This document shows positions 1 to 64,000 of a stretch of DNA of 64,000 nucleotides, one piece after another. The stretch comes from Flavobacterium reichenbachii (GTDB lineage Bacteria; Bacteroidota; Bacteroidia; Flavobacteriales; Flavobacteriaceae). Within the stretch, counting starts at the first letter, position 1. Each line of letters opens with the position of its first letter. Made by a program: the position numbers and the translations under genes. The stretch spans positions 18,533-82,532 of the forward strand of contig NZ_MUHF01000008.1 in NCBI RefSeq assembly GCF_002217435.1, written 5' to 3'. Below the pieces are notes generated by a model. That model did no database searches and was not told where the DNA came from. It saw only the letters and a list, made by a program, of their open reading frames with translations.

Positions 1-133
1 CACAATAATTTATCATGTAACATTGCTTAAGAAAAGTGTAGGCTGGGCTTCGGCTTTGGAATCCTTTATTTTTCTTTTGATAGCTTAGAAACCGAAAAGA
101 CGTCAAAAAAACTTTAAGATCTTTGTTCATTAT

Positions 134-434
134 TCAGAAAATGCTTTTTTTAGCTTTAAAATTTTGAATATATGTATCGATCAAATTAAAGAGAATACTT
201 TATATGTCGTTATCAAGATTTTGAATATCATTAATGCGTTTTATTACTCTTTTATCAAAGGTTGTATTTTGTCCATCACCGACAATTGCATCCGATGAAA
301 CTTCAAAAGCGTCAGCTATTTTTTAGCTACTTCAATAAACTGAGAAGTGTCACTCTTTGATATTTACCATCACTTGAGAAATACCTACTTTCAGAGCTAG
401 TTCAGACTTAGATAATTTACTTTTTTCCCAAGTA
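134..434 (-). pseudogene. Decayed XRE-family helix-turn-helix regulator
   Basis: Read on the minus strand, this stretch encodes pieces of a lambda-repressor-like HTH protein. One frame gives 'SKLSKSELALKVGISQVMV', the typical HTH core. After a stop and a frame change it continues 'IADAFEVSSDAIVGDGQ', then 'FDKRVIKRINDIQNLDNDI', a stop, and 'LFNLIDTYIQNFKAKK'. At least two in-frame stops and one or two frameshifts break it, and no start codon is evident. Such small regulators usually accompany mobile or accessory DNA. I infer a dead remnant. The rest of 1-613 shows no other gene. Confidence 0.7.
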
Positions 435-613
435 AATTAATTTTTACAAATATATCTTTTTATTGAGAAAACGCAGAATACAAATATAAGATTTAAATTG
501 TTAAAAAAAATACAAATTATAAGATTTTTTTTACTATTATTGCTCCTTAATTCTAATATACAAAACACTAATAAATAACTAACCTTACTTTTAATTTAAA
601 TCTTTCTAGCCAA

Positions 614-2359
614 ATGAAAATTAATTTTACAATCTTCTTTTTTATAAACTCTTTATTTGCTTTTAGCCAGAATAATGAAACGCCGTTACTTCCACAAATT
701 ATTTCTGCATCTCCCGAAGCATCAAGTCTCGGACAATATGGTAGTGTCCCAGTTAATTTATCTGCAGGTCAAATAAATTATACAATACCTATTTACACTA
801 TAAAATCTGGAGATTTTGAATATCCCCTAACTCTTTCTTACAGTTATAACGGTTTTAAACCTGAAAATGATCCAACTATGGTAGGAATGGGCTGGGTCGC
901 TAATTTTGGAGGAGCAGTAATTAGGCAATTACAAGGTGCTGCCGACGAAGATATGGCAATTGGTTATCTAAAAACTGGAAAAACATACGAAAATTTAGCT
1001 TCTCTATCAATATCAGATAAGGTTTATGCCCTTAAAAATGCCGTTGACCATGGTTTCGATACTCAGCCAGATAACTTTATTATAAATACCTCGACTATAA
1101 ACGGAAATTTTAGGTTTAACACTGATAAAATACCTATATTCTCTGAGCACAGAAATTACAAAGTTAATCTAGCTAATGACAGCTTTAAAATTACAGACGA
1201 TAAAGGAGTTCAGTATAATTTTAATGATACTGAATATACTGAAACACAAGTTTGGTTAAATGGTGGTTCTGAAACTTCATATTTGAGTTCTTTCATGTTA
1301 AGTAATATATTGTTACCCTCAAATAGCTCTCTTAATTTTGAATATGACTACTACTCCACTAGTCATATTTACAATACGGTGAGTAAAGAAGTTAAAACAT
1401 TTCGTCGATTCTACAATGGCCCTGGTTCTGGAGCAGGAACAGGTGGGGAGGATCAGGGAGTTTTTTATTCCCATATAACTGATGACAAAACACTCTCGAA
1501 AATTATTAAAAAAATCACCTTTCCCAATGGGTATATATTATTTGAACAAAAAAAAGAAGTATTTTCAGGAAATACAGTCGGAATAAATATAAATTTTGGA
1601 GCCACAGATAGAATAAAATTACAATCTGTAAGTGTTTATAATTTAGATGATAAATTAGTAGAAAAATTTATTTTTAATTATTATGATTGTGGGTATTACT
1701 ATTTCCTAAAATCGATTAAGAAAGTTACAAATAATGGAGATCAAATAGATTACTATACATTTGAGTATTCAAATTTATCTGACATTCCATATAATAGAAT
1801 ATCAAGCAATCAAATTGATTTATGGGGATTTTATAATGGTATTATATTAAATGAAGCTAACCCACAGTCTTCATTAGATCCTATATTTGATAAAGGAAAA
1901 ATCGGTGCCTTAACAAAAATAACTTATCCTACTAAAGGGACAACAGAAATTCAATATGAGAATAATGAAATCAATAGAACTAATTATTACAATCCATCTA
2001 ATCAAATCTATAATGTTTCAGAATCTTTGAAATTTTCTGCTGAGGAAACAATTCATGAATGTGATAGCAGAGAAAAACTTATTACAATTCCTTTTGATCA
2101 AATTGTGCGAGTTACACTTGAAGTAAATGTTACCGCAGAAAAAAGTTGGGCAAGAAGTACTTTTTTCAGCACTACAAATCAAGAGCTAGCTTCAATCTCA
2201 AGATCTGAAGAAACTTTAAGATTGTATGGAGGAAGCACTTATGTGACGCAAGAATTTTCTTTAGATTTAAAAGCAGGCACTTATAAGTTATTCGCTGATC
2301 TTTGTGAAGATAGGACTAGGAATAGGAACACATTATGCAAAAACAACTATAGATTATAG
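614..2359 (+). CDS. RHS-type surface protein, N-terminal part (frameshifted)
   Basis: This 581-aa frame starts with a Sec signal peptide (cleavage near residue 19, 'AFSQ') and continues as the N-terminal, beta-rich region found in Bacteroidetes proteins encoded just upstream of RHS genes ('SLGQYGSVPVNLSAGQINY', 'MVGMGWVANFGG'). The frame dissolves after about residue 563, where the next frame carries the continuation ('IGTHYAKTTIDYRNTPYY'). The two overlapping frames at 614-2359 and 2304-3689 are therefore probably one gene of about 1025 codons broken by a 1-base indel near 2290-2304. A sequencing error is the alternative. Function is unknown; a role as cell-surface partner of the downstream RHS protein is an inference. 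Confidence 0.7.
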   Translation: MKINFTIFFFINSLFAFSQNNETPLLPQIISASPEASSLGQYGSVPVNLSAGQINYTIPIYTIKSGDFEYPLTLSYSYNGFKPENDPTMVGMGWVANFGGAVIRQLQGAADEDMAIGYLKTGKTYENLASLSISDKVYALKNAVDHGFDTQPDNFIINTSTINGNFRFNTDKIPIFSEHRNYKVNLANDSFKITDDKGVQYNFNDTEYTETQVWLNGGSETSYLSSFMLSNILLPSNSSLNFEYDYYSTSHIYNTVSKEVKTFRRFYNGPGSGAGTGGEDQGVFYSHITDDKTLSKIIKKITFPNGYILFEQKKEVFSGNTVGININFGATDRIKLQSVSVYNLDDKLVEKFIFNYYDCGYYYFLKSIKKVTNNGDQIDYYTFEYSNLSDIPYNRISSNQIDLWGFYNGIILNEANPQSSLDPIFDKGKIGALTKITYPTKGTTEIQYENNEINRTNYYNPSNQIYNVSESLKFSAEETIHECDSREKLITIPFDQIVRVTLEVNVTAEKSWARSTFFSTTNQELASISRSEETLRLYGGSTYVTQEFSLDLKAGTYKLFADLCEDRTRNRNTLCKNNYRL

Positions 2360-3689
2360 AAATACGCCATATTATGACAATTCCAATCCAATTGAAATAA
2401 ATGAAAATATTCAAATTGGAGGAATTAGAGTAGCTAAAACTACAGATTGTCCTAACCACTTAGACAATAACTGTATTATAAAACAATATAAATATGTAGA
2501 TAATTCTAATAATCTAATTTCTAGTGGATATCTAACTCAGTCTCATCCAAGATTTATAAGTAAACGAATTGCAAAATTAAATATAAGAGGGCAATTCGCT
2601 GAAACTTTAGGCGGATCACTTTTAATATACAATCAAGCTGGCTGGGAAAGTTACATTTCTCATACAGAAAGCTTTAGACCTCTCACTTCTTTAACTTCTT
2701 TAGGAAGCCACATTCTTTATAAAAATGTCAAAATTATCAATCAAGATGAGAGTCTGGGTAAATCTGAGAATGAATATTCTATTGCTGAGAGATCTGTCTA
2801 CAGTGATGATTTCCCTACTCTATATACTGATGTCGATTTCGCAATTGGAAAAGTCCTTTCTCAAAATTTATTTGAAAATAAATCTGGTAATCTGTCTCTT
2901 AAACAGACACAGCAAAATATTTATGTTGAAACAATTATTAATCCTTCAAATTATGCCAGCGATTATCAAATTAAAAGAGCTCCTGAAGAAATTACTGTCA
3001 CTGACCCTTGGACTGGAAGTGTAGGAAAAGAAAGTGCACCTAATACGTTTCTTATAGGCTCAGTAAAACATTTTGCGAAAGAATATCAAGTAAACTCGAC
3101 AGAAACAAAACTTATACAAGAAGGTCAAACAATAAATACTAAAACAGATTATAAATACGACCCTTCAACAGGCTATAAAGTCGAAACTAAAATACTAAAT
3201 AGTAATGGCAGTGAAGTAATTAACAAAACCTATTATCCAATAATTCTTCCAGAATTTATCCAGATGGCAAAAGGTACAAACAATCTCGATGACCGCATAC
3301 AATTTCACGATTATTATTCGAATGGAAATTTAAAAGAAGTTTCATTAAAAAATGGAACACATACTATTTATTTATGGGGATATAACAAACAATATCCTAT
3401 TGCTAAAATAGAAAACTGTAGTAATTCACAAGTTATTTTGGCATTGGACGTTTCTAGCCTTGAAAATGTAAATGAAAATAATTTAAATGCTATAAATAAT
3501 TTAAGGAATTCCCTTCCAGATGCCATGGTCTCCACTTTTTCCTATATTCCACTCGTTGGTATAAGCACGATGACAGACCCTAAAGGACAAACCACAACTT
3601 ATACATATGATTCATTAGGAAGGTTAGAATTTGTAAAAGATGCACAGGGAAACTTACTATCACAAAATCAATATCACTACAAAAACTAA
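2304..3689 (+). CDS. RHS-type surface protein, C-terminal part (frameshifted)
   Basis: This frame opens with a GTG that is probably not a real start; it is the continuation of the gene beginning at 614 after a frameshift. It carries YD-like repeat signatures near its end ('TYTYDSLGRLEFVKDAQG', then 'LSQNQYHYKN'), which is how Bacteroidetes RHS-partner proteins finish before the large RHS gene. It stops 7 bases before the start of the RHS gene at 3697, so the two are probably co-transcribed. If the frameshift is real, this part would be made only by reinitiation or not at all. Confidence 0.65.
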   Translation: MKIGLGIGTHYAKTTIDYRNTPYYDNSNPIEINENIQIGGIRVAKTTDCPNHLDNNCIIKQYKYVDNSNNLISSGYLTQSHPRFISKRIAKLNIRGQFAETLGGSLLIYNQAGWESYISHTESFRPLTSLTSLGSHILYKNVKIINQDESLGKSENEYSIAERSVYSDDFPTLYTDVDFAIGKVLSQNLFENKSGNLSLKQTQQNIYVETIINPSNYASDYQIKRAPEEITVTDPWTGSVGKESAPNTFLIGSVKHFAKEYQVNSTETKLIQEGQTINTKTDYKYDPSTGYKVETKILNSNGSEVINKTYYPIILPEFIQMAKGTNNLDDRIQFHDYYSNGNLKEVSLKNGTHTIYLWGYNKQYPIAKIENCSNSQVILALDVSSLENVNENNLNAINNLRNSLPDAMVSTFSYIPLVGISTMTDPKGQTTTYTYDSLGRLEFVKDAQGNLLSQNQYHYKN

Positions 3690-3696
3690 TAATCTA

Positions 3697-6600
3697 ATGA
3701 GAAAAATCATAAATAAAACAGTAATATTATTGGTATTTAGTGCAACAAGTGTTTATTCACAAACACCAGTAGTTATTAACAAACCCGAACCTTCTGCAAC
3801 AGATTACATTGTAACGGGAAATGAAACTTTAACAGCCACCCAAACAATTAATCTCAAACCTGGCACTTGGATTAAGTCCGGAAGCACATTTTTGGCCAGA
3901 ATTACTGCTGACGTTTACATTCCGGTTACCATGAGCAATGAAAACTATATTTTCACAAGAGTCTTTCAAAGTCCTATTACAGATACCAACCGTATTGTCA
4001 ATAACAAAGATGTAATAGAAAGTATTTCCTATTTTGACGGACTCGGAAGACCTATGCAGAACATAGCCATAAAAGCATCTCCAAACAAAGAAGATCTTAT
4101 AACCCATATCGCTTATGACGGATTCGGAAGACAAGATAAAGATTATCTTCCTTTTATGATGCAAACAGGAGCCATAGCTTCTTATAGAAGCGGTGCAGAT
4201 GCGAGTACCAGCAATTATTATACTACCAATTATCCTTTAGACATCAATCCCAATGCTCCTAACCCCTTCTCTCAGAAAAAATTTGAAGATTCTCCGCTTA
4301 ACCGTCTCCTTCAGCAGGCTGCTCCAGGAAAAGATTGGGCTTTAGGTGCAGGACATGAAATAAACATTGACTACATGACCAATCAAAATAATGACATTAA
4401 ATTATTTAATGCCTTGTCTTCATGGAATAATACAACCAAAATTTATGACATATCACTTGAAAACGCTCAAGGAAATGTTTTCTATCCTGCAAATGAACTT
4501 TACATAACGATAACCCAAGATGAAAACCGAGCCAATACAACACAGGAAGTAAAAGACAAAGAAGGCCGTGTAATTCTTAAAAGGACATATGGGACTTCGA
4601 TTGTTAATTCAATTCCCATTGAAACCTACCACGATACTTATTATGTCTATGATAGTTACGGAAACTTAATCTATGTCATTCCGCCAAAAGCTGATGGAGC
4701 AATTACAGCATCGGTATTGAATGATTTGTGCTATCAATACAAATACGACCATCGCAATCGGCTGGCTGAGAAAAAACTCCCTGGAAAAGACTGGGAATAT
4801 ATTGTTTATGACAAACTCGACAGACCTGTACTTACCCAGGATGCAAATTTAAGGGCACAGAATAAATGGCTGTTTGCCAAATACGATGCCTTTGGAAGGC
4901 CCGTATATACAGGAGAATACAGTGTTTCCAGCTCACGTAAAGAGGCGCAGGATAATGCAGACAATTCTGCAATTTTCGAAAACCGTTCTGCTGTGCGAGA
5001 CATTGGAGGAACCAATACATATTATAGCAATAATGCATTTCCTAATTCTAATATCAATCTTTTTACCATAAATTATTATGACAATTACAATAACATTGAA
5101 CTGGAAGGCGCAAACCTTTCTGTTACTTACATATCAAATGCAAAAGGGCTTATTACAGTTTCAAAAGTTCGTATTTTAGGTACTTTAGACTGGAGTACTG
5201 ACGTAAATTACTATGACAATAAAGGAAGAATCGTATATACCCATAACAAAAATAATTATTTGAAAGCGATAACTACTGCTCAGAATACACTTGATTTTGC
5301 AGGAAAGGTACTGGAAACTGTTTCTATACATAAAAAAGGCGCTTATCCTGTGATTAATTTAATCAATACCTTTACTTATGACCATATGGGAAGGATGCTC
5401 TCACAAAAGCAAAAAATCAACCAGCAGCCTCAGGAAACCATTGCTTCTAACACTTATGATAATCTGGGACAGCTGGTCTCAAAAGCAGTCGGTGGCGGTA
5501 TCCAAAACATTAATTACAAATACAACATCCGCGGATGGCTTAAAAACATTAATGATGTCAATAATTTAGGAAACAATCTTTTTGCTTTTCAGCTCAACTA
5601 TAATACAGCCGATTTAGGAACACCGCTTTATAACGGAAACATCAGCCAGACATATTGGAGGACTGCCAATAAAGACAATACTTTGAAAAGCTATACATAT
5701 CACTATGATGAACTAAACAGACTTATTGATGCCCTAGGTGAATCAGCGGATCAGCAGGAAAAACCATCCTATGATAAAAATGGTAACATAATGAGTCTTT
5801 ACCGAACAGGAATAAGACCCAAAAATACAGGAACTTCAAAGTTGGTTATGCAGATCTGGGACAATTTGACCTACCACTACGACCAAGGCAACAAGCTTAT
5901 CAAAGTAGAGGACAGTTCAGACAATTCTGATGGCTTTACAAACAAGGCCAATCTTCCAATAGAATATACATATGATGCAAACGGTAATATGAAAACTGAT
6001 GCCAACAAAGCCATTAGCAGTATAACATATAATCATCTAAATCTGCCTACAACTGTGACGCTTTCTGGCGGAACGATTTCTTATGCCTATGATGCCACGG
6101 GTGTAAAACAACGTAAAACAGTATCAGGGATCACAACAGACTACACAGCAGGTTTTCAATATGAAAACGATATACTGCAGTTTTTCCCGCAGTCTGAAGG
6201 TTATGTGAGTTATAATAACGGAAATTATGAGTATATTTACCAATACAAAGACCATTTGGGCAATGTTCGCCTAACCTATAATAAAAACCTGAGCATTATT
6301 GAAGAAAACAATTATTATCCTTTTGGGCTAAAACAATTAGATAGAAATAATGTCATAAATTTCCTAGGAAACTCCTCTGCTAATAAATATAAATACAACG
6401 GCAAAGAACTCCAAGACGAGTTACAGCTTAATGTTTACGACTATGGAGCACGTAATTATGACCCTGCTTTAGGGCGTTGGATGAACATTGATCCTCTCGC
6501 TGAAAAGATGAGAGGGTTTAGTCCTTACAATTATACTTTTAATAATCCGATGAGGTATACCGATCCAGATGGGATGTCGCCTTATGATGTAACATTAACA

Positions 6601-7251
6601 GGAGATAAAAGTAAAGAAGCATTAGCAGAACTACAAAAAGCTGTTGGTGATGGAATTAAATTATCTATGAATCATAAAGGAAATGTATCCTATGAAAGAA
6701 ATGGACAAGGTGCTCTTAATAAAGATGCAAGTGATTTAGTAAATGCAATTGATGATCATTCTGTAATAGCAAGTGTTAATTCTTCGGATAAGGATTATGC
6801 ATCAAACGGAGATCCGTTAATAGGTAATCAAATGGGAGCTACCGTAAATGATAATGGTACTGCAACAGGAAATCAGGAAATAAATCCAAATGCCTTAAGC
6901 AATATGGATGCTATTAATGGCAAACCTGGACAAACGACATTGCATGAAACTATGGAAGCGTTTACAGTGGGGAAAACTGCTTTGAATTCAGGTCAGAATA
7001 TAGCACCAGCAACTTGGGCAGATGGTCAAAATTCAAAAAGTCCTTATAGATTAGCTCACGACAATGTAATTCCTCAGTCGGGGGAGAATTATATTCTAAA
7101 TCAAAATAATCAGCCTTTAAAGAGTGTAAGCCCTTCAAATAAAGCAGAATGGCAGAAAGAGAAAGGTGGCGTATCAACTCTTAAATATGTCACTAGGCCT
7201 TATGGAAGTAATGGTCCAGTTACTCCTTACCACACAATAAAAGTTAAATAA
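3697..7251 (+). CDS. RHS repeat protein with polymorphic toxin-like C-terminal tip
   Basis: The start at 3697 is chosen because it begins a Sec signal peptide (MRKIINKTVILLVF..VYSQ); an upstream ATG at 3640 lies inside the preceding gene. The 1184-aa protein has many YD/RHS repeats ('YDGFGRQDKDYLPF', 'YDHRNRLAEKKLPG', 'YDAFGRPVYTG', 'YDELNRLIDAL'). The RHS core spans about residues 895-960 ('YKYNGKELQDE', '[20 protein letters not shown]', '[16 protein letters not shown]'). The roughly 220 residues after it form the variable tip. The tip contains 'TTLHETMEAF' with H1083, a possible metal-binding HE motif, so a metalloprotease-like activity is conceivable but unproven. Known RHS proteins form a shell that delivers a C-terminal toxin. 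The next gene is a candidate immunity protein. Confidence 0.88.
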   Translation: MRKIINKTVILLVFSATSVYSQTPVVINKPEPSATDYIVTGNETLTATQTINLKPGTWIKSGSTFLARITADVYIPVTMSNENYIFTRVFQSPITDTNRIVNNKDVIESISYFDGLGRPMQNIAIKASPNKEDLITHIAYDGFGRQDKDYLPFMMQTGAIASYRSGADASTSNYYTTNYPLDINPNAPNPFSQKKFEDSPLNRLLQQAAPGKDWALGAGHEINIDYMTNQNNDIKLFNALSSWNNTTKIYDISLENAQGNVFYPANELYITITQDENRANTTQEVKDKEGRVILKRTYGTSIVNSIPIETYHDTYYVYDSYGNLIYVIPPKADGAITASVLNDLCYQYKYDHRNRLAEKKLPGKDWEYIVYDKLDRPVLTQDANLRAQNKWLFAKYDAFGRPVYTGEYSVSSSRKEAQDNADNSAIFENRSAVRDIGGTNTYYSNNAFPNSNINLFTINYYDNYNNIELEGANLSVTYISNAKGLITVSKVRILGTLDWSTDVNYYDNKGRIVYTHNKNNYLKAITTAQNTLDFAGKVLETVSIHKKGAYPVINLINTFTYDHMGRMLSQKQKINQQPQETIASNTYDNLGQLVSKAVGGGIQNINYKYNIRGWLKNINDVNNLGNNLFAFQLNYNTADLGTPLYNGNISQTYWRTANKDNTLKSYTYHYDELNRLIDALGESADQQEKPSYDKNGNIMSLYRTGIRPKNTGTSKLVMQIWDNLTYHYDQGNKLIKVEDSSDNSDGFTNKANLPIEYTYDANGNMKTDANKAISSITYNHLNLPTTVTLSGGTISYAYDATGVKQRKTVSGITTDYTAGFQYENDILQFFPQSEGYVSYNNGNYEYIYQYKDHLGNVRLTYNKNLSIIEENNYYPFGLKQLDRNNVINFLGNSSANKYKYNGKELQDELQLNVYDYGARNYDPALGRWMNIDPLAEKMRGFSPYNYTFNNPMRYTDPDGMSPYDVTLTGDKSKEALAELQKAVGDGIKLSMNHKGNVSYERNGQGALNKDASDLVNAIDDHSVIASVNSSDKDYASNGDPLIGNQMGATVNDNGTATGNQEINPNALSNMDAINGKPGQTTLHETMEAFTVGKTALNSGQNIAPATWADGQNSKSPYRLAHDNVIPQSGENYILNQNNQPLKSVSPSNKAEWQKEKGGVSTLKYVTRPYGSNGPVTPYHTIKVK

Positions 7252-7252
7252 A

Positions 7253-7768
7253 ATGAAAAAGATATTCTTAATTACATTTTTAATTTTTAGTATTAAAAGT
7301 TTTGCTCAATTAACTATTTCATTAGACACTACATATGTTAAGATGTCTAAAGAAGAATATGTTAAGCTTAAAAAATATAACGATAGTATTTCTAAAATTA
7401 AAATAAGCCGAGATACAACTTCATACTATGAAATATTAAAAATTGAAGATTTAAAAACTTTTTATATAATTTATGCAAAAGGCATGGCAATTGATAAGAA
7501 GGAATATTTTTACAGAATAAAAAGTTTAAAAGTAAAAAATAAAAATGATTGTAAAGATTTAATAAAATCTGGTAAAAGTTATCAATTTGATTTAAGGGAT
7601 TATAAAAACCATAATCAAAGAATACATTTTATCCCAGGTGTTGCCTTAAATCTTATTACACATGGAGGATTTAGTCCTTTTGATATTGTCATACATTTAG
7701 ATGAAAAATTAACCAAAGATGAATTTAATATAGCTCTTAATTTACGAGGACTTTGTATAGTGAAGTAG
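7253..7768 (+). CDS. Secreted hypothetical protein, candidate immunity protein
   Basis: No family is recognised. The 171-aa product has a clear Sec signal peptide (MKKIFLITFLIFSIKSFAQ) and a lysine-rich soluble body. Its start codon lies 1 base after the stop of the RHS gene, the usual place for an immunity gene. I infer that it neutralises the tip of the upstream RHS protein in the periplasm. Its composition is more AT-rich and lysine-rich than the RHS core, as is common for swapped toxin/immunity cassettes. It could also be an unrelated periplasmic protein. Confidence 0.6.
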   Translation: MKKIFLITFLIFSIKSFAQLTISLDTTYVKMSKEEYVKLKKYNDSISKIKISRDTTSYYEILKIEDLKTFYIIYAKGMAIDKKEYFYRIKSLKVKNKNDCKDLIKSGKSYQFDLRDYKNHNQRIHFIPGVALNLITHGGFSPFDIVIHLDEKLTKDEFNIALNLRGLCIVK

Positions 7769-7802
7769 AGATAAAATAACGTAGATCACATTATTAAGTA
7801 TA

Positions 7803-8227
7803 TACACCACCGGCAAGCAACTCCAAGACGGTCTGGGGCTTAATATGTATGATTACGGAGCGAGAAATTATGAACCTGCACTTGGTCGCTGGATGAACAT
7901 TGATCCTCTTGCTGAAAAGATGAGAAGATTTAGTCCTTACAATTATGCTTTTAATAATCCGATGAGGTTTATCGATCCAGATGGGATGTCGCCTTATGAT
8001 GTAACATTAACAGGAGATAAAAGTAAAGAAGCATTAGCAGAACTACAAAAAGCTGTTGGTGATGGAATTAAATCATCTATGAATAGTCCCCGCCTGCAAT
8101 CATAGGTATTGACAATGTTGTTTAAAACGAAGGGATGTAAATTCTCCTAGAGGACAAGCAGCAGACCAAGTAACCTACTGAAAAAGGACAATTTGAAGTA
8201 CCTCTTTCTGGTGTTACAGTAAAATAG
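7803..8227 (+). pseudogene. Displaced and decayed RHS core plus C-terminal tip
   Basis: In frame from about 7803, the DNA encodes '[21 protein letters not shown]', then '[17 protein letters not shown]' and '[16 protein letters not shown]', a second copy of the RHS core with no repeats or signal peptide in front. The open frame 7845-8105 would give 86 aa. Bases 7973-8073 are identical to 6561-6661 in the intact RHS gene (101 bp without a mismatch), while the 5' part of the core is clearly diverged. After 8083 the sequence leaves the intact gene and encodes shattered tip fragments ('DVNSPRGQAADQVT', then 'FEVPLSGVTVK' and a stop at 8225-8227). This is a typical silent orphan cassette of an RHS locus. 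Confidence 0.8.
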
Positions 8228-8303
8228 TCTTATTTATATTACCAATGCTGGTATGGTGCTAATTACGAAATAACTAGAACTAAGAGATTTTAAAAAGAAG
8301 ATT

Positions 8304-8651
8304 ATGAGAAAATATATTTTATTATGTATTTATTTGAATTTATTTTCGTGTAGTCCTACTTATAATTGTGATGGACTAGCAGAAAATTATAAAACAGATG
8401 AATGTCTTTTAATTGTTAAAAAATTAACAGATAAATATAGTCGATTTAATTACATAGGAATTAATCCTGTTACTAAAAAAGAATGTAATTGTAACTCTGC
8501 TAGAAGCAGTAGATGGTGGGCTGACTACTCTGGCAACATTGAAATTGGCGATACCATTGTCAAAAAGAAAAGTGAACTTGTTTTTAGTATTCATAAAAAA
8601 GATACCGTTTTGAGTTTTAATTTTGAGTGTGATGGTAAGGTGTATAAATAA
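8304..8651 (+). CDS. Small lipoprotein, candidate orphan immunity protein
   Basis: No family is recognised. The 115-aa product begins with a lipoprotein signal (MRKYILLCIYLNLFSC; acylated Cys16) and has several further cysteines (a 'CNCNS' segment and one near the C-terminus). An 'AAAAGAAG' stretch precedes the start. It follows the decayed RHS tip by 76 bases, so by position it would be the immunity partner of that displaced tip. Retaining immunity after loss of the toxin protects against kin carrying the active version. This role is an inference from position and localisation only. Confidence 0.55.
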   Translation: MRKYILLCIYLNLFSCSPTYNCDGLAENYKTDECLLIVKKLTDKYSRFNYIGINPVTKKECNCNSARSSRWWADYSGNIEIGDTIVKKKSELVFSIHKKDTVLSFNFECDGKVYK

Positions 8652-8890
8652 ATCCGTTCTCAGAAGTGTTCTCATGAAAAGTTGCACAAATGTCTCTGAC
8701 TTTGGTGGTTTTTTATTATTATAATTTATAAAATTTCAATCTCTCCATAAATTTTATGATAATTATGTAAACCAAACTCTCCAATTTGTAAAATGATATA
8801 ATACTTTACTTATAATTTTACTTTATTGCTAATCAACTGTTTTTTAGCTGGAACAAATTATAAATACTATCAACATTTTATACTACTATT

Positions 8891-9160
8891 ATGGAAAACT
8901 TAATCAATCAGGAGAATCTGGAAGATATCAGAGAATTTATTGAAAATAAAATAGCTAACGTACCGGCAAGCTATATTTTATGTGGGGCATTAGGCTCTCT
9001 AGCCTTGGCTGGTTACTTAAATAAAATAGGAAAAAAAGACGCTGCATCGGCTATTGGTAAACTTTCGATTCCGATAGTAGCAATAGGTTTAGCAAAATAC
9101 AAAGACCTCTTAAAATCTGATGGTGAGTTTTCGTCTGAGTCTTTTCAACAAAATGCATAA
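8891..9160 (+). CDS. Small putative membrane-associated protein
   Basis: No family is recognised. The 89-aa product has an acidic N-terminus (residues 1-25), a hydrophobic Gly/Ala-rich stretch (about residues 30-44, 'LCGALGSLALAGYL'), a second hydrophobic stretch (about residues 59-69) and a polar tail. There is no signal peptide. It is a single-gene unit with 239 bases of non-coding DNA upstream and its own terminator downstream. A small inner-membrane or membrane-peripheral protein is likely; its role is unknown. Confidence 0.6.
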   Translation: MENLINQENLEDIREFIENKIANVPASYILCGALGSLALAGYLNKIGKKDAASAIGKLSIPIVAIGLAKYKDLLKSDGEFSSESFQQNA

Positions 9161-9205
9161 TTAGTTATTAATCTTATTTTGCATTTAAAGGAATAAAAAA
9201 TTATA

Positions 9206-9231
9206 AACGTCTCACTATTGAGGCGTTTTTT
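9206..9231 (+). terminator. Rho-independent terminator
   Basis: Stem AACGTCTC / GAGGCGTT (one G-T pair) with a 6-base loop is followed by a T run. It lies 45 bases after the small gene ending at 9160 and before the convergent hydrolase gene. Confidence 0.8.
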
Positions 9232-9277
9232 AATTCAGGCCATGAGCAGAAAAACAGTTTTCTTTATTTAAATTCTG

Positions 9278-10261
9278 CTATGCGTTATTAATCTCTCCAG
9301 ACTCTTTACAAGAGGTAAAAAAATCGTAAGCTCTTTTCTCTGCATACGAATGCATCGAATCACGCAATGGAAAAGCGCAGTGGCCGCCATATTTTGGGGT
9401 TTCAAGATAAACATAGGCACTGTCATGAGCTATAGCTCTCGGATAGCATCTTTCGCCTAAAAAAGGATCGTCAAGAGAATTAATAATTAAAACCGGAGTC
9501 GTAATATCTTTTAGTGAAAATTCTGGAGAAACGCGCTGATAATAGTCATCTCTACTGGCAAATCCATGCAGCGGTGCTGTAAAATAATGATCTACTTCAT
9601 CAAAAGAAGAAATTTTATCAATCTGATCCCGGTTTATAAAATCAGGAAATTGTGCTGCTTTGTATTTCAGCTTTTTTTTAATATCAATTGTAAAGTTCTT
9701 CAAATAGACTCTGTTAAAACCTTGTTTGAGTACGGCTGCGCTTGTAGCGATGTGAGTGGGAACAGATATGCAGACTCCTGCTTTTACACGCTCATCAATT
9801 TTGGTCCAGCCAAAATAATTCAAAAGCTGTACACCTCCCATAGAATATCCGATTAAATAAACATCTTCGAATCCTTTTTTCAAAACAAACTGAACTACCT
9901 CATCCAGATCATCAACCGCTCCGTGATGGTAAAGTCTTGGCAGACGGTTCATTTCTCCTCCACAGGTGCGATTGTTCCATGCAAAAACTGAAAAACCTTT
10001 TTCCTGAAAATAAGCCGCACAGCTGTTATTGTAAGTTCTGCGGGAATCTCCTTCTAAACCATGACATAAAATAACTGCCTTTTTAGGATCGTTTATAATA
10101 AAATCAATAGTAATAAAATCTCCATCGTTCAGCTCTTTTTTTTCTCTTGTGTATCCTGGAACTTCAAACTTTTTAAACAAAGCTGCATATATTGTAGAAA
10201 CGTGCCTGTTACGATGAATAATAGAAGGGAAATTATAATCTGATTGTTCAATTACAGGCAT
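9278..10261 (-). CDS. Alpha/beta hydrolase, YheT family
   Basis: This 327-aa cytoplasmic protein has the layout of the YheT/COG0429 hydrolases: an N-terminal 'RNRHVSTIYAALF' region, an oxyanion segment 'CHGLEGDSRRTY' near residue 67, and the nucleophile motif GYSMGG with Ser140. The triad is completed by Asp265 in 'NSLDDPF' and His294 in 'GGHCAFP'. The family contains esterases and lipases of poorly defined substrate. It is transcribed alone, converging on the upstream small gene, with a Bacteroidetes -7 box 31 bases before its start. Confidence 0.9.
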   Translation of the reverse strand: MPVIEQSDYNFPSIIHRNRHVSTIYAALFKKFEVPGYTREKKELNDGDFITIDFIINDPKKAVILCHGLEGDSRRTYNNSCAAYFQEKGFSVFAWNNRTCGGEMNRLPRLYHHGAVDDLDEVVQFVLKKGFEDVYLIGYSMGGVQLLNYFGWTKIDERVKAGVCISVPTHIATSAAVLKQGFNRVYLKNFTIDIKKKLKYKAAQFPDFINRDQIDKISSFDEVDHYFTAPLHGFASRDDYYQRVSPEFSLKDITTPVLIINSLDDPFLGERCYPRAIAHDSAYVYLETPKYGGHCAFPLRDSMHSYAEKRAYDFFTSCKESGEINNA

Positions 10262-10291
10262 AATAAGAAAATTTTGTTTGTGTGTGTTCTA

Positions 10292-10299
10292 CAAATTTA
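10292..10299 (-). promoter_or_regulatory. Bacteroidetes -7 promoter element
   Basis: Read on the minus strand this is TAAATTTG, matching TAnnTTTG, 31 bases before the start of the YheT-type hydrolase gene. No convincing -33 TTG was seen. Confidence 0.5.
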
Positions 10300-10453
10300 A
10301 GAAATGAATCAATATGTAATGTAAAACTGTCTTTTTTATTTCATTTAAATCACTATTCTGATTTTTTCTACGATATTTTAACAATTTAACAGATAATATT
10401 AAAACTATTAAATAAAACTTGTTTTCGCTTTCTTTAATAAAAACAATATCGTA

Positions 10454-10465
10454 ATATTGCAATAT
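10454..10465. promoter_or_regulatory. Candidate ArsR operator
   Basis: A perfect 12-base palindrome (ATATTGCAATAT) sits 13 bases before the ArsR start, preceded by a related 'ATATCG' at 10446. ArsR-family repressors bind short AT-rich palindromes overlapping their own promoter, so autoregulation of this operon is likely. Confidence 0.5.
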
Positions 10466-10478
10466 AAAAATATTAATA

Positions 10479-10811
10479 ATGGGAGCAACAAAAACAGATC
10501 ATTTTACAGATAATCAAAACGAGCTTGCTGTCTTAGCAAAAGCTTTGGGTCATCCAGCCCGAATAGCTATCATGGAATACTTATTAAAAGTAGATACCTG
10601 CATCTGCGGCGATATTGTAAATGAATTACCGCTTTCTCAACCTACTGTATCACAACACTTAAAGGAACTTAAAAATGCGGGTTTAATTAAAGGAAATATA
10701 GACGGAAATTCTATCTGTTACTGCATTAACGAGCCGGGATTAGAAAAAATAAAAGGATTTTTTGAACACATTACTGTTCATCTTCAAAAAAAGAGAAACG
10801 AGTGCTGCTAA
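10479..10811 (+). CDS. arsR: ArsR/SmtB-family transcriptional repressor
   Basis: The 110-aa protein is a winged-helix regulator with recognition region 'LPLSQPTVSQHLKELKNAG' (about residues 50-69). Cys41 and Cys43 lie in 'DTCICGDIV', in the same helix as the arsenite-sensing cysteines of classical ArsR. It ends in a vicinal Cys-Cys pair (NECC) that could add a third thiol. ArsR proteins leave DNA when As(III) or a metalloid binds. It is the first gene of a four-gene unit with an acetyltransferase, a DUF6428-type protein and an arsenate reductase, which fits arsenic sensing. Confidence 0.85.
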   Translation: MGATKTDHFTDNQNELAVLAKALGHPARIAIMEYLLKVDTCICGDIVNELPLSQPTVSQHLKELKNAGLIKGNIDGNSICYCINEPGLEKIKGFFEHITVHLQKKRNECC

Positions 10812-10821
10812 TCTTAGAACT

Positions 10822-11307
10822 ATGGAAATCAGAAATCTATTAACTTCTGACTGGGAACACGTCAGGTTAATTTACGAAAAAGGAATCACTACCGGAAATG
10901 CAACATTTCAAACTACTGCACCTTCTTGGGATGATTGGAATAATTCACACCTTGAAAGCTGTAGAATTGTCAGCGAAGGCGATGGTGCAATTACAGGCTG
11001 GGCTGCTCTTACACCGGTTTCTTCACGATGCGTGTATGCCGGAGTTGCCGAAGTTAGTGTATATGTTGATCCAGAACATTCTGGAAAAGGAATTGGTCTC
11101 GCACTTTTGAATAGACTTGTAAATTTAAGTGAGACTGAAGGCATATGGACACTTCAAGCCGGGATTTTTCCTGAAAACACAGCAAGTCTTCGCATTCACG
11201 AAAAAGCAGGCTTCAGGATTTTAGGTGTTCGGGAAAAAATTGGCAGACAGTACGGAATTTGGAGAGATACTGTTCTGCTCGAAAGAAGAAGCAAACTTTT
11301 GATCTAA
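10822..11307 (+). CDS. arsN: GNAT N-acetyltransferase, ArsN1/phosphinothricin type
   Basis: The start at 10822 (MEIRNLLTSDW) is preferred over an earlier in-frame ATG inside arsR; it leaves 10 bases after the arsR stop. The 161-aa product has the acetyl-CoA binding signature 'GKGIGLALLNRL' and the family pattern 'YVDPEHSGKGIG ... HEKAGFRILG ... WRDTVLLER', as in phosphinothricin and ArsN1 acetyltransferases. ArsN1 enzymes in ars operons acetylate arsinothricin, an organoarsenical antibiotic. The operon context favours ArsN1 here, but activity on phosphinothricin, methionine sulfoximine or other amino acids cannot be excluded. Confidence 0.75.
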   Translation: MEIRNLLTSDWEHVRLIYEKGITTGNATFQTTAPSWDDWNNSHLESCRIVSEGDGAITGWAALTPVSSRCVYAGVAEVSVYVDPEHSGKGIGLALLNRLVNLSETEGIWTLQAGIFPENTASLRIHEKAGFRILGVREKIGRQYGIWRDTVLLERRSKLLI

Positions 11308-11354
11308 TTACAATTTTCAAAAAACATATTTAGATAACTAAAAAATTAAAAATC

Positions 11355-11828
11355 ATGAAACTTTCAGAAATTAAACAAATACTAACTGCAGTTGAAACTG
11401 TCAATTTTGAACTCCCAAACGGAATTTTTGTTCCCGAATATTTCCACGTAACTGAAGTCGGCCTGATTACTAAAAACTTTATTGATTGCGGCGGAGTCGT
11501 CAGAAAGGAAACTGTGGTCAATTTTCAGCTTTGGGACGCCAATGATTATGAGCACAGATTAAAACCTCAAAAACTAATTCACATCATTGAACTTTCAGAA
11601 AAAGTATTAGGGATTGAAGATCATGAAATTGAAGTAGAATATCAGGATACGACTATTGGTAAATACGATTTAGGGTTTAATGGTAAAAATTTCATTTTAA
11701 TAAATAAACAAACTGCCTGTCTGGCTCAGGATCAATGCGGAATTCCATCAAACAAACCTAAGGTGCAATTTTCTCAGTTAAACGCAGACAATTCAAACTC
11801 ATGCACACCTGGCGGAGGATGTTGTTAA
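11355..11828 (+). CDS. DUF6428-type protein with Cys-rich C-terminus
   Basis: The 157-aa soluble protein resembles the DUF6428 proteins found next to arsR in Bacteroidetes ('PNGIFVPEYFHVTEVGLI', 'KNFIDCGG'). The last 40 residues hold Cys pairs: 'TACLAQDQCG' and a terminal 'SCTPGGGCC'. Four or five free cysteines in a flexible tail are suited to binding a soft metalloid. Position between the acetyltransferase and the arsenate reductase suggests a role as arsenite-binding chaperone or sensor, which is my inference. No biochemical function is known to me. Confidence 0.65.
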   Translation: MKLSEIKQILTAVETVNFELPNGIFVPEYFHVTEVGLITKNFIDCGGVVRKETVVNFQLWDANDYEHRLKPQKLIHIIELSEKVLGIEDHEIEVEYQDTTIGKYDLGFNGKNFILINKQTACLAQDQCGIPSNKPKVQFSQLNADNSNSCTPGGGCC

Positions 11829-11864
11829 TTTTCGTAATCAAATGACCAATAACGTTTTAGAACT

Positions 11865-12479
11865 ATGTTGTATCCTAAAATAGAAAATACAATCAGCTCA
11901 TTTAATTTTGAGCAGATTTCTGAAGAACGTAAAAGTATATTGCAGCCTTTGGTTGACTTTATTCAAAACAAAGCAAATAATAAAAAGGAAATCAGATTGA
12001 ACTTAATCTGCACACACAATTCCAGAAGGAGCCATTTATCTCAGGTTTGGGCGCAGACTGCTGCTTTTCATTATAATATAAAAAATGTTTTCTGCTATTC
12101 TGGCGGTACAGAAGCCACTGCTTTGTTCCCGATAGCTGCCGAAACTTTAGTGTATTCTGGATTTAAGATCGTAAAAATTTCAGAAGGCAAAAATCCTGTA
12201 TATTCCATAAAATTTTCATCGAACGAAGCACCTATTATCGGCTTCTCTAAAACTTATGATGATGATTTTAATCCTGAAAGTGAGTTTGCAGCAATCATGA
12301 CCTGCTCACAAGCTGACGGAGGCTGTCCGTTTATTGCAGGTGCTATAAAACGAATTCCGATTACTTTTGAAGATCCAAAAGTTTCAGATGGAACTCCGCA
12401 GCAAAAAGAAATATACTTGCAGCGGAGTCTTCAAATTGGAACTGAAATGTTTTATGTATTCTCACAAATCAAACGATAA
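11865..12479 (+). CDS. arsC: Thioredoxin-type arsenate reductase (LMW-PTP fold)
   Basis: The 204-aa protein has the low-molecular-weight phosphatase P-loop 'CTHNSRRS' (CX5R, Cys49). It also has the two redox cysteines of thioredoxin-linked ArsC, Cys147 and Cys154, in 'TCSQADGGCP' with the canonical six-residue spacing, followed by 'FEDP'. These three cysteines reduce As(V) to As(III) in a relay and are regenerated by thioredoxin. An N-terminal extension of about 40 residues precedes the catalytic loop. It closes the ars-type operon. Bacteroidetes annotations often call it protein-tyrosine-phosphatase; the redox Cys pair argues for arsenate reductase. Confidence 0.8.
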   Translation: MLYPKIENTISSFNFEQISEERKSILQPLVDFIQNKANNKKEIRLNLICTHNSRRSHLSQVWAQTAAFHYNIKNVFCYSGGTEATALFPIAAETLVYSGFKIVKISEGKNPVYSIKFSSNEAPIIGFSKTYDDDFNPESEFAAIMTCSQADGGCPFIAGAIKRIPITFEDPKVSDGTPQQKEIYLQRSLQIGTEMFYVFSQIKR

Positions 12480-12583
12480 AATGCTCACCGATAATGCTGT
12501 ACCGTTATCTGAAATATAGTTCAAAACAGTCATAAACTAATAAATAGCATTCATTTGAGCTAATTTTTTCAATTTCCTATTTC

Positions 12584-12648
12584 AACGACTGATTTTGCCT
12601 GTTTACCGAAAACCAAATATTCTGGAGAAGTTTTCTAATGACCTTTAC
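12584..12648 (+). promoter_or_regulatory. Shared stress-promoter box, copy 1 (dps)
   Basis: A 27-base box (12584-12610) begins AACGACTGATTTTGCC and ends ACCGAA, and is followed after a fixed distance by TTTAC at 12644-12648 (offset 60). Nearly the same arrangement lies upstream of the genes at 17021 and 20159. Half-sites 'ACGA' and 'CCGA' are 21 bases apart, about two helical turns. The TTTAC is part of GACCTTTA, close to the TAnnTTTG -7 box. I infer an activator site plus core promoter for dps. Confidence 0.65.
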
Positions 12649-12693
12649 ATAAGAAAACAAAGCAATCCTGCTTATAAATTAAAACTCTAGATT

Positions 12694-13167
12694 ATGAAAG
12701 CAACCATAGGTCTTACAGAAAAAAACACAGACGCAGTTTCTAATGAATTGGCAAAATTATTGGCCGATGAATTTGTACTTTATACCAAAACCAGAAATGC
12801 GCACTGGAATGTTACAGGTGATAATTTTCATGCAAATCACATTTTCTTTGAAAATCAGTACAAACAATTAGATGAGATCATTGACAGCGTTGCCGAACGT
12901 ATGCGAAAAATTGGCCATTACGCACCAGCAACTCTAAAATCGTATCTTGAACTTACGCATCTTACAGAATACAGCGATAGAACAAATGACGGATTGGGTT
13001 TCATGAAAGATTTATTGAATGATCATGAAAGCATTATAGAGTTTATTCGCGGTAACATCACTCCTTTTGCCAACGATTACAAAGATTATGGTTCTAGCGA
13101 TTTTATTACAGGTTTAATAGAAGTGCACGAAGAAATGGCCTGGATGATCCGTTCTTACTTTAGATAA
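12694..13167 (+). CDS. dps: Dps-family DNA-binding ferritin-like protein
   Basis: The 157-aa protein is a Dps/miniferritin. It shows the ferroxidase pattern 'NAHWNVTGDNF' followed by 'NQYKQLDEIIDSVAERM', where the His, Asp and Glu residues sit between subunits of the dodecamer. Dps oxidises Fe(II) with H2O2 and protects DNA in stress. Length is normal. The gene stands alone, with the shared stress-promoter box about 100 bases upstream and the LytTR regulator gene 46 bases downstream. Confidence 0.93.
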   Translation: MKATIGLTEKNTDAVSNELAKLLADEFVLYTKTRNAHWNVTGDNFHANHIFFENQYKQLDEIIDSVAERMRKIGHYAPATLKSYLELTHLTEYSDRTNDGLGFMKDLLNDHESIIEFIRGNITPFANDYKDYGSSDFITGLIEVHEEMAWMIRSYFR

Positions 13168-13183
13168 AATAAATAGGAATAAG

Positions 13184-13191
13184 TATATTTG
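13184..13191 (+). promoter_or_regulatory. Bacteroidetes -7 promoter element
   Basis: TATATTTG matches TAnnTTTG exactly and lies 22 bases before the start of the LytTR regulator gene, so this gene probably has its own constitutive-type promoter in addition to read-through from dps. Confidence 0.6.
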
Positions 13192-13213
13192 TCTAAACCC
13201 AAAACCAAATACC

Positions 13214-13909
13214 ATGAAAGCGTTGATCGTTGATGACAATGATATTGCAAGAACCACTTTGTCTCATTTGGCAAAACAAATTCCGAATCTTATAGTTGTA
13301 AATGAATATTGTAATGCCATTGAGGCGTATCATCATTTACAGGAAAATCATGTAGACTTGATCTTTTTGGATATTGAAATGCCGGAAATGACTGGAATAG
13401 AATTGACAAAAAATCTATCAGGCAAAGATGTCATCATCATTTTTACGTCTTCTAAAAAGGAATATGCGCTGGAAGCTTTTGAATTGAATATCGCAGATTA
13501 CATCCTAAAACCAGTTACTCCATCACGATTTTTACAGGCGATAAGTAAAGCGCAGTCTATAATAGAAAGCCGAAAAGAGAATGTGCAATTTGGAAAAGAA
13601 GAATTTTTATTTGTTAGAGATTCCAATATTACAAGACGCTTAAAACTGGATGATATTTTTTATGCAGAAGCAATGGGCGATTATGTAAAGTTTTACACCA
13701 AAGAAAAAATGTTTGCCATACACGGCAAAATGAAAACTGCCGAAGAACGTCTGCCAAAAGATGATTTCATTAGAGTGCATCGTTCTTATATTGTTTCACT
13801 GAGTAAAATTGACACTTTACAAGATGGCGGTATTATGATTAATAAAAAATTTATTCCCGTTGCCGATGCTTATCGAAAAGCGCTTAACACGAGAATGAAT
13901 GTTTTTTAA
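13214..13909 (+). CDS. LytTR-family response regulator
   Basis: The 231-aa protein has an N-terminal receiver domain with phospho-acceptor Asp53 in 'FLDIEMPEMTG' and Lys in 'DYILKPV' (about residue 98). It has a C-terminal LytTR DNA-binding domain (about residues 130-230, with 'DIFYAEAMGDYVKFYT' and 'FIRVHRSYIVS'). LytTR regulators bind direct repeats spaced by about two helical turns. No LytS-type kinase is adjacent; instead a hybrid kinase with an HPt domain lies 267 bases downstream. It may control the nearby stress genes that share a direct-repeat-containing promoter box (inference). Confidence 0.9.
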   Translation: MKALIVDDNDIARTTLSHLAKQIPNLIVVNEYCNAIEAYHHLQENHVDLIFLDIEMPEMTGIELTKNLSGKDVIIIFTSSKKEYALEAFELNIADYILKPVTPSRFLQAISKAQSIIESRKENVQFGKEEFLFVRDSNITRRLKLDDIFYAEAMGDYVKFYTKEKMFAIHGKMKTAEERLPKDDFIRVHRSYIVSLSKIDTLQDGGIMINKKFIPVADAYRKALNTRMNVF

Positions 13910-13982
13910 ACAGCATTATTTCAGCTGAAACTTCTGCCCCATTTAAATTAAAATGATCCATTGTTTGTATTTAGCAAAAAAT

Positions 13983-14122
13983 AAACACATAGAAACATAG
14001 ATTTTTTTTATATAAAAAGGATACAAAAAGAAACTCGTTTCTCACACATAGCAAAGTATGTGCGTTAAAATAAGTGAAACGCCTTTTTTTTAAAGTTTCC
14101 AAATCTATGCTTCTATGTGTTA
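13983..14122. repeat. Dispersed palindromic element, copy 1
   Basis: The ends are inverted repeats: AAACACATAGAAACATAG on the left and CTATGCTTCTATGTGTTA on the right. Inside are the family's conserved blocks 'AAAAGAAACTCGTTTCT' and 'AGTGAAACGCC'. It fills most of the gap between the LytTR regulator and the hybrid kinase, and has no coding potential. Other copies are at 19691, 20635, 33704, 34060 (partial), 36459 and 57219. Confidence 0.8.
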
Positions 14123-14176
14123 GAATTAATTTCACTCAACGAGTTAAGATAATACAATTTCATTTACACTTATTTT

Positions 14177-16384
14177 ATGATAAATACGTCTACCGTAATG
14201 GGCAACAAACGCTTTAGCTATTTTATAATAAGCAGCTTTATTTTGTGCAGCGTTTTATTGATCGCTGTACAAATTAATTCGGCCAGAAATACTAAAGAGC
14301 TCATACGAAACAACAATACACTTTTAAGCGAGCTGCGTTCAAGCAATCATTTAAGAGAAATCGACCGTGATATTTTGGGAGTTGAAAGCAGAATCAGAGC
14401 TTCTATTGCTACCAATGACACCACTCATCTGGAAGGAATTGATCAGAAGATTAAGCAGATTCGAAATTTTCTCGATTCCTTATCCGTAGACAATTCAGAT
14501 CCTGAAGAAGAAAACTTAATTCAGAGACTGGGAGTTCTTGCGCAAGATAAAATGATTACAAAAGGAAAGCTTCTGCATCGCTATGATTCTGTGGGAAATA
14601 TGGATGATAATACCTCTATAGCCAATCCGCGTGCGCGAATGATCTCTAATGAAATTACTGATATTACGGCAAAAATTTATCATAAGCGTCAAGTGCGGAT
14701 GGTTGAACTCAGCAATCTAAGTAACGAAATGGGCGAACGAGCAAAACTCTATGACATTTCTCTATTAATATTATTGGTAATAAGCGGTGCTGTAATTGGT
14801 TATCATATCATGCGCCAATTTAGAAGACAGCATTTTTTGATTAAGGAATTGGATATTGCAGAGAAAAAAGCATCTGTTGCAGCACAAACCAAAGAAAACT
14901 TTCTGGCCAATATGAGTCATGAAATAAGAACGCCGTTAAGTGGTATTTTAGGATTTACCAATTTATTGCAGAAAAGACCTTTAGATGAAACAGCAACGGA
15001 ATTTGTAAGTTCCATTCAGCGGTCCGGAGAAAACTTAATGACCATTATTAATGACATACTCGATTTATCTAAAATCGAAGCAGGAATGATGCGCATTACA
15101 CCCGGAATATTCAGCATCAATGGATTATTAGACTCGGTTGAAACGCTTTTTTCAGAACGTGTAAAAGAAAAAAAACTAACGATTTCGAGTAAGATTGAAA
15201 CTTCAATTCCCGATACTTTAATTGGTGATGCCACCAGATTGACGCAAATATTAGTAAACCTTATTGGCAACGCAATAAAGTTTACGCATCAGGGATCAGT
15301 AAGTATCGAAGTTTATAACAAAGAACAAAACGAAAATCAGGTTGCTCTGGGTTTTAAAATTATAGATACAGGTATCGGAATTGATAAAGAAAAACTAGAC
15401 GAAGTTTTCGAAAGATTCAATCAGGGCGAAGATTCTACAACCAGAAATTATGGTGGAACAGGGTTAGGTTTATCAATTGTAAAAAGGCTGATTTTATTGC
15501 AGGACGGCGATATCGAAGTAAGCAGTGAACGTGGAAAAGGAACGACTTTCAGTTTTTATATTCCGTATGAAATTGCTAAAGAACAGCTTAATGCAGTTCC
15601 GGTTGCAAATGTGGATCACTTTAAAGATATTTCCAATACGGCTTTGAGAGTTTTAGTTGTAGACGACAATGCCATAAACCAAAGTTTGATGAAACATTTA
15701 TTATCGCAATGGAATATTGATTTTGATATGGTATCTAATGGTTTAGAAGCCGTTGAATATCTAAGAAAAAAAGATTGTGATCTTGTTCTGATGGATTTAC
15801 AAATGCCTCAAATGGACGGATATACGGCAACGCAGCAAATCCGTGAAATCTTAAAATTAGATATTCCGATAATTGCTATGACGGCGCATGCACTGCCTGG
15901 TGAAAGAGAAAAATGTCTGAGCCGCGGTATGAATGAATACCTCTCTAAACCTATTAAAGAAGAAGAGCTTTTTAAATTAATTGCTAGTTTCGGACTGAAA
16001 GAATCTAAATCAGAAGAAATAAACGTAAGAGAAACTAATCCAGTTTTTGAATACATTGATCTTACTTACATGAAGTCAGTTAGCAGTGGTAACAAAGCTT
16101 TTGAAGAAACCGTGACCAAGCAATTTATTGACAATGTGCCACGGCATTTGGAACAACTAAAAAAAGCTTATCAAAATCAGGATTTTAAAATGACAAAACT
16201 AACTGCTCACGATTTAAAATCTAGCGTCGCAATAATGGGTTTGTTACCGCTTTTAGAAGAAAAACTCGACATTCTTGAAACGGCTTCAGAGCAAAATACA
16301 ACTTTACAACAAATTTTAGACGATGTAGAAAGCATTCTCAATTTATCACTTGTTGAAGCAAAAATATTCTTAGAATCTCTGTAA
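14177..16384 (+). CDS. Hybrid sensor histidine kinase with receiver and HPt domains
   Basis: The 735-aa protein has two membrane segments (about residues 14-32 and 193-212) flanking a helical periplasmic sensor of CHASE3-like type. A HisKA domain follows with His248 in 'NMSHEIRTPL', then an HATPase domain ('NLIGNAIKFT', 'DTGIGID', 'GGTGLGLSIV'), a receiver domain with Asp540 in 'LMDLQMPQMDG', and a C-terminal HPt domain with His678 in 'TAHDLKSS'. All four phosphorelay stations are present except a final output regulator. The LytTR regulator encoded just upstream is the obvious candidate target of the HPt. A second in-frame ATG at residue 8 is an alternative start. Confidence 0.92.
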   Translation: MINTSTVMGNKRFSYFIISSFILCSVLLIAVQINSARNTKELIRNNNTLLSELRSSNHLREIDRDILGVESRIRASIATNDTTHLEGIDQKIKQIRNFLDSLSVDNSDPEEENLIQRLGVLAQDKMITKGKLLHRYDSVGNMDDNTSIANPRARMISNEITDITAKIYHKRQVRMVELSNLSNEMGERAKLYDISLLILLVISGAVIGYHIMRQFRRQHFLIKELDIAEKKASVAAQTKENFLANMSHEIRTPLSGILGFTNLLQKRPLDETATEFVSSIQRSGENLMTIINDILDLSKIEAGMMRITPGIFSINGLLDSVETLFSERVKEKKLTISSKIETSIPDTLIGDATRLTQILVNLIGNAIKFTHQGSVSIEVYNKEQNENQVALGFKIIDTGIGIDKEKLDEVFERFNQGEDSTTRNYGGTGLGLSIVKRLILLQDGDIEVSSERGKGTTFSFYIPYEIAKEQLNAVPVANVDHFKDISNTALRVLVVDDNAINQSLMKHLLSQWNIDFDMVSNGLEAVEYLRKKDCDLVLMDLQMPQMDGYTATQQIREILKLDIPIIAMTAHALPGEREKCLSRGMNEYLSKPIKEEELFKLIASFGLKESKSEEINVRETNPVFEYIDLTYMKSVSSGNKAFEETVTKQFIDNVPRHLEQLKKAYQNQDFKMTKLTAHDLKSSVAIMGLLPLLEEKLDILETASEQNTTLQQILDDVESILNLSLVEAKIFLESL

Positions 16385-16438
16385 AAAAACAAATAGTTTT
16401 CAATTCAAAAAAATCATCTTACTATATATTATTCACTA

Positions 16439-16470
16439 AGAGACTGTTCGAAAAAGCAGTCTCTTTTTTT
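16439..16470 (+). terminator. Rho-independent terminator
   Basis: Perfect 8-bp stem AGAGACTG / CAGTCTCT with a 10-base loop and a T run, 55 bases after the stop of the hybrid kinase gene. Confidence 0.85.
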
Positions 16471-16488
16471 ATTTTTTCCTATCTTCAA

Positions 16489-16896
16489 ACATAGCCCGAG
16501 GTTTCAACCTCGGGAAACGCATTCTATGCAAATTATGATCCTAATTGTGCTTTAATAATTGTGATGTGATCATCATTGCGTCCCACTCCCAGTGGTTGAA
16601 ACCACTGGCTATGTTTCCCTATTATTGAGATTTATTATTCTTGTTTTTTTTTTCATTCCTATTTTCAAACACAGCCCGAGGTTTCAACCTCGGGAAACGT
16701 ATTCTATGCAAATTATGATCCTAATTGTGCTTTAATAATTGTGATGTTATCATCATTACGTCCCAGTCCCAGTAGTTGAAACCACTGGCTATGTTTTCCT
16801 ATTATTGAGATTTATTATTCTTGTTTTTTTCCATTCCTATTTTCAAACACAGCCCGAGATTTCAACCTCGGGAAACGCATTCTATGCAAATTATGA
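16489..16896. repeat. 180-bp tandem palindromic repeat, 2.3 copies
   Basis: Two full units (from 16489 and 16669) and a truncated third (16847-16896) repeat with a period of 180 then 178 bases and only a few differences. Each unit has ACATAGCC-like and GGCTATGT ends and two perfect hairpins, CCCGAGGTTTCAACCTCGGG near the left and CCAGTGGTTGAAACCACTGG near the right (the right one is mutated in unit 2). It fills the non-coding gap 16385-17020 together with the terminator and the promoter box. It carries no open frame. It looks like a REP- or MITE-like element that was duplicated in tandem. Confidence 0.8.
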
Positions 16897-16925
16897 TAAC
16901 AACAAACGATAGATTTTGCTATTTA

Positions 16926-16990
16926 AACGAGTGTTTCTGCCCATTCGATGAATAGTCTAATGCAGGCTGAATGTAAGGAGGTAAATTTAC
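16926..16990 (+). promoter_or_regulatory. Shared stress-promoter box, copy 3 (SRPBCC gene)
   Basis: AACGAGTGTTTCTGCC, then CATTCGATGAA, is aligned base for base with the boxes before dps and the peroxiredoxin gene, and TTTAC (16986-16990) again follows at an offset of exactly 60. The core reads TAAATTTA, one base from TAnnTTTG, 34 bases before the start at 17021. This is the most diverged of the three copies. Confidence 0.6.
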
Positions 16991-17020
16991 TTCAGTTAAA
17001 CATTTAAAACCAAAGAAATT

Positions 17021-17578
17021 ATGGAAATCATTCAAACCAAAGAAAACGCATTATCACATTCAGCAGTAACTGCAGTTATCAATGCTCCAATTGAAAAAGT
17101 AAATATCGCAGACTGGCTTTTAAATCTTCCTGATGCAGAATACCAACGCTGTTCGACACAACATATTGGCGCGGGAATTACCAGCACTTATGACGGCCAG
17201 CCAATGTCTATCAATGTAGAAACAATAGGCGACGCATTAATGGTGCAGCATTATGTTGCAACTGTTTATCGCCCAGATTATTGCCGTATGTTATCAATCT
17301 CAGATTCTATTACCCAAAACGGACGTACCAAAGTGCAGGTTTTATGGGAACTTAAAGTAACCAAAATCGACGAAAACACTTGTCTTTATACTAACGAAAT
17401 TCATGCAACTGCCACACCGCAAATGTTTGAATATCTAAAAGAACACGGAGTAAATCTAGCCGGTGCAGCCGCTTCAAGACAAGCTGCTTCTGATGCTCAC
17501 AATCACGAAGAAACGCCTAACTTTGCTAAAAGCATCGAAAACAAAGCTTTAACAGGTAAATACAATCAGCCTTTTTAA
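17021..17578 (+). CDS. SRPBCC/START-like fold protein (hypothetical)
   Basis: The 185-aa protein has no signal peptide and no certain family name. Its pattern of beta strands and a long C-terminal helix ('PQMFEYLKEHGVNLAGAAAS'), with an N-terminal 'SAVTAVINAPIEKVNIADWL', resembles the START/SRPBCC ligand-binding fold. Function is unknown. It is the first gene of a likely operon with the lipocalin-like protein, quinone reductase and ABM-domain protein, and it carries the shared stress-promoter box, so a role in detoxification or stress is inferred. Confidence 0.6.
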   Translation: MEIIQTKENALSHSAVTAVINAPIEKVNIADWLLNLPDAEYQRCSTQHIGAGITSTYDGQPMSINVETIGDALMVQHYVATVYRPDYCRMLSISDSITQNGRTKVQVLWELKVTKIDENTCLYTNEIHATATPQMFEYLKEHGVNLAGAAASRQAASDAHNHEETPNFAKSIENKALTGKYNQPF

Positions 17579-17630
17579 TGATAATAAAAACAGAGCGTGC
17601 TAATGTACGCTCACTTTATTTTTGGGCATC

Positions 17631-18062
17631 ATGAAAAAAAACTTATTTGAAATACTAATCGGATCTTGGACTTTGGTTGAATTGATTGAAGTACCTTTAG
17701 ATGGCGGAGAAATCATATATCCGATGGGCAACAAACCGAAAGGCCTCATAATTTATAGTGGCGATGGTTATATGTCGGCACAAATAATGAATACTGATTT
17801 TGAAAATTTGGATTCAAAAAACAATGCCGCTTATCTCGCCTATTCTGGACCTTTTCAAACTGATGATGAAAAACAAACAGTCAGCCATACGATGTACGTT
17901 TCGCTTTTTGAAAATTGGAGAGACCAAACACAAAACAGGAAAGTTATTTTTAAAGACGGATTGCTGCATTTAGAAACCGATAAACCTTTTACGAGTAATT
18001 CACAATTAGTAATTCATAAACTCACTTGGAAAAGAATTGAACAATCTAACAAAAACCATTAA
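17631..18062 (+). CDS. Lipocalin-like domain protein
   Basis: The 143-aa protein (start at MKKNLFE; an ATG three codons earlier is possible) matches the lipocalin-like domain of small bacterial proteins. It has 'GSWTLVELIEV' at the N-terminus, 'PKGLIIYSGDGYMSAQIM' in the middle and 'LTWKRI' at the end. Such proteins form a small beta barrel thought to bind hydrophobic molecules; substrates are unknown. It lacks a signal peptide and so is cytoplasmic. The gene ends 11 bases before the quinone reductase start, indicating co-transcription. Confidence 0.75.
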   Translation: MKKNLFEILIGSWTLVELIEVPLDGGEIIYPMGNKPKGLIIYSGDGYMSAQIMNTDFENLDSKNNAAYLAYSGPFQTDDEKQTVSHTMYVSLFENWRDQTQNRKVIFKDGLLHLETDKPFTSNSQLVIHKLTWKRIEQSNKNH

Positions 18063-18073
18063 TCAAAAATCAA

Positions 18074-19042
18074 ATGAAAGCAATAGTTATAACCCAGCCT
18101 GGAGCTCCGGAAGTACTGAAACTACAAGAATATCCAATGCCGGAAATAAAAGGTGATGAACTTTTAATTGAAGTAAAAGCTGCAGGCTTAAATCGTTCTG
18201 ATATTTTTCAGCGTGAAGGTAATTATCCGGCACCGCCTGGCGTTTCTTCAGAAATCCTAGGTTTAGAAGTATCTGGAATTGTAATCGAATGCGGACCAGA
18301 TGTTACTGATTTTAAAATTGGTGATAAAGTTTGTGCAATTCTTGCAGGCGGCGGTTATGCAGAATATGTCATCGTGCGCGAAGGTCAGTGCCTTCCAATT
18401 CCTTCTGGACTGACTTTTGCCGAAGCTGCAAGTCTGCCGGAAACCGTTTTTACAGTGTGGTCAAATATTTTTCAAAGAGGGCAACTTACATCTGGAGAAA
18501 CGCTTTTGATTCACGGCGGCAATAGCGGTATTGGCATTACAGGAATTCAGATTGCTCATGCTTTGGGTATTCGCGTAATCGTAACGGTCGGTTCTGATGA
18601 AAAAGGACAAAATTGCCTTGAACTTGGTGCCGATTCGTTTATAAATTACAAGACTCAGGATTTCGAAATCATTTTGCAGGAAGAAGGAGTTGATGTTATT
18701 TTAGATATGATCGGTGGTGATTACCTCAGCAAAAATGTCAACATCCTTAAACCAGAAGGCAGATTAATACATATTAACGCCGTAAGCGGAAGTCATGTAG
18801 ATCTTGATCTTTGGAAAGTGATGACAAAACGTTTAACTATTACCGGAAGTACATTAAGAAGCAGAGATTATGAGTTTAAAAAACAATTGGCTAAAGAAGT
18901 GCAAAAAAATGTCTGGCCTTTAATAGAATCCAAACAATTCAAACCCATTATTTTTAAAACATTTCCTTTTACAGAAGCTCCTGAAGCACACCGATTGTTA
19001 GAAGAAAGCAGACATACAGGCAAAATTATACTAGTTAGATAA
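18074..19042 (+). CDS. NAD(P)H-quinone oxidoreductase, PIG3-like (MDR superfamily)
   Basis: The 322-aa protein belongs to the zinc-free quinone oxidoreductase branch of medium-chain dehydrogenases. It starts 'MKAIVITQPGAPEVL', has 'AAGLNRSDIFQREGNYP' and the Rossmann motif 'HGGNSGIGITG' (residues 147-157), and ends with 'HTGKIILVR', as in PIG3/TP53I3-type enzymes. It should reduce quinones or reactive carbonyl compounds with NADPH in the cytoplasm. Zinc-ligand cysteines are absent. It sits in an operon with the lipocalin-like and ABM-domain genes. Confidence 0.88.
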   Translation: MKAIVITQPGAPEVLKLQEYPMPEIKGDELLIEVKAAGLNRSDIFQREGNYPAPPGVSSEILGLEVSGIVIECGPDVTDFKIGDKVCAILAGGGYAEYVIVREGQCLPIPSGLTFAEAASLPETVFTVWSNIFQRGQLTSGETLLIHGGNSGIGITGIQIAHALGIRVIVTVGSDEKGQNCLELGADSFINYKTQDFEIILQEEGVDVILDMIGGDYLSKNVNILKPEGRLIHINAVSGSHVDLDLWKVMTKRLTITGSTLRSRDYEFKKQLAKEVQKNVWPLIESKQFKPIIFKTFPFTEAPEAHRLLEESRHTGKIILVR

Positions 19043-19100
19043 TTTTTAATCTGATACAATAATCGAAACCAACTTTTATCAACCTAAAACAAATAGTAAT

Positions 19101-19652
19101 ATGGAAAATCAAGGCGCATCTGTTGTAATAACCCACCATATTTTGGATGGTAAAGAACAACAATATGAAAAATGGCTGGATGAAATCGTTCCCATTACCA
19201 AAAATTCAAATGGTTTTATCGATTTGCAGATTGTGCGTCCGATTCCGCATTTAACGTTTGTTTACACTGTTATTATCCGATTTGATACTATCGAAAATCT
19301 TAAAATCTGGATGGAATCTGACGACCGAAAAATGCTGATTAAAAAAGCAAATCCTTTCTTTAGAAAAAATGATAAGTACCAAATAAAATCAGGTTTAGAT
19401 TTTCTTTTTAATGCAGAAAATGAAGGAAATAAAATTCCCGTTCGCTGGAAACAATTCTTGGTAACCTGGTCGGCCATTTATCCATTATCGCTCGTGATTC
19501 CATTACTGGCACTCCCCTTTTTAAGGTTTTTACAAATTCCGGCATATCATTATTTTGATGCTTTGGTAAACTCCGGTTTTATCGTCTTTTTGATGGTATT
19601 TGCCGTAATGCCAAATTATACCAAACTGATCAAGAAATGGCTTTATAAATAA
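19101..19652 (+). CDS. Antibiotic biosynthesis monooxygenase (ABM) domain membrane protein
   Basis: The 183-aa protein has an N-terminal ABM-type ferredoxin-like domain (about residues 8-95; 'VVITHHILDGKEQQYEKWL', 'FIDLQIVRPIP'). Two transmembrane helices follow (about residues 122-143 and 150-172). Soluble ABM proteins act on quinones or as stress-linked oxygenases; this fused membrane form is common but uncharacterised. It follows the quinone reductase gene by 58 bases, which fits a quinone-related role (inference). Confidence 0.78.
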   Translation: MENQGASVVITHHILDGKEQQYEKWLDEIVPITKNSNGFIDLQIVRPIPHLTFVYTVIIRFDTIENLKIWMESDDRKMLIKKANPFFRKNDKYQIKSGLDFLFNAENEGNKIPVRWKQFLVTWSAIYPLSLVIPLLALPFLRFLQIPAYHYFDALVNSGFIVFLMVFAVMPNYTKLIKKWLYK

Positions 19653-19690
19653 TAAAACACATAACTGCTGGGTGTAAATTAATGTTCTTT

Positions 19691-19828
19691 AAACACATAG
19701 AAACATAGAATTTATTTATAAAAAAGTGAATAAAAAGAAACGAGTTTCTAACACATAGTTAACTATGTTTATTTTAAAAAAGTGAAACGCCTTTTTTAAG
19801 TATTCTAAATCTATGTTTCTATGTGTTA
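19691..19828. repeat. Dispersed palindromic element, copy 2
   Basis: It has the same terminal inverted repeats (AAACACATAGAAACATAG left, CTATGTTTCTATGTGTTA right) and the same internal blocks ('AAAAAGAAACGAGTTTCT', 'AGTGAAACGCC') as the copy at 13983, in the same orientation. It starts 38 bases after the ABM gene stop. Confidence 0.8.
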
Positions 19829-19870
19829 GAATAATTGACAACTGGTTAAATACATCTTTATAATTTACGA

Positions 19871-19899
19871 AATCACTGTCTTACGCAGTGATTTTTTTT
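19871..19899 (+). terminator. Rho-independent terminator
   Basis: Perfect 8-bp stem AATCACTG / CAGTGATT with a 7-base loop and a run of T. It ends the SRPBCC-lipocalin-quinone reductase-ABM transcript after the repeat element. The remaining 19900-20158 holds the shared promoter box and no gene. Confidence 0.8.
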
Positions 19900-19985
19900 A
19901 TTTAAACACTAATAAACAAATATTTACCACTTTAAAATCTATCGAGATCTCTAAATGATTTCCTAAAGTTTCTCTTACTAAATTC

Positions 19986-20050
19986 AACGACTCATTTTGC
20001 CCATCTAACGAATTCAAAACATACTCCGATCATATCTTCAATAGCTTTAC
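19986..20050 (+). promoter_or_regulatory. Shared stress-promoter box, copy 2 (peroxiredoxin gene)
   Basis: AACGACTCATTTTGCC, then CATCTAACGAA, matches the dps box at most positions, with TTTAC (20046-20050) at the same offset of 60. ACGA half-sites at 19987 and 20008 are 21 bases apart. The core is TAGCTTTA, one base from TAnnTTTG. The start codon lies 108 bases after TTTAC, longer than for the other two copies. Confidence 0.65.
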
Positions 20051-20158
20051 AATAGAATTAAAAACCAATGTTTGAGATACAACAAGGAGAGCTTCTTTAA
20101 AAGATTTTTCCGATTGTGGTAGCAAACCAAAAAAACTAAACCTTAAAAAATAAATCTT

Positions 20159-20611
20159 ATGCTGCAGAAAAATGAAGTTGCGCCAGATTTTACATTATAC
20201 GCAACACCCGACCAAAAAATCACTTTATCAGAATTCAAAGGAAAAAATGTGATTTTAGCCTTTTATCCTGCCGACTGGAGTCCGGTCTGCAGTGATCAAA
20301 TGGCACTTTACAATGAGATGCTTAAATTTTTCAAGAAATACGATGCCGAAATTTTTGGTATTTCTGTAGACAGCAAATGGTGCCACACGGCTTTTTCTCA
20401 ATCTAGAAACCTGCACTTTCCTTTATTGGCTGATTTTGAAAGTAAAGGAGAAATCGCAAAAAAATACGGCGTTTATAATGAAAAGGAAGGCGAATGCAAT
20501 CGCGCACTCTTTGTAATTGATAAAAACGGAATCATACAATGGAGTTATCTGTCGCCAATGGCTATAAACCCCGGAGCAGATGGAATCTTAGAAGCTTTAG
20601 AAAAACTTTAA
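20159..20611 (+). CDS. Peroxiredoxin (AhpC/TSA family)
   Basis: The 150-aa protein is a thioredoxin-fold peroxidase. The peroxidatic Cys44 is in 'YPADWSPVCSDQ', a variant of the usual PxxxTxxC in which Thr is replaced by Ser or Pro. Cys75 in 'SKWCHTAF' and a third Cys in 'EGECNRALF' are candidates for the resolving residue. It reduces H2O2 or alkyl peroxides in the cytoplasm with thiol donors. Its promoter carries the shared stress box. A DsbA-like gene follows after a palindromic repeat. Confidence 0.87.
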   Translation: MLQKNEVAPDFTLYATPDQKITLSEFKGKNVILAFYPADWSPVCSDQMALYNEMLKFFKKYDAEIFGISVDSKWCHTAFSQSRNLHFPLLADFESKGEIAKKYGVYNEKEGECNRALFVIDKNGIIQWSYLSPMAINPGADGILEALEKL

Positions 20612-20634
20612 AACTAACATGTTGAGTTTTTTTT

Positions 20635-20784
20635 AAACACATAGAAACATAGTTTGATAGATTTAAAAAAAGGCGTTTCACTTGCATTAATGCGCATAGT
20701 TCTCTGTGTGAGAAACGAGTTTCTTTTTATATTCTTTTCACCAGGAAAATAAAATCTATCCCGAAGCTTCGGGACTATGTGTTA
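20635..20784. repeat. Dispersed palindromic element, copy 3 (inverted)
   Basis: Ends AAACACATAGAAACATAG and CTATGTGTTA, with the internal blocks in the opposite order to copies 1 and 2 ('AAAGGCGTTTCACTT' first, then 'GAAACGAGTTTCTTTTTAT'). A nested small palindrome TCCCGAAGCTTCGGGA interrupts the right arm. It fills the gap between the peroxiredoxin and DsbA-like genes. Confidence 0.78.
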
Positions 20785-20819
20785 AAAATCTACTATCAAC
20801 AAATTAAAACCAATTAATT

Positions 20820-21335
20820 ATGTCACTAAAACCAGCAGTCAGTAAAACTGACCATATCCAAGGAAAAAAAGATTCAGATATCGTAATTGTAGAATACGGA
20901 GATTATCAATGTCCGTATTGCGGAGCAGCGTATCCTGTTCTTAAAGAAATGATGAAAAAATACGGAAGTAAGATCCAATTTGTATTTAGAAACTTTCCGT
21001 TATCTGAAATGCACCAATACGCACGCCCGGCGGCAATTGCGGCAGAAGCTGCAGCATTACAGGGAAAATTCTGGGAAATGCACGACGCTATTTACGAAAA
21101 TCAGGAATATTTGAGTGAAGCTTTTTTATTAGAATTAGCAGAGAAATTGGAGCTTGACCCTCATCAATTTAATACGGATATCAAAAAGTTAGAAGTAGCT
21201 ACTAAAATAGATTCTGATTTTGAAAGTGGTATTATGAGCGGCGTAAATGGGACTCCTTCCCTATTTGTTAACGGAAGAAAATTTAACGGAAGTCCGGAAG
21301 ATTTGTTACAGCTGATGAGCGAAATCGCCAAATAA
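20820..21335 (+). CDS. DsbA-family thioredoxin-fold oxidoreductase, cytoplasmic
   Basis: The 171-aa protein has the thioredoxin fold with active site CPYC (Cys31 and Cys34 in 'DYQCPYCGAAYP') and the cis-Pro loop 'NGTPSLFVNG'. It resembles DsbA/DSBA-like proteins (PF13462) but has no signal peptide, so it probably works in the cytoplasm on disulfides or organic peroxides. Neighbours are a peroxiredoxin and an FdhD/molybdoenzyme pair. A thiol-redox stress role is inferred. Confidence 0.85.
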   Translation: MSLKPAVSKTDHIQGKKDSDIVIVEYGDYQCPYCGAAYPVLKEMMKKYGSKIQFVFRNFPLSEMHQYARPAAIAAEAAALQGKFWEMHDAIYENQEYLSEAFLLELAEKLELDPHQFNTDIKKLEVATKIDSDFESGIMSGVNGTPSLFVNGRKFNGSPEDLLQLMSEIAK

Positions 21336-21449
21336 ATACAGACGGATGCGCCGTTTTAAAATCAAATAAAAGCCTTTAATTATAGAGGAAAGTCTATTTT
21401 CTGATGTTATTTTTAATTAAATTTACGTAGCAAACTCAATTACAATCTT

Positions 21450-22322
21450 ATGGAAATAAATTATTCGGAATTAGTTTCCATTAAACATGTAAACATTCAA
21501 AGAATAGACGGAACTAAAATTTCAGAGCTTTTAGATACACTTTCAATTGAAGAACCTCTTGAGATCAGAATATCCTATGGTACTGATAAAGAGCGAATCC
21601 AAAAGAATATTTCGGTTACCATGCGCACTCCGGGCAATGATATAGAACTGGCAATTGGTTTTTTGTTTACAGAAGGAATTATTACTTCTTTTGAAGATAT
21701 AAAAGAAGCTTATCCCATCAAAATGAATTGTTTGTCGCAAAAACAAAATATTGTTCAGATTGATCTAAAAGAGAATTTCAGTCCAAATTTGATGCAGACC
21801 GATCGCAATTTTTATACTACTTCAAGTTGCGGTGTATGCGGGAAAAGTTCTATTCAGTCTATAAAAACGGTAAGTCCGTTTGGGAATCTAGTGAGACCTA
21901 AAGTTAAAATTGAAGCTTCTGTATTTTATCACTTACCTAAAAAATTAAGAATGGCTCAAAGTGACTTTGCTTCTACCGGAGGTTTGCATGCTTCTGGACT
22001 TTTTACTACCAAAGGTGATCTGATTCTTTTAAGCGAAGATGTAGGAAGACACAATGCCTTAGACAAATTAATTGGACAATCACTGATGAATAAATCGCTG
22101 CCTTTAAATGAGCATATTTTACTTCTCAGCGGAAGAGCCAGTTTTGAATTGATTCAAAAAGCCGCAATGGCAGGGATTTCTATAATTGCTTCCATTGGTG
22201 CTCCGTCCAGTCTTGCGGTAGAACTTGCACAAGAATTTAATATCACGCTTTTGGGATTTCTAAAAGAAGACAGATTAAATATCTACAGTGCTTCTGATCA
22301 AACTGTTATAGTGACTCCCTGA
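21450..22322 (+). CDS. fdhD: Formate dehydrogenase accessory sulfurtransferase FdhD
   Basis: The 290-aa protein shows 'ELAIGFLFTEGII' and the catalytic 'SSCGVCGK' with Cys127 and Cys130, followed by 'TGGLHASGLF' and 'EDVGRHNALDKLIG', all FdhD hallmarks. FdhD passes sulfur from IscS-type desulfurases to the molybdenum cofactor, giving the sulfido ligand needed by formate dehydrogenase-type enzymes. The only such enzyme here is the YdeP-type oxidoreductase encoded 51 bases downstream, so it is the likely client. Confidence 0.93.
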   Translation: MEINYSELVSIKHVNIQRIDGTKISELLDTLSIEEPLEIRISYGTDKERIQKNISVTMRTPGNDIELAIGFLFTEGIITSFEDIKEAYPIKMNCLSQKQNIVQIDLKENFSPNLMQTDRNFYTTSSCGVCGKSSIQSIKTVSPFGNLVRPKVKIEASVFYHLPKKLRMAQSDFASTGGLHASGLFTTKGDLILLSEDVGRHNALDKLIGQSLMNKSLPLNEHILLLSGRASFELIQKAAMAGISIIASIGAPSSLAVELAQEFNITLLGFLKEDRLNIYSASDQTVIVTP

Positions 22323-22373
22323 AAATAATTTACGCCGATAGCAAAATCGTACTACCAATTAAACAAAAATGCA

Positions 22374-24740
22374 ATGAAGGAAGATAAAGAACAAAACACA
22401 GATAGTTTGGCAAATAAATTAACCGAAGCCGAAAATCCATACCAGCTTTCAAAACTTAAAATCACAAAAGTAGAAAAATGGGCTGCAGGCGTTCCTGCTG
22501 TTCTGGCTGCAGTGAATGATCTTATTGAAGATAAAGCAGTTCTTAGAGGTGGTAAAGCTTTGTTTAAGATGAATCAAAAAGGCGGTTTTGACTGTTCCAG
22601 CTGTGCATGGCCGGATCCTGATGACGATCGATCTCCTTTGGGTGAATATTGCGAAAACGGTGCAAAAGCTTTGGCAGAAGAAGCCACGACCAAAAAAGTT
22701 ACGGCAGCTTTCTTTAAAGAAAACTCTGTTTATAGCCTTTCAAAATTAGACGATTATCAAATTGGAAAAATGGGAAGGCTGACCGAGCCGATGTATTTAC
22801 CAGTTGGCGGTACACATTATCAGCCAATAAGTTGGAATGATGCTTTTGCAAAAATTGCTTCACACTTAAATGCACTTGAATCGCCAAATGAAGCTGCGTT
22901 TTATACTTCGGGAAGAACCAGCAATGAAGCTTCTTTTTTGTATCAGCTTTTTGCAAAAGAATTCGGAACCAACAATATGCCGGATTGTTCTAATATGTGT
23001 CACGAAACTTCTGGAACTGCTTTGAAAACCACAATCGGAATCGGAAAAGGAACCGTTACTTTAGAAGATTTTTATGATACCGATGTGATTGTAATCATCG
23101 GACAAAATCCGGGAACTAATGCTCCGCGAATGCTGAGCGCTTTAGAAAAAGGCAAGAAAAACGGAGCGAAAATTATTGCTGTTAATCCGTTGCCCGAAGC
23201 TGGTTTAATGGGATTTCATAATCCGCAGGCCATAAAAGGAATTATAGGTTCAGGCGGAAAACTTGCTGATCTTTTTCTTCCAATAAAAATAAACGGCGAT
23301 ATGGCATTTTTAAAAGCCATTGAACTTTTATTAATCGAATTAGAAAAGAAAAATCCGGGTGAAGTTTTTGATCATGAATTCATCAAGGATAAAACAACTG
23401 GTTTTGAAAATTTCCAGAAACAATTTGAAAATTTAGATTTAGATCATCTTGCCTTTCTTTCTGGTGTTCCTAAAGATTTAATTATTGAAGCCGCAGAAAT
23501 AATCGCCTTTAAAAAACGAATCATTGTTTGCTGGGGAATGGGACTCACACAACAGCCAAACGGTGTTGACATGATCCGAGAAATCGTCAATATTTTATTG
23601 ATCAAAGGAAGTATTGGAAAACCAGGCGCCGGAGTATGCCCCGTTCGTGGGCACAGCAATGTTCAGGGAAACCGAACCATGATGATTGATGAGAAACCTA
23701 CCAATGAACAATTGGACCGACTACAGAAATATTTTGGTTTTAATCCGCCACGAGAACATGGTTATGATGTTGTTGAAACCATAAAAGCAATCCACGAGGA
23801 GAAAGTGAAATTTCTTTTTTGTATGGGAGGAAATTTTCTATCAGCAGCACCAGATACCACTTACACCGCAGAAGCATTCAGAAAACTGAAACTTCTTGTA
23901 TGTGTATCTACAAAACTTAACAGAGGTCATTTAGTACACGGGAAAGAATCTATTATACTGCCTACCCTTTCGCGAAGTGATATGGATGTTGTAAATAACG
24001 AAATACAGATTATCAGCACCGAAAATTCTATGGGTGTCGTGCAGTCTTCAAAAGGCGTGCTTAAACCAATATCAGATCAATTTATAAACGAAATGCAAAT
24101 TGTCTGCCGTATGGCAATGGCAACGCTTGGTGCTAAATCAGTTGTAGATTGGAAACGTTATCACGACAGTTATGATGACGTGAGAGAAGCCATAGAAAAT
24201 TGCATTCCGGGTTTTGAAAATTACAATAACAGAGTTCGGGAAAAAGGCGGTTTTTATCTCCCAAATGCGCCGCGTCATGGTGAATTTAAAGCTAAAGAAT
24301 CGGCTGACAGAGCTTCTTTTACGATAACTGAAATTCCTGATAACGAACTGGAACCAGATGAATACATGATGGCCACAACACGCACGCATGACCAGTTTAA
24401 CACCACTATTTATGGTATGGACGATCGTTATCGCGGTATTAAAAATGAACGCAGAGTAATTTTCATGAATCAGAAAGACATTGAAAAAGCGGGACTTAAA
24501 CCTGGAGAAAAAGTAGATTTATTTAATTATAATGATGGAATCGAAAGAATTGCACCTTTATTTATTATCGTTTCTTATGAAATTCCAGAGCGAAATACAG
24601 TCACTTATTTTCCCGAAACGAATGTTTTAGTTTCTGTAAATAATGTGGTCAAAGAAAGCAACATGCCGGCATCTAAATATGTCAAAATAAAAGTAAAGAA
24701 ACACGATCCAGCTATTTATGAAAGGATAAATCGAATGTAA
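22374..24740 (+). CDS. FdhF/YdeP-family molybdopterin oxidoreductase
   Basis: The 788-aa protein is a molybdopterin-dependent oxidoreductase of the FdhF/YdeP family. A cysteine group lies near residues 74-93 ('FDCSSCAWPDP', then 'GEYCENG'), the cofactor region has 'NMCHETSGTAL' (Cys209), and the dinucleotide-binding C-terminal domain contains 'ATTRTHDQFNTTIYGMDDRY'. No selenocysteine codon is apparent. E. coli YdeP is linked to acid resistance; the reaction is unknown. It is cytoplasmic (no Tat signal) and paired with fdhD, without formate dehydrogenase beta or gamma subunits nearby, so true formate oxidation is doubtful. Confidence 0.88.
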   Translation: MKEDKEQNTDSLANKLTEAENPYQLSKLKITKVEKWAAGVPAVLAAVNDLIEDKAVLRGGKALFKMNQKGGFDCSSCAWPDPDDDRSPLGEYCENGAKALAEEATTKKVTAAFFKENSVYSLSKLDDYQIGKMGRLTEPMYLPVGGTHYQPISWNDAFAKIASHLNALESPNEAAFYTSGRTSNEASFLYQLFAKEFGTNNMPDCSNMCHETSGTALKTTIGIGKGTVTLEDFYDTDVIVIIGQNPGTNAPRMLSALEKGKKNGAKIIAVNPLPEAGLMGFHNPQAIKGIIGSGGKLADLFLPIKINGDMAFLKAIELLLIELEKKNPGEVFDHEFIKDKTTGFENFQKQFENLDLDHLAFLSGVPKDLIIEAAEIIAFKKRIIVCWGMGLTQQPNGVDMIREIVNILLIKGSIGKPGAGVCPVRGHSNVQGNRTMMIDEKPTNEQLDRLQKYFGFNPPREHGYDVVETIKAIHEEKVKFLFCMGGNFLSAAPDTTYTAEAFRKLKLLVCVSTKLNRGHLVHGKESIILPTLSRSDMDVVNNEIQIISTENSMGVVQSSKGVLKPISDQFINEMQIVCRMAMATLGAKSVVDWKRYHDSYDDVREAIENCIPGFENYNNRVREKGGFYLPNAPRHGEFKAKESADRASFTITEIPDNELEPDEYMMATTRTHDQFNTTIYGMDDRYRGIKNERRVIFMNQKDIEKAGLKPGEKVDLFNYNDGIERIAPLFIIVSYEIPERNTVTYFPETNVLVSVNNVVKESNMPASKYVKIKVKKHDPAIYERINRM

Positions 24741-24862
24741 TTCTTTCAATACGAATATTTAGCAGAAGACTTTAAGGCACTTATTTTAGATTAAAAAAAG
24801 TAATAGCGCTGTTACAATTCATTAGTTAATCTAGGTTAATCGAAACGTCTTCGCTTCATATA

Positions 24863-24870
24863 TACATTTG
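24863..24870 (+). promoter_or_regulatory. Bacteroidetes -7 promoter element
   Basis: TACATTTG matches TAnnTTTG, 100 bases before the alpha/beta hydrolase start. A short direct repeat (GTTAATC at 24825 and GGTTAATC at 24834) lies about 30 bases upstream and could be a regulator site. Confidence 0.5.
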
Positions 24871-24970
24871 TAAAAGAAATCTAAGTCAAATAAAACAAAG
24901 AAACACTTAGATATTAATTACAATACAAATTAGGATACCTCCTAAATTTATTAATCTTAAAACCAAAGAA

Positions 24971-25789
24971 ATGAGTACAATTACAGTAAAAGACGGAACA
25001 CAAATTTATTATAAAGATTGGGGAACAGGACAACCGATAGTTTTTCACCACGGATGGCCTTTATCTGGAGATGATTGGGATGCACAAATGATGTTTTTCC
25101 TGAAACAAGGATATAGAGTTATTGCTCATGACAGACGCGGACACGGTCGTTCTGGTCAAAGCTCAGAAGGAAATGATATGGAAACTTACGCAGCAGACGT
25201 AGCAGAATTGACAGAAGCACTTGACTTAAAAGATGCAATACATATTGGTCACTCCACTGGTGGAGGAGAAGTGATACGTTATGCTTCAAAATATGGAAAA
25301 GGACGTGTTTCAAAAGCAATTATAATTAGTGCAGTAACGCCGATAATGATTCAAAACGAATCAAATCCAGAAGGTGTTCCATTATCTGTTTTTGATGAAA
25401 TAAGACAAGGTACAGGTTTTAACAGAGCACAATATTTTTACGATTTCCCTATTCCGTTTTACGGATGGAACCGCGAAGGAACAACTGTTCACGAAGGTAT
25501 TAAACACAATTGGTGGCGTCAGGGAATGATGGGTTCTGTATTGGCTCATTATGAAGGAATTAAAGCGTTCTCTGAATCAGATTTCACAGAAGATCTTAAA
25601 AGTTTAGATATTCCCGTTTTGGTATTGCACGGAGAAGACGATCAAATCGTTCCTTTTAATCAGGCACCAAGAGCTGCAAAACTTCTAAAAGATGGAAAAC
25701 TAATTTCGTATCCAGGATTTCCTCACGGAATGCCAACTACTGAGGCTGAAACTATTAATAAGGATATTTTAGATTTTCTTAAATCTTAA
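24971..25789 (+). CDS. Alpha/beta hydrolase, cofactor-free haloperoxidase/esterase type
   Basis: The 272-aa protein matches the non-heme chloroperoxidase group. It begins 'STITVKDGTQIYYKDWGTG', has the oxyanion segment 'HHGWPLSGDDW', the nucleophile Ser95 in 'GHSTGGGE', Asp224 in 'HGEDDQIVP' and His252 in 'FPHGMP'. These enzymes are esterases that can also form peracids from H2O2. No signal peptide is present, so it is cytoplasmic. It is a single-gene unit with its own promoter and terminator within the stress island. Confidence 0.9.
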   Translation: MSTITVKDGTQIYYKDWGTGQPIVFHHGWPLSGDDWDAQMMFFLKQGYRVIAHDRRGHGRSGQSSEGNDMETYAADVAELTEALDLKDAIHIGHSTGGGEVIRYASKYGKGRVSKAIIISAVTPIMIQNESNPEGVPLSVFDEIRQGTGFNRAQYFYDFPIPFYGWNREGTTVHEGIKHNWWRQGMMGSVLAHYEGIKAFSESDFTEDLKSLDIPVLVLHGEDDQIVPFNQAPRAAKLLKDGKLISYPGFPHGMPTTEAETINKDILDFLKS

Positions 25790-25855
25790 GCAAGATCCAG
25801 TTACATTTTGAGTTGTTCTAAAAAAGAGGAACAATTTGTACTACTAAAATTAGAT

Positions 25856-25895
25856 AAATCGGGACAGAATTAGTTTTGTTCCGATTTCTTTTTTT
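25856..25895 (+). terminator. Rho-independent terminator
   Basis: Stem AAATCGGGACA / TGTTCCGATTT (one G-T pair) is followed by a T-rich run with one C, 67 bases after the hydrolase stop. Confidence 0.75.
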
Positions 25896-26008
25896 CTGTT
25901 TTTTAGGTTTGATTTTTATTTTGAAATTATTCTTTTCTTTATTTTCTGAACGTATTAAATCTTCATTGGAATCTTGCTGAATTGAATCAATTTTTAAAGT
26001 AATATACT

Positions 26009-26016
26009 TAACTTTG
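26009..26016 (+). promoter_or_regulatory. Bacteroidetes -7 promoter element
   Basis: TAACTTTG matches TAnnTTTG, 16 bases before the start of the serine hydrolase gene, leaving a very short leader. Confidence 0.55.
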
Positions 26017-26032
26017 GGAAACTTAAATCATA

Positions 26033-27142
26033 ATGAAAATTAAAATTTTTATTTTATTCATAGTAATTTTTTCTATTAATCTTGTTTTATCTCAAGACAA
26101 AAAGAAGGAAATTATTGATTGTCTGAAAAAAGAAATGGATGAAAAAAAAATTCCAGGCTGTCAGCTGGTGGTACTTAGAGATAATAAAATTTTATTATCT
26201 GAAGTACTTGGAACTGCTTCTCTGCCATTTTCAATACCTGTTAAAAAAAACACCATTTTTTCTATAAATTCTATTTCTAAAGTTTTTACTTCTGTTGCCG
26301 TAATGCAATTACAAGAACAAAATAAAATCAATATAAACGAACCTATTTCCCATTATATCGATTCTATCCCCGAAAATTGGAAAAAAATAACCATTAAACA
26401 ATTGATGAGCCACACATCTGGACTTCCAGACATCGAAGATGATAAAGGTTTGATTGGAAATAAGGGACAAGATTCTGCATGGTCCATTGTGAAAAAATTA
26501 CCCATGCAATATAAAGTGGGAGAAAAGTTTAATTATAATGCGACCAACTATTTTATTTTACAACGTATTATTGAAAAGTACAGCGGGACAACATTTGAAA
26601 AATTTGTTCGCAGAAATCAGTTTGATCCATTGGGAATAAAGCAGTTGTACTATGGAAATTCTTATGATGTAATTACCAACAAATGTCCCACTTATTCCTA
26701 TTATAATCAGGATCTTATAACCAATGAATATATAAAAGGCACCAAATTAAAGGAAACATATGAAGAATTCCCATCAAAAATGATCAGTGATGCCGGTGCT
26801 TTTACAACAGCCGAAGAAATGGCAAAATGGATAATTGGTCTTCAGTCTGGTAAACTTCTTAAAACAAATGAAGAAGTGGAGACCATTTGGGAACCTGTAA
26901 AACTGAACGATGGATCTTTTGATGGTTTTGGCGGACTTTTAAATGCGTATGCGTTGGGCTGGCCCGTAATTGTCCGTAAAAATCATCCAGCAGCTGCCTC
27001 TGTCGGCGGAGGCCGTGCAGCTTTTATTATTTATCCAAAAGATAATCTTACGATCATTCTTTTTTCTAATCTTACCGGTATTTTTCCAGAAGAAATCATT
27101 GAAAAAATAGCAAAAATTTACGTTCCGGATATAGGCAATTAA
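26033..27142 (+). CDS. Secreted serine hydrolase, class C beta-lactamase family
   Basis: The 369-aa protein has a Sec signal peptide (MKIKIFILFIVIF..VLSQ). The penicillin-binding/beta-lactamase fold starts near residue 25, with the nucleophile motif S80-I-S-K83. The second motif, usually Tyr-x-Asn, reads Tyr168-Asn-Ala here, so the Asn is displaced. The third motif region may be 'SVGGGRAAF' near the end. Members include esterases, D-aminopeptidases and true beta-lactamases; substrate is undetermined. Its stop is 2 bases from that of the convergent FAD protein gene. Confidence 0.85.
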   Translation: MKIKIFILFIVIFSINLVLSQDKKKEIIDCLKKEMDEKKIPGCQLVVLRDNKILLSEVLGTASLPFSIPVKKNTIFSINSISKVFTSVAVMQLQEQNKININEPISHYIDSIPENWKKITIKQLMSHTSGLPDIEDDKGLIGNKGQDSAWSIVKKLPMQYKVGEKFNYNATNYFILQRIIEKYSGTTFEKFVRRNQFDPLGIKQLYYGNSYDVITNKCPTYSYYNQDLITNEYIKGTKLKETYEEFPSKMISDAGAFTTAEEMAKWIIGLQSGKLLKTNEEVETIWEPVKLNDGSFDGFGGLLNAYALGWPVIVRKNHPAAASVGGGRAAFIIYPKDNLTIILFSNLTGIFPEEIIEKIAKIYVPDIGN

Positions 27143-27144
27143 CT

Positions 27145-28866
27145 TTATCCTTTTACGATCTCATCTACTATACGCTCAGAAGCCGCTTCACAGAAATCCA
27201 AACCAGAATAATCGGGATTAAAACCGCCTATATAAGGTACCGCCATAATATATATGTTTTTATTATAGGCACCGTATTGATCAATAATTTGGTAATTGTC
27301 ATTAATTGCTATTCCGGATACATGAAGAAAATAATCACCCTGAATATCTTTCTCGACAATTTTATTATTTTGTGTGAATGCATTCTGACCAGCTTCATCG
27401 GATTTAAATTTCAACCGAGCCGGACTAATGGCTTTCTGGGACAATAAACTTTTAAAAGGAAAATCATTATAGGACAAATGCGGCTGTCCAGCACAATCGA
27501 TAAATGTTTTATAAAAAACAGAATGATTTTCATTAGCATCGTCTGAGAATTTATAGAGAATACCTCCTTCATTTTGCGGTTCAATGGTACTATCTTCTCC
27601 AACCGGAATAAGATCTAATACTCCAGCTTGATGAAGCGCAAGAAGTTCCTCGCAGGATTTCTGAGGAACAAATGCAATTACAATAGAAATTAAAGGCATA
27701 AGAACTTTTTGAAGCCGCTGCATATCTTCTGCGGCAAAATATTTAGCCGGATGGTTCATTGCAAAACTAAGAACGGCAAGCATTTCTTTCCAATAAATTG
27801 ACTCTTGTCTTCTAATTGATTTTTCTGCCTGAGTGTATTCTGCTCTTAAAAGCTGAAATGGATCAAGGCGTTCACGAAGTTCCATCATATCAGCAACAAA
27901 TTCTTCAATTGAAAAATCTTTAATACGCTGATAAAATTCAGGATCCTTTTGGCGGAAGATTTCTTTAAAATCTTTTTCAAAAAGAAAATCAAGCGACAAA
28001 AATCCGTTGTTGTTTTTTTTGTGTATTTCTATTTCTTCCTGCGTCAATAAAAATTTATTAGAAAGATGTGAATCCTCCAGATGAAAACGCACTGCAGGAA
28101 GCAGACCGCTTCTGGAATGCATCATGATTTTAAACTCTGTACTTTCTGGAAACAATTCAAAATAAAGGTTTCCATCTGTTCCTTTTTCAAATACCCCGTT
28201 ATGTCTTGCAAGTGTTCTTACGGCATCTATCGCAGTTAAGGATGAACCTTTTACAGCAATAGCATGATTGATTTTCTGCAAAAGTTTCTGAGGCGGATAA
28301 GGCGCGTCAAAATAACCGGGTATAATGCCTTCATAACGTATCGGCCAGTTATGCCCCGTGCAGATAATGGCATAATCAAATTCTTTATTAATCTCATTTG
28401 AGGTTTCAATTCTTACAACAGCATTTTCTGTATCGTAACTAATATCGGTAACTGCAGTCTCAAAATGCACCGTCGTATTGATTTCTGCATCTTCGGCCAT
28501 TTTTCGCAGCAAATCAAATTGTCCTGCAAGGTAATATCCAAAGAGTAACCTCGGAAGTACCTTATATTCGTTAAATTGATCGGGATCAATTTTAAATCTT
28601 TGTAATAATTCAACAGGAGCAGTTTTTATCCATTCTGATATTGGTGTCACAATATGAGGCACTTCATTATCAGACACATTGGTTATATGCTCATCATTTG
28701 CTCCTTCCCTGCTGTAAGGCATTCCGGAGCCCAGTTCTGTTTTTCTCTCAAAAATATCAATCTCAAAATCATTTGCTCCAGATTCAATTAATCTTTTATA
28801 AGCAAAAAGTCCGCTTGGACCGCCGCCTAAAATTGCAATTCGTTTTATTTTACTTTTGATATTCAT
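27145..28866 (-). CDS. FAD/NAD(P)-binding protein
   Basis: The start at 28866 (MNIKSKIKRIAILGGG) places the dinucleotide-binding motif GGGPSG at residues 14-19, as expected; an ATG eight codons earlier is possible. The product of about 573 aa matches the FAD-NAD(P)-binding family (PF13454), with 'CTGHNWPIRYEG' in the middle and 'GFNPDYSGLDFCEA' near the end. Such proteins are predicted flavoprotein monooxygenases or oxidases of unknown substrate. It is cytoplasmic and transcribed away from a neighbouring HxlR repressor gene on the same strand (104 bases between), which may control it. Confidence 0.82.
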   Translation of the reverse strand: MNIKSKIKRIAILGGGPSGLFAYKRLIESGANDFEIDIFERKTELGSGMPYSREGANDEHITNVSDNEVPHIVTPISEWIKTAPVELLQRFKIDPDQFNEYKVLPRLLFGYYLAGQFDLLRKMAEDAEINTTVHFETAVTDISYDTENAVVRIETSNEINKEFDYAIICTGHNWPIRYEGIIPGYFDAPYPPQKLLQKINHAIAVKGSSLTAIDAVRTLARHNGVFEKGTDGNLYFELFPESTEFKIMMHSRSGLLPAVRFHLEDSHLSNKFLLTQEEIEIHKKNNNGFLSLDFLFEKDFKEIFRQKDPEFYQRIKDFSIEEFVADMMELRERLDPFQLLRAEYTQAEKSIRRQESIYWKEMLAVLSFAMNHPAKYFAAEDMQRLQKVLMPLISIVIAFVPQKSCEELLALHQAGVLDLIPVGEDSTIEPQNEGGILYKFSDDANENHSVFYKTFIDCAGQPHLSYNDFPFKSLLSQKAISPARLKFKSDEAGQNAFTQNNKIVEKDIQGDYFLHVSGIAINDNYQIIDQYGAYNKNIYIMAVPYIGGFNPDYSGLDFCEAASERIVDEIVKG

Positions 28867-28994
28867 TAAATTGAAAATTAAAATTTTCAATAAAAGTACA
28901 CACTGCTTTTATGCCCGGCTTACATAATATTTTCTAAAAGTTATAAAATACCTTTGATAAACTAATATTGTAAAGTTTAAATAACATCGTAATT

Positions 28995-29381
28995 CTATTC
29001 TTGATTTTCTTCTAAATCGGCTGCACTTTCAAATTTCTTAATAATCACTTTCCTCAAACGTTCCTGATTACCATCTCCCCAGCTTCCTAAAGCGCCTATT
29101 ACAGGAATCAGACTTTCGCCAAATTCAGTAAGACTATATTCAACTTTTGGCGGTACTACAGGATATATCTTCTTGACAACCAGTTCATGTTGTTCTAGTT
29201 CGTTCAACTGAATATTCAAAACCCTGCGAGAAGCGTCTGGTATTTTACGCTGTAATTGGCTTGGTCTTTTATGACCATCATTAATAAACCAAAGCAAACG
29301 TATCTTCCACTTTCCGTAAAGTACTTCACCAATCAGGTCAAGTCCGCAATTTAAGTTCGGTATTGTTTTTCTTTCATACAT
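28995..29381 (-). CDS. HxlR-family transcriptional regulator
   Basis: The 128-aa winged-helix protein has the HxlR hallmarks: 'LNCGLDLIGEVLYGKWKIRL', 'RPSQLQRKIPDASRRVLNIQ' and 'VVKKIYPVVPPKVEYSLTEF'. Cys13 near the N-terminus corresponds to the position of the redox or quinone-sensing cysteine in YodB-like members. It is divergent from the SDR gene, and a palindromic site lies between them. A repressor that senses electrophiles and controls the SDR gene is the usual arrangement. Confidence 0.9.
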   Translation of the reverse strand: MYERKTIPNLNCGLDLIGEVLYGKWKIRLLWFINDGHKRPSQLQRKIPDASRRVLNIQLNELEQHELVVKKIYPVVPPKVEYSLTEFGESLIPVIGALGSWGDGNQERLRKVIIKKFESAADLEENQE

Positions 29382-29454
29382 ATTGTAAAAGTAAACGTAT
29401 GCTCTGATTTATGCAATAGGGGAATAATTTATCCCTATCTGAATCGTAATTCCG

Positions 29455-29492
29455 TACTTGTGAGAAAGTTGCATACTTCTCAAATTTGTACA
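29455..29492. promoter_or_regulatory. Candidate HxlR operator in the divergent promoter
   Basis: Inverted repeat TGAGAA (29461-29466) and TTCTCA (29477-29482), set within a wider imperfect palindrome whose outer ends are both GTAC (29454-29457 and 29488-29491). A near-consensus -7 element, CAAATTTG at 29481-29488, overlaps its right side, so a bound regulator would block the SDR promoter. TACT and AGTT halves resemble the known YodB/HxlR-type sites. Confidence 0.5.
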
Positions 29493-29505
29493 AAAGAAAT
29501 CAATT

Positions 29506-30300
29506 ATGGAACATACACAAAATTATCAGAATGAGTTATCAGGTAAAATTGCTTTGGTAACTGGCGGAACAAAAGGAGCTGGAAGAGCCATTGCCGAACG
29601 TTTAAAAAATGCGGGAGCTAAAGTAATTATCAGCGCAAGAACACAACCCGAAAAACCAGATGAGGATTTGTATTTTATTTCGGCAAATCTAAGTAAACCA
29701 AAAGATGCCGATAAAGTTGCTTCAGAAATATATGAGAAATTCTGTAAGCTGGATATTCTTGTAAACAATCTTGGAAGCTCTGAAACTCCCGGCGGAGGAT
29801 TTGCTGTACTGACGAATCAGGATTGGGAACAAACCATACAAACCAATCTTCTGGCTCCAGTTCGGCTGGATAAGGTTTTTCTTCCTCAGATGATTGAAAG
29901 CAAAAGTGGAGTAATCATTCATATTGAATCGATTCAGGGAAAACTGCCTTTGTATGATTCTACTCTGCCCTATGCTGCCGCAAAAGCCGGATTAATCAAT
30001 TACAGTAAAGGTTTATCAAAAGAAGTATCTTCAAAAGGCGTACGTGTGCTAACCGTTTCTCCAGGCTGGATTATGACCGAAGCATCACAAAGAATGGTGG
30101 AACGCATTTCTCAAAGCAGTAATATATCTGTTGACGAGGCTGAAAAAAGCGTTATGGATGCCTTAGGCGGAATACCTTTCGGAAGGCCTGCCCAACCAGA
30201 AGAAGTCGCTGAACTTGTCGGATTTCTGGTTTCTCCAAGAGCAGGTTATCTGACCGGAACGGAGTTTATCATTGATGGAGGAACAGTTCCAACAGTATAA
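29506..30300 (+). CDS. Short-chain dehydrogenase/reductase (SDR)
   Basis: The 264-aa protein is a classical SDR: cofactor motif 'TGGTKGAGRA' (residues 19-28), 'NNLG' (87-90), catalytic Ser142, Tyr156 and Lys160 ('YAAAK'), and the C-terminal 'GYLTGTEFIIDGG'. The Arg after the second strand ('ISART') suggests NADP(H). Substrate is not predictable. It is divergent from hxlR, with a palindromic operator between, and is probably co-transcribed with the SnoaL-like gene 89 bases downstream. Confidence 0.92.
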   Translation: MEHTQNYQNELSGKIALVTGGTKGAGRAIAERLKNAGAKVIISARTQPEKPDEDLYFISANLSKPKDADKVASEIYEKFCKLDILVNNLGSSETPGGGFAVLTNQDWEQTIQTNLLAPVRLDKVFLPQMIESKSGVIIHIESIQGKLPLYDSTLPYAAAKAGLINYSKGLSKEVSSKGVRVLTVSPGWIMTEASQRMVERISQSSNISVDEAEKSVMDALGGIPFGRPAQPEEVAELVGFLVSPRAGYLTGTEFIIDGGTVPTV

Positions 30301-30389
30301 TTTTATTACAAGCAAAAAAAACAAAAGACTGATCTTAAACATACATCAGAGAATCAACAAGAAATTATTAATAATAAAACAGACAAATT

Positions 30390-30710
30390 ATGAACTTACC
30401 AGAAGTAATAAAAGAGTTAGTAAACGCTCAGAACGATTTTAACAGTACCGATTTTGCCAATTGTTTTTCTGAAACTGCAAAAGTATTTGATGAAGGCAAA
30501 AACTACACGGGCAAATCAGAAATAAAAACCTGGATAGAAAAAGCCACCAAAGAATATAATTCAGTAATGAAACCAATAGTTTTTGAAGGAAATACAGAGC
30601 AAGGCAGTTTAAAAACAGAAGTGTCAGGAACTTTTCCCGGAAGTCCTATTGTACTCACCTATAATTTGAAATTTGAAGATGGGCGCATTCAGTCCCTTAA
30701 GATTGACTAA
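30390..30710 (+). CDS. SnoaL/NTF2-like protein
   Basis: The 106-aa protein has the small cone-shaped NTF2/SnoaL-like fold pattern: an N-terminal helix with 'DFNSTDFANCFSETAKVFDEG', followed by 'GKSEIKTWIEKATKEY' and four strands ending 'FEDGRIQSLKID'. Such proteins bind small ligands or act as isomerases; specificity is unknown. It lies downstream of the SDR gene and is followed by a strong terminator, so both probably form one HxlR-controlled unit. Confidence 0.82.
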   Translation: MNLPEVIKELVNAQNDFNSTDFANCFSETAKVFDEGKNYTGKSEIKTWIEKATKEYNSVMKPIVFEGNTEQGSLKTEVSGTFPGSPIVLTYNLKFEDGRIQSLKID

Positions 30711-30754
30711 TGAGTGCAAAAATTGCCAGTGCTTATTAATTTGAAAAGAAAAAA

Positions 30755-30779
30755 AAAGAGCTGTGTTAAACAGCTCTTT
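30755..30779 (+). terminator. Bidirectional hairpin terminator
   Basis: Perfect 9-bp stem AAAGAGCTG / CAGCTCTTT with a 7-base loop, flanked by an A run on the left. It separates the SnoaL-like gene from the convergent M16 protease gene and could terminate both. Confidence 0.75.
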
Positions 30780-30866
30780 AGGTCTTTCAATTCTACAAAC
30801 TAACTAATTCAAAAGTTTTAAAATAAAAATTTATGAAAAACCACTATTATAATGCATTAAAAACCA

Positions 30867-33671
30867 TTACTTTCCTTTTGGTTTCATAACAACTTCTACT
30901 ACATTCGGATCAGCAAAAATATTTTTTGCATAATTCCTGATATCTTCAGCCGAAATACTGTTTACAACTTTTTCGTATGCTGTTTCATCGATTATTTTTT
31001 GGTTGTAAAAGGAATTATTAATCAGGGCGCTCAACCAGAAATTGTTTTTATTAATATTTTCTTTGTTGAGTTTCAAAACCGTATTTTTTATTGCTTTGAT
31101 GTCTTCGGCACTACTTGGATTTTTTTGGATTAATGCAATTTGATCGTATATAATTTTCAACAATTTAGCTGCTTTTTCAGGATCGCTGTCAAAACTAATT
31201 TCCATTGAAAAATTAGACGTTGGAAGTCTTTTAAACGAACTCGAAACATTTACGCCATAACTTCCGCCTTCTGATTCCCTGATGATCTCAAGGTATTTTT
31301 TAGACAATAATTCTTTTATAAAATACAACTTTAGATTATCTTCTAAACTATACGGAATTTCTTTGGTCATTCTGAGATAAATAGAAGCTTTTGGCACTGC
31401 CATATCACGTAAAATGGTGCTTTTGCTAATTCCGTTTTTTGGTGCAATCGGAATAGTTTTATACGACTCTAATTTATTTTTATCTGATGAAATGCTTCCA
31501 ATATACTGCTGTACTAATTCAAGCATATTATCCGGAAAATTCCCTACGAAGAAAAAATTAAAATCGGCAGCATTCTGAAAACGCTCTTTATAAATCTGAC
31601 GTGCTTTATTAAAGTCTAACTGACTCATGAATTTTTGATCAAAAATTGGCACTCTCACATTGCGATTGCTGTTAAGAAGCGAGATCGTATCTGTAAATAT
31701 TTTGTAATCATTTGTCAGGTTATTATCCAGCGAATTCTGAAGTTTTGTTACAATTTTTGCATATTGATTTTCATCAAATCTTGGATGTTCAAACTGAAGA
31801 TACAGCAATTGTAATAACGTTTCTACATCTTGTTTGCTGCTGTTTCCCTGAAATCCTTCCTGAATAGAATTGAGAGTTGGTTTTATAGCCGCATTTTTTC
31901 CCGTCAATTTATCCGTTAAAGCTTCAACATCAAAATTGCCAATTCCGGAATTATCAGATAAACTGATTGCGATTTGAGACGACGGAATATCTTCGGTTTT
32001 TATCAAAGAACTGCCTCCGTTACTGTATGCAGAAAATAAAACCTCGTCCTGAGATAAAGCCGTTTTGTATAAAACCACCGTCGCTCCGTTTTCTAAAACA
32101 TATTTTTTTGCGTTCGGAAGATCTTCTATTGCAGCTTCTTTTACTATTTTAGAACCTTTCAGCGTTTCTGAAATTAAGTTCTCTTCTACAGAACTTTCTT
32201 TGTAAGGTTCTAACGGAATTGTTTTTACAGCGGCAAGTATCTTTTCAAAAGCGGACTGCGTTGGGTAAACCACATTTTCTTTATCAGAACCTGTTACCGA
32301 TAAAAATACATTTTCGTTGGTTTGCAATTCTTTTACGGCCGCATTGATCTGCTCTAAAGTTATGGTGTTTAAACGTTTTTTAGTCTCTTCAAAACTTACT
32401 TTATCTTCTAGAAAAGGATCTGCTTTTAAGAAATAATAAGCCAATCCCATAGATAAATCATCGCTGTTTAGTTTGTCCTGATTTCGAAGTAAATTTTCAT
32501 AATAGCTTATGATTTCCTTTTTGTTTCTTTCGAATTCACTTTCAACAAAACCAAATCTTTTTGCTCTTTCAAATTCTGTCATCATTTCCAGAAAAGCCGC
32601 TTCCGTTTGTCCGTTTTTAGGCGACACATACAATCCAAAAGTATACTCTAATCTTGAAATTCCAGATTCTCCGGTTTGAATCGATAATGCTGCTTTATCT
32701 CCGTTTTTTAAATAATTCTGATAACGCCTGTTAAGCATATTAGCACATAAAGAATTAATTAATTGTTTTCGCTGCCAGGCATCGTCTTTTACTAACGGAT
32801 ATTTCTTTTTGAATGCCAAAGCAACATTCATCTGTCCTACTTCTTTATCTTTTGCAATTACAAAATCTAATTTTTTGTTTTCAGGAATTGACACATAATA
32901 ACGTTCTGCAGGATTTGCAGGCAGCTGAATGTCTGAGAACATGGCCGTAATTTTATTTTCGATCACTTTTGGATCAACATCTCCAACTACAACAATAGCC
33001 TGTAAATCTGGTCGATACCATTTTTTATAATATTCTTTAAGAGCATTATATTTGAAATTATTAATGATATTCAAATCTCCTATAACATCTCTGTCTGCAT
33101 ATTTTGAACCTTTGTAAAGTACTTTGTCCGTTTGAAGTCTTAATCTAAAATCAGCCGTTCTTCTGGTTCTCCATTCTTCACGAATGACTCCTCTTTCTGC
33201 ATCAATTTCTTTGTTATTTAAAGATAAAAAACCAGACCAGTCGTGTAAAACCAGTAAACAGGAATCTATTAATTTTTCGTCTTTTGCAGGAACATTACTC
33301 AGGTTATAAACCGTTTCATCTACATCTGTATAAGCATTTATATCGTCGCCAAAACGAACGCCTTTTTTCTCCAGCATGTTAATTATGCCTTTATCCGGAA
33401 AATTTTTAGTTCCGTTAAAAGCCATATGTTCCAGAAAATGAGCCAATCCGTTTTGATTGTCGTTTTCTAAAATGGCTCCAACATTCTGAACAAAATAAAA
33501 ACAGGCACGTTCTTTTGGCCATTCATTATGCAGTACATAATATTTCATTCCGTTTTTTAATTTTCCCGAGACAACCTCTTTATTCAGCGGAATTGTCGTC
33601 GAAAATTGGGCGGCGCTTTTAAATCCGATGAAAAGGAGAAAAAGCCAATATTTTGATTGAGAGATTTTCAT
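30867..33671 (-). CDS. M16-family zinc metallopeptidase (two-domain, secreted)
   Basis: The 934-aa protein has a signal peptide (to about residue 22) and the inverted zinc motif HFLEH (residues 78-82) in 'LAHFLEHMAFNG'. The third ligand Glu lies in 'EIDAERGVIREEW' near residue 158. A second, catalytically silent M16 half follows, as in pitrilysin/PqqL-type proteases. It would degrade short peptides in the periplasm. On the minus strand it follows dsbD and the SusCD-TlpA-hydrolase genes, separated from dsbD by a 669-base repeat region, so it may or may not belong to their transcript. Confidence 0.92.
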   Translation of the reverse strand: MKISQSKYWLFLLFIGFKSAAQFSTTIPLNKEVVSGKLKNGMKYYVLHNEWPKERACFYFVQNVGAILENDNQNGLAHFLEHMAFNGTKNFPDKGIINMLEKKGVRFGDDINAYTDVDETVYNLSNVPAKDEKLIDSCLLVLHDWSGFLSLNNKEIDAERGVIREEWRTRRTADFRLRLQTDKVLYKGSKYADRDVIGDLNIINNFKYNALKEYYKKWYRPDLQAIVVVGDVDPKVIENKITAMFSDIQLPANPAERYYVSIPENKKLDFVIAKDKEVGQMNVALAFKKKYPLVKDDAWQRKQLINSLCANMLNRRYQNYLKNGDKAALSIQTGESGISRLEYTFGLYVSPKNGQTEAAFLEMMTEFERAKRFGFVESEFERNKKEIISYYENLLRNQDKLNSDDLSMGLAYYFLKADPFLEDKVSFEETKKRLNTITLEQINAAVKELQTNENVFLSVTGSDKENVVYPTQSAFEKILAAVKTIPLEPYKESSVEENLISETLKGSKIVKEAAIEDLPNAKKYVLENGATVVLYKTALSQDEVLFSAYSNGGSSLIKTEDIPSSQIAISLSDNSGIGNFDVEALTDKLTGKNAAIKPTLNSIQEGFQGNSSKQDVETLLQLLYLQFEHPRFDENQYAKIVTKLQNSLDNNLTNDYKIFTDTISLLNSNRNVRVPIFDQKFMSQLDFNKARQIYKERFQNAADFNFFFVGNFPDNMLELVQQYIGSISSDKNKLESYKTIPIAPKNGISKSTILRDMAVPKASIYLRMTKEIPYSLEDNLKLYFIKELLSKKYLEIIRESEGGSYGVNVSSSFKRLPTSNFSMEISFDSDPEKAAKLLKIIYDQIALIQKNPSSAEDIKAIKNTVLKLNKENINKNNFWLSALINNSFYNQKIIDETAYEKVVNSISAEDIRNYAKNIFADPNVVEVVMKPKGK

Positions 33672-33703
33672 TTGATAATTATTATTGTTGAATTTTATTT
33701 TTT

Positions 33704-33993
33704 AAACACATAGTATGATAGGATTTAGATGCTCTAGAAAAGGCATTTGGAGTTATATTTAATTTTAACCGCAAAGTTCGCTAAGGTTTAATTTTACCTT
33801 ACGCATCGAAAACACATCCCGAAGTCTCGGGACGCAAAGCTAGATCAACACAAAGATTTGCGAACTTTATCAAACTTTGTCAAAGTTCAAAACTTTGACA
33901 AAGCTGACATTAACGTAAAGCTATGTGCGAAGAAACGAGTTTCTTTTTTATACTCTTCTTATTAAGAAAAAAAACCTATGCCTCTATGTGTTT
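33704..33993. repeat. Dispersed palindromic element, copy 4 (enlarged)
   Basis: Left end AAACACATAGTATGATAGG and right end CCTATGCCTCTATGTGTTT resemble the ends of the family. The inside is longer than in other copies (290 bases) and holds 'GAAACGAGTTTCTTTTTTATA', a small palindrome CCCGAAGTCTCGGG, and the palindrome 'CTTTGTCAAAGTT ... AACTTTGACAAAG'. It lies between the M16 protease and dsbD genes; the gap 33672-34340 contains only repeats. Confidence 0.7.
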
Positions 33994-34193
33994 AAAAAAC
34001 TTATTTTTTTTCAATTTGGGCTAAATTCTACACGCGGATTTATAGACCTTAAGGATTCTCAAACTTTGTCAAAGTTCAAAACTTTGACAAAGCTGAAATT
34101 AACGTAAAGCTATGTGTGGAGAAACGAGTTTCTCTTTTATACTCTTCTTACTAAGAAAAAAAACTATGCCTCTATGTGTTTAAAAAACTTATT
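33871..34193. repeat. Tandem duplication of 188-189 bp
   Basis: The block starting CAAACTTTGTCAAAGTTC at 33871 recurs at 34060 and is followed in both by 'AACGTAAAGCTATGTG', 'GAAACGAGTTTCT', 'TACTCTTCTTA' and 'CCTCTATGTGTTTAAAAAAC'. The second copy (34060-34181) is a partial copy of the dispersed element. Few mismatches suggest a recent duplication. Confidence 0.75.
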
Positions 34194-34218
34194 TTTTTCA
34201 ATTTAATCTAAATTTTTA

Positions 34219-34333
34219 CACGCGGATGAAAACTGATTCGCTATCACGAAAACGCGGATTTATGCAGTTTTAATGTTTATAGAAAAATCCGTTTTTATCA
34301 GCGTCTTTACGAAGTAAATCCGTTTCATACGTG
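34219..34333. repeat. Second type of palindromic repeat
   Basis: The sequence begins CACGCGGATGAAAACTGATT and ends AAATCCGTTTCATACGTG, so the outer parts are imperfect inverted repeats with CACG/CGTG ends. 'ACGCGGATTTAT' occurs both inside it (34252) and at 34033, outside it. It has no coding potential and lies just before the 3' end of dsbD. Confidence 0.5.
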
Positions 34334-34340
34334 TCCCAAA

Positions 34341-36410
34341 TTATTTTTTAAAGTTCCCTATTCCTTCCTGAAGCCACTCATAATATCCATTAATATCTGG
34401 ATTATAAGCCGATGGCGTATTTAAATCTTTTTCGTTATGATCCATTAAAACATAATAAGGCTGTGCATTTGTTTTATATTTCAGGATTTGAAGTTCGCTC
34501 CACTTCTGCCCTGTATATTTTAAAACCTTTCCTGTAATTTTAGAAACAACTTTTTCATTTTCAGGTAATTCACGCTTATCATCTACATACAACGAAATAA
34601 GTACGACTTCATTATTTAATAAAGCAGAAACTCCTGCATCGGGCCAGACACGTTCTTCCATTTTACGGCAGTTTACGCAGGCGTATCCTGTAAAATCGAT
34701 CATTACAGGTTTGTTTACTTTTTTGGCGTACGCCAAACCCTGATTATAATCATGAAAAGTCGGAATTCCGTTTGGACCGCTTTCTGCACCTTCCGGTAAT
34801 GCTGTTTTTTCGCTGTTTATTGCGGTTGCATTTCCAAAACCATTTGGCGATTCACTATATTGTTTTGCCGGCGGAAAACCACTAATATATTGCAAAGGCG
34901 CACCCCAAAGCCCCGGAATCATATAGATTACAAAAGACAGGACCACAATTCCCAAACTGAGTCTTCCGACAGAAATATGGGTTATGGGAGAATCGTGCGA
35001 CAGCTGTATTTTTCCGAATAAATACAAAGCCAAAACAGAGAAAATAGCGATCCAGATGGCGAGAAATACTTCTCTTTCTAGTAAGTGTAATTGCAAAACT
35101 AAATCGGCGTTGCTTAAGAATTTTAAGGCTAAAGCTAGTTCTAAAAATCCTAAAACAACTTTTACCGAATTTAACCACCCGCCCGATTTTGGCAGTGAAT
35201 TTAACCAGCCCGGAAAAGCGGCAAATAAGGTAAACGGCAAAGCAATTGCCAATGAGAATCCAAACATTCCGATGATTGGCGCGATTCCTGCCTGACTTGC
35301 TGCCTGAACTAATAAAGTCCCAACAATTGGTCCTGTACAAGAAAAAGAAACTACGGCTAAGGCCAAGGCCATAAAAAAGATTCCGAATATCCCTCCTAAT
35401 TCTGATTTCTGGTCTACTTTGGTTAACCAAGAACTCGGAAGTACAATTTCGAACGCTCCTAAAAAAGATAAAGCAAAAACCAAAAGAAGTAAGAAAAAAA
35501 CAATGTTAAAGACCACATTTGTTGCTAAGGCGTTGAGCGCATCGGCACCAAAAACGGCAGTTACCAAACTTCCTAAAATAACATAGATTACAATAATAAA
35601 GAATCCGTAAAGCATGGCATTTCTTATTCCTGCTGCTTTTGTTTTGCTTTGTTTGGTAAAGAAACTAACGGTCATTGGAATCATTGGGAAAACACAAGGC
35701 GTTAACAAAGCGGCAAGGCCTCCTAAAAAACTCAAGAAAAACAATGTCCATAAATTTTCATCAGAAGTTTTAGTTTCTGTAACGGTTTTTGATGTTTTTA
35801 CTGGTTTTTCAGGAGTTGCCTCAGCACTTTTACTAACAGGATTTGTTGTGTTGTTTAGGCTTTCCTGTTTAGTAATAGATTCGGCTGTAACCAAATCTTT
35901 AGTATTTTCCTCTTTTGAAACTGCTGTTTCTTCTATTGTATTTTGAACTGAAACTGATGTTTTTTTAAACGTAAACTGTACTTCTTTTTCAGTTGGCGGG
36001 AGACAGCTGTTGTCATTACAAACCATAAAAAATACGGTTGCATTGATTTTAAACGCATCTCCAGATTTACGTTCTATATTTTGTGTAAAAACCGCTTTGT
36101 CTGCAAAATATTTAATTCGCATCTGAAAAACCGGATCATCTACTTCATGTCCTTCAGGTTCTGCAACTGTTCCTGTTTTTTTATAATTTTTAGAAGATGA
36201 AAAAGTAAAACTCGTTGGCACGGGTCCGCCTTTTGGAACGCTTTGAGAATAAATATGCCAGCCTTTATCAATCTTGGCGGTAATAATTAATGTGTATTTA
36301 TTCTCACCAATTTCTTTGACAGAACCTGTAAACGAAACCGGATCATAAATTTGGGCAGTAAGGTTACTTATCGCAAAGAAAATTGCAATAAAAAGAAATA
36401 TTTTTTTCAT
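34341..36410 (-). CDS. dsbD: Thiol:disulfide interchange protein DsbD
   Basis: The 689-aa protein has a signal peptide (MKKIFLFIAIFFAISNLTAQ) and an N-terminal DsbD-alpha-like domain with 'CNDNSCLPPT'. A central membrane domain of about eight helices follows, with the redox 'LLTPCVFPMIP' and its partner Cys in 'SFSCTGPIVG'. The C-terminal thioredoxin domain has the CVNC active site (Cys578, Cys581). It carries electrons from cytoplasmic thioredoxin to periplasmic thiol proteins. The TlpA-like protein encoded two genes upstream is a plausible acceptor. Palindromic repeat elements lie on both sides of this gene. Confidence 0.93.
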   Translation of the reverse strand: MKKIFLFIAIFFAISNLTAQIYDPVSFTGSVKEIGENKYTLIITAKIDKGWHIYSQSVPKGGPVPTSFTFSSSKNYKKTGTVAEPEGHEVDDPVFQMRIKYFADKAVFTQNIERKSGDAFKINATVFFMVCNDNSCLPPTEKEVQFTFKKTSVSVQNTIEETAVSKEENTKDLVTAESITKQESLNNTTNPVSKSAEATPEKPVKTSKTVTETKTSDENLWTLFFLSFLGGLAALLTPCVFPMIPMTVSFFTKQSKTKAAGIRNAMLYGFFIIVIYVILGSLVTAVFGADALNALATNVVFNIVFFLLLLVFALSFLGAFEIVLPSSWLTKVDQKSELGGIFGIFFMALALAVVSFSCTGPIVGTLLVQAASQAGIAPIIGMFGFSLAIALPFTLFAAFPGWLNSLPKSGGWLNSVKVVLGFLELALALKFLSNADLVLQLHLLEREVFLAIWIAIFSVLALYLFGKIQLSHDSPITHISVGRLSLGIVVLSFVIYMIPGLWGAPLQYISGFPPAKQYSESPNGFGNATAINSEKTALPEGAESGPNGIPTFHDYNQGLAYAKKVNKPVMIDFTGYACVNCRKMEERVWPDAGVSALLNNEVVLISLYVDDKRELPENEKVVSKITGKVLKYTGQKWSELQILKYKTNAQPYYVLMDHNEKDLNTPSAYNPDINGYYEWLQEGIGNFKK

Positions 36411-36458
36411 GATGTTAGAGAAATATACTTATTGTATTTTTTTTATCTAAATGCTTTT

Positions 36459-36657
36459 AAACACATAGAATCATAGGATTTTAAAGCTTAAAAAGCATTT
36501 TATTTGTTTAAATAAACATAGACCTTAAGAATCTCAAGCTTTGTCAAAGTTTTGAACTTTGACAAAGCTGACATAACGTAAAGCTATGTGTGGAGAAATG
36601 AGTTTCTCTTTTATACTCTTCTTACTAAGAAAGAAAAACCTATGATTCTATGTGTTA
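36459..36657. repeat. Dispersed palindromic element, copy 5
   Basis: Left AAACACATAGAATCATAGG, right CCTATGATTCTATGTGTTA. It contains the same 'TTTGTCAAAGTT ... AACTTTGACAAAGCTGA', 'AACGTAAAGCTATGTGTGGA' and 'TACTCTTCTTACTAAGAAA' blocks as the duplication at 33871-34193 on the other side of dsbD. It fills most of the non-coding gap 36411-36721, where no gene or clear promoter was seen. Confidence 0.78.
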
Positions 36658-36721
36658 AAAAAAATCTTGCAGTCTGTAAATCCTTGACAAAAGCTGAAAC
36701 TTTGACAAGATGCTTATGTTA

Positions 36722-38146
36722 TTATTTTTTATACTGGGACAGAATCCACTTAGAAACATCTTCCAGAACTTCCGGCGCAAAAACCTCATCTATATTTTTG
36801 ACTTCTGCACTGGTGCACAGCGTGCAATGCTGGTACATATGATTGAGTCCGGGATATATTTTGGTGGTGACATCTTTGCTTTTTAGGTATTTCTTAAAAT
36901 TATCCAGATTTTCTTTTGCCGGAACCTGAATATCTTTATCTCCGTTTATTGCCAAAACCGGAATGGTAATTTTTGGAAGATAGTCCTGCGGATTATAATG
37001 AATGGTATAACGATACCATTTACGCTCTGCATCTTTAGAATAACGGTACAAAAAAGTCTGATCGCGTCCGTCCCACATTTGAACTTCTTTTAATGTAGTT
37101 GAATCCTGCAGTTTCATCCAGTTTTTTAGTTTTTCTGCCAATACAGGTTTTACCGAATCTGTGGCTTTTAAATTGTAAACCGCCTTAAACATAATGTTGT
37201 ACATTTCCATTTGTTTGGTGACTACTTTTTCTGAAAAACCAAAACTTTTTAATATTGCCGTGTTCTGAAGGTTCAGCATTTCCAGACCGCTCACGCCAAC
37301 GCCAGACATGCTAACCATGAATTTTACGTCTTTGTTTCTCGAACTCACGATTGAGGCAATCATCCCGCCTTCGCTGTGTCCGATTAAACCAATTTGTGAA
37401 GCGTCTATGTTTTTATCCGTTTTTAAATGGGCAATCTGTTCGTCTACATCATCTGCAAAATCTCCTGTTGTAGAAGTTTCAAAATTTCCTGTTGTTTTAC
37501 CCATACCACGGTCGTCTACGCGTAAAGACGCGATTCCTTGTCTTGCCAAATAATCTGCTAAAACGGTAAACGATTCTCTGCCCATAAAGGTATAATTACG
37601 ATCGTGCTGTCCGGTTCCGGAAATAAGTATGGCTAAGGGATATTTCTTTTTGCCGTTCGGAATTGTTAAGGTTCCTCCGTATGTTAGTTTTGTGGTTTTT
37701 CCTAAAAAAGTCATATCAATAACCTGATAAGGATATGGCTTTTTGGGATGCTGTGCAAAATATAACGGCTGAATAGTTTTTTCTTTCTTGAAAACAACAG
37801 CGGCGTTTGGAATGGAGTAATAATTAAAAACACCCGATATTTCTGTTTTATCTGAATTGTATTTTCCTTTAAAAGTAAAACCATACATTTCATTCTTAAA
37901 AGAAACACTATCTGATACAACTTTAATAACCGCGCGGACAGAATCCATTCCAAGTTCTGGAAAACTCACTTTAATCGAATCTAATTTTTTGCTTTCTAAA
38001 TCGCCAGACAAAATAATTCGATACGAATGATGTTGTCCCTGCCAGATAATTTGTGCAAAACTATACTGGCAAGTCATCATCAGGAAACTTAAAAATCCTA
38101 AAAGAATTCTGTTTCTCTTTATATGTTTTATGAATGAAGTTTTCAT
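36722..38146 (-). CDS. Secreted alpha/beta hydrolase (COG1073-like)
   Basis: The 474-aa protein has an N-terminal signal sequence (cleavage near 'SFAQ', residue 32) and a beta-rich N-terminal domain. The alpha/beta hydrolase domain has the nucleophile Ser258 in 'GHSEGG', Asp in 'NGDKDIQVP' and His in 'GLNHMYQ'. Related proteins are carboxylesterases or peptidase-like hydrolases. The start codon overlaps the stop of the TlpA-like gene by one base (TAATG), so the two are translationally coupled and belong to the SusCD locus. Confidence 0.85.
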   Translation of the reverse strand: MKTSFIKHIKRNRILLGFLSFLMMTCQYSFAQIIWQGQHHSYRIILSGDLESKKLDSIKVSFPELGMDSVRAVIKVVSDSVSFKNEMYGFTFKGKYNSDKTEISGVFNYYSIPNAAVVFKKEKTIQPLYFAQHPKKPYPYQVIDMTFLGKTTKLTYGGTLTIPNGKKKYPLAILISGTGQHDRNYTFMGRESFTVLADYLARQGIASLRVDDRGMGKTTGNFETSTTGDFADDVDEQIAHLKTDKNIDASQIGLIGHSEGGMIASIVSSRNKDVKFMVSMSGVGVSGLEMLNLQNTAILKSFGFSEKVVTKQMEMYNIMFKAVYNLKATDSVKPVLAEKLKNWMKLQDSTTLKEVQMWDGRDQTFLYRYSKDAERKWYRYTIHYNPQDYLPKITIPVLAINGDKDIQVPAKENLDNFKKYLKSKDVTTKIYPGLNHMYQHCTLCTSAEVKNIDEVFAPEVLEDVSKWILSQYKK

Positions 38147-40152
38147 TATTTATTTTCTTCTTTTAAATAAGAAACGATGATTGAAATTTCATCCAAAAGT
38201 TCGCTTGGGCTTCCAAAATAACCATTAGACATCCATCTTAATTTTCCATTTTGGTCGATGATCATTTTTTCTGGAATTCCCGAAAATTTGAATGCTTTAG
38301 AATATTTATAATACACTTGGTCTAACTTTCCGGTTTTTGGATTTTTTCCATCATACAGAATTGTAAAGTCAAATCCTTTTTCTTTAATAAAGGCTTGTGT
38401 CTGAGCTTTAAAATCTTTAATATATTCCTGCGTATCTACAAAGTAAAATTTTACGTTATCATCATTCTGATATTTTTTTACTGCCATCTGCATTCCCGGC
38501 ATTGCATTTTTGCACGGTCCACACCACATTGCCCAGAAATCAAGCACTACGATTTTTCCTTTTTGATCGGCTAATTTTACTTTACCGCCTTTACTGCTTT
38601 CTAATTCAAATCCTTCTATTGGCAGATTGATTAGTTCAGAAATCAGTTTCTTTTTATGATCCTGAATATTACTTTCTGATTTTAAAGATTGTAAATAAGC
38701 CTCAAAACCAACTTCGTTCCCACCTTCTTTTAAATAAATTGCTTTTAAAGAAGCTAATATTTCCGGAGTTACCTGATTTTCTTTTACTGCAGCTGCTATA
38801 TATTCTTTAGCTTCGACTGTTTTACCTTTTCTCAATAACATTCTGGTGTAAACTTCATTGTAAGAAGCATCTTTATAACCAAAGAACGGTTTGATTTTGG
38901 CTAAATATTTTTCTTCTAAATCATATGCTTTTGTCGCTTCCAGAAGTTTAGCACGAGTAAAATATTCTCTTGCTGCATAATCCAGAACCTTTGCCTGCCA
39001 CTCTTTTAGTGATAATTTTCCGGCATACATTTTTGGCACATATGCTTCTCTGCTTTCCATTTCTGCAATAATGGCATCCGAGTATTTTCTCAGCGTTTCT
39101 ATGTTTGCTTTTTCAATTCCGTCACTATCTCTGTTAAAAGGAATTGAAACCAAATGCCAGTGATAATCTAATAAATTGGTAAACGAAACTTTCTTGACGC
39201 TGTTAATGGCGTAATTGTAGTCTTTGTTGTTTACGATGTAAGTGTATGCAATTGCTTTAAACATTTTATCATAAAACAAACTCTCTGTGTCGGTATAAAC
39301 ATCTTCAAAACTGCTTTGAGGAAAATTCTTTTCAAAAGCTTCGTACAGTTTTACTTTTTTATCAAAAGCAGACTCCATAAAAACCTTTCTGATTTCCTGA
39401 TCGCGGGCTAAAACTCCTTTTGGGTATTTTGCCAATAAAACGGTTTGTACAGAATCTACAAAAGCTTTGTTTGCTTCTAATGGCAGCAATGCAAGCGATT
39501 TCTGAATGCTGTATTGTGCTGTATTATCTAAATTATTATCTGCCAATACGAAGCGTAATTCTCTCTTAATCAGTTTAGCTTCATCTTGTCCTGTTACAAG
39601 CTGCTTTAATTTTAATCCTTCAAAAAAGATACGCTTGCGTGATTCCGGATGGTATTTTAGTTCATAATTCGCCCACATTAACCCAACTTCATTTTTTATG
39701 TATGCGCTGTCATGTACAATATTGGGTACCTGATCCTGAAAAGGTTTGCTTCGTAATAATCCCCAGCCTATATAGGCTCCGGGTACTTTTTCGAACATCC
39801 AGGCGTGAGGCATTTTTTCTCCTTTATCAACTAAAGTGTCTGATTTGAAAACACAGGAAATAAAAGACGCATGATCTGAAAGTTTCATTTTGGTCTGCCA
39901 TTTTTTATCGCCTGCAGGCTGCATTGTAATGTCATTTGCCAGCCACTTAAAATTATCAAACGTATATACAACTCCAGTTACATTCTTTGCATTTTGTAAT
40001 GGACTATCTGAAGCAATGTAGGTAATCGTTATTTCGTCTCCAGGATTAGGATGTTCCGGAGAAAGTGAAAATTTTTGTACAGGTGCGGCCTCTTGTGCCA
40101 ATATAGCATTAGTGATACTGAACAAAAACAGTATCCATTTCATTTTTTTCAT
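38146..40152 (-). CDS. TlpA-like thioredoxin-domain protein
   Basis: The 668-aa protein has a signal peptide (MKKMKWILFLFSITNAILAQ), a long alpha-helical middle region rich in repeats of the TPR kind, and a C-terminal TlpA/redoxin domain (about residues 515-665) with active site WCGPC (Cys544, Cys547 in 'DFWAMWCGPCKNAMPG'). TlpA proteins reduce disulfides in the periplasm and draw electrons from DsbD, which is encoded two genes downstream. It follows susD after a 62-base gap with a strong hairpin. Confidence 0.88.
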   Translation of the reverse strand: MKKMKWILFLFSITNAILAQEAAPVQKFSLSPEHPNPGDEITITYIASDSPLQNAKNVTGVVYTFDNFKWLANDITMQPAGDKKWQTKMKLSDHASFISCVFKSDTLVDKGEKMPHAWMFEKVPGAYIGWGLLRSKPFQDQVPNIVHDSAYIKNEVGLMWANYELKYHPESRKRIFFEGLKLKQLVTGQDEAKLIKRELRFVLADNNLDNTAQYSIQKSLALLPLEANKAFVDSVQTVLLAKYPKGVLARDQEIRKVFMESAFDKKVKLYEAFEKNFPQSSFEDVYTDTESLFYDKMFKAIAYTYIVNNKDYNYAINSVKKVSFTNLLDYHWHLVSIPFNRDSDGIEKANIETLRKYSDAIIAEMESREAYVPKMYAGKLSLKEWQAKVLDYAAREYFTRAKLLEATKAYDLEEKYLAKIKPFFGYKDASYNEVYTRMLLRKGKTVEAKEYIAAAVKENQVTPEILASLKAIYLKEGGNEVGFEAYLQSLKSESNIQDHKKKLISELINLPIEGFELESSKGGKVKLADQKGKIVVLDFWAMWCGPCKNAMPGMQMAVKKYQNDDNVKFYFVDTQEYIKDFKAQTQAFIKEKGFDFTILYDGKNPKTGKLDQVYYKYSKAFKFSGIPEKMIIDQNGKLRWMSNGYFGSPSELLDEISIIVSYLKEENK

Positions 40153-40172
40153 TTTTCTTTTTTTTGAAATTT

Positions 40173-40198
40173 AGTGCACCCAGAAATTCGGGTGCACT
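40173..40198 (-). promoter_or_regulatory. Intercistronic hairpin between susD-like and tlpA-like genes
   Basis: Perfect 9-bp stem AGTGCACCC / GGGTGCACT with an 8-base loop, just after the SusD-like stop. There is no T run on the minus strand, so it is more likely to protect the 3' end of the susCD message, or attenuate, than to terminate fully. Confidence 0.6.
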
Positions 40199-40214
40199 TT
40201 GATAATTAACCTAA

Positions 40215-41612
40215 TTATGGATTTTTTTGTAAGTTTGGTGCGTACTCAAAATAAATAGGCGCATACGGCATTTGGTAACGATCACTGTTTGGTGCAAGTG
40301 TAAAAGTCTGTCCTCCAAAAACATGAGTAATAGTTTTGGCAAATTCCGGCTCTTTATTTAAACGTTTCAAATCAAACCATCTAAAACCGCCCTGCCCCAT
40401 TAATTCTCTTCTTCTTTCTGCTAAAACTTTGATTAGAGCATCTTTACTATCTGTTGCAGTCATCGCAGTATATTGTGAAGCTCTAAATCTTTTTTGTCTT
40501 AATTTATTTATTTCAGCCATTGCCAATTCACCAGAACCTGCTCTTGCTTGACATTCAGCTTTTATCAACATCATTTCAGATACCGTTGGACCTCCATTTC
40601 TGCTTTCTCCAGTTATACCTTCTTTAGCGAAGGTTCTTCCTACTGTATATTCAGAATTAAAATTACTGGATGGCTGTGTTAACAATACATATCGTAAATC
40701 ATTTGTATCAAACGAGTTAATTAATTCATTACTTAACGAGAGAATTTGAGGTGCATAAGAAAAAGAAGTATATCCATTCCATTTTGACAAAATTAGTTCT
40801 GCATCTAGTCTTCTGGTAGGAAAAGCATTAAACTCAAAATCTTGATAATTATTTAATGTACTTTGAATAGCCAATGCTTTTTGTGCATTTTCTAAAGCCA
40901 AAGGATAGTTACGCATATACAAATAGGTTCTTGCTAAAAGTGCATAAGCGGATGCTCTGGATGGAAATGCTACATTGTTACCAGAATTGATTGGTTTTAA
41001 ACCTGAATTTACGGCATCATTTAAATCACTTAGAATAATATCATAAGCATTTTGAACTGTAGATCTCTTTATGTCTTCTGAAACTGTTGGAGTTGTAAAA
41101 AGCACAATTCCAAGATCTGTTGCGGCCGTTGTGGCATCATACGCTTTTCCAAATGTGTTAACTAAGGTTAAAAAGATGTAAGCTCTATGTACTTGTGCTT
41201 CTCCTTTTATCGCTAGTTTTTCAGCTTCTGTTCCGTTTTTACTTTTCATTACTTCATTGATTACAATATTTGTGTTGTACAATGACGTATACATACCATT
41301 CATATTATAATCTATCTCAGCATCAAAATAAATTTGATCTGCCCATTTGTAAAAATTAACAAAAGGACGATAGTAATCTGATGCTCCTAGTGCAGTGGTC
41401 TGCGCTTCATTCTGAAAACTTATATCATCTGAGGCAACATCTGCAGCACCATAGGTAAGATCATATACATATGAATTCTGCAAAAGATATCTATAGTTTT
41501 CGGTTTCTTCGGGTATTAATCTACCTTCGGTTTTAATATCGACATAATTATCGCAGCTTAAAACAATTGCTCCTAAAGCAATGATCGTGATGTATTTTAA
41601 ATATTTTTTCAT
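40215..41612 (-). CDS. SusD/RagB-family nutrient-binding lipoprotein
   Basis: The 465-aa protein is a surface lipoprotein (acylated Cys20 in 'AIVLSCDNY') of the SusD/RagB family, with 'LARTYLYMRNYPLALENAQKA' TPR helices and the C-terminal 'ERRRELMGQGGFRWFDLKRL'. SusD proteins cap the partner TonB-dependent SusC transporter and capture substrate at the cell surface. It lies 9 bases after the SusC-like gene. The absence of glycoside hydrolases and presence of a peptidase nearby suggest a peptide-type substrate (inference). Confidence 0.93.
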   Translation of the reverse strand: MKKYLKYITIIALGAIVLSCDNYVDIKTEGRLIPEETENYRYLLQNSYVYDLTYGAADVASDDISFQNEAQTTALGASDYYRPFVNFYKWADQIYFDAEIDYNMNGMYTSLYNTNIVINEVMKSKNGTEAEKLAIKGEAQVHRAYIFLTLVNTFGKAYDATTAATDLGIVLFTTPTVSEDIKRSTVQNAYDIILSDLNDAVNSGLKPINSGNNVAFPSRASAYALLARTYLYMRNYPLALENAQKALAIQSTLNNYQDFEFNAFPTRRLDAELILSKWNGYTSFSYAPQILSLSNELINSFDTNDLRYVLLTQPSSNFNSEYTVGRTFAKEGITGESRNGGPTVSEMMLIKAECQARAGSGELAMAEINKLRQKRFRASQYTAMTATDSKDALIKVLAERRRELMGQGGFRWFDLKRLNKEPEFAKTITHVFGGQTFTLAPNSDRYQMPYAPIYFEYAPNLQKNP

Positions 41613-41621
41613 CTTTAAAAA

Positions 41622-44600
41622 TTAAAAATTAACATTAAAACCAATTGAGTAGATTGCCATTGCCGGCAGCTTCATGTTAGTTCCTGTGTAAGGCAGAAAG
41701 TCAGGATCTAAACCGTCTTTATTTTTTCTCCAGAAGAAGCCAAGATTTCTTGCTGTAAAGGTTACAGACGCGCCTGTTATTGAACCTCTGTCAATTAGTT
41801 CTTTCAAATCATATTTTAGTGAAAGTTCTCTAAAACGAATATGATCTCCGTCGAAGATTTGATCTTCTCCATTTATATATCTTATGTAGCTTAGTCCTGT
41901 TGAACCTTGTATTCCCGGTACAGAAGTGGTAGCTTCATCTCCTGGATTTCTCCATCTTTGGTCTATGTCTGTATTCAAATCATATTGGTTAAATCTTCCT
42001 TGTCTGTTGACATAACCTCCGTAAGTTGGCTTAAACAATACGTAATCAAATTTGTAAGTTGCCAAGATGTACAATGAAACTTTTTTATAAGTGAAAGTGT
42101 GACTAAAACTTCCAAAATAAGAAGGAATATTGGTTCCCATATATTTCATATCATCAATTTCTTTAAGAGAAGTGAAAGAATTAACGATATTACCTGATTT
42201 ATCATAAACCTGAGTTCTTCCTGTTGCATCTAATCCTGCAGATCTAAAAGCAAATACACTGTTTAGTGGATAGCCTTTAACGGGTGTTGTTCCGCCAGAT
42301 CCATTTAAATATTGGCTGAAATTTTGAAAACGTGAATCGGTTACTTCTGAAGTATTATAAGAAACTACAAGACCTGAATCCCATGTAAAATCCTTACTTT
42401 TAAGAATGGTAGCATTTAAGCTTACATCTACTCCTTTTCCAGATATCGTTGCTGCATTCTGCTTTAAACTGTTATTTTGAACACCGTAAAATGGCGAAAT
42501 TGGAAAATCTACAATTAGATCTTTACTATCCTTTGTGTAATATTCTATAGTACCGCCTAATCTATTGTTTAAGATAGAGAAATCTACTCCAAAATTTAAA
42601 ATTGCTGTTTTTTCCCAACGCAGATTAGGATTTGCCGGCGCAGTAATAAATGCAAAAGGCTGCTGTGAAAAAGTATCTAAATTACTCAAACTAATGTTTG
42701 TAAAAGGGAAAACATCCAAATTGATATTCCCATTGTAACCGTAACTTGCGCGCAAAGACAGACTATTAAATAATTCGGATTCTTTAAGAAATGATTCTTC
42801 TTTAATATTCCATTTTGCCCCTGTAGACCATAGTGGAGTTCTTCTTAATCTTTTATCTACTCCAAAATTATTGTAGTCGTCTAAACGTGCACTTCCTGTA
42901 ATGGTGTATTTATTTTTATAAGTATAACCAGCATTTCCATAGTAAGATAAAAATCTTCTGCGGACATCTTTATGATCGTTACCGTATTGAAGTGTATAGT
43001 TATATCCGTTCACATCAATATAATTCATTGAAGGAATATCGACAGAAGTTTGCGTTTTTGGATTATATCCAAACAATGTTCTGCTGTCTTGACTTTCTCT
43101 GGTCTCTCTGGCTTCAATACCTCCCATTGCATTAATCAAATGGTCTTGGCCTATTATCCCATCGTAATTTAATTGTCCTCTTACGGTGTAACTGCTTGTT
43201 CCAAATTCATTGTTTTGATAAATACCTCCTTTTGGAATTGCATTTACCAGATCGCCATTATTATTTATAGAAGTTGTCGAGTTGATTCTGTCACGCGCAA
43301 AAAATGTATCTTGGTTGTACATATTATCATTTGAGGTGCGTGAATCTTCTATAGAATACGTACCTACTGCGTCTAAACCTTTTAATATTGGTGCTGTAGC
43401 CGAAATAGTAGCACCAAAATTCAGTTCATTTGATGACTTATCGCTGTTTTTTAATTCATCGATATAATTGTAAGTCCATGGTAAATATCCGGCTTGCTCC
43501 AACGGAATAGTTTGCGCACTATAATAACGCTGATAATAATTTACTGAATTCCCGTCATCTCCAACAATTTGATCATAAGGCAGTAATGTATTCGCTGAAA
43601 TACCCAACGGTTTAATTCCTAAACCATTATCCGCATATTTAAATATAGAACCTCTTAAACTTGTTGACATTTTTAAATAATTGAAGAGTTTAAAGTCCTG
43701 ATTAGATAATAATGTCAAACGTTGTCCGCTATTTCCTTTTGCTTGAGTTTCTTCCTTAGAATACGATCCTGACATGAAATACGAATAATCGTTTTCTGCA
43801 CCGCTGAATGATAAATTGTAATTTTGAGTAGTCGCAGCTTGCAGCAAATACTTTTCTGCTTGTCCATACGTGTTACGATTACGTAAAACATCTAAACCAG
43901 CATTTTTCTGAGCTTCTGTAATATCACCGCGTTTGTATTGAAACATCAAATCCATTCCCTGACTTACAGGAGTTGTCAGCATATAACTAATACTTGCCGG
44001 ATCTGATACTAGGTTTTTATCTACAAATTCCTGCTCTAAATTCAGCACCTGAGACGAATTCATCAAAGGTAATTTTGACAAAGAAGGTTTGTTGGAAAAA
44101 CCATAATTTTGAGAAAAATTGATTCTTGTTTTCCCTTGTTTTCCTTTTTTAGTATCAATTACCATAACTCCATTTGCCGCTCTTGCTCCATAAATAGAAG
44201 CTGATGCTGCATCTTTTAGAAACGTAATTTTCTCAATATCATTTGGGTTGATGGTTCTGATATCTAATTCTGTTGGTGTTCCGTCTAATACTATCAATGG
44301 CATTGCATTGGTTTCTAATGTAGATTTTCCTCTAATGGCAACATTATAACTATTTCTACCCTGACCGTCTCCATAGGTAGTTCCGTATACAAAAGTGTTG
44401 TCAGAATCTAAAATATTCAGCTGCAGACCCGCAACCTGACCTTCTAATCTATGAAGTACGTTGTTTACCGGAACTTTTTCTAAATCTTTAGCCGTAATTG
44501 CAACAAAAGATCCCGTAGAACGCTCCCTGTCAATTTTTTGATAACCTGTAGATACGATTTTTACTTCATCAAGTTTACTTACATCCTCCAATAAAATGGG

Positions 44601-45203
44601 ATTAATAATTAAGCTGTCTGTAACTGTTACTTCTAATTTTTTGTATCCCAAATACTCAAAAATTAAAACGTCTCCTTTTTTGGCCATGATCTCATAAGAA
44701 CCATCAAAGTTGGTAATCGCACCGTCTTTGGTACCTTTTACCCAAACGGTAGCCCCAATTAAAAATTCCTTTTTAACGTTTGTTACTACCCCTTTAATTT
44801 TAACTCTTTCTTCTGTAAGAGAAGATTTAATTGTTTTTGCTTTTTGGGTTAATGCAATAACAATCAATTTATTATTTACCAATTCGGCTTTATAATCATC
44901 GCCGATTAGTTCTTTTATAACATTCATTATATCAGCATTATTTACTGATATGTTTACTCGTCTCTGCGCATCGAAAACGTCATCACTGTAAAAAAACTCG
45001 ACATTCGTTTTTTTCGTAATTGTTTTTAACACATTCGATACAGACTGGTTTTTCGCATTTATGCTTACTTTTTGGGAATAAGCAAATGCAACTATGTTAA
45101 AAAGAAAGATGGTTAATATTAGGGATTTCTTCATAATGTCAAGAAATTTATCCCAAAGAGCGGATTTTACCCCACAATCTTTTGCGGATAGTTTTTTTTT
45201 CAT
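41622..45203 (-). CDS. SusC/RagA-family TonB-dependent transporter with STN domain
   Basis: The 1193-aa protein starts with a long N-region and signal peptide (a second start at 45134, MKKSLILTIFLF, is plausible). An STN domain follows (about residues 55-115; 'NVEFFYSDDVF'), then a carboxypeptidase-like beta domain, a TonB plug ('TGYQKIDRERSTGSFVAI', 'LDGTPTELDIRTI', 'GARAANGVMVIDTKKG') and a 22-strand type barrel. The STN domain contacts the FecR anti-sigma factor encoded upstream, so substrate binding would switch on the locus through the FecI sigma factor. Confidence 0.93.
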   Translation of the reverse strand: MKKKLSAKDCGVKSALWDKFLDIMKKSLILTIFLFNIVAFAYSQKVSINAKNQSVSNVLKTITKKTNVEFFYSDDVFDAQRRVNISVNNADIMNVIKELIGDDYKAELVNNKLIVIALTQKAKTIKSSLTEERVKIKGVVTNVKKEFLIGATVWVKGTKDGAITNFDGSYEIMAKKGDVLIFEYLGYKKLEVTVTDSLIINPILLEDVSKLDEVKIVSTGYQKIDRERSTGSFVAITAKDLEKVPVNNVLHRLEGQVAGLQLNILDSDNTFVYGTTYGDGQGRNSYNVAIRGKSTLETNAMPLIVLDGTPTELDIRTINPNDIEKITFLKDAASASIYGARAANGVMVIDTKKGKQGKTRINFSQNYGFSNKPSLSKLPLMNSSQVLNLEQEFVDKNLVSDPASISYMLTTPVSQGMDLMFQYKRGDITEAQKNAGLDVLRNRNTYGQAEKYLLQAATTQNYNLSFSGAENDYSYFMSGSYSKEETQAKGNSGQRLTLLSNQDFKLFNYLKMSTSLRGSIFKYADNGLGIKPLGISANTLLPYDQIVGDDGNSVNYYQRYYSAQTIPLEQAGYLPWTYNYIDELKNSDKSSNELNFGATISATAPILKGLDAVGTYSIEDSRTSNDNMYNQDTFFARDRINSTTSINNNGDLVNAIPKGGIYQNNEFGTSSYTVRGQLNYDGIIGQDHLINAMGGIEARETRESQDSRTLFGYNPKTQTSVDIPSMNYIDVNGYNYTLQYGNDHKDVRRRFLSYYGNAGYTYKNKYTITGSARLDDYNNFGVDKRLRRTPLWSTGAKWNIKEESFLKESELFNSLSLRASYGYNGNINLDVFPFTNISLSNLDTFSQQPFAFITAPANPNLRWEKTAILNFGVDFSILNNRLGGTIEYYTKDSKDLIVDFPISPFYGVQNNSLKQNAATISGKGVDVSLNATILKSKDFTWDSGLVVSYNTSEVTDSRFQNFSQYLNGSGGTTPVKGYPLNSVFAFRSAGLDATGRTQVYDKSGNIVNSFTSLKEIDDMKYMGTNIPSYFGSFSHTFTYKKVSLYILATYKFDYVLFKPTYGGYVNRQGRFNQYDLNTDIDQRWRNPGDEATTSVPGIQGSTGLSYIRYINGEDQIFDGDHIRFRELSLKYDLKELIDRGSITGASVTFTARNLGFFWRKNKDGLDPDFLPYTGTNMKLPAMAIYSIGFNVNF

Positions 45204-45266
45204 ACTTTTAAATGTTTTGGTTGGTTAATAGATTTTAGACTCTCTTGTCGACTGAACAAATACTCG

Positions 45267-45292
45267 CCGGGAAATACGCCAATATTTTCCGG
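45267..45292 (-). promoter_or_regulatory. Intercistronic hairpin between fecR and susC-like genes
   Basis: Stem CCGGGAAATA / TATTTTCCGG (one mismatch) with a 6-base loop, right after the fecR stop. On the minus strand the A run precedes the hairpin and no T run follows, so it is not a standard terminator for fecR; a role in separating fecR and susC message levels is possible. Confidence 0.45.
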
Positions 45293-45298
45293 TTTTTT

Positions 45299-46501
45299 TT
45301 ACTTAATTAAGGTTACTTCATACGTCTGGTTTACTTGGGTTATTTTATATTTAATATTGGATGTTTTAGTGATAATATCGAGCAGTCGATCTATTGGTTC
45401 TTCTTTGAGCACAATACCCGTAAACTTAATCTGCTCTAAAGATTTGTTCTCAAACTTTACATTAAAATTGTACCATCTCGACATTTTGGTCAGAATGCTT
45501 TTTAGGTCTTCATTTTCAAAATAAAACTTGCCGTCTTTCCAAGCTGTGTAAACAGACGGATCAACTTCTGCCACTTCTACACCTTGCTTTTTATGATATA
45601 TTCTCCCTTGCTGTCCCGGTTTTAAAACAACAGTATTTTTATCTGAGGCATTTGCAGTTTCAGAAACGCTAACTTTTCCTTCGGCCAGAGTCGCTGCAAA
45701 TACTTGATCTTCTATATACGAACTAATGTTAAAATGGGTTCCTAACACGGTTACATTACCTGATTTTGTTTTGACGGTAAATGGACTATGCGGATTTTTT
45801 GCTACTTCAAAATAAGCTTCTCCTTCTAAAACAACCGTTCTTTTGTTTCCGCTAAATTCTACTGGATATCGCAAAGATGATTTTGAGTTTAACCAAACTT
45901 TTGTTCCGTCAGAAAGATTTACGGCATAAATACCGCCAACAGGAACTATTAAAGTATTTTCTCCCGTTGAAGTACCTTGTAAATCTTTGGCATCATAAAC
46001 CAAAACTTTATTTACGTTGGAGATCACACCATTTTTAGAAACAATCTTTTCTTTTTTAGGTTCTAAGGAAACCACTGTGCCATCTGCCAAAACTAAAGTT
46101 GGATTATTGTATTTTGGAGAAATACTGCTTACTACAATTTCTTGTTTTTGATTTTCTTTATTATTTCTAAAAATAAAAGCAGCAGAAAGTCCTGCTAAGA
46201 CCAAAAAAACCGCTGCATATTTTAGCAGCTGTTTGTACCTGAATAAAGGAACAACAAGTGTATCTTTCTGATTGATCTTTTCTCTAATTTTTTCGAATGC
46301 AATATTGGTATTTATACCGCTGTAAAATGCTTCTTTTGATTTTAAGGTTTCGAAATTGATAACCTTTTGGTAATATTCCTGATTTTCGGACACAGAAAGC
46401 CATTCTTGCAAAAAAGCATTTTCTTCTATCGATAACTCTCCTACAAGCAATTCTTTCCTTATAAGATCAGCAACTATAAATTCTTTCTTTTCTGCAGCCA
46501 T
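45299..46501 (-). CDS. FecR-family anti-sigma factor
   Basis: The 400-aa protein has a cytoplasmic N-terminal region that binds the sigma factor, one membrane helix (about residues 88-108, 'LLKYAAVFLVLAGLSAAFIF'), a periplasmic FecR domain ('GGIYAVNLSDGTKVWLNS', 'VVLEGEAYFEVAKNP') and a C-terminal DUF4974-like domain ('KILTKMSRWYNFNV', 'GIVLKEEPIDRLL'). It relays substrate binding by the STN-containing SusC transporter to FecI. The order fecI-fecR-susC-susD on one strand is canonical for Bacteroidetes. Confidence 0.92.
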   Translation of the reverse strand: MAAEKKEFIVADLIRKELLVGELSIEENAFLQEWLSVSENQEYYQKVINFETLKSKEAFYSGINTNIAFEKIREKINQKDTLVVPLFRYKQLLKYAAVFLVLAGLSAAFIFRNNKENQKQEIVVSSISPKYNNPTLVLADGTVVSLEPKKEKIVSKNGVISNVNKVLVYDAKDLQGTSTGENTLIVPVGGIYAVNLSDGTKVWLNSKSSLRYPVEFSGNKRTVVLEGEAYFEVAKNPHSPFTVKTKSGNVTVLGTHFNISSYIEDQVFAATLAEGKVSVSETANASDKNTVVLKPGQQGRIYHKKQGVEVAEVDPSVYTAWKDGKFYFENEDLKSILTKMSRWYNFNVKFENKSLEQIKFTGIVLKEEPIDRLLDIITKTSNIKYKITQVNQTYEVTLIK

Positions 46502-46600
46502 ATTTTTGATATTAAGTATCGGTTATTAACACTTTAAGTAAATGTTATATAACTAAGAGTACGAAACATTAAAAATGGGTGGAAAGATTTTTGAAAAATT

Positions 46601-47107
46601 TTAAAGAAAAAGCAAAATAAATAAAAGTTCAGAGTGATTCTTAAGTTTTTCCTTTAATAATTCTATAGCGCGGGCACGCTGTGACTTGACCGTATTTACA
46701 GAAATAGCAAGCTGTTCGGCGATATCTTTGTATTTCATTCCCTCTAAACAAGAAAGTTCAAAAACTTCTTTACATTTTTCCGGCAGAGAATTTAAAGCTT
46801 CAATTAAGACAGAATATACTTCTTCTTCCAAAATATTAAAATCAAATTCTAATACCTCTTCAGAAATGGACTCATCAAGCTTAACGTTTTTTTGTTTCTG
46901 TTTTAATGCGCTTACAGAACCATTTTTTACCATTGTATACAAATAGGATTTGACATCGTTTACTTTTTCAAATTTTAAACGATTCTCCCATAACTGCAGC
47001 ATAACATTTTCTACCACTTCTTCTGCAGCAAAATTATCCTTCAAATAGTTAAAACTATAGCTTACGAGTCTTGGATATAAGGAATAAAAAAGTTCCTTAT
47101 AGTACAC
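46601..47107 (-). CDS. ECF RNA polymerase sigma factor, FecI-like
   Basis: The 168-aa frame has sigma region 2 ('LYPRLVSYSFNYLKDNFAAE', 'VMLQLWENR') and region 4 ('LPEKCKEVFELSCLEGMKYK', 'SVNTVKSQRARAIELL'). The frame shown starts with GTG at 47107, but the open frame extends upstream to about 47154 ('KHREINPDQENIKIDE') without an ATG, and that upstream segment looks like genuine sigma N-terminal sequence. The true start is therefore uncertain, GTG or another non-ATG codon. It should activate the susCD locus when released by FecR. Confidence 0.88.
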   Translation of the reverse strand: MYYKELFYSLYPRLVSYSFNYLKDNFAAEEVVENVMLQLWENRLKFEKVNDVKSYLYTMVKNGSVSALKQKQKNVKLDESISEEVLEFDFNILEEEVYSVLIEALNSLPEKCKEVFELSCLEGMKYKDIAEQLAISVNTVKSQRARAIELLKEKLKNHSELLFILLFL

Positions 47108-47164
47108 TTCATCGATTTTAATATTTTCTTGATCCGGATTAATTTCTCTATGCTTTTATATGCA

Positions 47165-47172
47165 CAAATATA
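47165..47172 (-). promoter_or_regulatory. Bacteroidetes -7 element for fecI
   Basis: On the minus strand it reads TATATTTG, a full match to TAnnTTTG, 58 bases before the GTG start of the sigma gene. It sets the message start near 47158 and so limits how far upstream translation can begin. Confidence 0.55.
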
Positions 47173-47650
47173 ATTTTTAAATGAATAAAACTGTAATATC
47201 AGAACACAATTAGCATTAAATATCTAATATCATTAAAAAAAATGTAGGAAATAAACACTTTTTAGGAATTTATCCCAATGAATAATTATAAATCAAGGTC
47301 ATTAAAAAATAATATGCTGCAGCGGGTATCTTATGAAGCACTATTAGAGGTATACTCTAAAATTATTTAAGTAAATATTTCTCTTATGATATTTTAACAT
47401 TAATAACTTCTAAGAATAAGCAAGTTATAGCTTGCATTATTAGGTCTTAAAATGTTAAAATTTAGTTAAAGCAAAGTTATCGCTAAAAACACTTAAACAA
47501 TAAACAAAATACTGATTTATAGCAATTTAAAACTTTAAAAAGTAAGTTTTACTTTAAGTAAATCTGCTCTTATTTATAAATTAATTATTATAAATGTAAA
47601 AAAAATACTATTACTAAATCATAAATAACTATTTTTACACAGTCTAAATA

Positions 47651-47670
47651 AGAATAGTATTCATTATTCT
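47651..47670. promoter_or_regulatory. Candidate Fur-like operator before the TonB receptor gene
   Basis: AGAATAGTATTCATTATTCT has perfect 6-base arms (AGAATA / TATTCT) and an inner palindrome GAATAGTATTC. It lies 27 bases before the receptor start. Heme uptake operons are usually iron-repressed through Fur, whose sites are AT-rich palindromes of about 19 bases; this assignment is an inference. The rest of the 47108-47697 gap is very AT-rich and shows no gene. Confidence 0.35.
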
Positions 47671-47697
47671 GTATAGAAAATTTACAATAAATAATTA

Positions 47698-50085
47698 ATG
47701 AAAAATATAAGCTTTCCGCTGCCGATCACAAAAGCAATGATTACAATTTTGGTTTTAATACACGCTAACTTAATTCAAGCTCAAAATAAAACAGTTATAA
47801 GTGGAGTAATCAATAGTTCCGGCAGACCAATACCAAAAGCCGTAATTACATTGGAGCCTTCTGGTAAAACTATACTTTCTGATGATCAAGGCTTTTTCTC
47901 ATTTTCTGGAATATCCAACGGAAGTTATACGATCAGAATTACGAATATGGGTTTTAAAGAATACATACAAGAAATCAGTTTAAACGGGCATTCACTGCAG
48001 CCGCTGCGTATTGAAATGGAACCCGGCATTGACCTGAAGGAAGTCAATGTAACCAGCCGCATTACAAAAAGCAATCCCGAAAACCTCGTTAATGCGCAGT
48101 ACAGCGCAATGCCTGTCACTATTATAGACCGAAGAACTATAGAACTTATGGGCAGCCGCAGACTGGACGAAATATTAAAAGAACAAACCGGAATAGCCAT
48201 CGTGAACAACATTGGCGGAGGCGCAAGATCTGTTGGAGTTCAAATGCAGGGTTTTGGCAGTGAATACATTATGGTGCTGATAGACGGCCAGCCTATGGTA
48301 GGAAGAAACAATGGAAATTTTGATTTATCGAGAATCAGCGTTTCTAATATTGAACGAATAGAGATTATAAAAGGTGCCTCTTCCAGCCTTTACGGAAGCG
48401 AAGCTCTTGGAGGAACAATTAATATTATTACGCGTCACGGCGTGGTAGATCCGCAGATGCAGGCAACTCTCAATTATGGTTCATTAAATATAATTGATGC
48501 CACTGTAGAAGGAGAAACTCCTTTTTTACAAAATAAAGGAACTGCCAATATTGCCGCAAATTATTACAGAACAGACGGCTTTAATACCAATTCAAAATAC
48601 ATTCAAGGTACAACTTCACCTCCTTACGACAATTACAGCCTGCAGGGACGTTCTCGTTATCAGGTAAGTGAAAATAGTTTTTTGGCGTTAAGCGGCCGTT
48701 ACGGACTCAGACGTTCGTTTATGCAGAAAGATTTTGGGCTCGGTCACATATCCGGCGATCATCAGGACGAACAGGATCTTAATCTTTCTGTTTCTTTTGA
48801 TCATCGTTTCAGCAGTAATTTAAGAAGTATTACCCGATACTATTTAACGCATTATTCGGCAGATATGAGTGTGGCATGGCAGCAAAATAATAGTGCTGTG
48901 AGTCAGGATGTTTTTAAACAAACATTGCATCGCGCTGAACAGCAGTTTTCATACAGCAGCAATAATTCCTATCAGCTTGTTGGTGGTTTTGGAGGCAGTA
49001 TCGAGAATATGAACGATGATGCGTTGACCGGAGCAAACTCATTAGAAACACTATTCTCTTATGTTCAGGGAGAATGGACACCTTTTAAGAAAATAAAAGC
49101 GGTCGGCGGTTTACGATACGATTATACTAATAATTTTGGAGGAAGATTGAATCCAAGTTTTGGACTGCAGTATTTTATTACTCCAAAAATAACCTTTAAA
49201 ACAGGAATAGGAACCGGTTTTAAAGCACCAGACTTCAAAACAAATTATCTTGTTTTTTATAATTCTAATGGAAATTATCTCGTAATCGGAAACGCTGTTT
49301 TGGCTCCCACGCTCCAACAGCTTCAGCAAGACGGACAAATAAGTGAAATCAGGCAGTACGTATTAAATCAGACGGCAGGAAACCTGCAGGCTGAGAAAAG
49401 CACTTCGTACAATGCGGGATTAATTTATGAGCCTTCTAAATCTTTAAAAATAGAAGGAAATGCTTTTTATCATAAAATAACCAATCAGATAAACAGCATA
49501 CAAGTTGCTACGGGTGCGGGTAACAGAATTATTTATACGTACCAAAACCTGCCTGAAGCGGTAAACAAAGGTTTTGAGCTTGCCATAAAATTAAGTCCGC
49601 TCAAGAATCTGGAAATAAGTGCAGGTTATCAATATTTAATTGCTCAGGATCTCAGCGTTAAAGACAGCATCAGAGCAGGAAAATGGCCTTACAACCAAAA
49701 CATACACGATCCTGCAACGGGAAATTCGTATAAACCCCGCCCTTCTGATTATTGGGGAATCGAAAACCGTTCTCGTCATATGGCCAATGCATCGATCTTT
49801 TACCGCCATGATCCTTGGAAAATCAACGCAAATGTCAGGGTGAATTTTAGAGGAAAATATCCGTTTGGAGATCGCAACGGAAACCAGTTTATAGACAAAT
49901 ACGACATTTTTGTCAAGGATTACGTTCTCACAAATGCCAGCATCGAAAAACAGATTTTAAAAGATCATCTCACCATTCGGTTTACCGCCGACAATATTTT
50001 TAATTACACCGATCCCTTAATGCCGGGACAGCCGGGAAGAATTCTCCTTGCAGGGGTAAGTTATCGTTTCTTTAAAAATAAATAG
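47698..50085 (+). CDS. TonB-dependent outer-membrane receptor, HmuR-like
   Basis: The 795-aa protein has a signal peptide (to about residue 29, 'LIQAQ'), a carboxypeptidase-regulatory-like domain (about residues 33-110), a TonB plug (about residues 125-245; 'LDEILKEQTGIAIV', 'MVLIDGQPMVGRNNG', 'IKGASSSLYGSEALGGTINI') and a 22-strand barrel. 'GTGFKAPDFK' corresponds to the FRAP-type box of heme receptors, though a canonical NPNL-type motif was not found. Because two or three HmuY-like lipoproteins follow directly, heme or a related porphyrin is the most likely ligand. Confidence 0.88.
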   Translation: MKNISFPLPITKAMITILVLIHANLIQAQNKTVISGVINSSGRPIPKAVITLEPSGKTILSDDQGFFSFSGISNGSYTIRITNMGFKEYIQEISLNGHSLQPLRIEMEPGIDLKEVNVTSRITKSNPENLVNAQYSAMPVTIIDRRTIELMGSRRLDEILKEQTGIAIVNNIGGGARSVGVQMQGFGSEYIMVLIDGQPMVGRNNGNFDLSRISVSNIERIEIIKGASSSLYGSEALGGTINIITRHGVVDPQMQATLNYGSLNIIDATVEGETPFLQNKGTANIAANYYRTDGFNTNSKYIQGTTSPPYDNYSLQGRSRYQVSENSFLALSGRYGLRRSFMQKDFGLGHISGDHQDEQDLNLSVSFDHRFSSNLRSITRYYLTHYSADMSVAWQQNNSAVSQDVFKQTLHRAEQQFSYSSNNSYQLVGGFGGSIENMNDDALTGANSLETLFSYVQGEWTPFKKIKAVGGLRYDYTNNFGGRLNPSFGLQYFITPKITFKTGIGTGFKAPDFKTNYLVFYNSNGNYLVIGNAVLAPTLQQLQQDGQISEIRQYVLNQTAGNLQAEKSTSYNAGLIYEPSKSLKIEGNAFYHKITNQINSIQVATGAGNRIIYTYQNLPEAVNKGFELAIKLSPLKNLEISAGYQYLIAQDLSVKDSIRAGKWPYNQNIHDPATGNSYKPRPSDYWGIENRSRHMANASIFYRHDPWKINANVRVNFRGKYPFGDRNGNQFIDKYDIFVKDYVLTNASIEKQILKDHLTIRFTADNIFNYTDPLMPGQPGRILLAGVSYRFFKNK

Positions 50086-50111
50086 AAAATTTAAAAACTA
50101 AATAGTACCAA

Positions 50112-50831
50112 ATGACAACAATTCAAACCATTAGAAAAAGCTCTATACTCCTACTTACATTGGCTGTGATGAGCTTTATTTCCTGCAGCAGTAATGAAGA
50201 AGATACAGCAGCCTCGCTTACAGACGGAAAAAGTAATGTTATTACAGATCTTGCGGGAGATACAGGAGCTTCTATGGGAAGCGGAACTGACGGAAAAGAG
50301 CAAAGAAGCTTTCATACTTTTTTATTTCGCTTCAGCGATCAAAAACAATTCTGGCTGCACACAAAAGCAGATTCTCTCCAATACATGAAAACAACCGACT
50401 GGGATCTTGCTTTTACGGGACCGTATAACAGTGAGGTTTTTGTAAACAATGCCAAATACCAATACAATCCAGGTTATGGCGGTCCAGCAGAAACTACGGC
50501 TGTTATACTCTTAAAAGAAGCCTATAAAAATGTAACACAGGCTCCTTCTGATGCTGATTTTAATACCAGCGAAATAACCAAAATTGGATGGTCCTCTTCT
50601 GAAAGTTCTGCCGGCTGGTTTTATTATAGTTTAAGCAGTCACATCATGCAGGCTATTCCGGATCGCACGTATGCTATACGACTTCCAAGTGGAAAATATG
50701 CCAAGTTACAGCTTGTAAATGCTTATAAAGGAAATCCTCCGGCGGTTACAGATCTTAACTGGCCTGCTCCCTATTTTACCTTTAGATATTTTGTACAAAC
50801 TGACGGAACTAAAAATTTAAGCACAAACTAA
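50112..50831 (+). CDS. hmuY: HmuY-family lipoprotein (heme-binding)
   Basis: The 239-aa protein is a lipoprotein (Cys25 in 'MSFISCSSN'). The HmuY fold markers are 'TTDWDLAFTGPYNSEVFVN', 'AGWFYYSLSSHIMQ' and 'RTYAIRLPSGKYAKLQLVN'. HmuY proteins take heme from host or environmental hemoproteins and pass it to HmuR. It lies 26 bases after the receptor gene. The axial heme ligands (His or Met) were not assigned from sequence alone. Confidence 0.85.
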   Translation: MTTIQTIRKSSILLLTLAVMSFISCSSNEEDTAASLTDGKSNVITDLAGDTGASMGSGTDGKEQRSFHTFLFRFSDQKQFWLHTKADSLQYMKTTDWDLAFTGPYNSEVFVNNAKYQYNPGYGGPAETTAVILLKEAYKNVTQAPSDADFNTSEITKIGWSSSESSAGWFYYSLSSHIMQAIPDRTYAIRLPSGKYAKLQLVNAYKGNPPAVTDLNWPAPYFTFRYFVQTDGTKNLSTN

Positions 50832-50840
50832 TACTGCACT

Positions 50841-51644
50841 ATGAAAAAAATGAAAGCCCTAATGAATAAAATACCCTCTGGAATAATGATGGTGTTTTTT
50901 ATCGCTGCACTATCTACAGCATGTTCTTCTGATGAAAAAACTGCCGAAGAAAATGGAAGCGAAGAAAATCCAGGTACCGAAATACCAGATCCAAATCTTT
51001 ATAATAAAGTTATTCATGTAAAAAATTATCAGGGAAGTACTTCAGATGCAAATCCAACCGCTCCTTCAGCAACATTATATTACAGTCTTGAAGAAAATAA
51101 AGCGGTAGAGGGTTCTTATAAAAAAACTAAAAAATGGGATTTAGCTTTTGGCGGACTTTATGCAAGTTTCTTATCGGGAAATAACAGCAGTAATATGCAG
51201 AATAACGGTTACTTGGGAGGCGGCGCTGGCGGTATTACGATTGTTGCTAAACATTTTAATGATGTAGTCGATGTTCCTGCTGACAGTGAGTTTAAAACGG
51301 GTATCGACCTTATTGGAACAGATGACGCGGGTTCTTTTGGCAACGGAATCGGATGGTATTTATACGATTTTGGAGGTGAAGTGGTAACCGATGGAACTAA
51401 TCCGCAGAAAGCTCACGTGGCTTATGCGCTTGGAGAGCCTCTTAAAATTAACAACGGAACTGTTATTCCGGCCAGAACTATTATTCTTAAAACCGCAAAC
51501 GGAAATTATGCTAAAATTAAAATGATTTCTGTTTACAAAGATATTTATACTCCGGCAGAATGGTTTAAAGATACCCCACATATGTACTACACTTTTGATT
51601 ACGTGATGGTTCCAAGCGGAAGTACCAAATTTGAAATTAAATAA
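50841..51644 (+). CDS. Second HmuY-family lipoprotein
   Basis: The 267-aa protein is a lipoprotein (Cys28 in 'ALSTACSSD') with the HmuY pattern 'TKKWDLAFGGLYASFLSG', 'NGIGWYLYDFGG', 'RTIILKTANGNYAKIKMISV' and 'HMYYTFDYVM'. It is clearly related to, but diverged from, the preceding HmuY protein, and its gene starts 9 bases after it. Glycine-rich insertions ('YLGGGAGGI') are unusual. It may bind a different tetrapyrrole or act in series with the first protein (inference). Confidence 0.82.
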   Translation: MKKMKALMNKIPSGIMMVFFIAALSTACSSDEKTAEENGSEENPGTEIPDPNLYNKVIHVKNYQGSTSDANPTAPSATLYYSLEENKAVEGSYKKTKKWDLAFGGLYASFLSGNNSSNMQNNGYLGGGAGGITIVAKHFNDVVDVPADSEFKTGIDLIGTDDAGSFGNGIGWYLYDFGGEVVTDGTNPQKAHVAYALGEPLKINNGTVIPARTIILKTANGNYAKIKMISVYKDIYTPAEWFKDTPHMYYTFDYVMVPSGSTKFEIK

Positions 51645-51663
51645 CCAATCCAAATAATAATCA

Positions 51664-52398
51664 ATGAATACTAAAATCATTACATTAAAAACGCTTTTGT
51701 TTTTTACTGCTTTTGCATTCTTCGGTCTCTTAACTTCATGCGATAATGAAGAGGAAAGATGGACAGATGTAAAAGAAGATCCTGTTACAGAAATCATCAC
51801 CGATCTGGATGCCAGAAGAATTATATCTTTTAAAGTAACAAATCCCGGTGAAGCTCAGGCTATATACAGTGCTGTAAATAATCTTGAAAAAACAATTACT
51901 GTTTATCTGCCGTCTTATTATGAATATCAATATCTGGAAACAGCAATAGCACTTCCTGAAAAAACGACTATTTCTCCTGCAGCAACAGAGCTGATTCCTG
52001 TATTCAGCAAAACTCCTGTTACGTATACAACTAAAGCCGCAGACGGAACAACAGCAGTTTACACCGTCAAAATTGTGATACAACAGCCTAAAATAATTTT
52101 AAATGAATTATCGACTGCGACATCTACGTATACCGTTCAGGCAGGAGGTTCTATAACAGTGAAGGGAGAAAATTTTGTGCCGTCGTACGAAGTAACCAAA
52201 ATGTTTATTGTAGATGCACAGGGAAATAAGAAACTTCAAATGAAGCAATATAATGATGGACTTGATATTGCAAGTTTTTACATTACATACTCTTTTGGAG
52301 CTATTGATACAGGACTTCAAACCGATACTGATTATTGGATACTCATAGAAAGTTATAACCTGTCTGCTACTATGAAACTCCCTTTTAGAATAAGATAA
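51664..52398 (+). CDS. Lipoprotein with IPT/TIG-like domain
   Basis: The 244-aa protein is a lipoprotein (Cys26 in 'GLLTSCDNE'). A first domain of about 100 residues ends 'TYTTKAADGTTAVYTVKI', as in Bacteroidetes DUF5018-like surface lipoproteins. An IPT/TIG-like immunoglobulin-type domain follows ('TYTVQAGGSITVKGENFVPS'). A similar layout recurs in the product at 53392. Position inside the HmuRY operon suggests a surface accessory role in heme capture, but no specific function is known. Confidence 0.7.
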   Translation: MNTKIITLKTLLFFTAFAFFGLLTSCDNEEERWTDVKEDPVTEIITDLDARRIISFKVTNPGEAQAIYSAVNNLEKTITVYLPSYYEYQYLETAIALPEKTTISPAATELIPVFSKTPVTYTTKAADGTTAVYTVKIVIQQPKIILNELSTATSTYTVQAGGSITVKGENFVPSYEVTKMFIVDAQGNKKLQMKQYNDGLDIASFYITYSFGAIDTGLQTDTDYWILIESYNLSATMKLPFRIR

Positions 52399-52482
52399 TA
52401 AATAAAATTTAGAAAATATAAATGCCTGTATTGAATGTTGAGGTAATGAAAGAAGCCAACTAATCTATTAATATAAATAATT

Positions 52483-53151
52483 ATGAAAAAATTAATTTTA
52501 TCAATTGTAGCATTGGCTGCTATTTCACTTACATCTTGCAGCTCTGACGAACAAACTAACGATTTACAAGGGCAGGCTCAAGAACAACAAGTTTCAAATA
52601 ATACGCGTAAAGCAGCTTTAGCAGAATTATGCTCAGTTACCTCAACATCTATAACGGTAACAAGATGGCAGGCACCATCATCTGTCGATTCTAACTGGAC
52701 ACCAGTATCTGCCGCTATCGGCGGTGTTAATGTACAGTGGGAAGGTATTTATGGTGCTTCTATTCGTCCAACTGGCAACGCAGCACAATGGTATGTAGGT
52801 ACAATAGCTTTAAACAGCAGCTGTGATGAGTGGGATATCTGGAAAGCAAACATTCTGGTTAAAAATGCATCTGCAAATTTAGGAACCGCTCCAACAGATC
52901 CGTACAATGTATTAGGATATCATGGAACTATCTCAGGATCAAATTATGGATTAGGATATTATTCTTATGATATTTCTACACATATAATGACTCCGGCAAG
53001 AGCAATAGTAATCTGGAAAACATCTGGAACAAATTCTCAATCGGTTACTAGTCCTTCATCAGCTACAGAAGCTTATCTGGTTAAAGTAACGGCTGTTACT
53101 CCTGGAACTTCAAGCAGTACTATAAGCTATAATTGGACACAAGTATTGTAA
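52483..53151 (+). CDS. Lipoprotein, diverged HmuY-like
   Basis: The 222-aa protein is a lipoprotein (Cys19 in 'ISLTSCSSD'). I do not recognise it at first sight, but it aligns in outline with the HmuY proteins of the same operon. 'CDEWDIWKANILVKNAS' corresponds to 'TTDWDLAFTGPYNSEVF', and 'LGYYSYDISTHIMTPARAI' corresponds to 'WFYYSLSSHIMQAIPDRTY'. I infer a diverged HmuY relative. After it come 240 bases without a gene, so the operon may pause here. Confidence 0.6.
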   Translation: MKKLILSIVALAAISLTSCSSDEQTNDLQGQAQEQQVSNNTRKAALAELCSVTSTSITVTRWQAPSSVDSNWTPVSAAIGGVNVQWEGIYGASIRPTGNAAQWYVGTIALNSSCDEWDIWKANILVKNASANLGTAPTDPYNVLGYHGTISGSNYGLGYYSYDISTHIMTPARAIVIWKTSGTNSQSVTSPSSATEAYLVKVTAVTPGTSSSTISYNWTQVL

Positions 53152-53391
53152 TTAATAACAACGTAAAAAGAACATGGGATCACGAAATAGACAAAGGTAA
53201 TTGCAGCAAAAGCTGACCGGCAATCTCTGCAGGCACCCAGCCCCATATCATTCTCCCATGATTATCAAACGGCTTTATAATTACCGTAAGCATTGAATAT
53301 ACAGGCATTTTAAAATATAAAAGCCCTTTTCAATAAGTGGCAAAAGTAACAATAAATAAAATTATTTAAAAATTAAATAACGAATAAAATC

Positions 53392-54414
53392 ATGAATAAA
53401 AAAAACAATCTGAATACCTTTCTATATGCCATTGGAGCACTTTTTTTATCAGCATTATTTTTTTCTTGTGATACCGAATATATTGATAAGGTCAATTCTG
53501 TTCCCGGCGACGTAATAAAAGTCTCCGGATATACCCATATTGAATCCTTTATTATAAAAGATACAGAAAATAACGCCATAAGTGCTGCGCTTACGACAGA
53601 CAATATCGTAGTTACATGGAGCAATTATATGGCTCTTCCGGCAACTATTAAACCCGAGATTGTTCTGGGTACCGATGCTGTGATTTCTCCAGCATCTGGT
53701 CAAGAAGTTCCTTTTAAGGATGGTACTGTTTATACTGTTACCTCAAAAGCCGGTACAAAAAAACAGTATACGCTAAAAATAGACCTCAGACAAAAAGAAC
53801 CTAAAGCATGGAATTATAATGGAGGGGATGTTTTAAGCAAAGGAGCATTGCTGAAAATGACAAACGATGCTCAAACAAATGCTATATCCGATTTATGGCT
53901 GAATATAAATGAAACAAGAGTCTATTTTGTATCTGCAACTGACCAGACGGAATACACCGCAGAAACAGTTTATGTGGGCAGCGGAGAAACTACAGGACCG
54001 TTTAATACTTATGGAATTTATTATTTTCTTCCAGAAAACATAGCAGTAGGAATGTATGATATGCGCATAAAAAATGGTGCCTATACATTGCAGAATGCAA
54101 GTGTCGAAAACAGATTTAAAATAGAAATCATCGAGCCGGTTAATTTTTCAGCCACATTATATGGTTCTCCTGCGACAAAACAAATAGGAGAAACACTAGA
54201 AATAAGAGGTGCATTATTAAATACTACTACATCTGTAGAAATGTATGATAGCAGTAACAGTGCTGTAATTTACCCTGTAGAAATTGTCAGCCTTACACCA
54301 TACAGAGCTGTATTAAAAATCCCTGCCGGAACGCCCGCCGGAATATACAATAGAATGAGATTTAGAAGAGGCACTTCCAGTACACTTACCGCTTACACGG
54401 TAACTGTAAAATAA
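53392..54414 (+). CDS. Lipoprotein with DUF5018-like and IPT-like domains
   Basis: The 340-aa protein is a lipoprotein (Cys26 in 'ALFFSCDTE'). It has a domain ending 'YTVTSKAGTKKQYTLKID', then beta-rich segments with 'TKQIGETLEIRGALLNTT', an IPT/TIG-like strand pattern, and ends 'GIYNRMRFRRG'. The layout resembles the product at 51664, suggesting paralogous surface lipoproteins. It closes the heme-uptake-like operon before a strong terminator. Function is unknown. Confidence 0.68.
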   Translation: MNKKNNLNTFLYAIGALFLSALFFSCDTEYIDKVNSVPGDVIKVSGYTHIESFIIKDTENNAISAALTTDNIVVTWSNYMALPATIKPEIVLGTDAVISPASGQEVPFKDGTVYTVTSKAGTKKQYTLKIDLRQKEPKAWNYNGGDVLSKGALLKMTNDAQTNAISDLWLNINETRVYFVSATDQTEYTAETVYVGSGETTGPFNTYGIYYFLPENIAVGMYDMRIKNGAYTLQNASVENRFKIEIIEPVNFSATLYGSPATKQIGETLEIRGALLNTTTSVEMYDSSNSAVIYPVEIVSLTPYRAVLKIPAGTPAGIYNRMRFRRGTSSTLTAYTVTVK

Positions 54415-54442
54415 TAATATTTGAGGTTAAGAAAATTGTTTA

Positions 54443-54478
54443 AAAAAGCCTTTAGATTCTTATATCCAAAGGCTTTTT
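54443..54478 (+). terminator. Rho-independent terminator
   Basis: Perfect 11-bp stem AAAAAGCCTTT / AAAGGCTTTTT, 28 bases after the last lipoprotein gene. The symmetric A and T runs may also stop transcription from the convergent alcohol dehydrogenase gene. Confidence 0.85.
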
Positions 54479-54547
54479 ATATGAAATTTTATATTCTGAA
54501 AACTAATTTACACAGCCAAAGAATACTATTTCTAAAGCTGGTTTTAT

Positions 54548-55615
54548 TTATTCAGCAGAAAGAGAATTCATGTCAATTACAAATCTGTATTTTACATCAC
54601 CTCTTTCTAAACGTTCAAAAGCTGCGTTTACATCCTGAATATTAATAATCTCACTTTCAGCAGTAATATTATGCTCAAAGCAGAAATCAAGCATTTCCTG
54701 AGTTTCAGCTATTCCTCCTATATTAGAACCCGAAAAACTTTTTCTGCCCATAACAACATTAAATGCCCCTATTTCTAAAGCTTCTGGAGGCAGACCCACA
54801 AGCACAACACTTCCATCGTGACGAAGCAGGTTAAGATATATATTGACATCATGCTTTGCCGAGACAGTATCTAGTATAAAATGAAGGCTTCGAGCATATT
54901 GCTGCATTTTTTCATTGTCTGATGACAAAACAGCTTCGTCTGCTCCTAATCGTATAGCATCTTCTACTTTTGATGGCGAAGTGGTAAAAACGGTTACATG
55001 CGCACCCATCGCTTTGGCAATTTTAACAGCCAAATGTCCAAGACCGCCAATTCCTAATATTCCTATTTTTTTTCCGGGTCCTGCCTGCCAGTGTTTCAAT
55101 GGAGAATAAACTGTGATTCCCGCACAAAGTAAAGGTGCAGACGCAGCCAAATCTTGGAACTCGGGCATGTGCAATACATATCGCTCATGACATACATATG
55201 TTTTTGAAAAACCTCCTAAAGTTGCTCCTCCAAGATATTTATCCGGACTGTTAAACGAATACGTTGTTCCCTCATCACAGAATTGTTCTATACCGTCATT
55301 ACAATATTCGCAATGATCACAGCTATCTACGATACAACCAACTGCTGCAAGCTCACCAACTTTAAAATTCTTTACATGGTTTCCTACTGCTGTTACTCTG
55401 CCTACCATTTCGTGGCCGGGAACAATAGGAAACATAGTTCCTCCAAAATCATCTTTAATCTGATGCAGATCAGAATGACAGATCCCGCAGTATAAAATTT
55501 CAAATTCTACATCATGAGCCTGAATTTCCCTGCGGTCAATTAACATTTCTTTTAGTGGTTCTGCTGCAGACGTTGTTCCGTATGCTTTTGTTTGTTTTGT
55601 TTGTTTTGTTTGCAT
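54548..55615 (-). CDS. Zinc-dependent NAD(P) alcohol dehydrogenase
   Basis: The 355-aa protein is a medium-chain dehydrogenase of the cinnamyl alcohol/YahK-type group. Catalytic zinc ligands are Cys43 ('YCGICHSD') and His68 ('GHEMVG'); structural zinc cysteines are Cys99, Cys102, Cys105 and Cys113. The Rossmann motif is 'GIGGLGHLAVKIAKAMG'. It interconverts aldehydes and alcohols, probably with NADPH. The N-terminus is a QTK triple repeat from a 9-base microsatellite. It is the last gene of the minus-strand oxidoreductase cluster. Confidence 0.92.
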   Translation of the reverse strand: MQTKQTKQTKAYGTTSAAEPLKEMLIDRREIQAHDVEFEILYCGICHSDLHQIKDDFGGTMFPIVPGHEMVGRVTAVGNHVKNFKVGELAAVGCIVDSCDHCEYCNDGIEQFCDEGTTYSFNSPDKYLGGATLGGFSKTYVCHERYVLHMPEFQDLAASAPLLCAGITVYSPLKHWQAGPGKKIGILGIGGLGHLAVKIAKAMGAHVTVFTTSPSKVEDAIRLGADEAVLSSDNEKMQQYARSLHFILDTVSAKHDVNIYLNLLRHDGSVVLVGLPPEALEIGAFNVVMGRKSFSGSNIGGIAETQEMLDFCFEHNITAESEIINIQDVNAAFERLERGDVKYRFVIDMNSLSAE

Positions 55616-55642
55616 GCTATTATTTATATATTTTATTCGTAT

Positions 55643-56152
55643 TTAATATGTATTGTATTCTTCGTCGCTTACAGGCTGCAACCATTCTGTTTTATCCTTA
55701 TCGTATTCAGGAACAATTGCAATATGACGCATCATGCTGTCGTTTGAAGCTCCATGCCAATGCTCTGTATTTTTTGGAATTTTAACCACATCACCTTTTT
55801 GTATTAACTGAATAGGCTTGCCTTTTTCCTGATAATACCCAATTCCTTCAATTACAAATAATAACTGACCGCTTGAGTGTTTGTGCCAATTGGTTCTGGC
55901 TTTGGGTTCAAAAGTTACCGTTCCAGCATTGATGTTATAACCTTCCTCTGGTTTTACATTCATATTTACCCAGACAGTTCCTGTAAAATTTGCTGCGGGT
56001 GCCGCGTTTCCTTTATCTGTAAATGATGTCATTTTTTGATTTTTATAATTACTATTAACTTGTGCTTTTACTGCAGCTATTCCTATAAAAAGAAAACCAA
56101 GCAACGTTAGTAAAAGTCTTATTTTCTTTTCTCTAAGATTTGAATTTATCAT
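55643..56152 (-). CDS. Secreted cupin-domain protein
   Basis: The 169-aa protein has an N-terminal hydrophobic signal (about residues 12-30, ending 'AVKAQ') and a single cupin barrel with metal ligand motifs 'NWHKHSSGQLLFVIEG' and 'EHWHGASND'. Such small cupins, often found with aldo/keto reductases and AraC regulators, resemble carboxymuconolactone decarboxylase-associated or quercetinase-like proteins. The substrate is unknown. It lies 27 bases before the alcohol dehydrogenase gene and is probably co-transcribed. Confidence 0.83.
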   Translation of the reverse strand: MINSNLREKKIRLLLTLLGFLFIGIAAVKAQVNSNYKNQKMTSFTDKGNAAPAANFTGTVWVNMNVKPEEGYNINAGTVTFEPKARTNWHKHSSGQLLFVIEGIGYYQEKGKPIQLIQKGDVVKIPKNTEHWHGASNDSMMRHIAIVPEYDKDKTEWLQPVSDEEYNTY

Positions 56153-56189
56153 TAGCTGCTTTTAATTTTTAGACGTTATAATAATAGTT

Positions 56190-57377
<1,188 letters not shown>

Positions 57378-57413
57378 AAGTATATTCTTATAATTTTTTC
57401 CAACAGGTTATTT

Positions 57414-57794
57414 TTAAAATATAACAGCTGTAGATTTTAGAATAACCCAGCTCTTATTTTGTTTTTCAAGAAGCATTGTCTGCTGCAGACGCCAGGTATT
57501 CCGTGTACCCCAGATTCTCGCATCCAAAAGATTTTGGCCAACAAATGTGGCTTTGTCGCCCTCAATTGTAACAGAAGTTTTTACCTCCTGATAGTAGTAA
57601 TATTTCATTCGTTCGCTTTCAATTTCTGCAAACCATTCCTCTTTAGACTGAACATAACCTGTAATGTGTGTGAGTGTAAAATTTACATCTACTATCTTAT
57701 TCATTCCTGCCGTATTCTGGTCAATCATAAAATCTGTGAGCTGACGCGTTACATCAAGAATTTGTGTTTTATTATCTGTAGCAGCCGATTCCAT
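57414..57794 (-). CDS. SnoaL/NTF2-like (DUF4440-type) protein
   Basis: The 126-aa protein has the NTF2-like cone fold pattern: N-terminal helices ('ILDVTRQLTDFMIDQNTAGM'), 'DVNFTLTHITGYVQSKEEWF', and strands ending 'TMLLEKQNKSWVILKSTAVIF'. Members bind small molecules or have isomerase activity. It is in the aldo/keto reductase cluster under the likely control of the divergent AraC regulator. No specific substrate can be named. Confidence 0.8.
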   Translation of the reverse strand: MESAATDNKTQILDVTRQLTDFMIDQNTAGMNKIVDVNFTLTHITGYVQSKEEWFAEIESERMKYYYYQEVKTSVTIEGDKATFVGQNLLDARIWGTRNTWRLQQTMLLEKQNKSWVILKSTAVIF

Positions 57795-57830
57795 ATTTAC
57801 TTTTGGTTTTGATTGTGATTGATTTAATAA

Positions 57831-58679
<849 letters not shown>

Positions 58680-58705
58680 TTAAAAATTGATAATAAACTG
58701 CCTCT

Positions 58706-59704
<999 letters not shown>

Positions 59705-59842
59705 TTATATAATGATCTTGCCAGCATTTTGATACTACAAAGTTCTTTCAATAATATTGTCGGGTTATTATACATATTACTGTTGTTATTACCATTTTTA
59801 CTGATTTGAACATGCTTGCTAACTAATTAGCAATCTGAGTAG

Positions 59843-59850
59843 TATATTTG
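59843..59850 (+). promoter_or_regulatory. Bacteroidetes -7 element for the AraC gene
   Basis: TATATTTG matches TAnnTTTG, 25 bases before the AraC start. An inverted repeat GCTAA / TTAGC (59818-59831) lies just upstream and could be a regulator site in this divergent promoter region. Confidence 0.55.
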
Positions 59851-59875
59851 TATACTCATTTGAACTGCTCATGTT

Positions 59876-60772
59876 ATGGAACATATTATAAAACTTGAAA
59901 AAATTGCTGCTTATAATAAATTGAAAGGTGTTGAAACCCAGCATCCTTTAATAAGTGTATACGATAATTCAAATTCCAAAGCGCTGCCCAACAACAATCG
60001 TATGCATTTTGGTTTTTATGCAGTATTTCTAAAAGCCGGAAACTGCGGCGAATTAAAATATGGACGTAATAACTATGATTACGACGATGGTACAATGGTT
60101 TTTGTAGCTCCTGGACAAGTACTAGAGGTTAAAAATGAAGATAATTACCAGCCAACAGGAATGGGACTTCTTTTTCATCCTGATCTGATAAAAGGGACTT
60201 CGCTGGCAAAATTAATGAGTCAGTATTCTTTTTTCTCGTATGAATTTCACGAGGCTCTTCATTTGTCTTTAAAAGAACAGCAGATTATAAAAGATTTGTT
60301 TAATAAATTACAATACGAACTCAGCCAGTCTATTGATAAACACAGCAAAAGTATTATAGCAAATAATATCGAACTGATGCTGAATTATTGTGTGCGCTTT
60401 TATGACAGACAGTTTATAACCCGCGAAAACATCAATACAGATATCTTATCAAAATTCGAAAATCTGCTTAATGACTATTTTCAATCAGAAAATGCGCAGC
60501 ATATTGGTCTGCCTACAGTTGGATATTTTGCAGATCTATTGCATCTTTCTCCTAATTATTTTGGCGATCTGATTAAAAAGGAAACAGGAAAATCTGCTCA
60601 GGAAAATATTCAGTTAAAGTTAATTAATCTGGCAAAAGAGCGAATTTTTGATACCGAGAAATCAATCAGCCAGATCGCATTTGAACTTGGATTCAAATAT
60701 CCACAGCATTTTAATCGAATGTTTAAAAAGAATACAGGATATACTCCGATTGAATATCGAAGTTTAAACTAA
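59876..60772 (+). CDS. AraC-family transcriptional regulator
   Basis: The 298-aa protein has an N-terminal cupin-like sensing region (about residues 20-130) and a C-terminal double HTH (about residues 205-298; 'GLPTVGYFADLLHLSPNYFG', 'SISQIAFELGFKYPQHFNRM', 'GYTPIEYRSLN'). It is divergent from the aldo/keto reductase cluster and is the likely activator of those genes. The inducer is probably an aldehyde or other reactive carbonyl, by inference from the target enzymes. Confidence 0.9.
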   Translation: MEHIIKLEKIAAYNKLKGVETQHPLISVYDNSNSKALPNNNRMHFGFYAVFLKAGNCGELKYGRNNYDYDDGTMVFVAPGQVLEVKNEDNYQPTGMGLLFHPDLIKGTSLAKLMSQYSFFSYEFHEALHLSLKEQQIIKDLFNKLQYELSQSIDKHSKSIIANNIELMLNYCVRFYDRQFITRENINTDILSKFENLLNDYFQSENAQHIGLPTVGYFADLLHLSPNYFGDLIKKETGKSAQENIQLKLINLAKERIFDTEKSISQIAFELGFKYPQHFNRMFKKNTGYTPIEYRSLN

Positions 60773-60865
60773 AAAAGTTAGAGATTACGGCCCATAATAA
60801 TTACTCACGAATATCCTTTATAACTATACACTTTTAGTATAAAGGTGTAATTTATAAAATAACCG

Positions 60866-60873
60866 TATTTTTG
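60866..60873 (+). promoter_or_regulatory. Bacteroidetes -7 element for the two-component operon
   Basis: TATTTTTG matches TAnnTTTG, 23 bases before the response regulator start. Confidence 0.5.
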
Positions 60874-60896
60874 TATTTCTACAAAACGATTTATTC

Positions 60897-61580
60897 ATGC
60901 ATATTTTAATTATTGAAGACGATAAACGCGTGGCCGAACTTATTCAAAGAGGTTTAGAGGAGCAGGATTTTCAAACTTCTGTGGCTTATGATGGTGTTTC
61001 GGGTTTAAAAATGGTTTTGCATAATGAATTCGATTTTGTGATTACCGATATCATTCTTCCTAAAATGGACGGTCTGGATTTATCTCGGGAAATTAGAAGT
61101 TTAAAACCAGATTTACCTATTATTATGCTTACCGCTCTGGGAACAACTGATGATAAAATTGATGGTTTTGATGCCGGAGCAGATGATTACATGGTAAAGC
61201 CATTTGAAATTCGGGAATTGGTAGTACGCATCAAAACATTATTAAAAAGATATCAATACCGAAGTTCAAATCCTGGTTTTATTTTGCGTTTCAGCGATCT
61301 TGAAATGAATTTGAATACCAAAATTGTAAAGAGAAATAATATAGAAATAAGCCTGACACCAAAAGAGTTTAAGCTTTTAGAATACATGATGCAAAACTCA
61401 GAAAGAGTACTTTCCCGCAATGAAATTTCTGAAAAAGTATGGGAAACAAATTTTGACACAGGTACCAATTTTATTGATGTATACATTAACTATCTTCGAA
61501 AGAAAATAGACAAGAACTTTGATAATAAACTGATTCACACAAAATCAGGAATGGGTTTTATTCTAAAAAATGAAGAATGA
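60897..61580 (+). CDS. OmpR-family response regulator
   Basis: The 227-aa protein has a receiver domain (acidic pair in 'IEDDKRV', phospho-acceptor Asp51 in 'VITDIILPKMDG', Lys in 'DYMVKPFE') and a winged-helix OmpR/PhoB domain (about residues 127-225; 'LTPKEFKLLEYMMQNSERVL', 'FIDVYINYLRKKID'). It overlaps the next gene by 4 bases (ATGA), so regulator and kinase are translated as a coupled pair. The porin-like gene downstream is a candidate target. Confidence 0.94.
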   Translation: MHILIIEDDKRVAELIQRGLEEQDFQTSVAYDGVSGLKMVLHNEFDFVITDIILPKMDGLDLSREIRSLKPDLPIIMLTALGTTDDKIDGFDAGADDYMVKPFEIRELVVRIKTLLKRYQYRSSNPGFILRFSDLEMNLNTKIVKRNNIEISLTPKEFKLLEYMMQNSERVLSRNEISEKVWETNFDTGTNFIDVYINYLRKKIDKNFDNKLIHTKSGMGFILKNEE

Positions 61581-62950
61581 AAATTACCTTAAAACTTACC
61601 ATTCTTTTTACCATAATTACAGCCGGAATCTTATTTCTGTTTGCTTTTATCATTTTTCAATACGCCAAAAATGACCGCGAAAATGAATTTTATGACCGCA
61701 TAAAAATCAAGTCTTATGTAAAAGGAGAATTGTTTTTTGATGCAAAAGCCTCGCCATCTACACTTCAGGATATTCATATGAATAATCTTAAAGTTATGAA
61801 TGAAGCCGAGATTGCCATTTATGATGCTGATTTTAATTTGCTTTTTCACGATAACAAAGCGGCAGACAGAATCAAAGAAACACCAGAAATGTTACAAAAC
61901 ATTCTTAAAAATGGTGAACTAAAATCTTATATAGGCGATTGGCAGATGGTAGGTGAAGTATATCATTTTGGAGAAAAAAAATACATCATTACAGCTATAG
62001 CCTACGATCATTACGGGTATAACAAAATTGACGATATGTATACGCATATGGTTTATGCTTACATACTTTCAATTGTAGTAATTTGTCTTTCGGGATTGTT
62101 TTTTTCTAAAAAAGCTTTTGAACCTGTGAAAGACATGACCCGAAAAGTAAATAAAATTACAGCCAGTAAATTTAACGTAAGACTGGATGTTAAAAACAGC
62201 AAAGATGAATTGTCTGCTTTAGCCATTACTTTTAATGAAATGCTCGACAGATTAGAAAATTCTTTTGAAACCCAAAAAAGCTTTGTTTCTAATATTTCGC
62301 ACGAACTTCGAACTCCGCTCTCTGCTATTATTGCAGAACTTGAACTTTCTCTTTCAAAAAATCACAAGGAAGAAGAATACAGACAGGCTATTGAAAATAC
62401 AATGCTTGATGCCCAGCGATTGGTGAGATTATCATCAAGTCTGCTGGATCTTGCCAAAGCAAGTTATGATCCTTCTGAAATTTCTTTTAAAGAAATACGA
62501 ATTGATGAAATTTTACTCGATGCCCGTCAGATGGAACAAAGACTAAATTCTGAGAATAAAATCGACATTCATTTTGATGTTGATTTCGAAAACGATCAGG
62601 AAATGCTAATCTCCGGCAATGAATATTTATTGAAAGTAGCATTTGCCAATATTTTTAATAATGGCTGTAAATATTCCTTTGATAAAAGATGCAGTGTCGC
62701 AGTATCTTTTGAAAATAATAAGATCATTTTACTTTTCTCTAATAAAGGAATCGGAATTAATCCCGAAGAATTGGATTCGATTTTTAAACCCTTTTTCCGT
62801 GGAGAAAATAAGCAGATTGCTCACGGTAACGGAATTGGACTTTCGCTAACGCAAAAAATAATTGCACTTCACAAAGGAACTATTTCTGTTACTTCTGAAA
62901 TTAATAAAGAAACCAGCTTTAAAGTTATTCTCCCTTTGGCTGCTTTCTAA
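61577..62950 (+). CDS. Sensor histidine kinase of the OmpR pair
   Basis: The 457-aa protein has two membrane helices (about residues 7-27 and 155-176) around a periplasmic sensor loop and a HAMP domain ('FEPVKDMTRKVNKITASKFN'). HisKA follows with His242 in 'NISHELRTPLSAI', then HATPase boxes 'FANIFNNGCKYS', 'NKGIGI' and 'GNGIGLSLTQKI'. It resembles heavy-metal or envelope sensors of the CusS/BaeS kind, but the signal is not predictable. The start codon overlaps the regulator stop. Confidence 0.93.
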   Translation: MKITLKLTILFTIITAGILFLFAFIIFQYAKNDRENEFYDRIKIKSYVKGELFFDAKASPSTLQDIHMNNLKVMNEAEIAIYDADFNLLFHDNKAADRIKETPEMLQNILKNGELKSYIGDWQMVGEVYHFGEKKYIITAIAYDHYGYNKIDDMYTHMVYAYILSIVVICLSGLFFSKKAFEPVKDMTRKVNKITASKFNVRLDVKNSKDELSALAITFNEMLDRLENSFETQKSFVSNISHELRTPLSAIIAELELSLSKNHKEEEYRQAIENTMLDAQRLVRLSSSLLDLAKASYDPSEISFKEIRIDEILLDARQMEQRLNSENKIDIHFDVDFENDQEMLISGNEYLLKVAFANIFNNGCKYSFDKRCSVAVSFENNKIILLFSNKGIGINPEELDSIFKPFFRGENKQIAHGNGIGLSLTQKIIALHKGTISVTSEINKETSFKVILPLAAF

Positions 62951-63091
62951 TGAAATTCTAATTTTTTTCTATAACCTTTCTAATGGCTGTCATTGCTGTT
63001 TTGGAGGAAATTTGTAACGTCTTTAAGGACTGATACTTTAATCAGTTTTTTAAAAACTTCAATAAATTACAAATAGAAAAAGTTAGTTAAA

Positions 63092-64000
63092 ATGACACTT
63101 AAAAAGTTTAATCTTTTGTTGATAATTGGTGTTTTGAGCATTTTTAAAAGTAATGCGCAAAATACCGATTTCAAAAATCCCGCTTTAAAATATTATTTAA
63201 ATCCAGAGAAAACCCGTTTTATTCAGTTTAGCGGTTATATGGAGTTTTGGGCAAGATATTCTGAACTCAATCCGGGAAGTTTGGTTAACGATCAGCACGA
63301 GACAGAAGTTTACGATTTTTCGATCAGAAGAATACGTGCCAAAATGACCATGCGTCCTACCGAAAAACTTACTGTGGTTTTGCAGATTGGACCTTCAAAT
63401 GTCAATGTAAATTCTAAATCTAATACTTATATGGATTTACTTGATGCTTACGCAGAATACAAATTCTCAGATTACATTTCTGTCGGCGGAGGCCGCTCAA
63501 CTTGGACAGGTTTATCAAGATTTTCAACAGGTCCAATGGCAACACTGCTTTATGACATGCCCGCTTTTGCAACAGCAAATGCTGGAAATACAGATGTAAC
63601 GGTTAGAAAATTGGGTGTTTATATAAAAGGACAAATTGGAAAATTAGATTACCGAATGACTTTGGCAGATCCTTACACAGACGGAGCTTCAACACCAAAA
63701 TTAAATACCGCAGTTTTTAATACCGATGGCGCGCACCAACTCGTAAGCGGGTATTTTAAATACCAATTTTTGGATAAAGAAAGTAATGAAACTCCTTTCA
63801 GCCCGGGAACTTATTTAGGAAAAAAGAAAGTATTCAATATCGGAATTGGAGCTGAATACATGGCTGATGCACTTTGGCATACGACCAATTCTGGAGAAGT
63901 AGTTCATGATGCTATGAAAAATATGGCGGTCGATATTTTTTATGACACTCCAATAGATAAAGAAAGAGGAACTTCATTTAGTGCCTATGCAATTGCTTTA
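63092..64000 (+). CDS. Porin-like outer-membrane protein, 5' part (cut by window edge)
   Basis: An open frame of 303 codons starts with ATG at 63092 and runs to the window end without a stop. It begins with a signal peptide (MTLKKFNLLLIIGVLSIFKSNAQ), then beta-strand-rich sequence of porin type ('RFIQFSGYMEFWARYSELNPG', 'FSIRRIRAKMTMRPTEKLTV', 'LLDAYAEYKFSDYISVGGGR'), similar to the porin O/P group of Bacteroidetes. It is 142 bases downstream of the kinase and could be regulated by that two-component pair. Confidence 0.78.
   Translation, partial: MTLKKFNLLLIIGVLSIFKSNAQNTDFKNPALKYYLNPEKTRFIQFSGYMEFWARYSELNPGSLVNDQHETEVYDFSIRRIRAKMTMRPTEKLTVVLQIGPSNVNVNSKSNTYMDLLDAYAEYKFSDYISVGGGRSTWTGLSRFSTGPMATLLYDMPAFATANAGNTDVTVRKLGVYIKGQIGKLDYRMTLADPYTDGASTPKLNTAVFNTDGAHQLVSGYFKYQFLDKESNETPFSPGTYLGKKKVFNIGIGAEYMADALWHTTNSGEVVHDAMKNMAVDIFYDTPIDKERGTSFSAYAIAL

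Follow-up and report, generated by a model that had tools for sequence, protein, structure and literature searches.

A 27-bp promoter box at fixed distance from a variant −7 element and its probable link to a LytTR regulator in Flavobacterium reichenbachii

Three promoters of putative stress genes in the analysed 64,000-nucleotide stretch of the F. reichenbachii genome (hereafter, the window) share a 27-bp box standing at exactly the same distance from a −7-like element, and this common arrangement is real and under selection. Most probably the box is the operator of a LytTR response regulator encoded between two of the sites (13214–13909, forward strand as all features below), which would act as a kinase-fed activator of a small transferable regulon. 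This reading is based on sequence conservation, fixed spacing, co-occurrence and conserved relay residues; from these we infer binding, activation, direction of the relay, operon extents and the signal.

The box and its distance to the −7 element

Perfect matches to the box pattern, which has 16 fixed positions, were confirmed at all three places where the original prediction had put them: upstream of dps (box 1, 12584–12610), of an SRPBCC-like gene (box 2, 16926–16952) and of a peroxiredoxin gene (box 3, 19986–20012). TTTAC begins 60 bases after the first base of each box, as had been claimed (12644, 16986 and 20046). A degenerate tandem box (16905–16931, 3 mismatches), which starts 21 bp before box 2 and had been overlooked earlier, was registered as well; tandem boxes resembling this pair are present in other Flavobacterium loci. 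The whole genome (5,577,968 bases) contains exactly three perfect matches, all of them in the window, though this rarity is partly circular, since the pattern was derived from the same three sites. When as many as 3 mismatches are allowed, the box by itself occurs in this genome at background level (57 forward and 65 reverse matches versus 64 and 51 for the reversed control pattern), while its combination with TTTAC at +60 gave the three sites of the window only, and 2 for the control pattern. Independent evidence for the box comes, therefore, from relatives.

Of 408 relatives found for the local LytTR gene the best 80 were retained, and the loci around them, thus picked by LytTR similarity, served as the sample. 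The search for box and TTTAC offset proposed along with the original prediction gave 209 boxes with no more than 2 mismatches (window and best 80 of 408 loci), of which 196 have TTTA at +60, against a mean of 1.9 across the other 74 offsets. In the same set TTT occupied +60 in 79/79 perfect, 81/82 one-mismatch and 38/48 two-mismatch boxes. Random placement of the box had been named beforehand as the outcome speaking against the prediction; what was found is a spacing kept across genera, with an offset of 59 or 61 in a few distant relatives. It is extremely improbable that the three promoters arose by recent copying of one promoter block, or from a mobile repeat, and inherited their spacing without selection. 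Other repeats do exist in the region, but 184 promoter pairs taken from the same loci showed 77% identity in the box (a value helped by selecting sites via the box pattern) against 32% in the spacer and 31% upstream; promoter duplication is unlikely given such low spacer identity, and conservation of the spacing across genera also opposes it. The box was also considered as a translational or leader element, and this was rejected, because box-to-TTTA distance is constant while that from TTTA to ATG, with starts picked mechanically, varies (21–53 for dps, 33–51 for bicupin, 31–52 for SRPBCC, 46–163 for hydrolase and 50–225 for peroxiredoxin genes).

The half-site (A/C)(C/T)GA repeated after 21 bases was found, as predicted, in all three boxes of the window, but among 197 unique sites (window and best 80 of 408 loci) the right half-site is strict in only 125. 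The form n[CT]GA occurs there in 180, a count at +22 partly favoured by the site pattern itself, and being commoner than the strict form it makes nCGA the better description of this half-site. A third repeat, [AC]CGA, precedes the left half-site by exactly 21 bp in 18 of the 197 sites, versus no more than 5 for each of the remaining offsets between −45 and −4. The two repeats of the box enclose TTTTGCC, which is conserved too.

The available part of PMC9723704 describes the flavobacterial −7 element as TAnnTTTG at −12 to −5, and TTTAC, as had been suggested, comes close to it. Placement of this published element at −12 to −5 (PMC9723704, same part) allowed transcription starts to be predicted at A12652 for the dps promoter (variant element GACCTTTAC, 12640–12648), at A16994 for the SRPBCC-like promoter (TAAATTTAC, 16982–16990) and at A20054 for the peroxiredoxin promoter (TAGCTTTAC, 20042–20050). 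Among 191 unique sites, 97% have an A at the predicted start, 68 bases after the beginning of the box. In the same 191 sites the boxed promoters depart from TAnnTTTG by having TTTA instead of TTTG, with the final A in 99%, and of the preceding TA the A is present in 99% and the T in 65%. Promoters of the Bacteroidota primary sigma factor carry TTG at −33. No enrichment of TTG at this position was detected in the boxed promoters: it occurs anywhere in +28..+38 in 32 of 197 sites.

Co-occurrence of the box and the LytTR gene

Nomination of the LytTR protein as the prime candidate regulator was supported by genus, order and class samples, in all of which the box follows the LytTR gene. It was found in 7/7 genomes of the genus with this gene versus 1/143 without (Fisher 2.7e-11) and in 18/18 versus 1/328 in the order (3.8e-29), both Fisher values being inflated by relatedness of the genomes. 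For the class the box was present in 3/3 genomes with LytTR at ≥80% identity, in 0/10 at 43–53% and in 1/383 without LytTR. The E cut-off for LytTR was 1e-60 for genus and class and 1e-70 for the order; the box pattern in all three samples had been tuned on the 80 LytTR-chosen loci, and the gene search scored only part of the initial candidates, so that some LytTR genes may escape. The samples overlap (one genome, G000, is in all three and some are in two), and some genomes of the order sample are identical with named ones. A single degenerate box in G510 and poor box matches in G091 and G657 were registered with no LytTR gene detected.

Scanning of 48 whole genomes, each the source of one of the 80 LytTR loci, revealed sites in 45 of them, and by hand count 113 of 126 sites fall within ±10-kb lytTR loci; the control pattern gave 4. 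Ten off-locus sites were examined: five stand in front of known targets or of the kinase gene itself, and five have no identified target directly downstream. The genes dps and lytTR are neighbours in 68 of 74 loci. No box was found at loci L115 (62%), L116 (58%), L120 (50%) and L121 (52%) despite their LytTR relatives, and the whole genomes of L113, L115 and L116 gave no site, the L113 locus carrying weaker boxes; the link between box and LytTR thus holds only in a subfamily. A natural control is provided by the SRPBCC gene, which is boxed in 5/5 genomes with LytTR and in 0/3 LytTR-less genomes of the genus carrying it, the latter genes being a separate lineage with only 71–74% identity. One query of a plasmid collection with the dps-lytTR stretch returned no match. 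Judging by these genome comparisons, the box occurs almost only where the LytTR gene is present, as would be expected of a stress-response circuit that is small and portable, and the claim of a local stress regulon gains support from comparative genomics.

It is unlikely that the LytTR gene only co-travels with a box recognised by another activator encoded elsewhere, or with box and TAnnTTTAC recognised by an alternative sigma factor of their own. The −7 element does differ from TAnnTTTG at one position, its near-invariant A at −5 (99% of 191 unique sites) could mean a different sigma factor, and alternative sigma factors of F. psychrophilum have their own motifs, according to the accessible text of PMC9723704. 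However, presence of the box follows the LytTR gene, no sigma factor was found among ten proteins scanned from dps to fdhD, a 27-bp box with 21-bp repeats is unlike a −35 element, and the CGT box near −10 of the published ECF motif (PMC9723704, same text) is absent here.

Proposed phosphorelay and its targets

The LytTR gene lies 46 bp after dps. Its product contains REC (PF00072) and LytTR (PF04397) domains, both above cut-off, and phospho-acceptor D53 is present in 81/81 sequences. The adjacent hybrid histidine kinase (14177–16384) was assigned HisKA-HATPase-REC-Hpt order by domain search, and its relay residues H248, D540 and H678 are invariant in 81/81; the Hpt model scored barely above the Pfam cut-off in the window and below it in L111, the locus of F. 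akiainvivens IK-1. A CHASE3-like sensor region scored below the Pfam cut-off everywhere (E 0.37 in the window, 0.0096 in L111, 0.068 in L094 and 0.0047 in L112); the F. akiainvivens kinase FaRpfC is called CHASE3-bearing in the available portion of PMC6801697. A signal probably sensed by this region outside the inner membrane would send phosphate from His248 via Asp540 and His678 of Hpt to Asp53 of the LytTR regulator. A pair of phosphorylated regulators may then bind the direct repeats 21 bp apart (distal near −66, proximal near −45, centre near −55 relative to the predicted start) and recruit RNA polymerase to promoters having TAnnTTTA and no −33 element. With such a variant −7 element and nothing at −33 these promoters should be weak without the activator. 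Binding of LytTR to the box as a repressor, with promoters released under stress, is very unlikely: AgrA does repress bsaA, its site there lying downstream of the promoter (PMC4227749), but here the box is upstream of the −7 element and there is no −33 element, which fits activation.

An activating LytTR regulator would control, first, the dps-lytTR-kinase unit, i.e. its own synthesis. The dps gene (12694–13167) has a Ferritin-like domain match (PF00210) and is preceded by 69 of 199 sites (window and best 80 of 408 loci). The second unit would start with the SRPBCC-like gene (17021–17578), preceded by 52 of the same 199 sites; its product, so labelled by the original prediction, had no Pfam or NCBIfam match, and a structure model from 18 close sequences (pLDDT 38.9, pTM 0.26) was too weak to judge the fold. 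Gap size makes a Lipocalin_5 protein (17631–18062) its probable operon partner, and the unit would extend through a PIG3-family NAD(P)H quinone oxidoreductase (18074–19042, TIGR02824 above cut-off) to an ABM-like protein (19101–19652, Pfam ABM below cut-off, C-terminal part hydrophobic by eye). Bicupin/peroxiredoxin units would complete the set. The AhpC/TSA peroxiredoxin was assigned by domain match (20159–20611), and a DsbA/thioredoxin-like gene (20820–21335), which adjoins it in many relatives, is possibly the last member of its unit. In the window and best 80 of 408 loci the counterpart of box 3 precedes bicupin at 59 sites and peroxiredoxin directly at 5, window included; a bicupin search in the own genome gave no match at E 1e-5, an empty outcome that proves no absence, the search having had no positive control. 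The role of such a regulon would be defence against oxidant or electrophile damage.

It is about an even chance that all this composes a self-contained, horizontally moving stress module of Bacteroidota, where a hybrid-kinase phosphorelay feeds a LytTR activator, the operator replaces the −33 element at rigid distance, TTTA is a built-in off-state and Dps, peroxiredoxin, bicupin, quinone reductase and SRPBCC genes are controlled. Such a design, in which an activator substitutes for −33 and the −7 element has TTTA, would account for the silence of a Bacteroidota promoter until its product is required. If true, it gives a defined stress regulon to a phylum not known to have RpoS or SigB. For Flavobacterium, Chryseobacterium, Pedobacter and related genera few transcription factor operators are known, and this one, with candidate regulator, kinase, exact geometry, targets and natural controls at hand, is directly testable.

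Comparison with known systems

FaRpfC-FaYpdB of F. akiainvivens, described in the accessible part of PMC6801697 as a CHASE3-HisKA-HATPase-REC-Hpt kinase beside a REC-LytTR regulator, almost certainly corresponds to the kinase-LytTR pair of the window, which has the same order from HisKA to Hpt after a CHASE3-like region below cut-off. The intergenic distance given there is 212 bp (PMC6801697), and in L111 the same 212 bp separate the lytTR stop from the third in-frame ATG of the kinase. The F. akiainvivens genome has three boxed sites. The difference is that the paper proposes quorum sensing and, in this part, names neither targets nor operator nor a stress role (PMC6801697). The regulon had been predicted to be undescribed: this stands for targets and box, no description of which was found for this pair in open-access (PMC) literature, but not for the pair itself, already named in PMC6801697. 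Density control of the boxed genes by a quorum-sensing system is quite unlikely; the proposal was based on resemblance to Rpf proteins in BLAST and on a domain order common with RpfC (PMC6801697, accessible part), but most of the boxed genes serve protection or detoxification. A stress role is suggested for a pair hitherto guessed to be a quorum sensor, which, if true, would be reassigned. A LytTR regulator of F. johnsoniae is without assigned role in the accessible part of PMC10197871; it need not be the one of the window.

Published LytTR sites consist of two 9–11 nt repeats with an 11–13 nt spacer (PMC4847170), and AgrA repeats are centred near −60 (PMC4227749), as stated in the available parts of both sources. 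The box, like sites of AgrA/YpdB type, lies upstream of the promoter and has direct repeats spaced by about two helical turns, and this fit of its geometry to the parts of PMC4847170 and PMC4227749 just cited supports the LytTR reading. Its repeat sequence is different, however, TTTTGCC is conserved between the repeats, the system works with a Bacteroidota −7 element and its kinase is a hybrid with Hpt. Kinases of LytS and AgrC type differ from such hybrids. BarA-type hybrid kinases, with their HisKA-REC-Hpt order, share this order with the kinase of the window and gave it the top NCBIfam score (419.6 bits), which is far under the BarA cut-off of 890; the partner of BarA is a NarL-type regulator, whereas here it is LytTR. 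OxyR controls dps in Bacteroidota, so that dps is an oxidative-stress target in both systems, with regulators of unrelated type.

Box and promoter element at a fixed distance

The 27-bp box AACGAnTnnTTnTGCCnnTnnnnnGAA occurs without mismatches at positions 12584, 16926 and 19986 of the window, and these are the only perfect copies in the 5.58-Mb genome of F. reichenbachii. At all three sites TTTAC lies exactly 60 bases from the first base of the box, as the original prediction had claimed. With up to three mismatches allowed, the box alone stays at background level in this genome (122 matches vs 115 for the reversed control pattern), and its combination with TTTAC at +60 returns only the same three sites (2 for the control). 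Since the pattern was derived from these very sites, the real test is provided by relatives.

The best 80 of 408 relatives of the LytTR gene adjoining dps (13214..13909, forward strand) were taken as named loci, representing Flavobacterium, Chryseobacterium, Epilithonimonas, Pedobacter, Sphingobacterium, Mucilaginibacter, Dyadobacter and Chitinophagales. Together with the window they contain 209 boxes (up to two mismatches), of which 196 are followed by TTTA at +60; the average for each of the 74 other offsets is 1.9. Some of the remaining 13 are upstream tandem boxes, comparable to that at 16905. Offsets of 61 or 59 were registered at some sites of F. rivuli, Ferruginibacter and Chitinophagales; an offset of 60 is a rule, not an absolute one. 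Built from 191 unique sites that carry TTT at +60, the logo is TC-AACGACTCATTTTGCCYRTTCACCGAA, then 29 bases, then TAGCTTTACATCAGAAAA. In 184 promoter pairs taken within one locus, identity was 32% for the spacer, 31% for the upstream stretch and 77% for the box, by which the sites had been selected.

Other repeats are present nearby. At 16480–16900, directly upstream of the second box, a repeat that includes CGAGGTTTCAACCTCGG occurs in two copies (16497 and 16677, 180 bp apart) and once more as a partial variant. An intergenic repeat (13985–14130, 19693–19830, 20637 onward and 57220–57375) starts with ACACATAGAAACATAG, exact at 13985, 19693, 20637 and 57220, and ends with inverted copies, exact at 19811 and 57360 and seen by eye as a variant near 14105. 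This repeat is possibly a small mobile element or a hairpin element.

Co-occurrence of box and regulator

The LytTR protein had been put forward as the candidate regulator, and presence of the box does track its gene. Among 150 genomes of the genus (regulator at E 1e-60, box at two mismatches) the regulator was found in 7 and the box in the same 7 plus G091, a poor match; among 346 genomes of the order (E 1e-70) the box accompanied the regulator in all 18 cases and occurred additionally in G510. Fisher values (2.7e-11 for the genus, 3.8e-29 for the order) overstate independence, given that the genomes share ancestry and that the named loci served to tune the pattern. In 396 genomes of the class the box appeared in all three that have a regulator of at least 80% identity and in one other (G657, poor match), and ten genomes with regulator relatives at 43–53% had no box. 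Four named loci with regulators at 50–62% (L115, L116, L120, L121) also lack it, which counts against the link. The SRPBCC gene is a natural control: it is boxed, at −94 or −95, in 5/5 genus genomes with the regulator and unboxed in 3/3 without, although the latter form a separate lineage (71–74% identical). Of 48 whole named genomes, 45 carry 2–5 sites, 126 in total (up to three mismatches; 4 for the control pattern), and 113 of them, by hand count, fall inside the lytTR loci (±10 kb).

The single degenerate box of G510 (L174, 6950), a genome in which the applied cut-off gave no LytTR match, precedes an alpha/beta hydrolase gene and is perhaps a decaying operator. An arsenic-resistance-like set adjoins it (1900–5821), similar to the genes beside dps at 10479–12479 of the window, which by eye resemble an arsenic-resistance cluster (ArsR-like, GNAT and arsenate-reductase-like).

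Genes behind the boxes

Across the window and the 80 named loci, 199 sites (box with its tail, up to three mismatches in total) precede dps (69), bicupin (59), SRPBCC-like (52) and alpha/beta hydrolase (8) genes, prx directly (5: the window, L045, L066, L093, L119), one shared other protein (2), single other proteins (3) or no ORF (1). The first 250 residues of one bicupin representative matched TIGR03404 above cut-off. Where bicupin follows the third box, prx often lies farther downstream (L044, L047, L094, L098). In the window no bicupin intervenes between this box and prx (20054–20159), unlike in most relatives, and none was found in its genome, a weak negative.

Ten sites were fetched outside lytTR loci, and at five a known target or the kinase lies downstream: SRPBCC-lipocalin-quinone reductase (L175), SRPBCC-lipocalin behind a weak TTTG site (L180), a partial bicupin match (L176), a gene homologous to the lipase-like target of Dyadobacter (L179) and the kinase (L182). 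Genes directly downstream of the other five gave no match to the reference proteins used. In L175, Chryseobacterium taichungense, the SRPBCC operon stands away from lytTR, near a kinase fragment (5794–6501) 42% identical to the window's kinase.

Putative activation and the known two-component pair

The regulator combines REC and LytTR domains; the kinase (14177..16384, forward strand) has HisKA, HATPase, REC and Hpt, with a CHASE3-like region scoring under the Pfam cut-off. The four relay residues are the same in all 81 sequences. The dps and lytTR genes adjoin in 68 of 74 loci having both on one strand, with a median gap of 57 bp, so the first box should drive the regulator too.

LytTR sites are described as two 9–11 nt repeats with a spacer of 11–13 nt (PMC4847170), and AgrA repeats as centred near −60 (PMC4227749). 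If TA of TAnnTTTAC is set at −12, as in the flavobacterial TAnnTTTG element (−12 to −5, PMC9723704), the predicted start is +68 from the box, with A in 97% of sites, and the box centre falls near −55. The −7 element has A in place of G in 99%, and TTG at −33 is not enriched (32/197 sites). The LytTR regulator probably acts as an activator substituting for the −33 element; boxed promoters would be weak without it.

Among the open-access papers listed by our searches, none was seen to describe the box, the regulon or a stress role. The pair itself is almost certainly FaRpfC–FaYpdB of F. akiainvivens (PMC6801697), since the domains are the same and, in the F. akiainvivens locus (L111, which retains its boxes), an in-frame ATG of the kinase lies 212 bp past the lytTR stop, matching the published gap. 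That paper proposed quorum sensing and invoked convergent evolution with Chryseobacterium and Epilithonimonas. Our tree of the regulator places both F. akiainvivens and another Flavobacteriaceae genome within Chryseobacterium/Epilithonimonas (support 98/87 and 99/91), a position which fits horizontal transfer.
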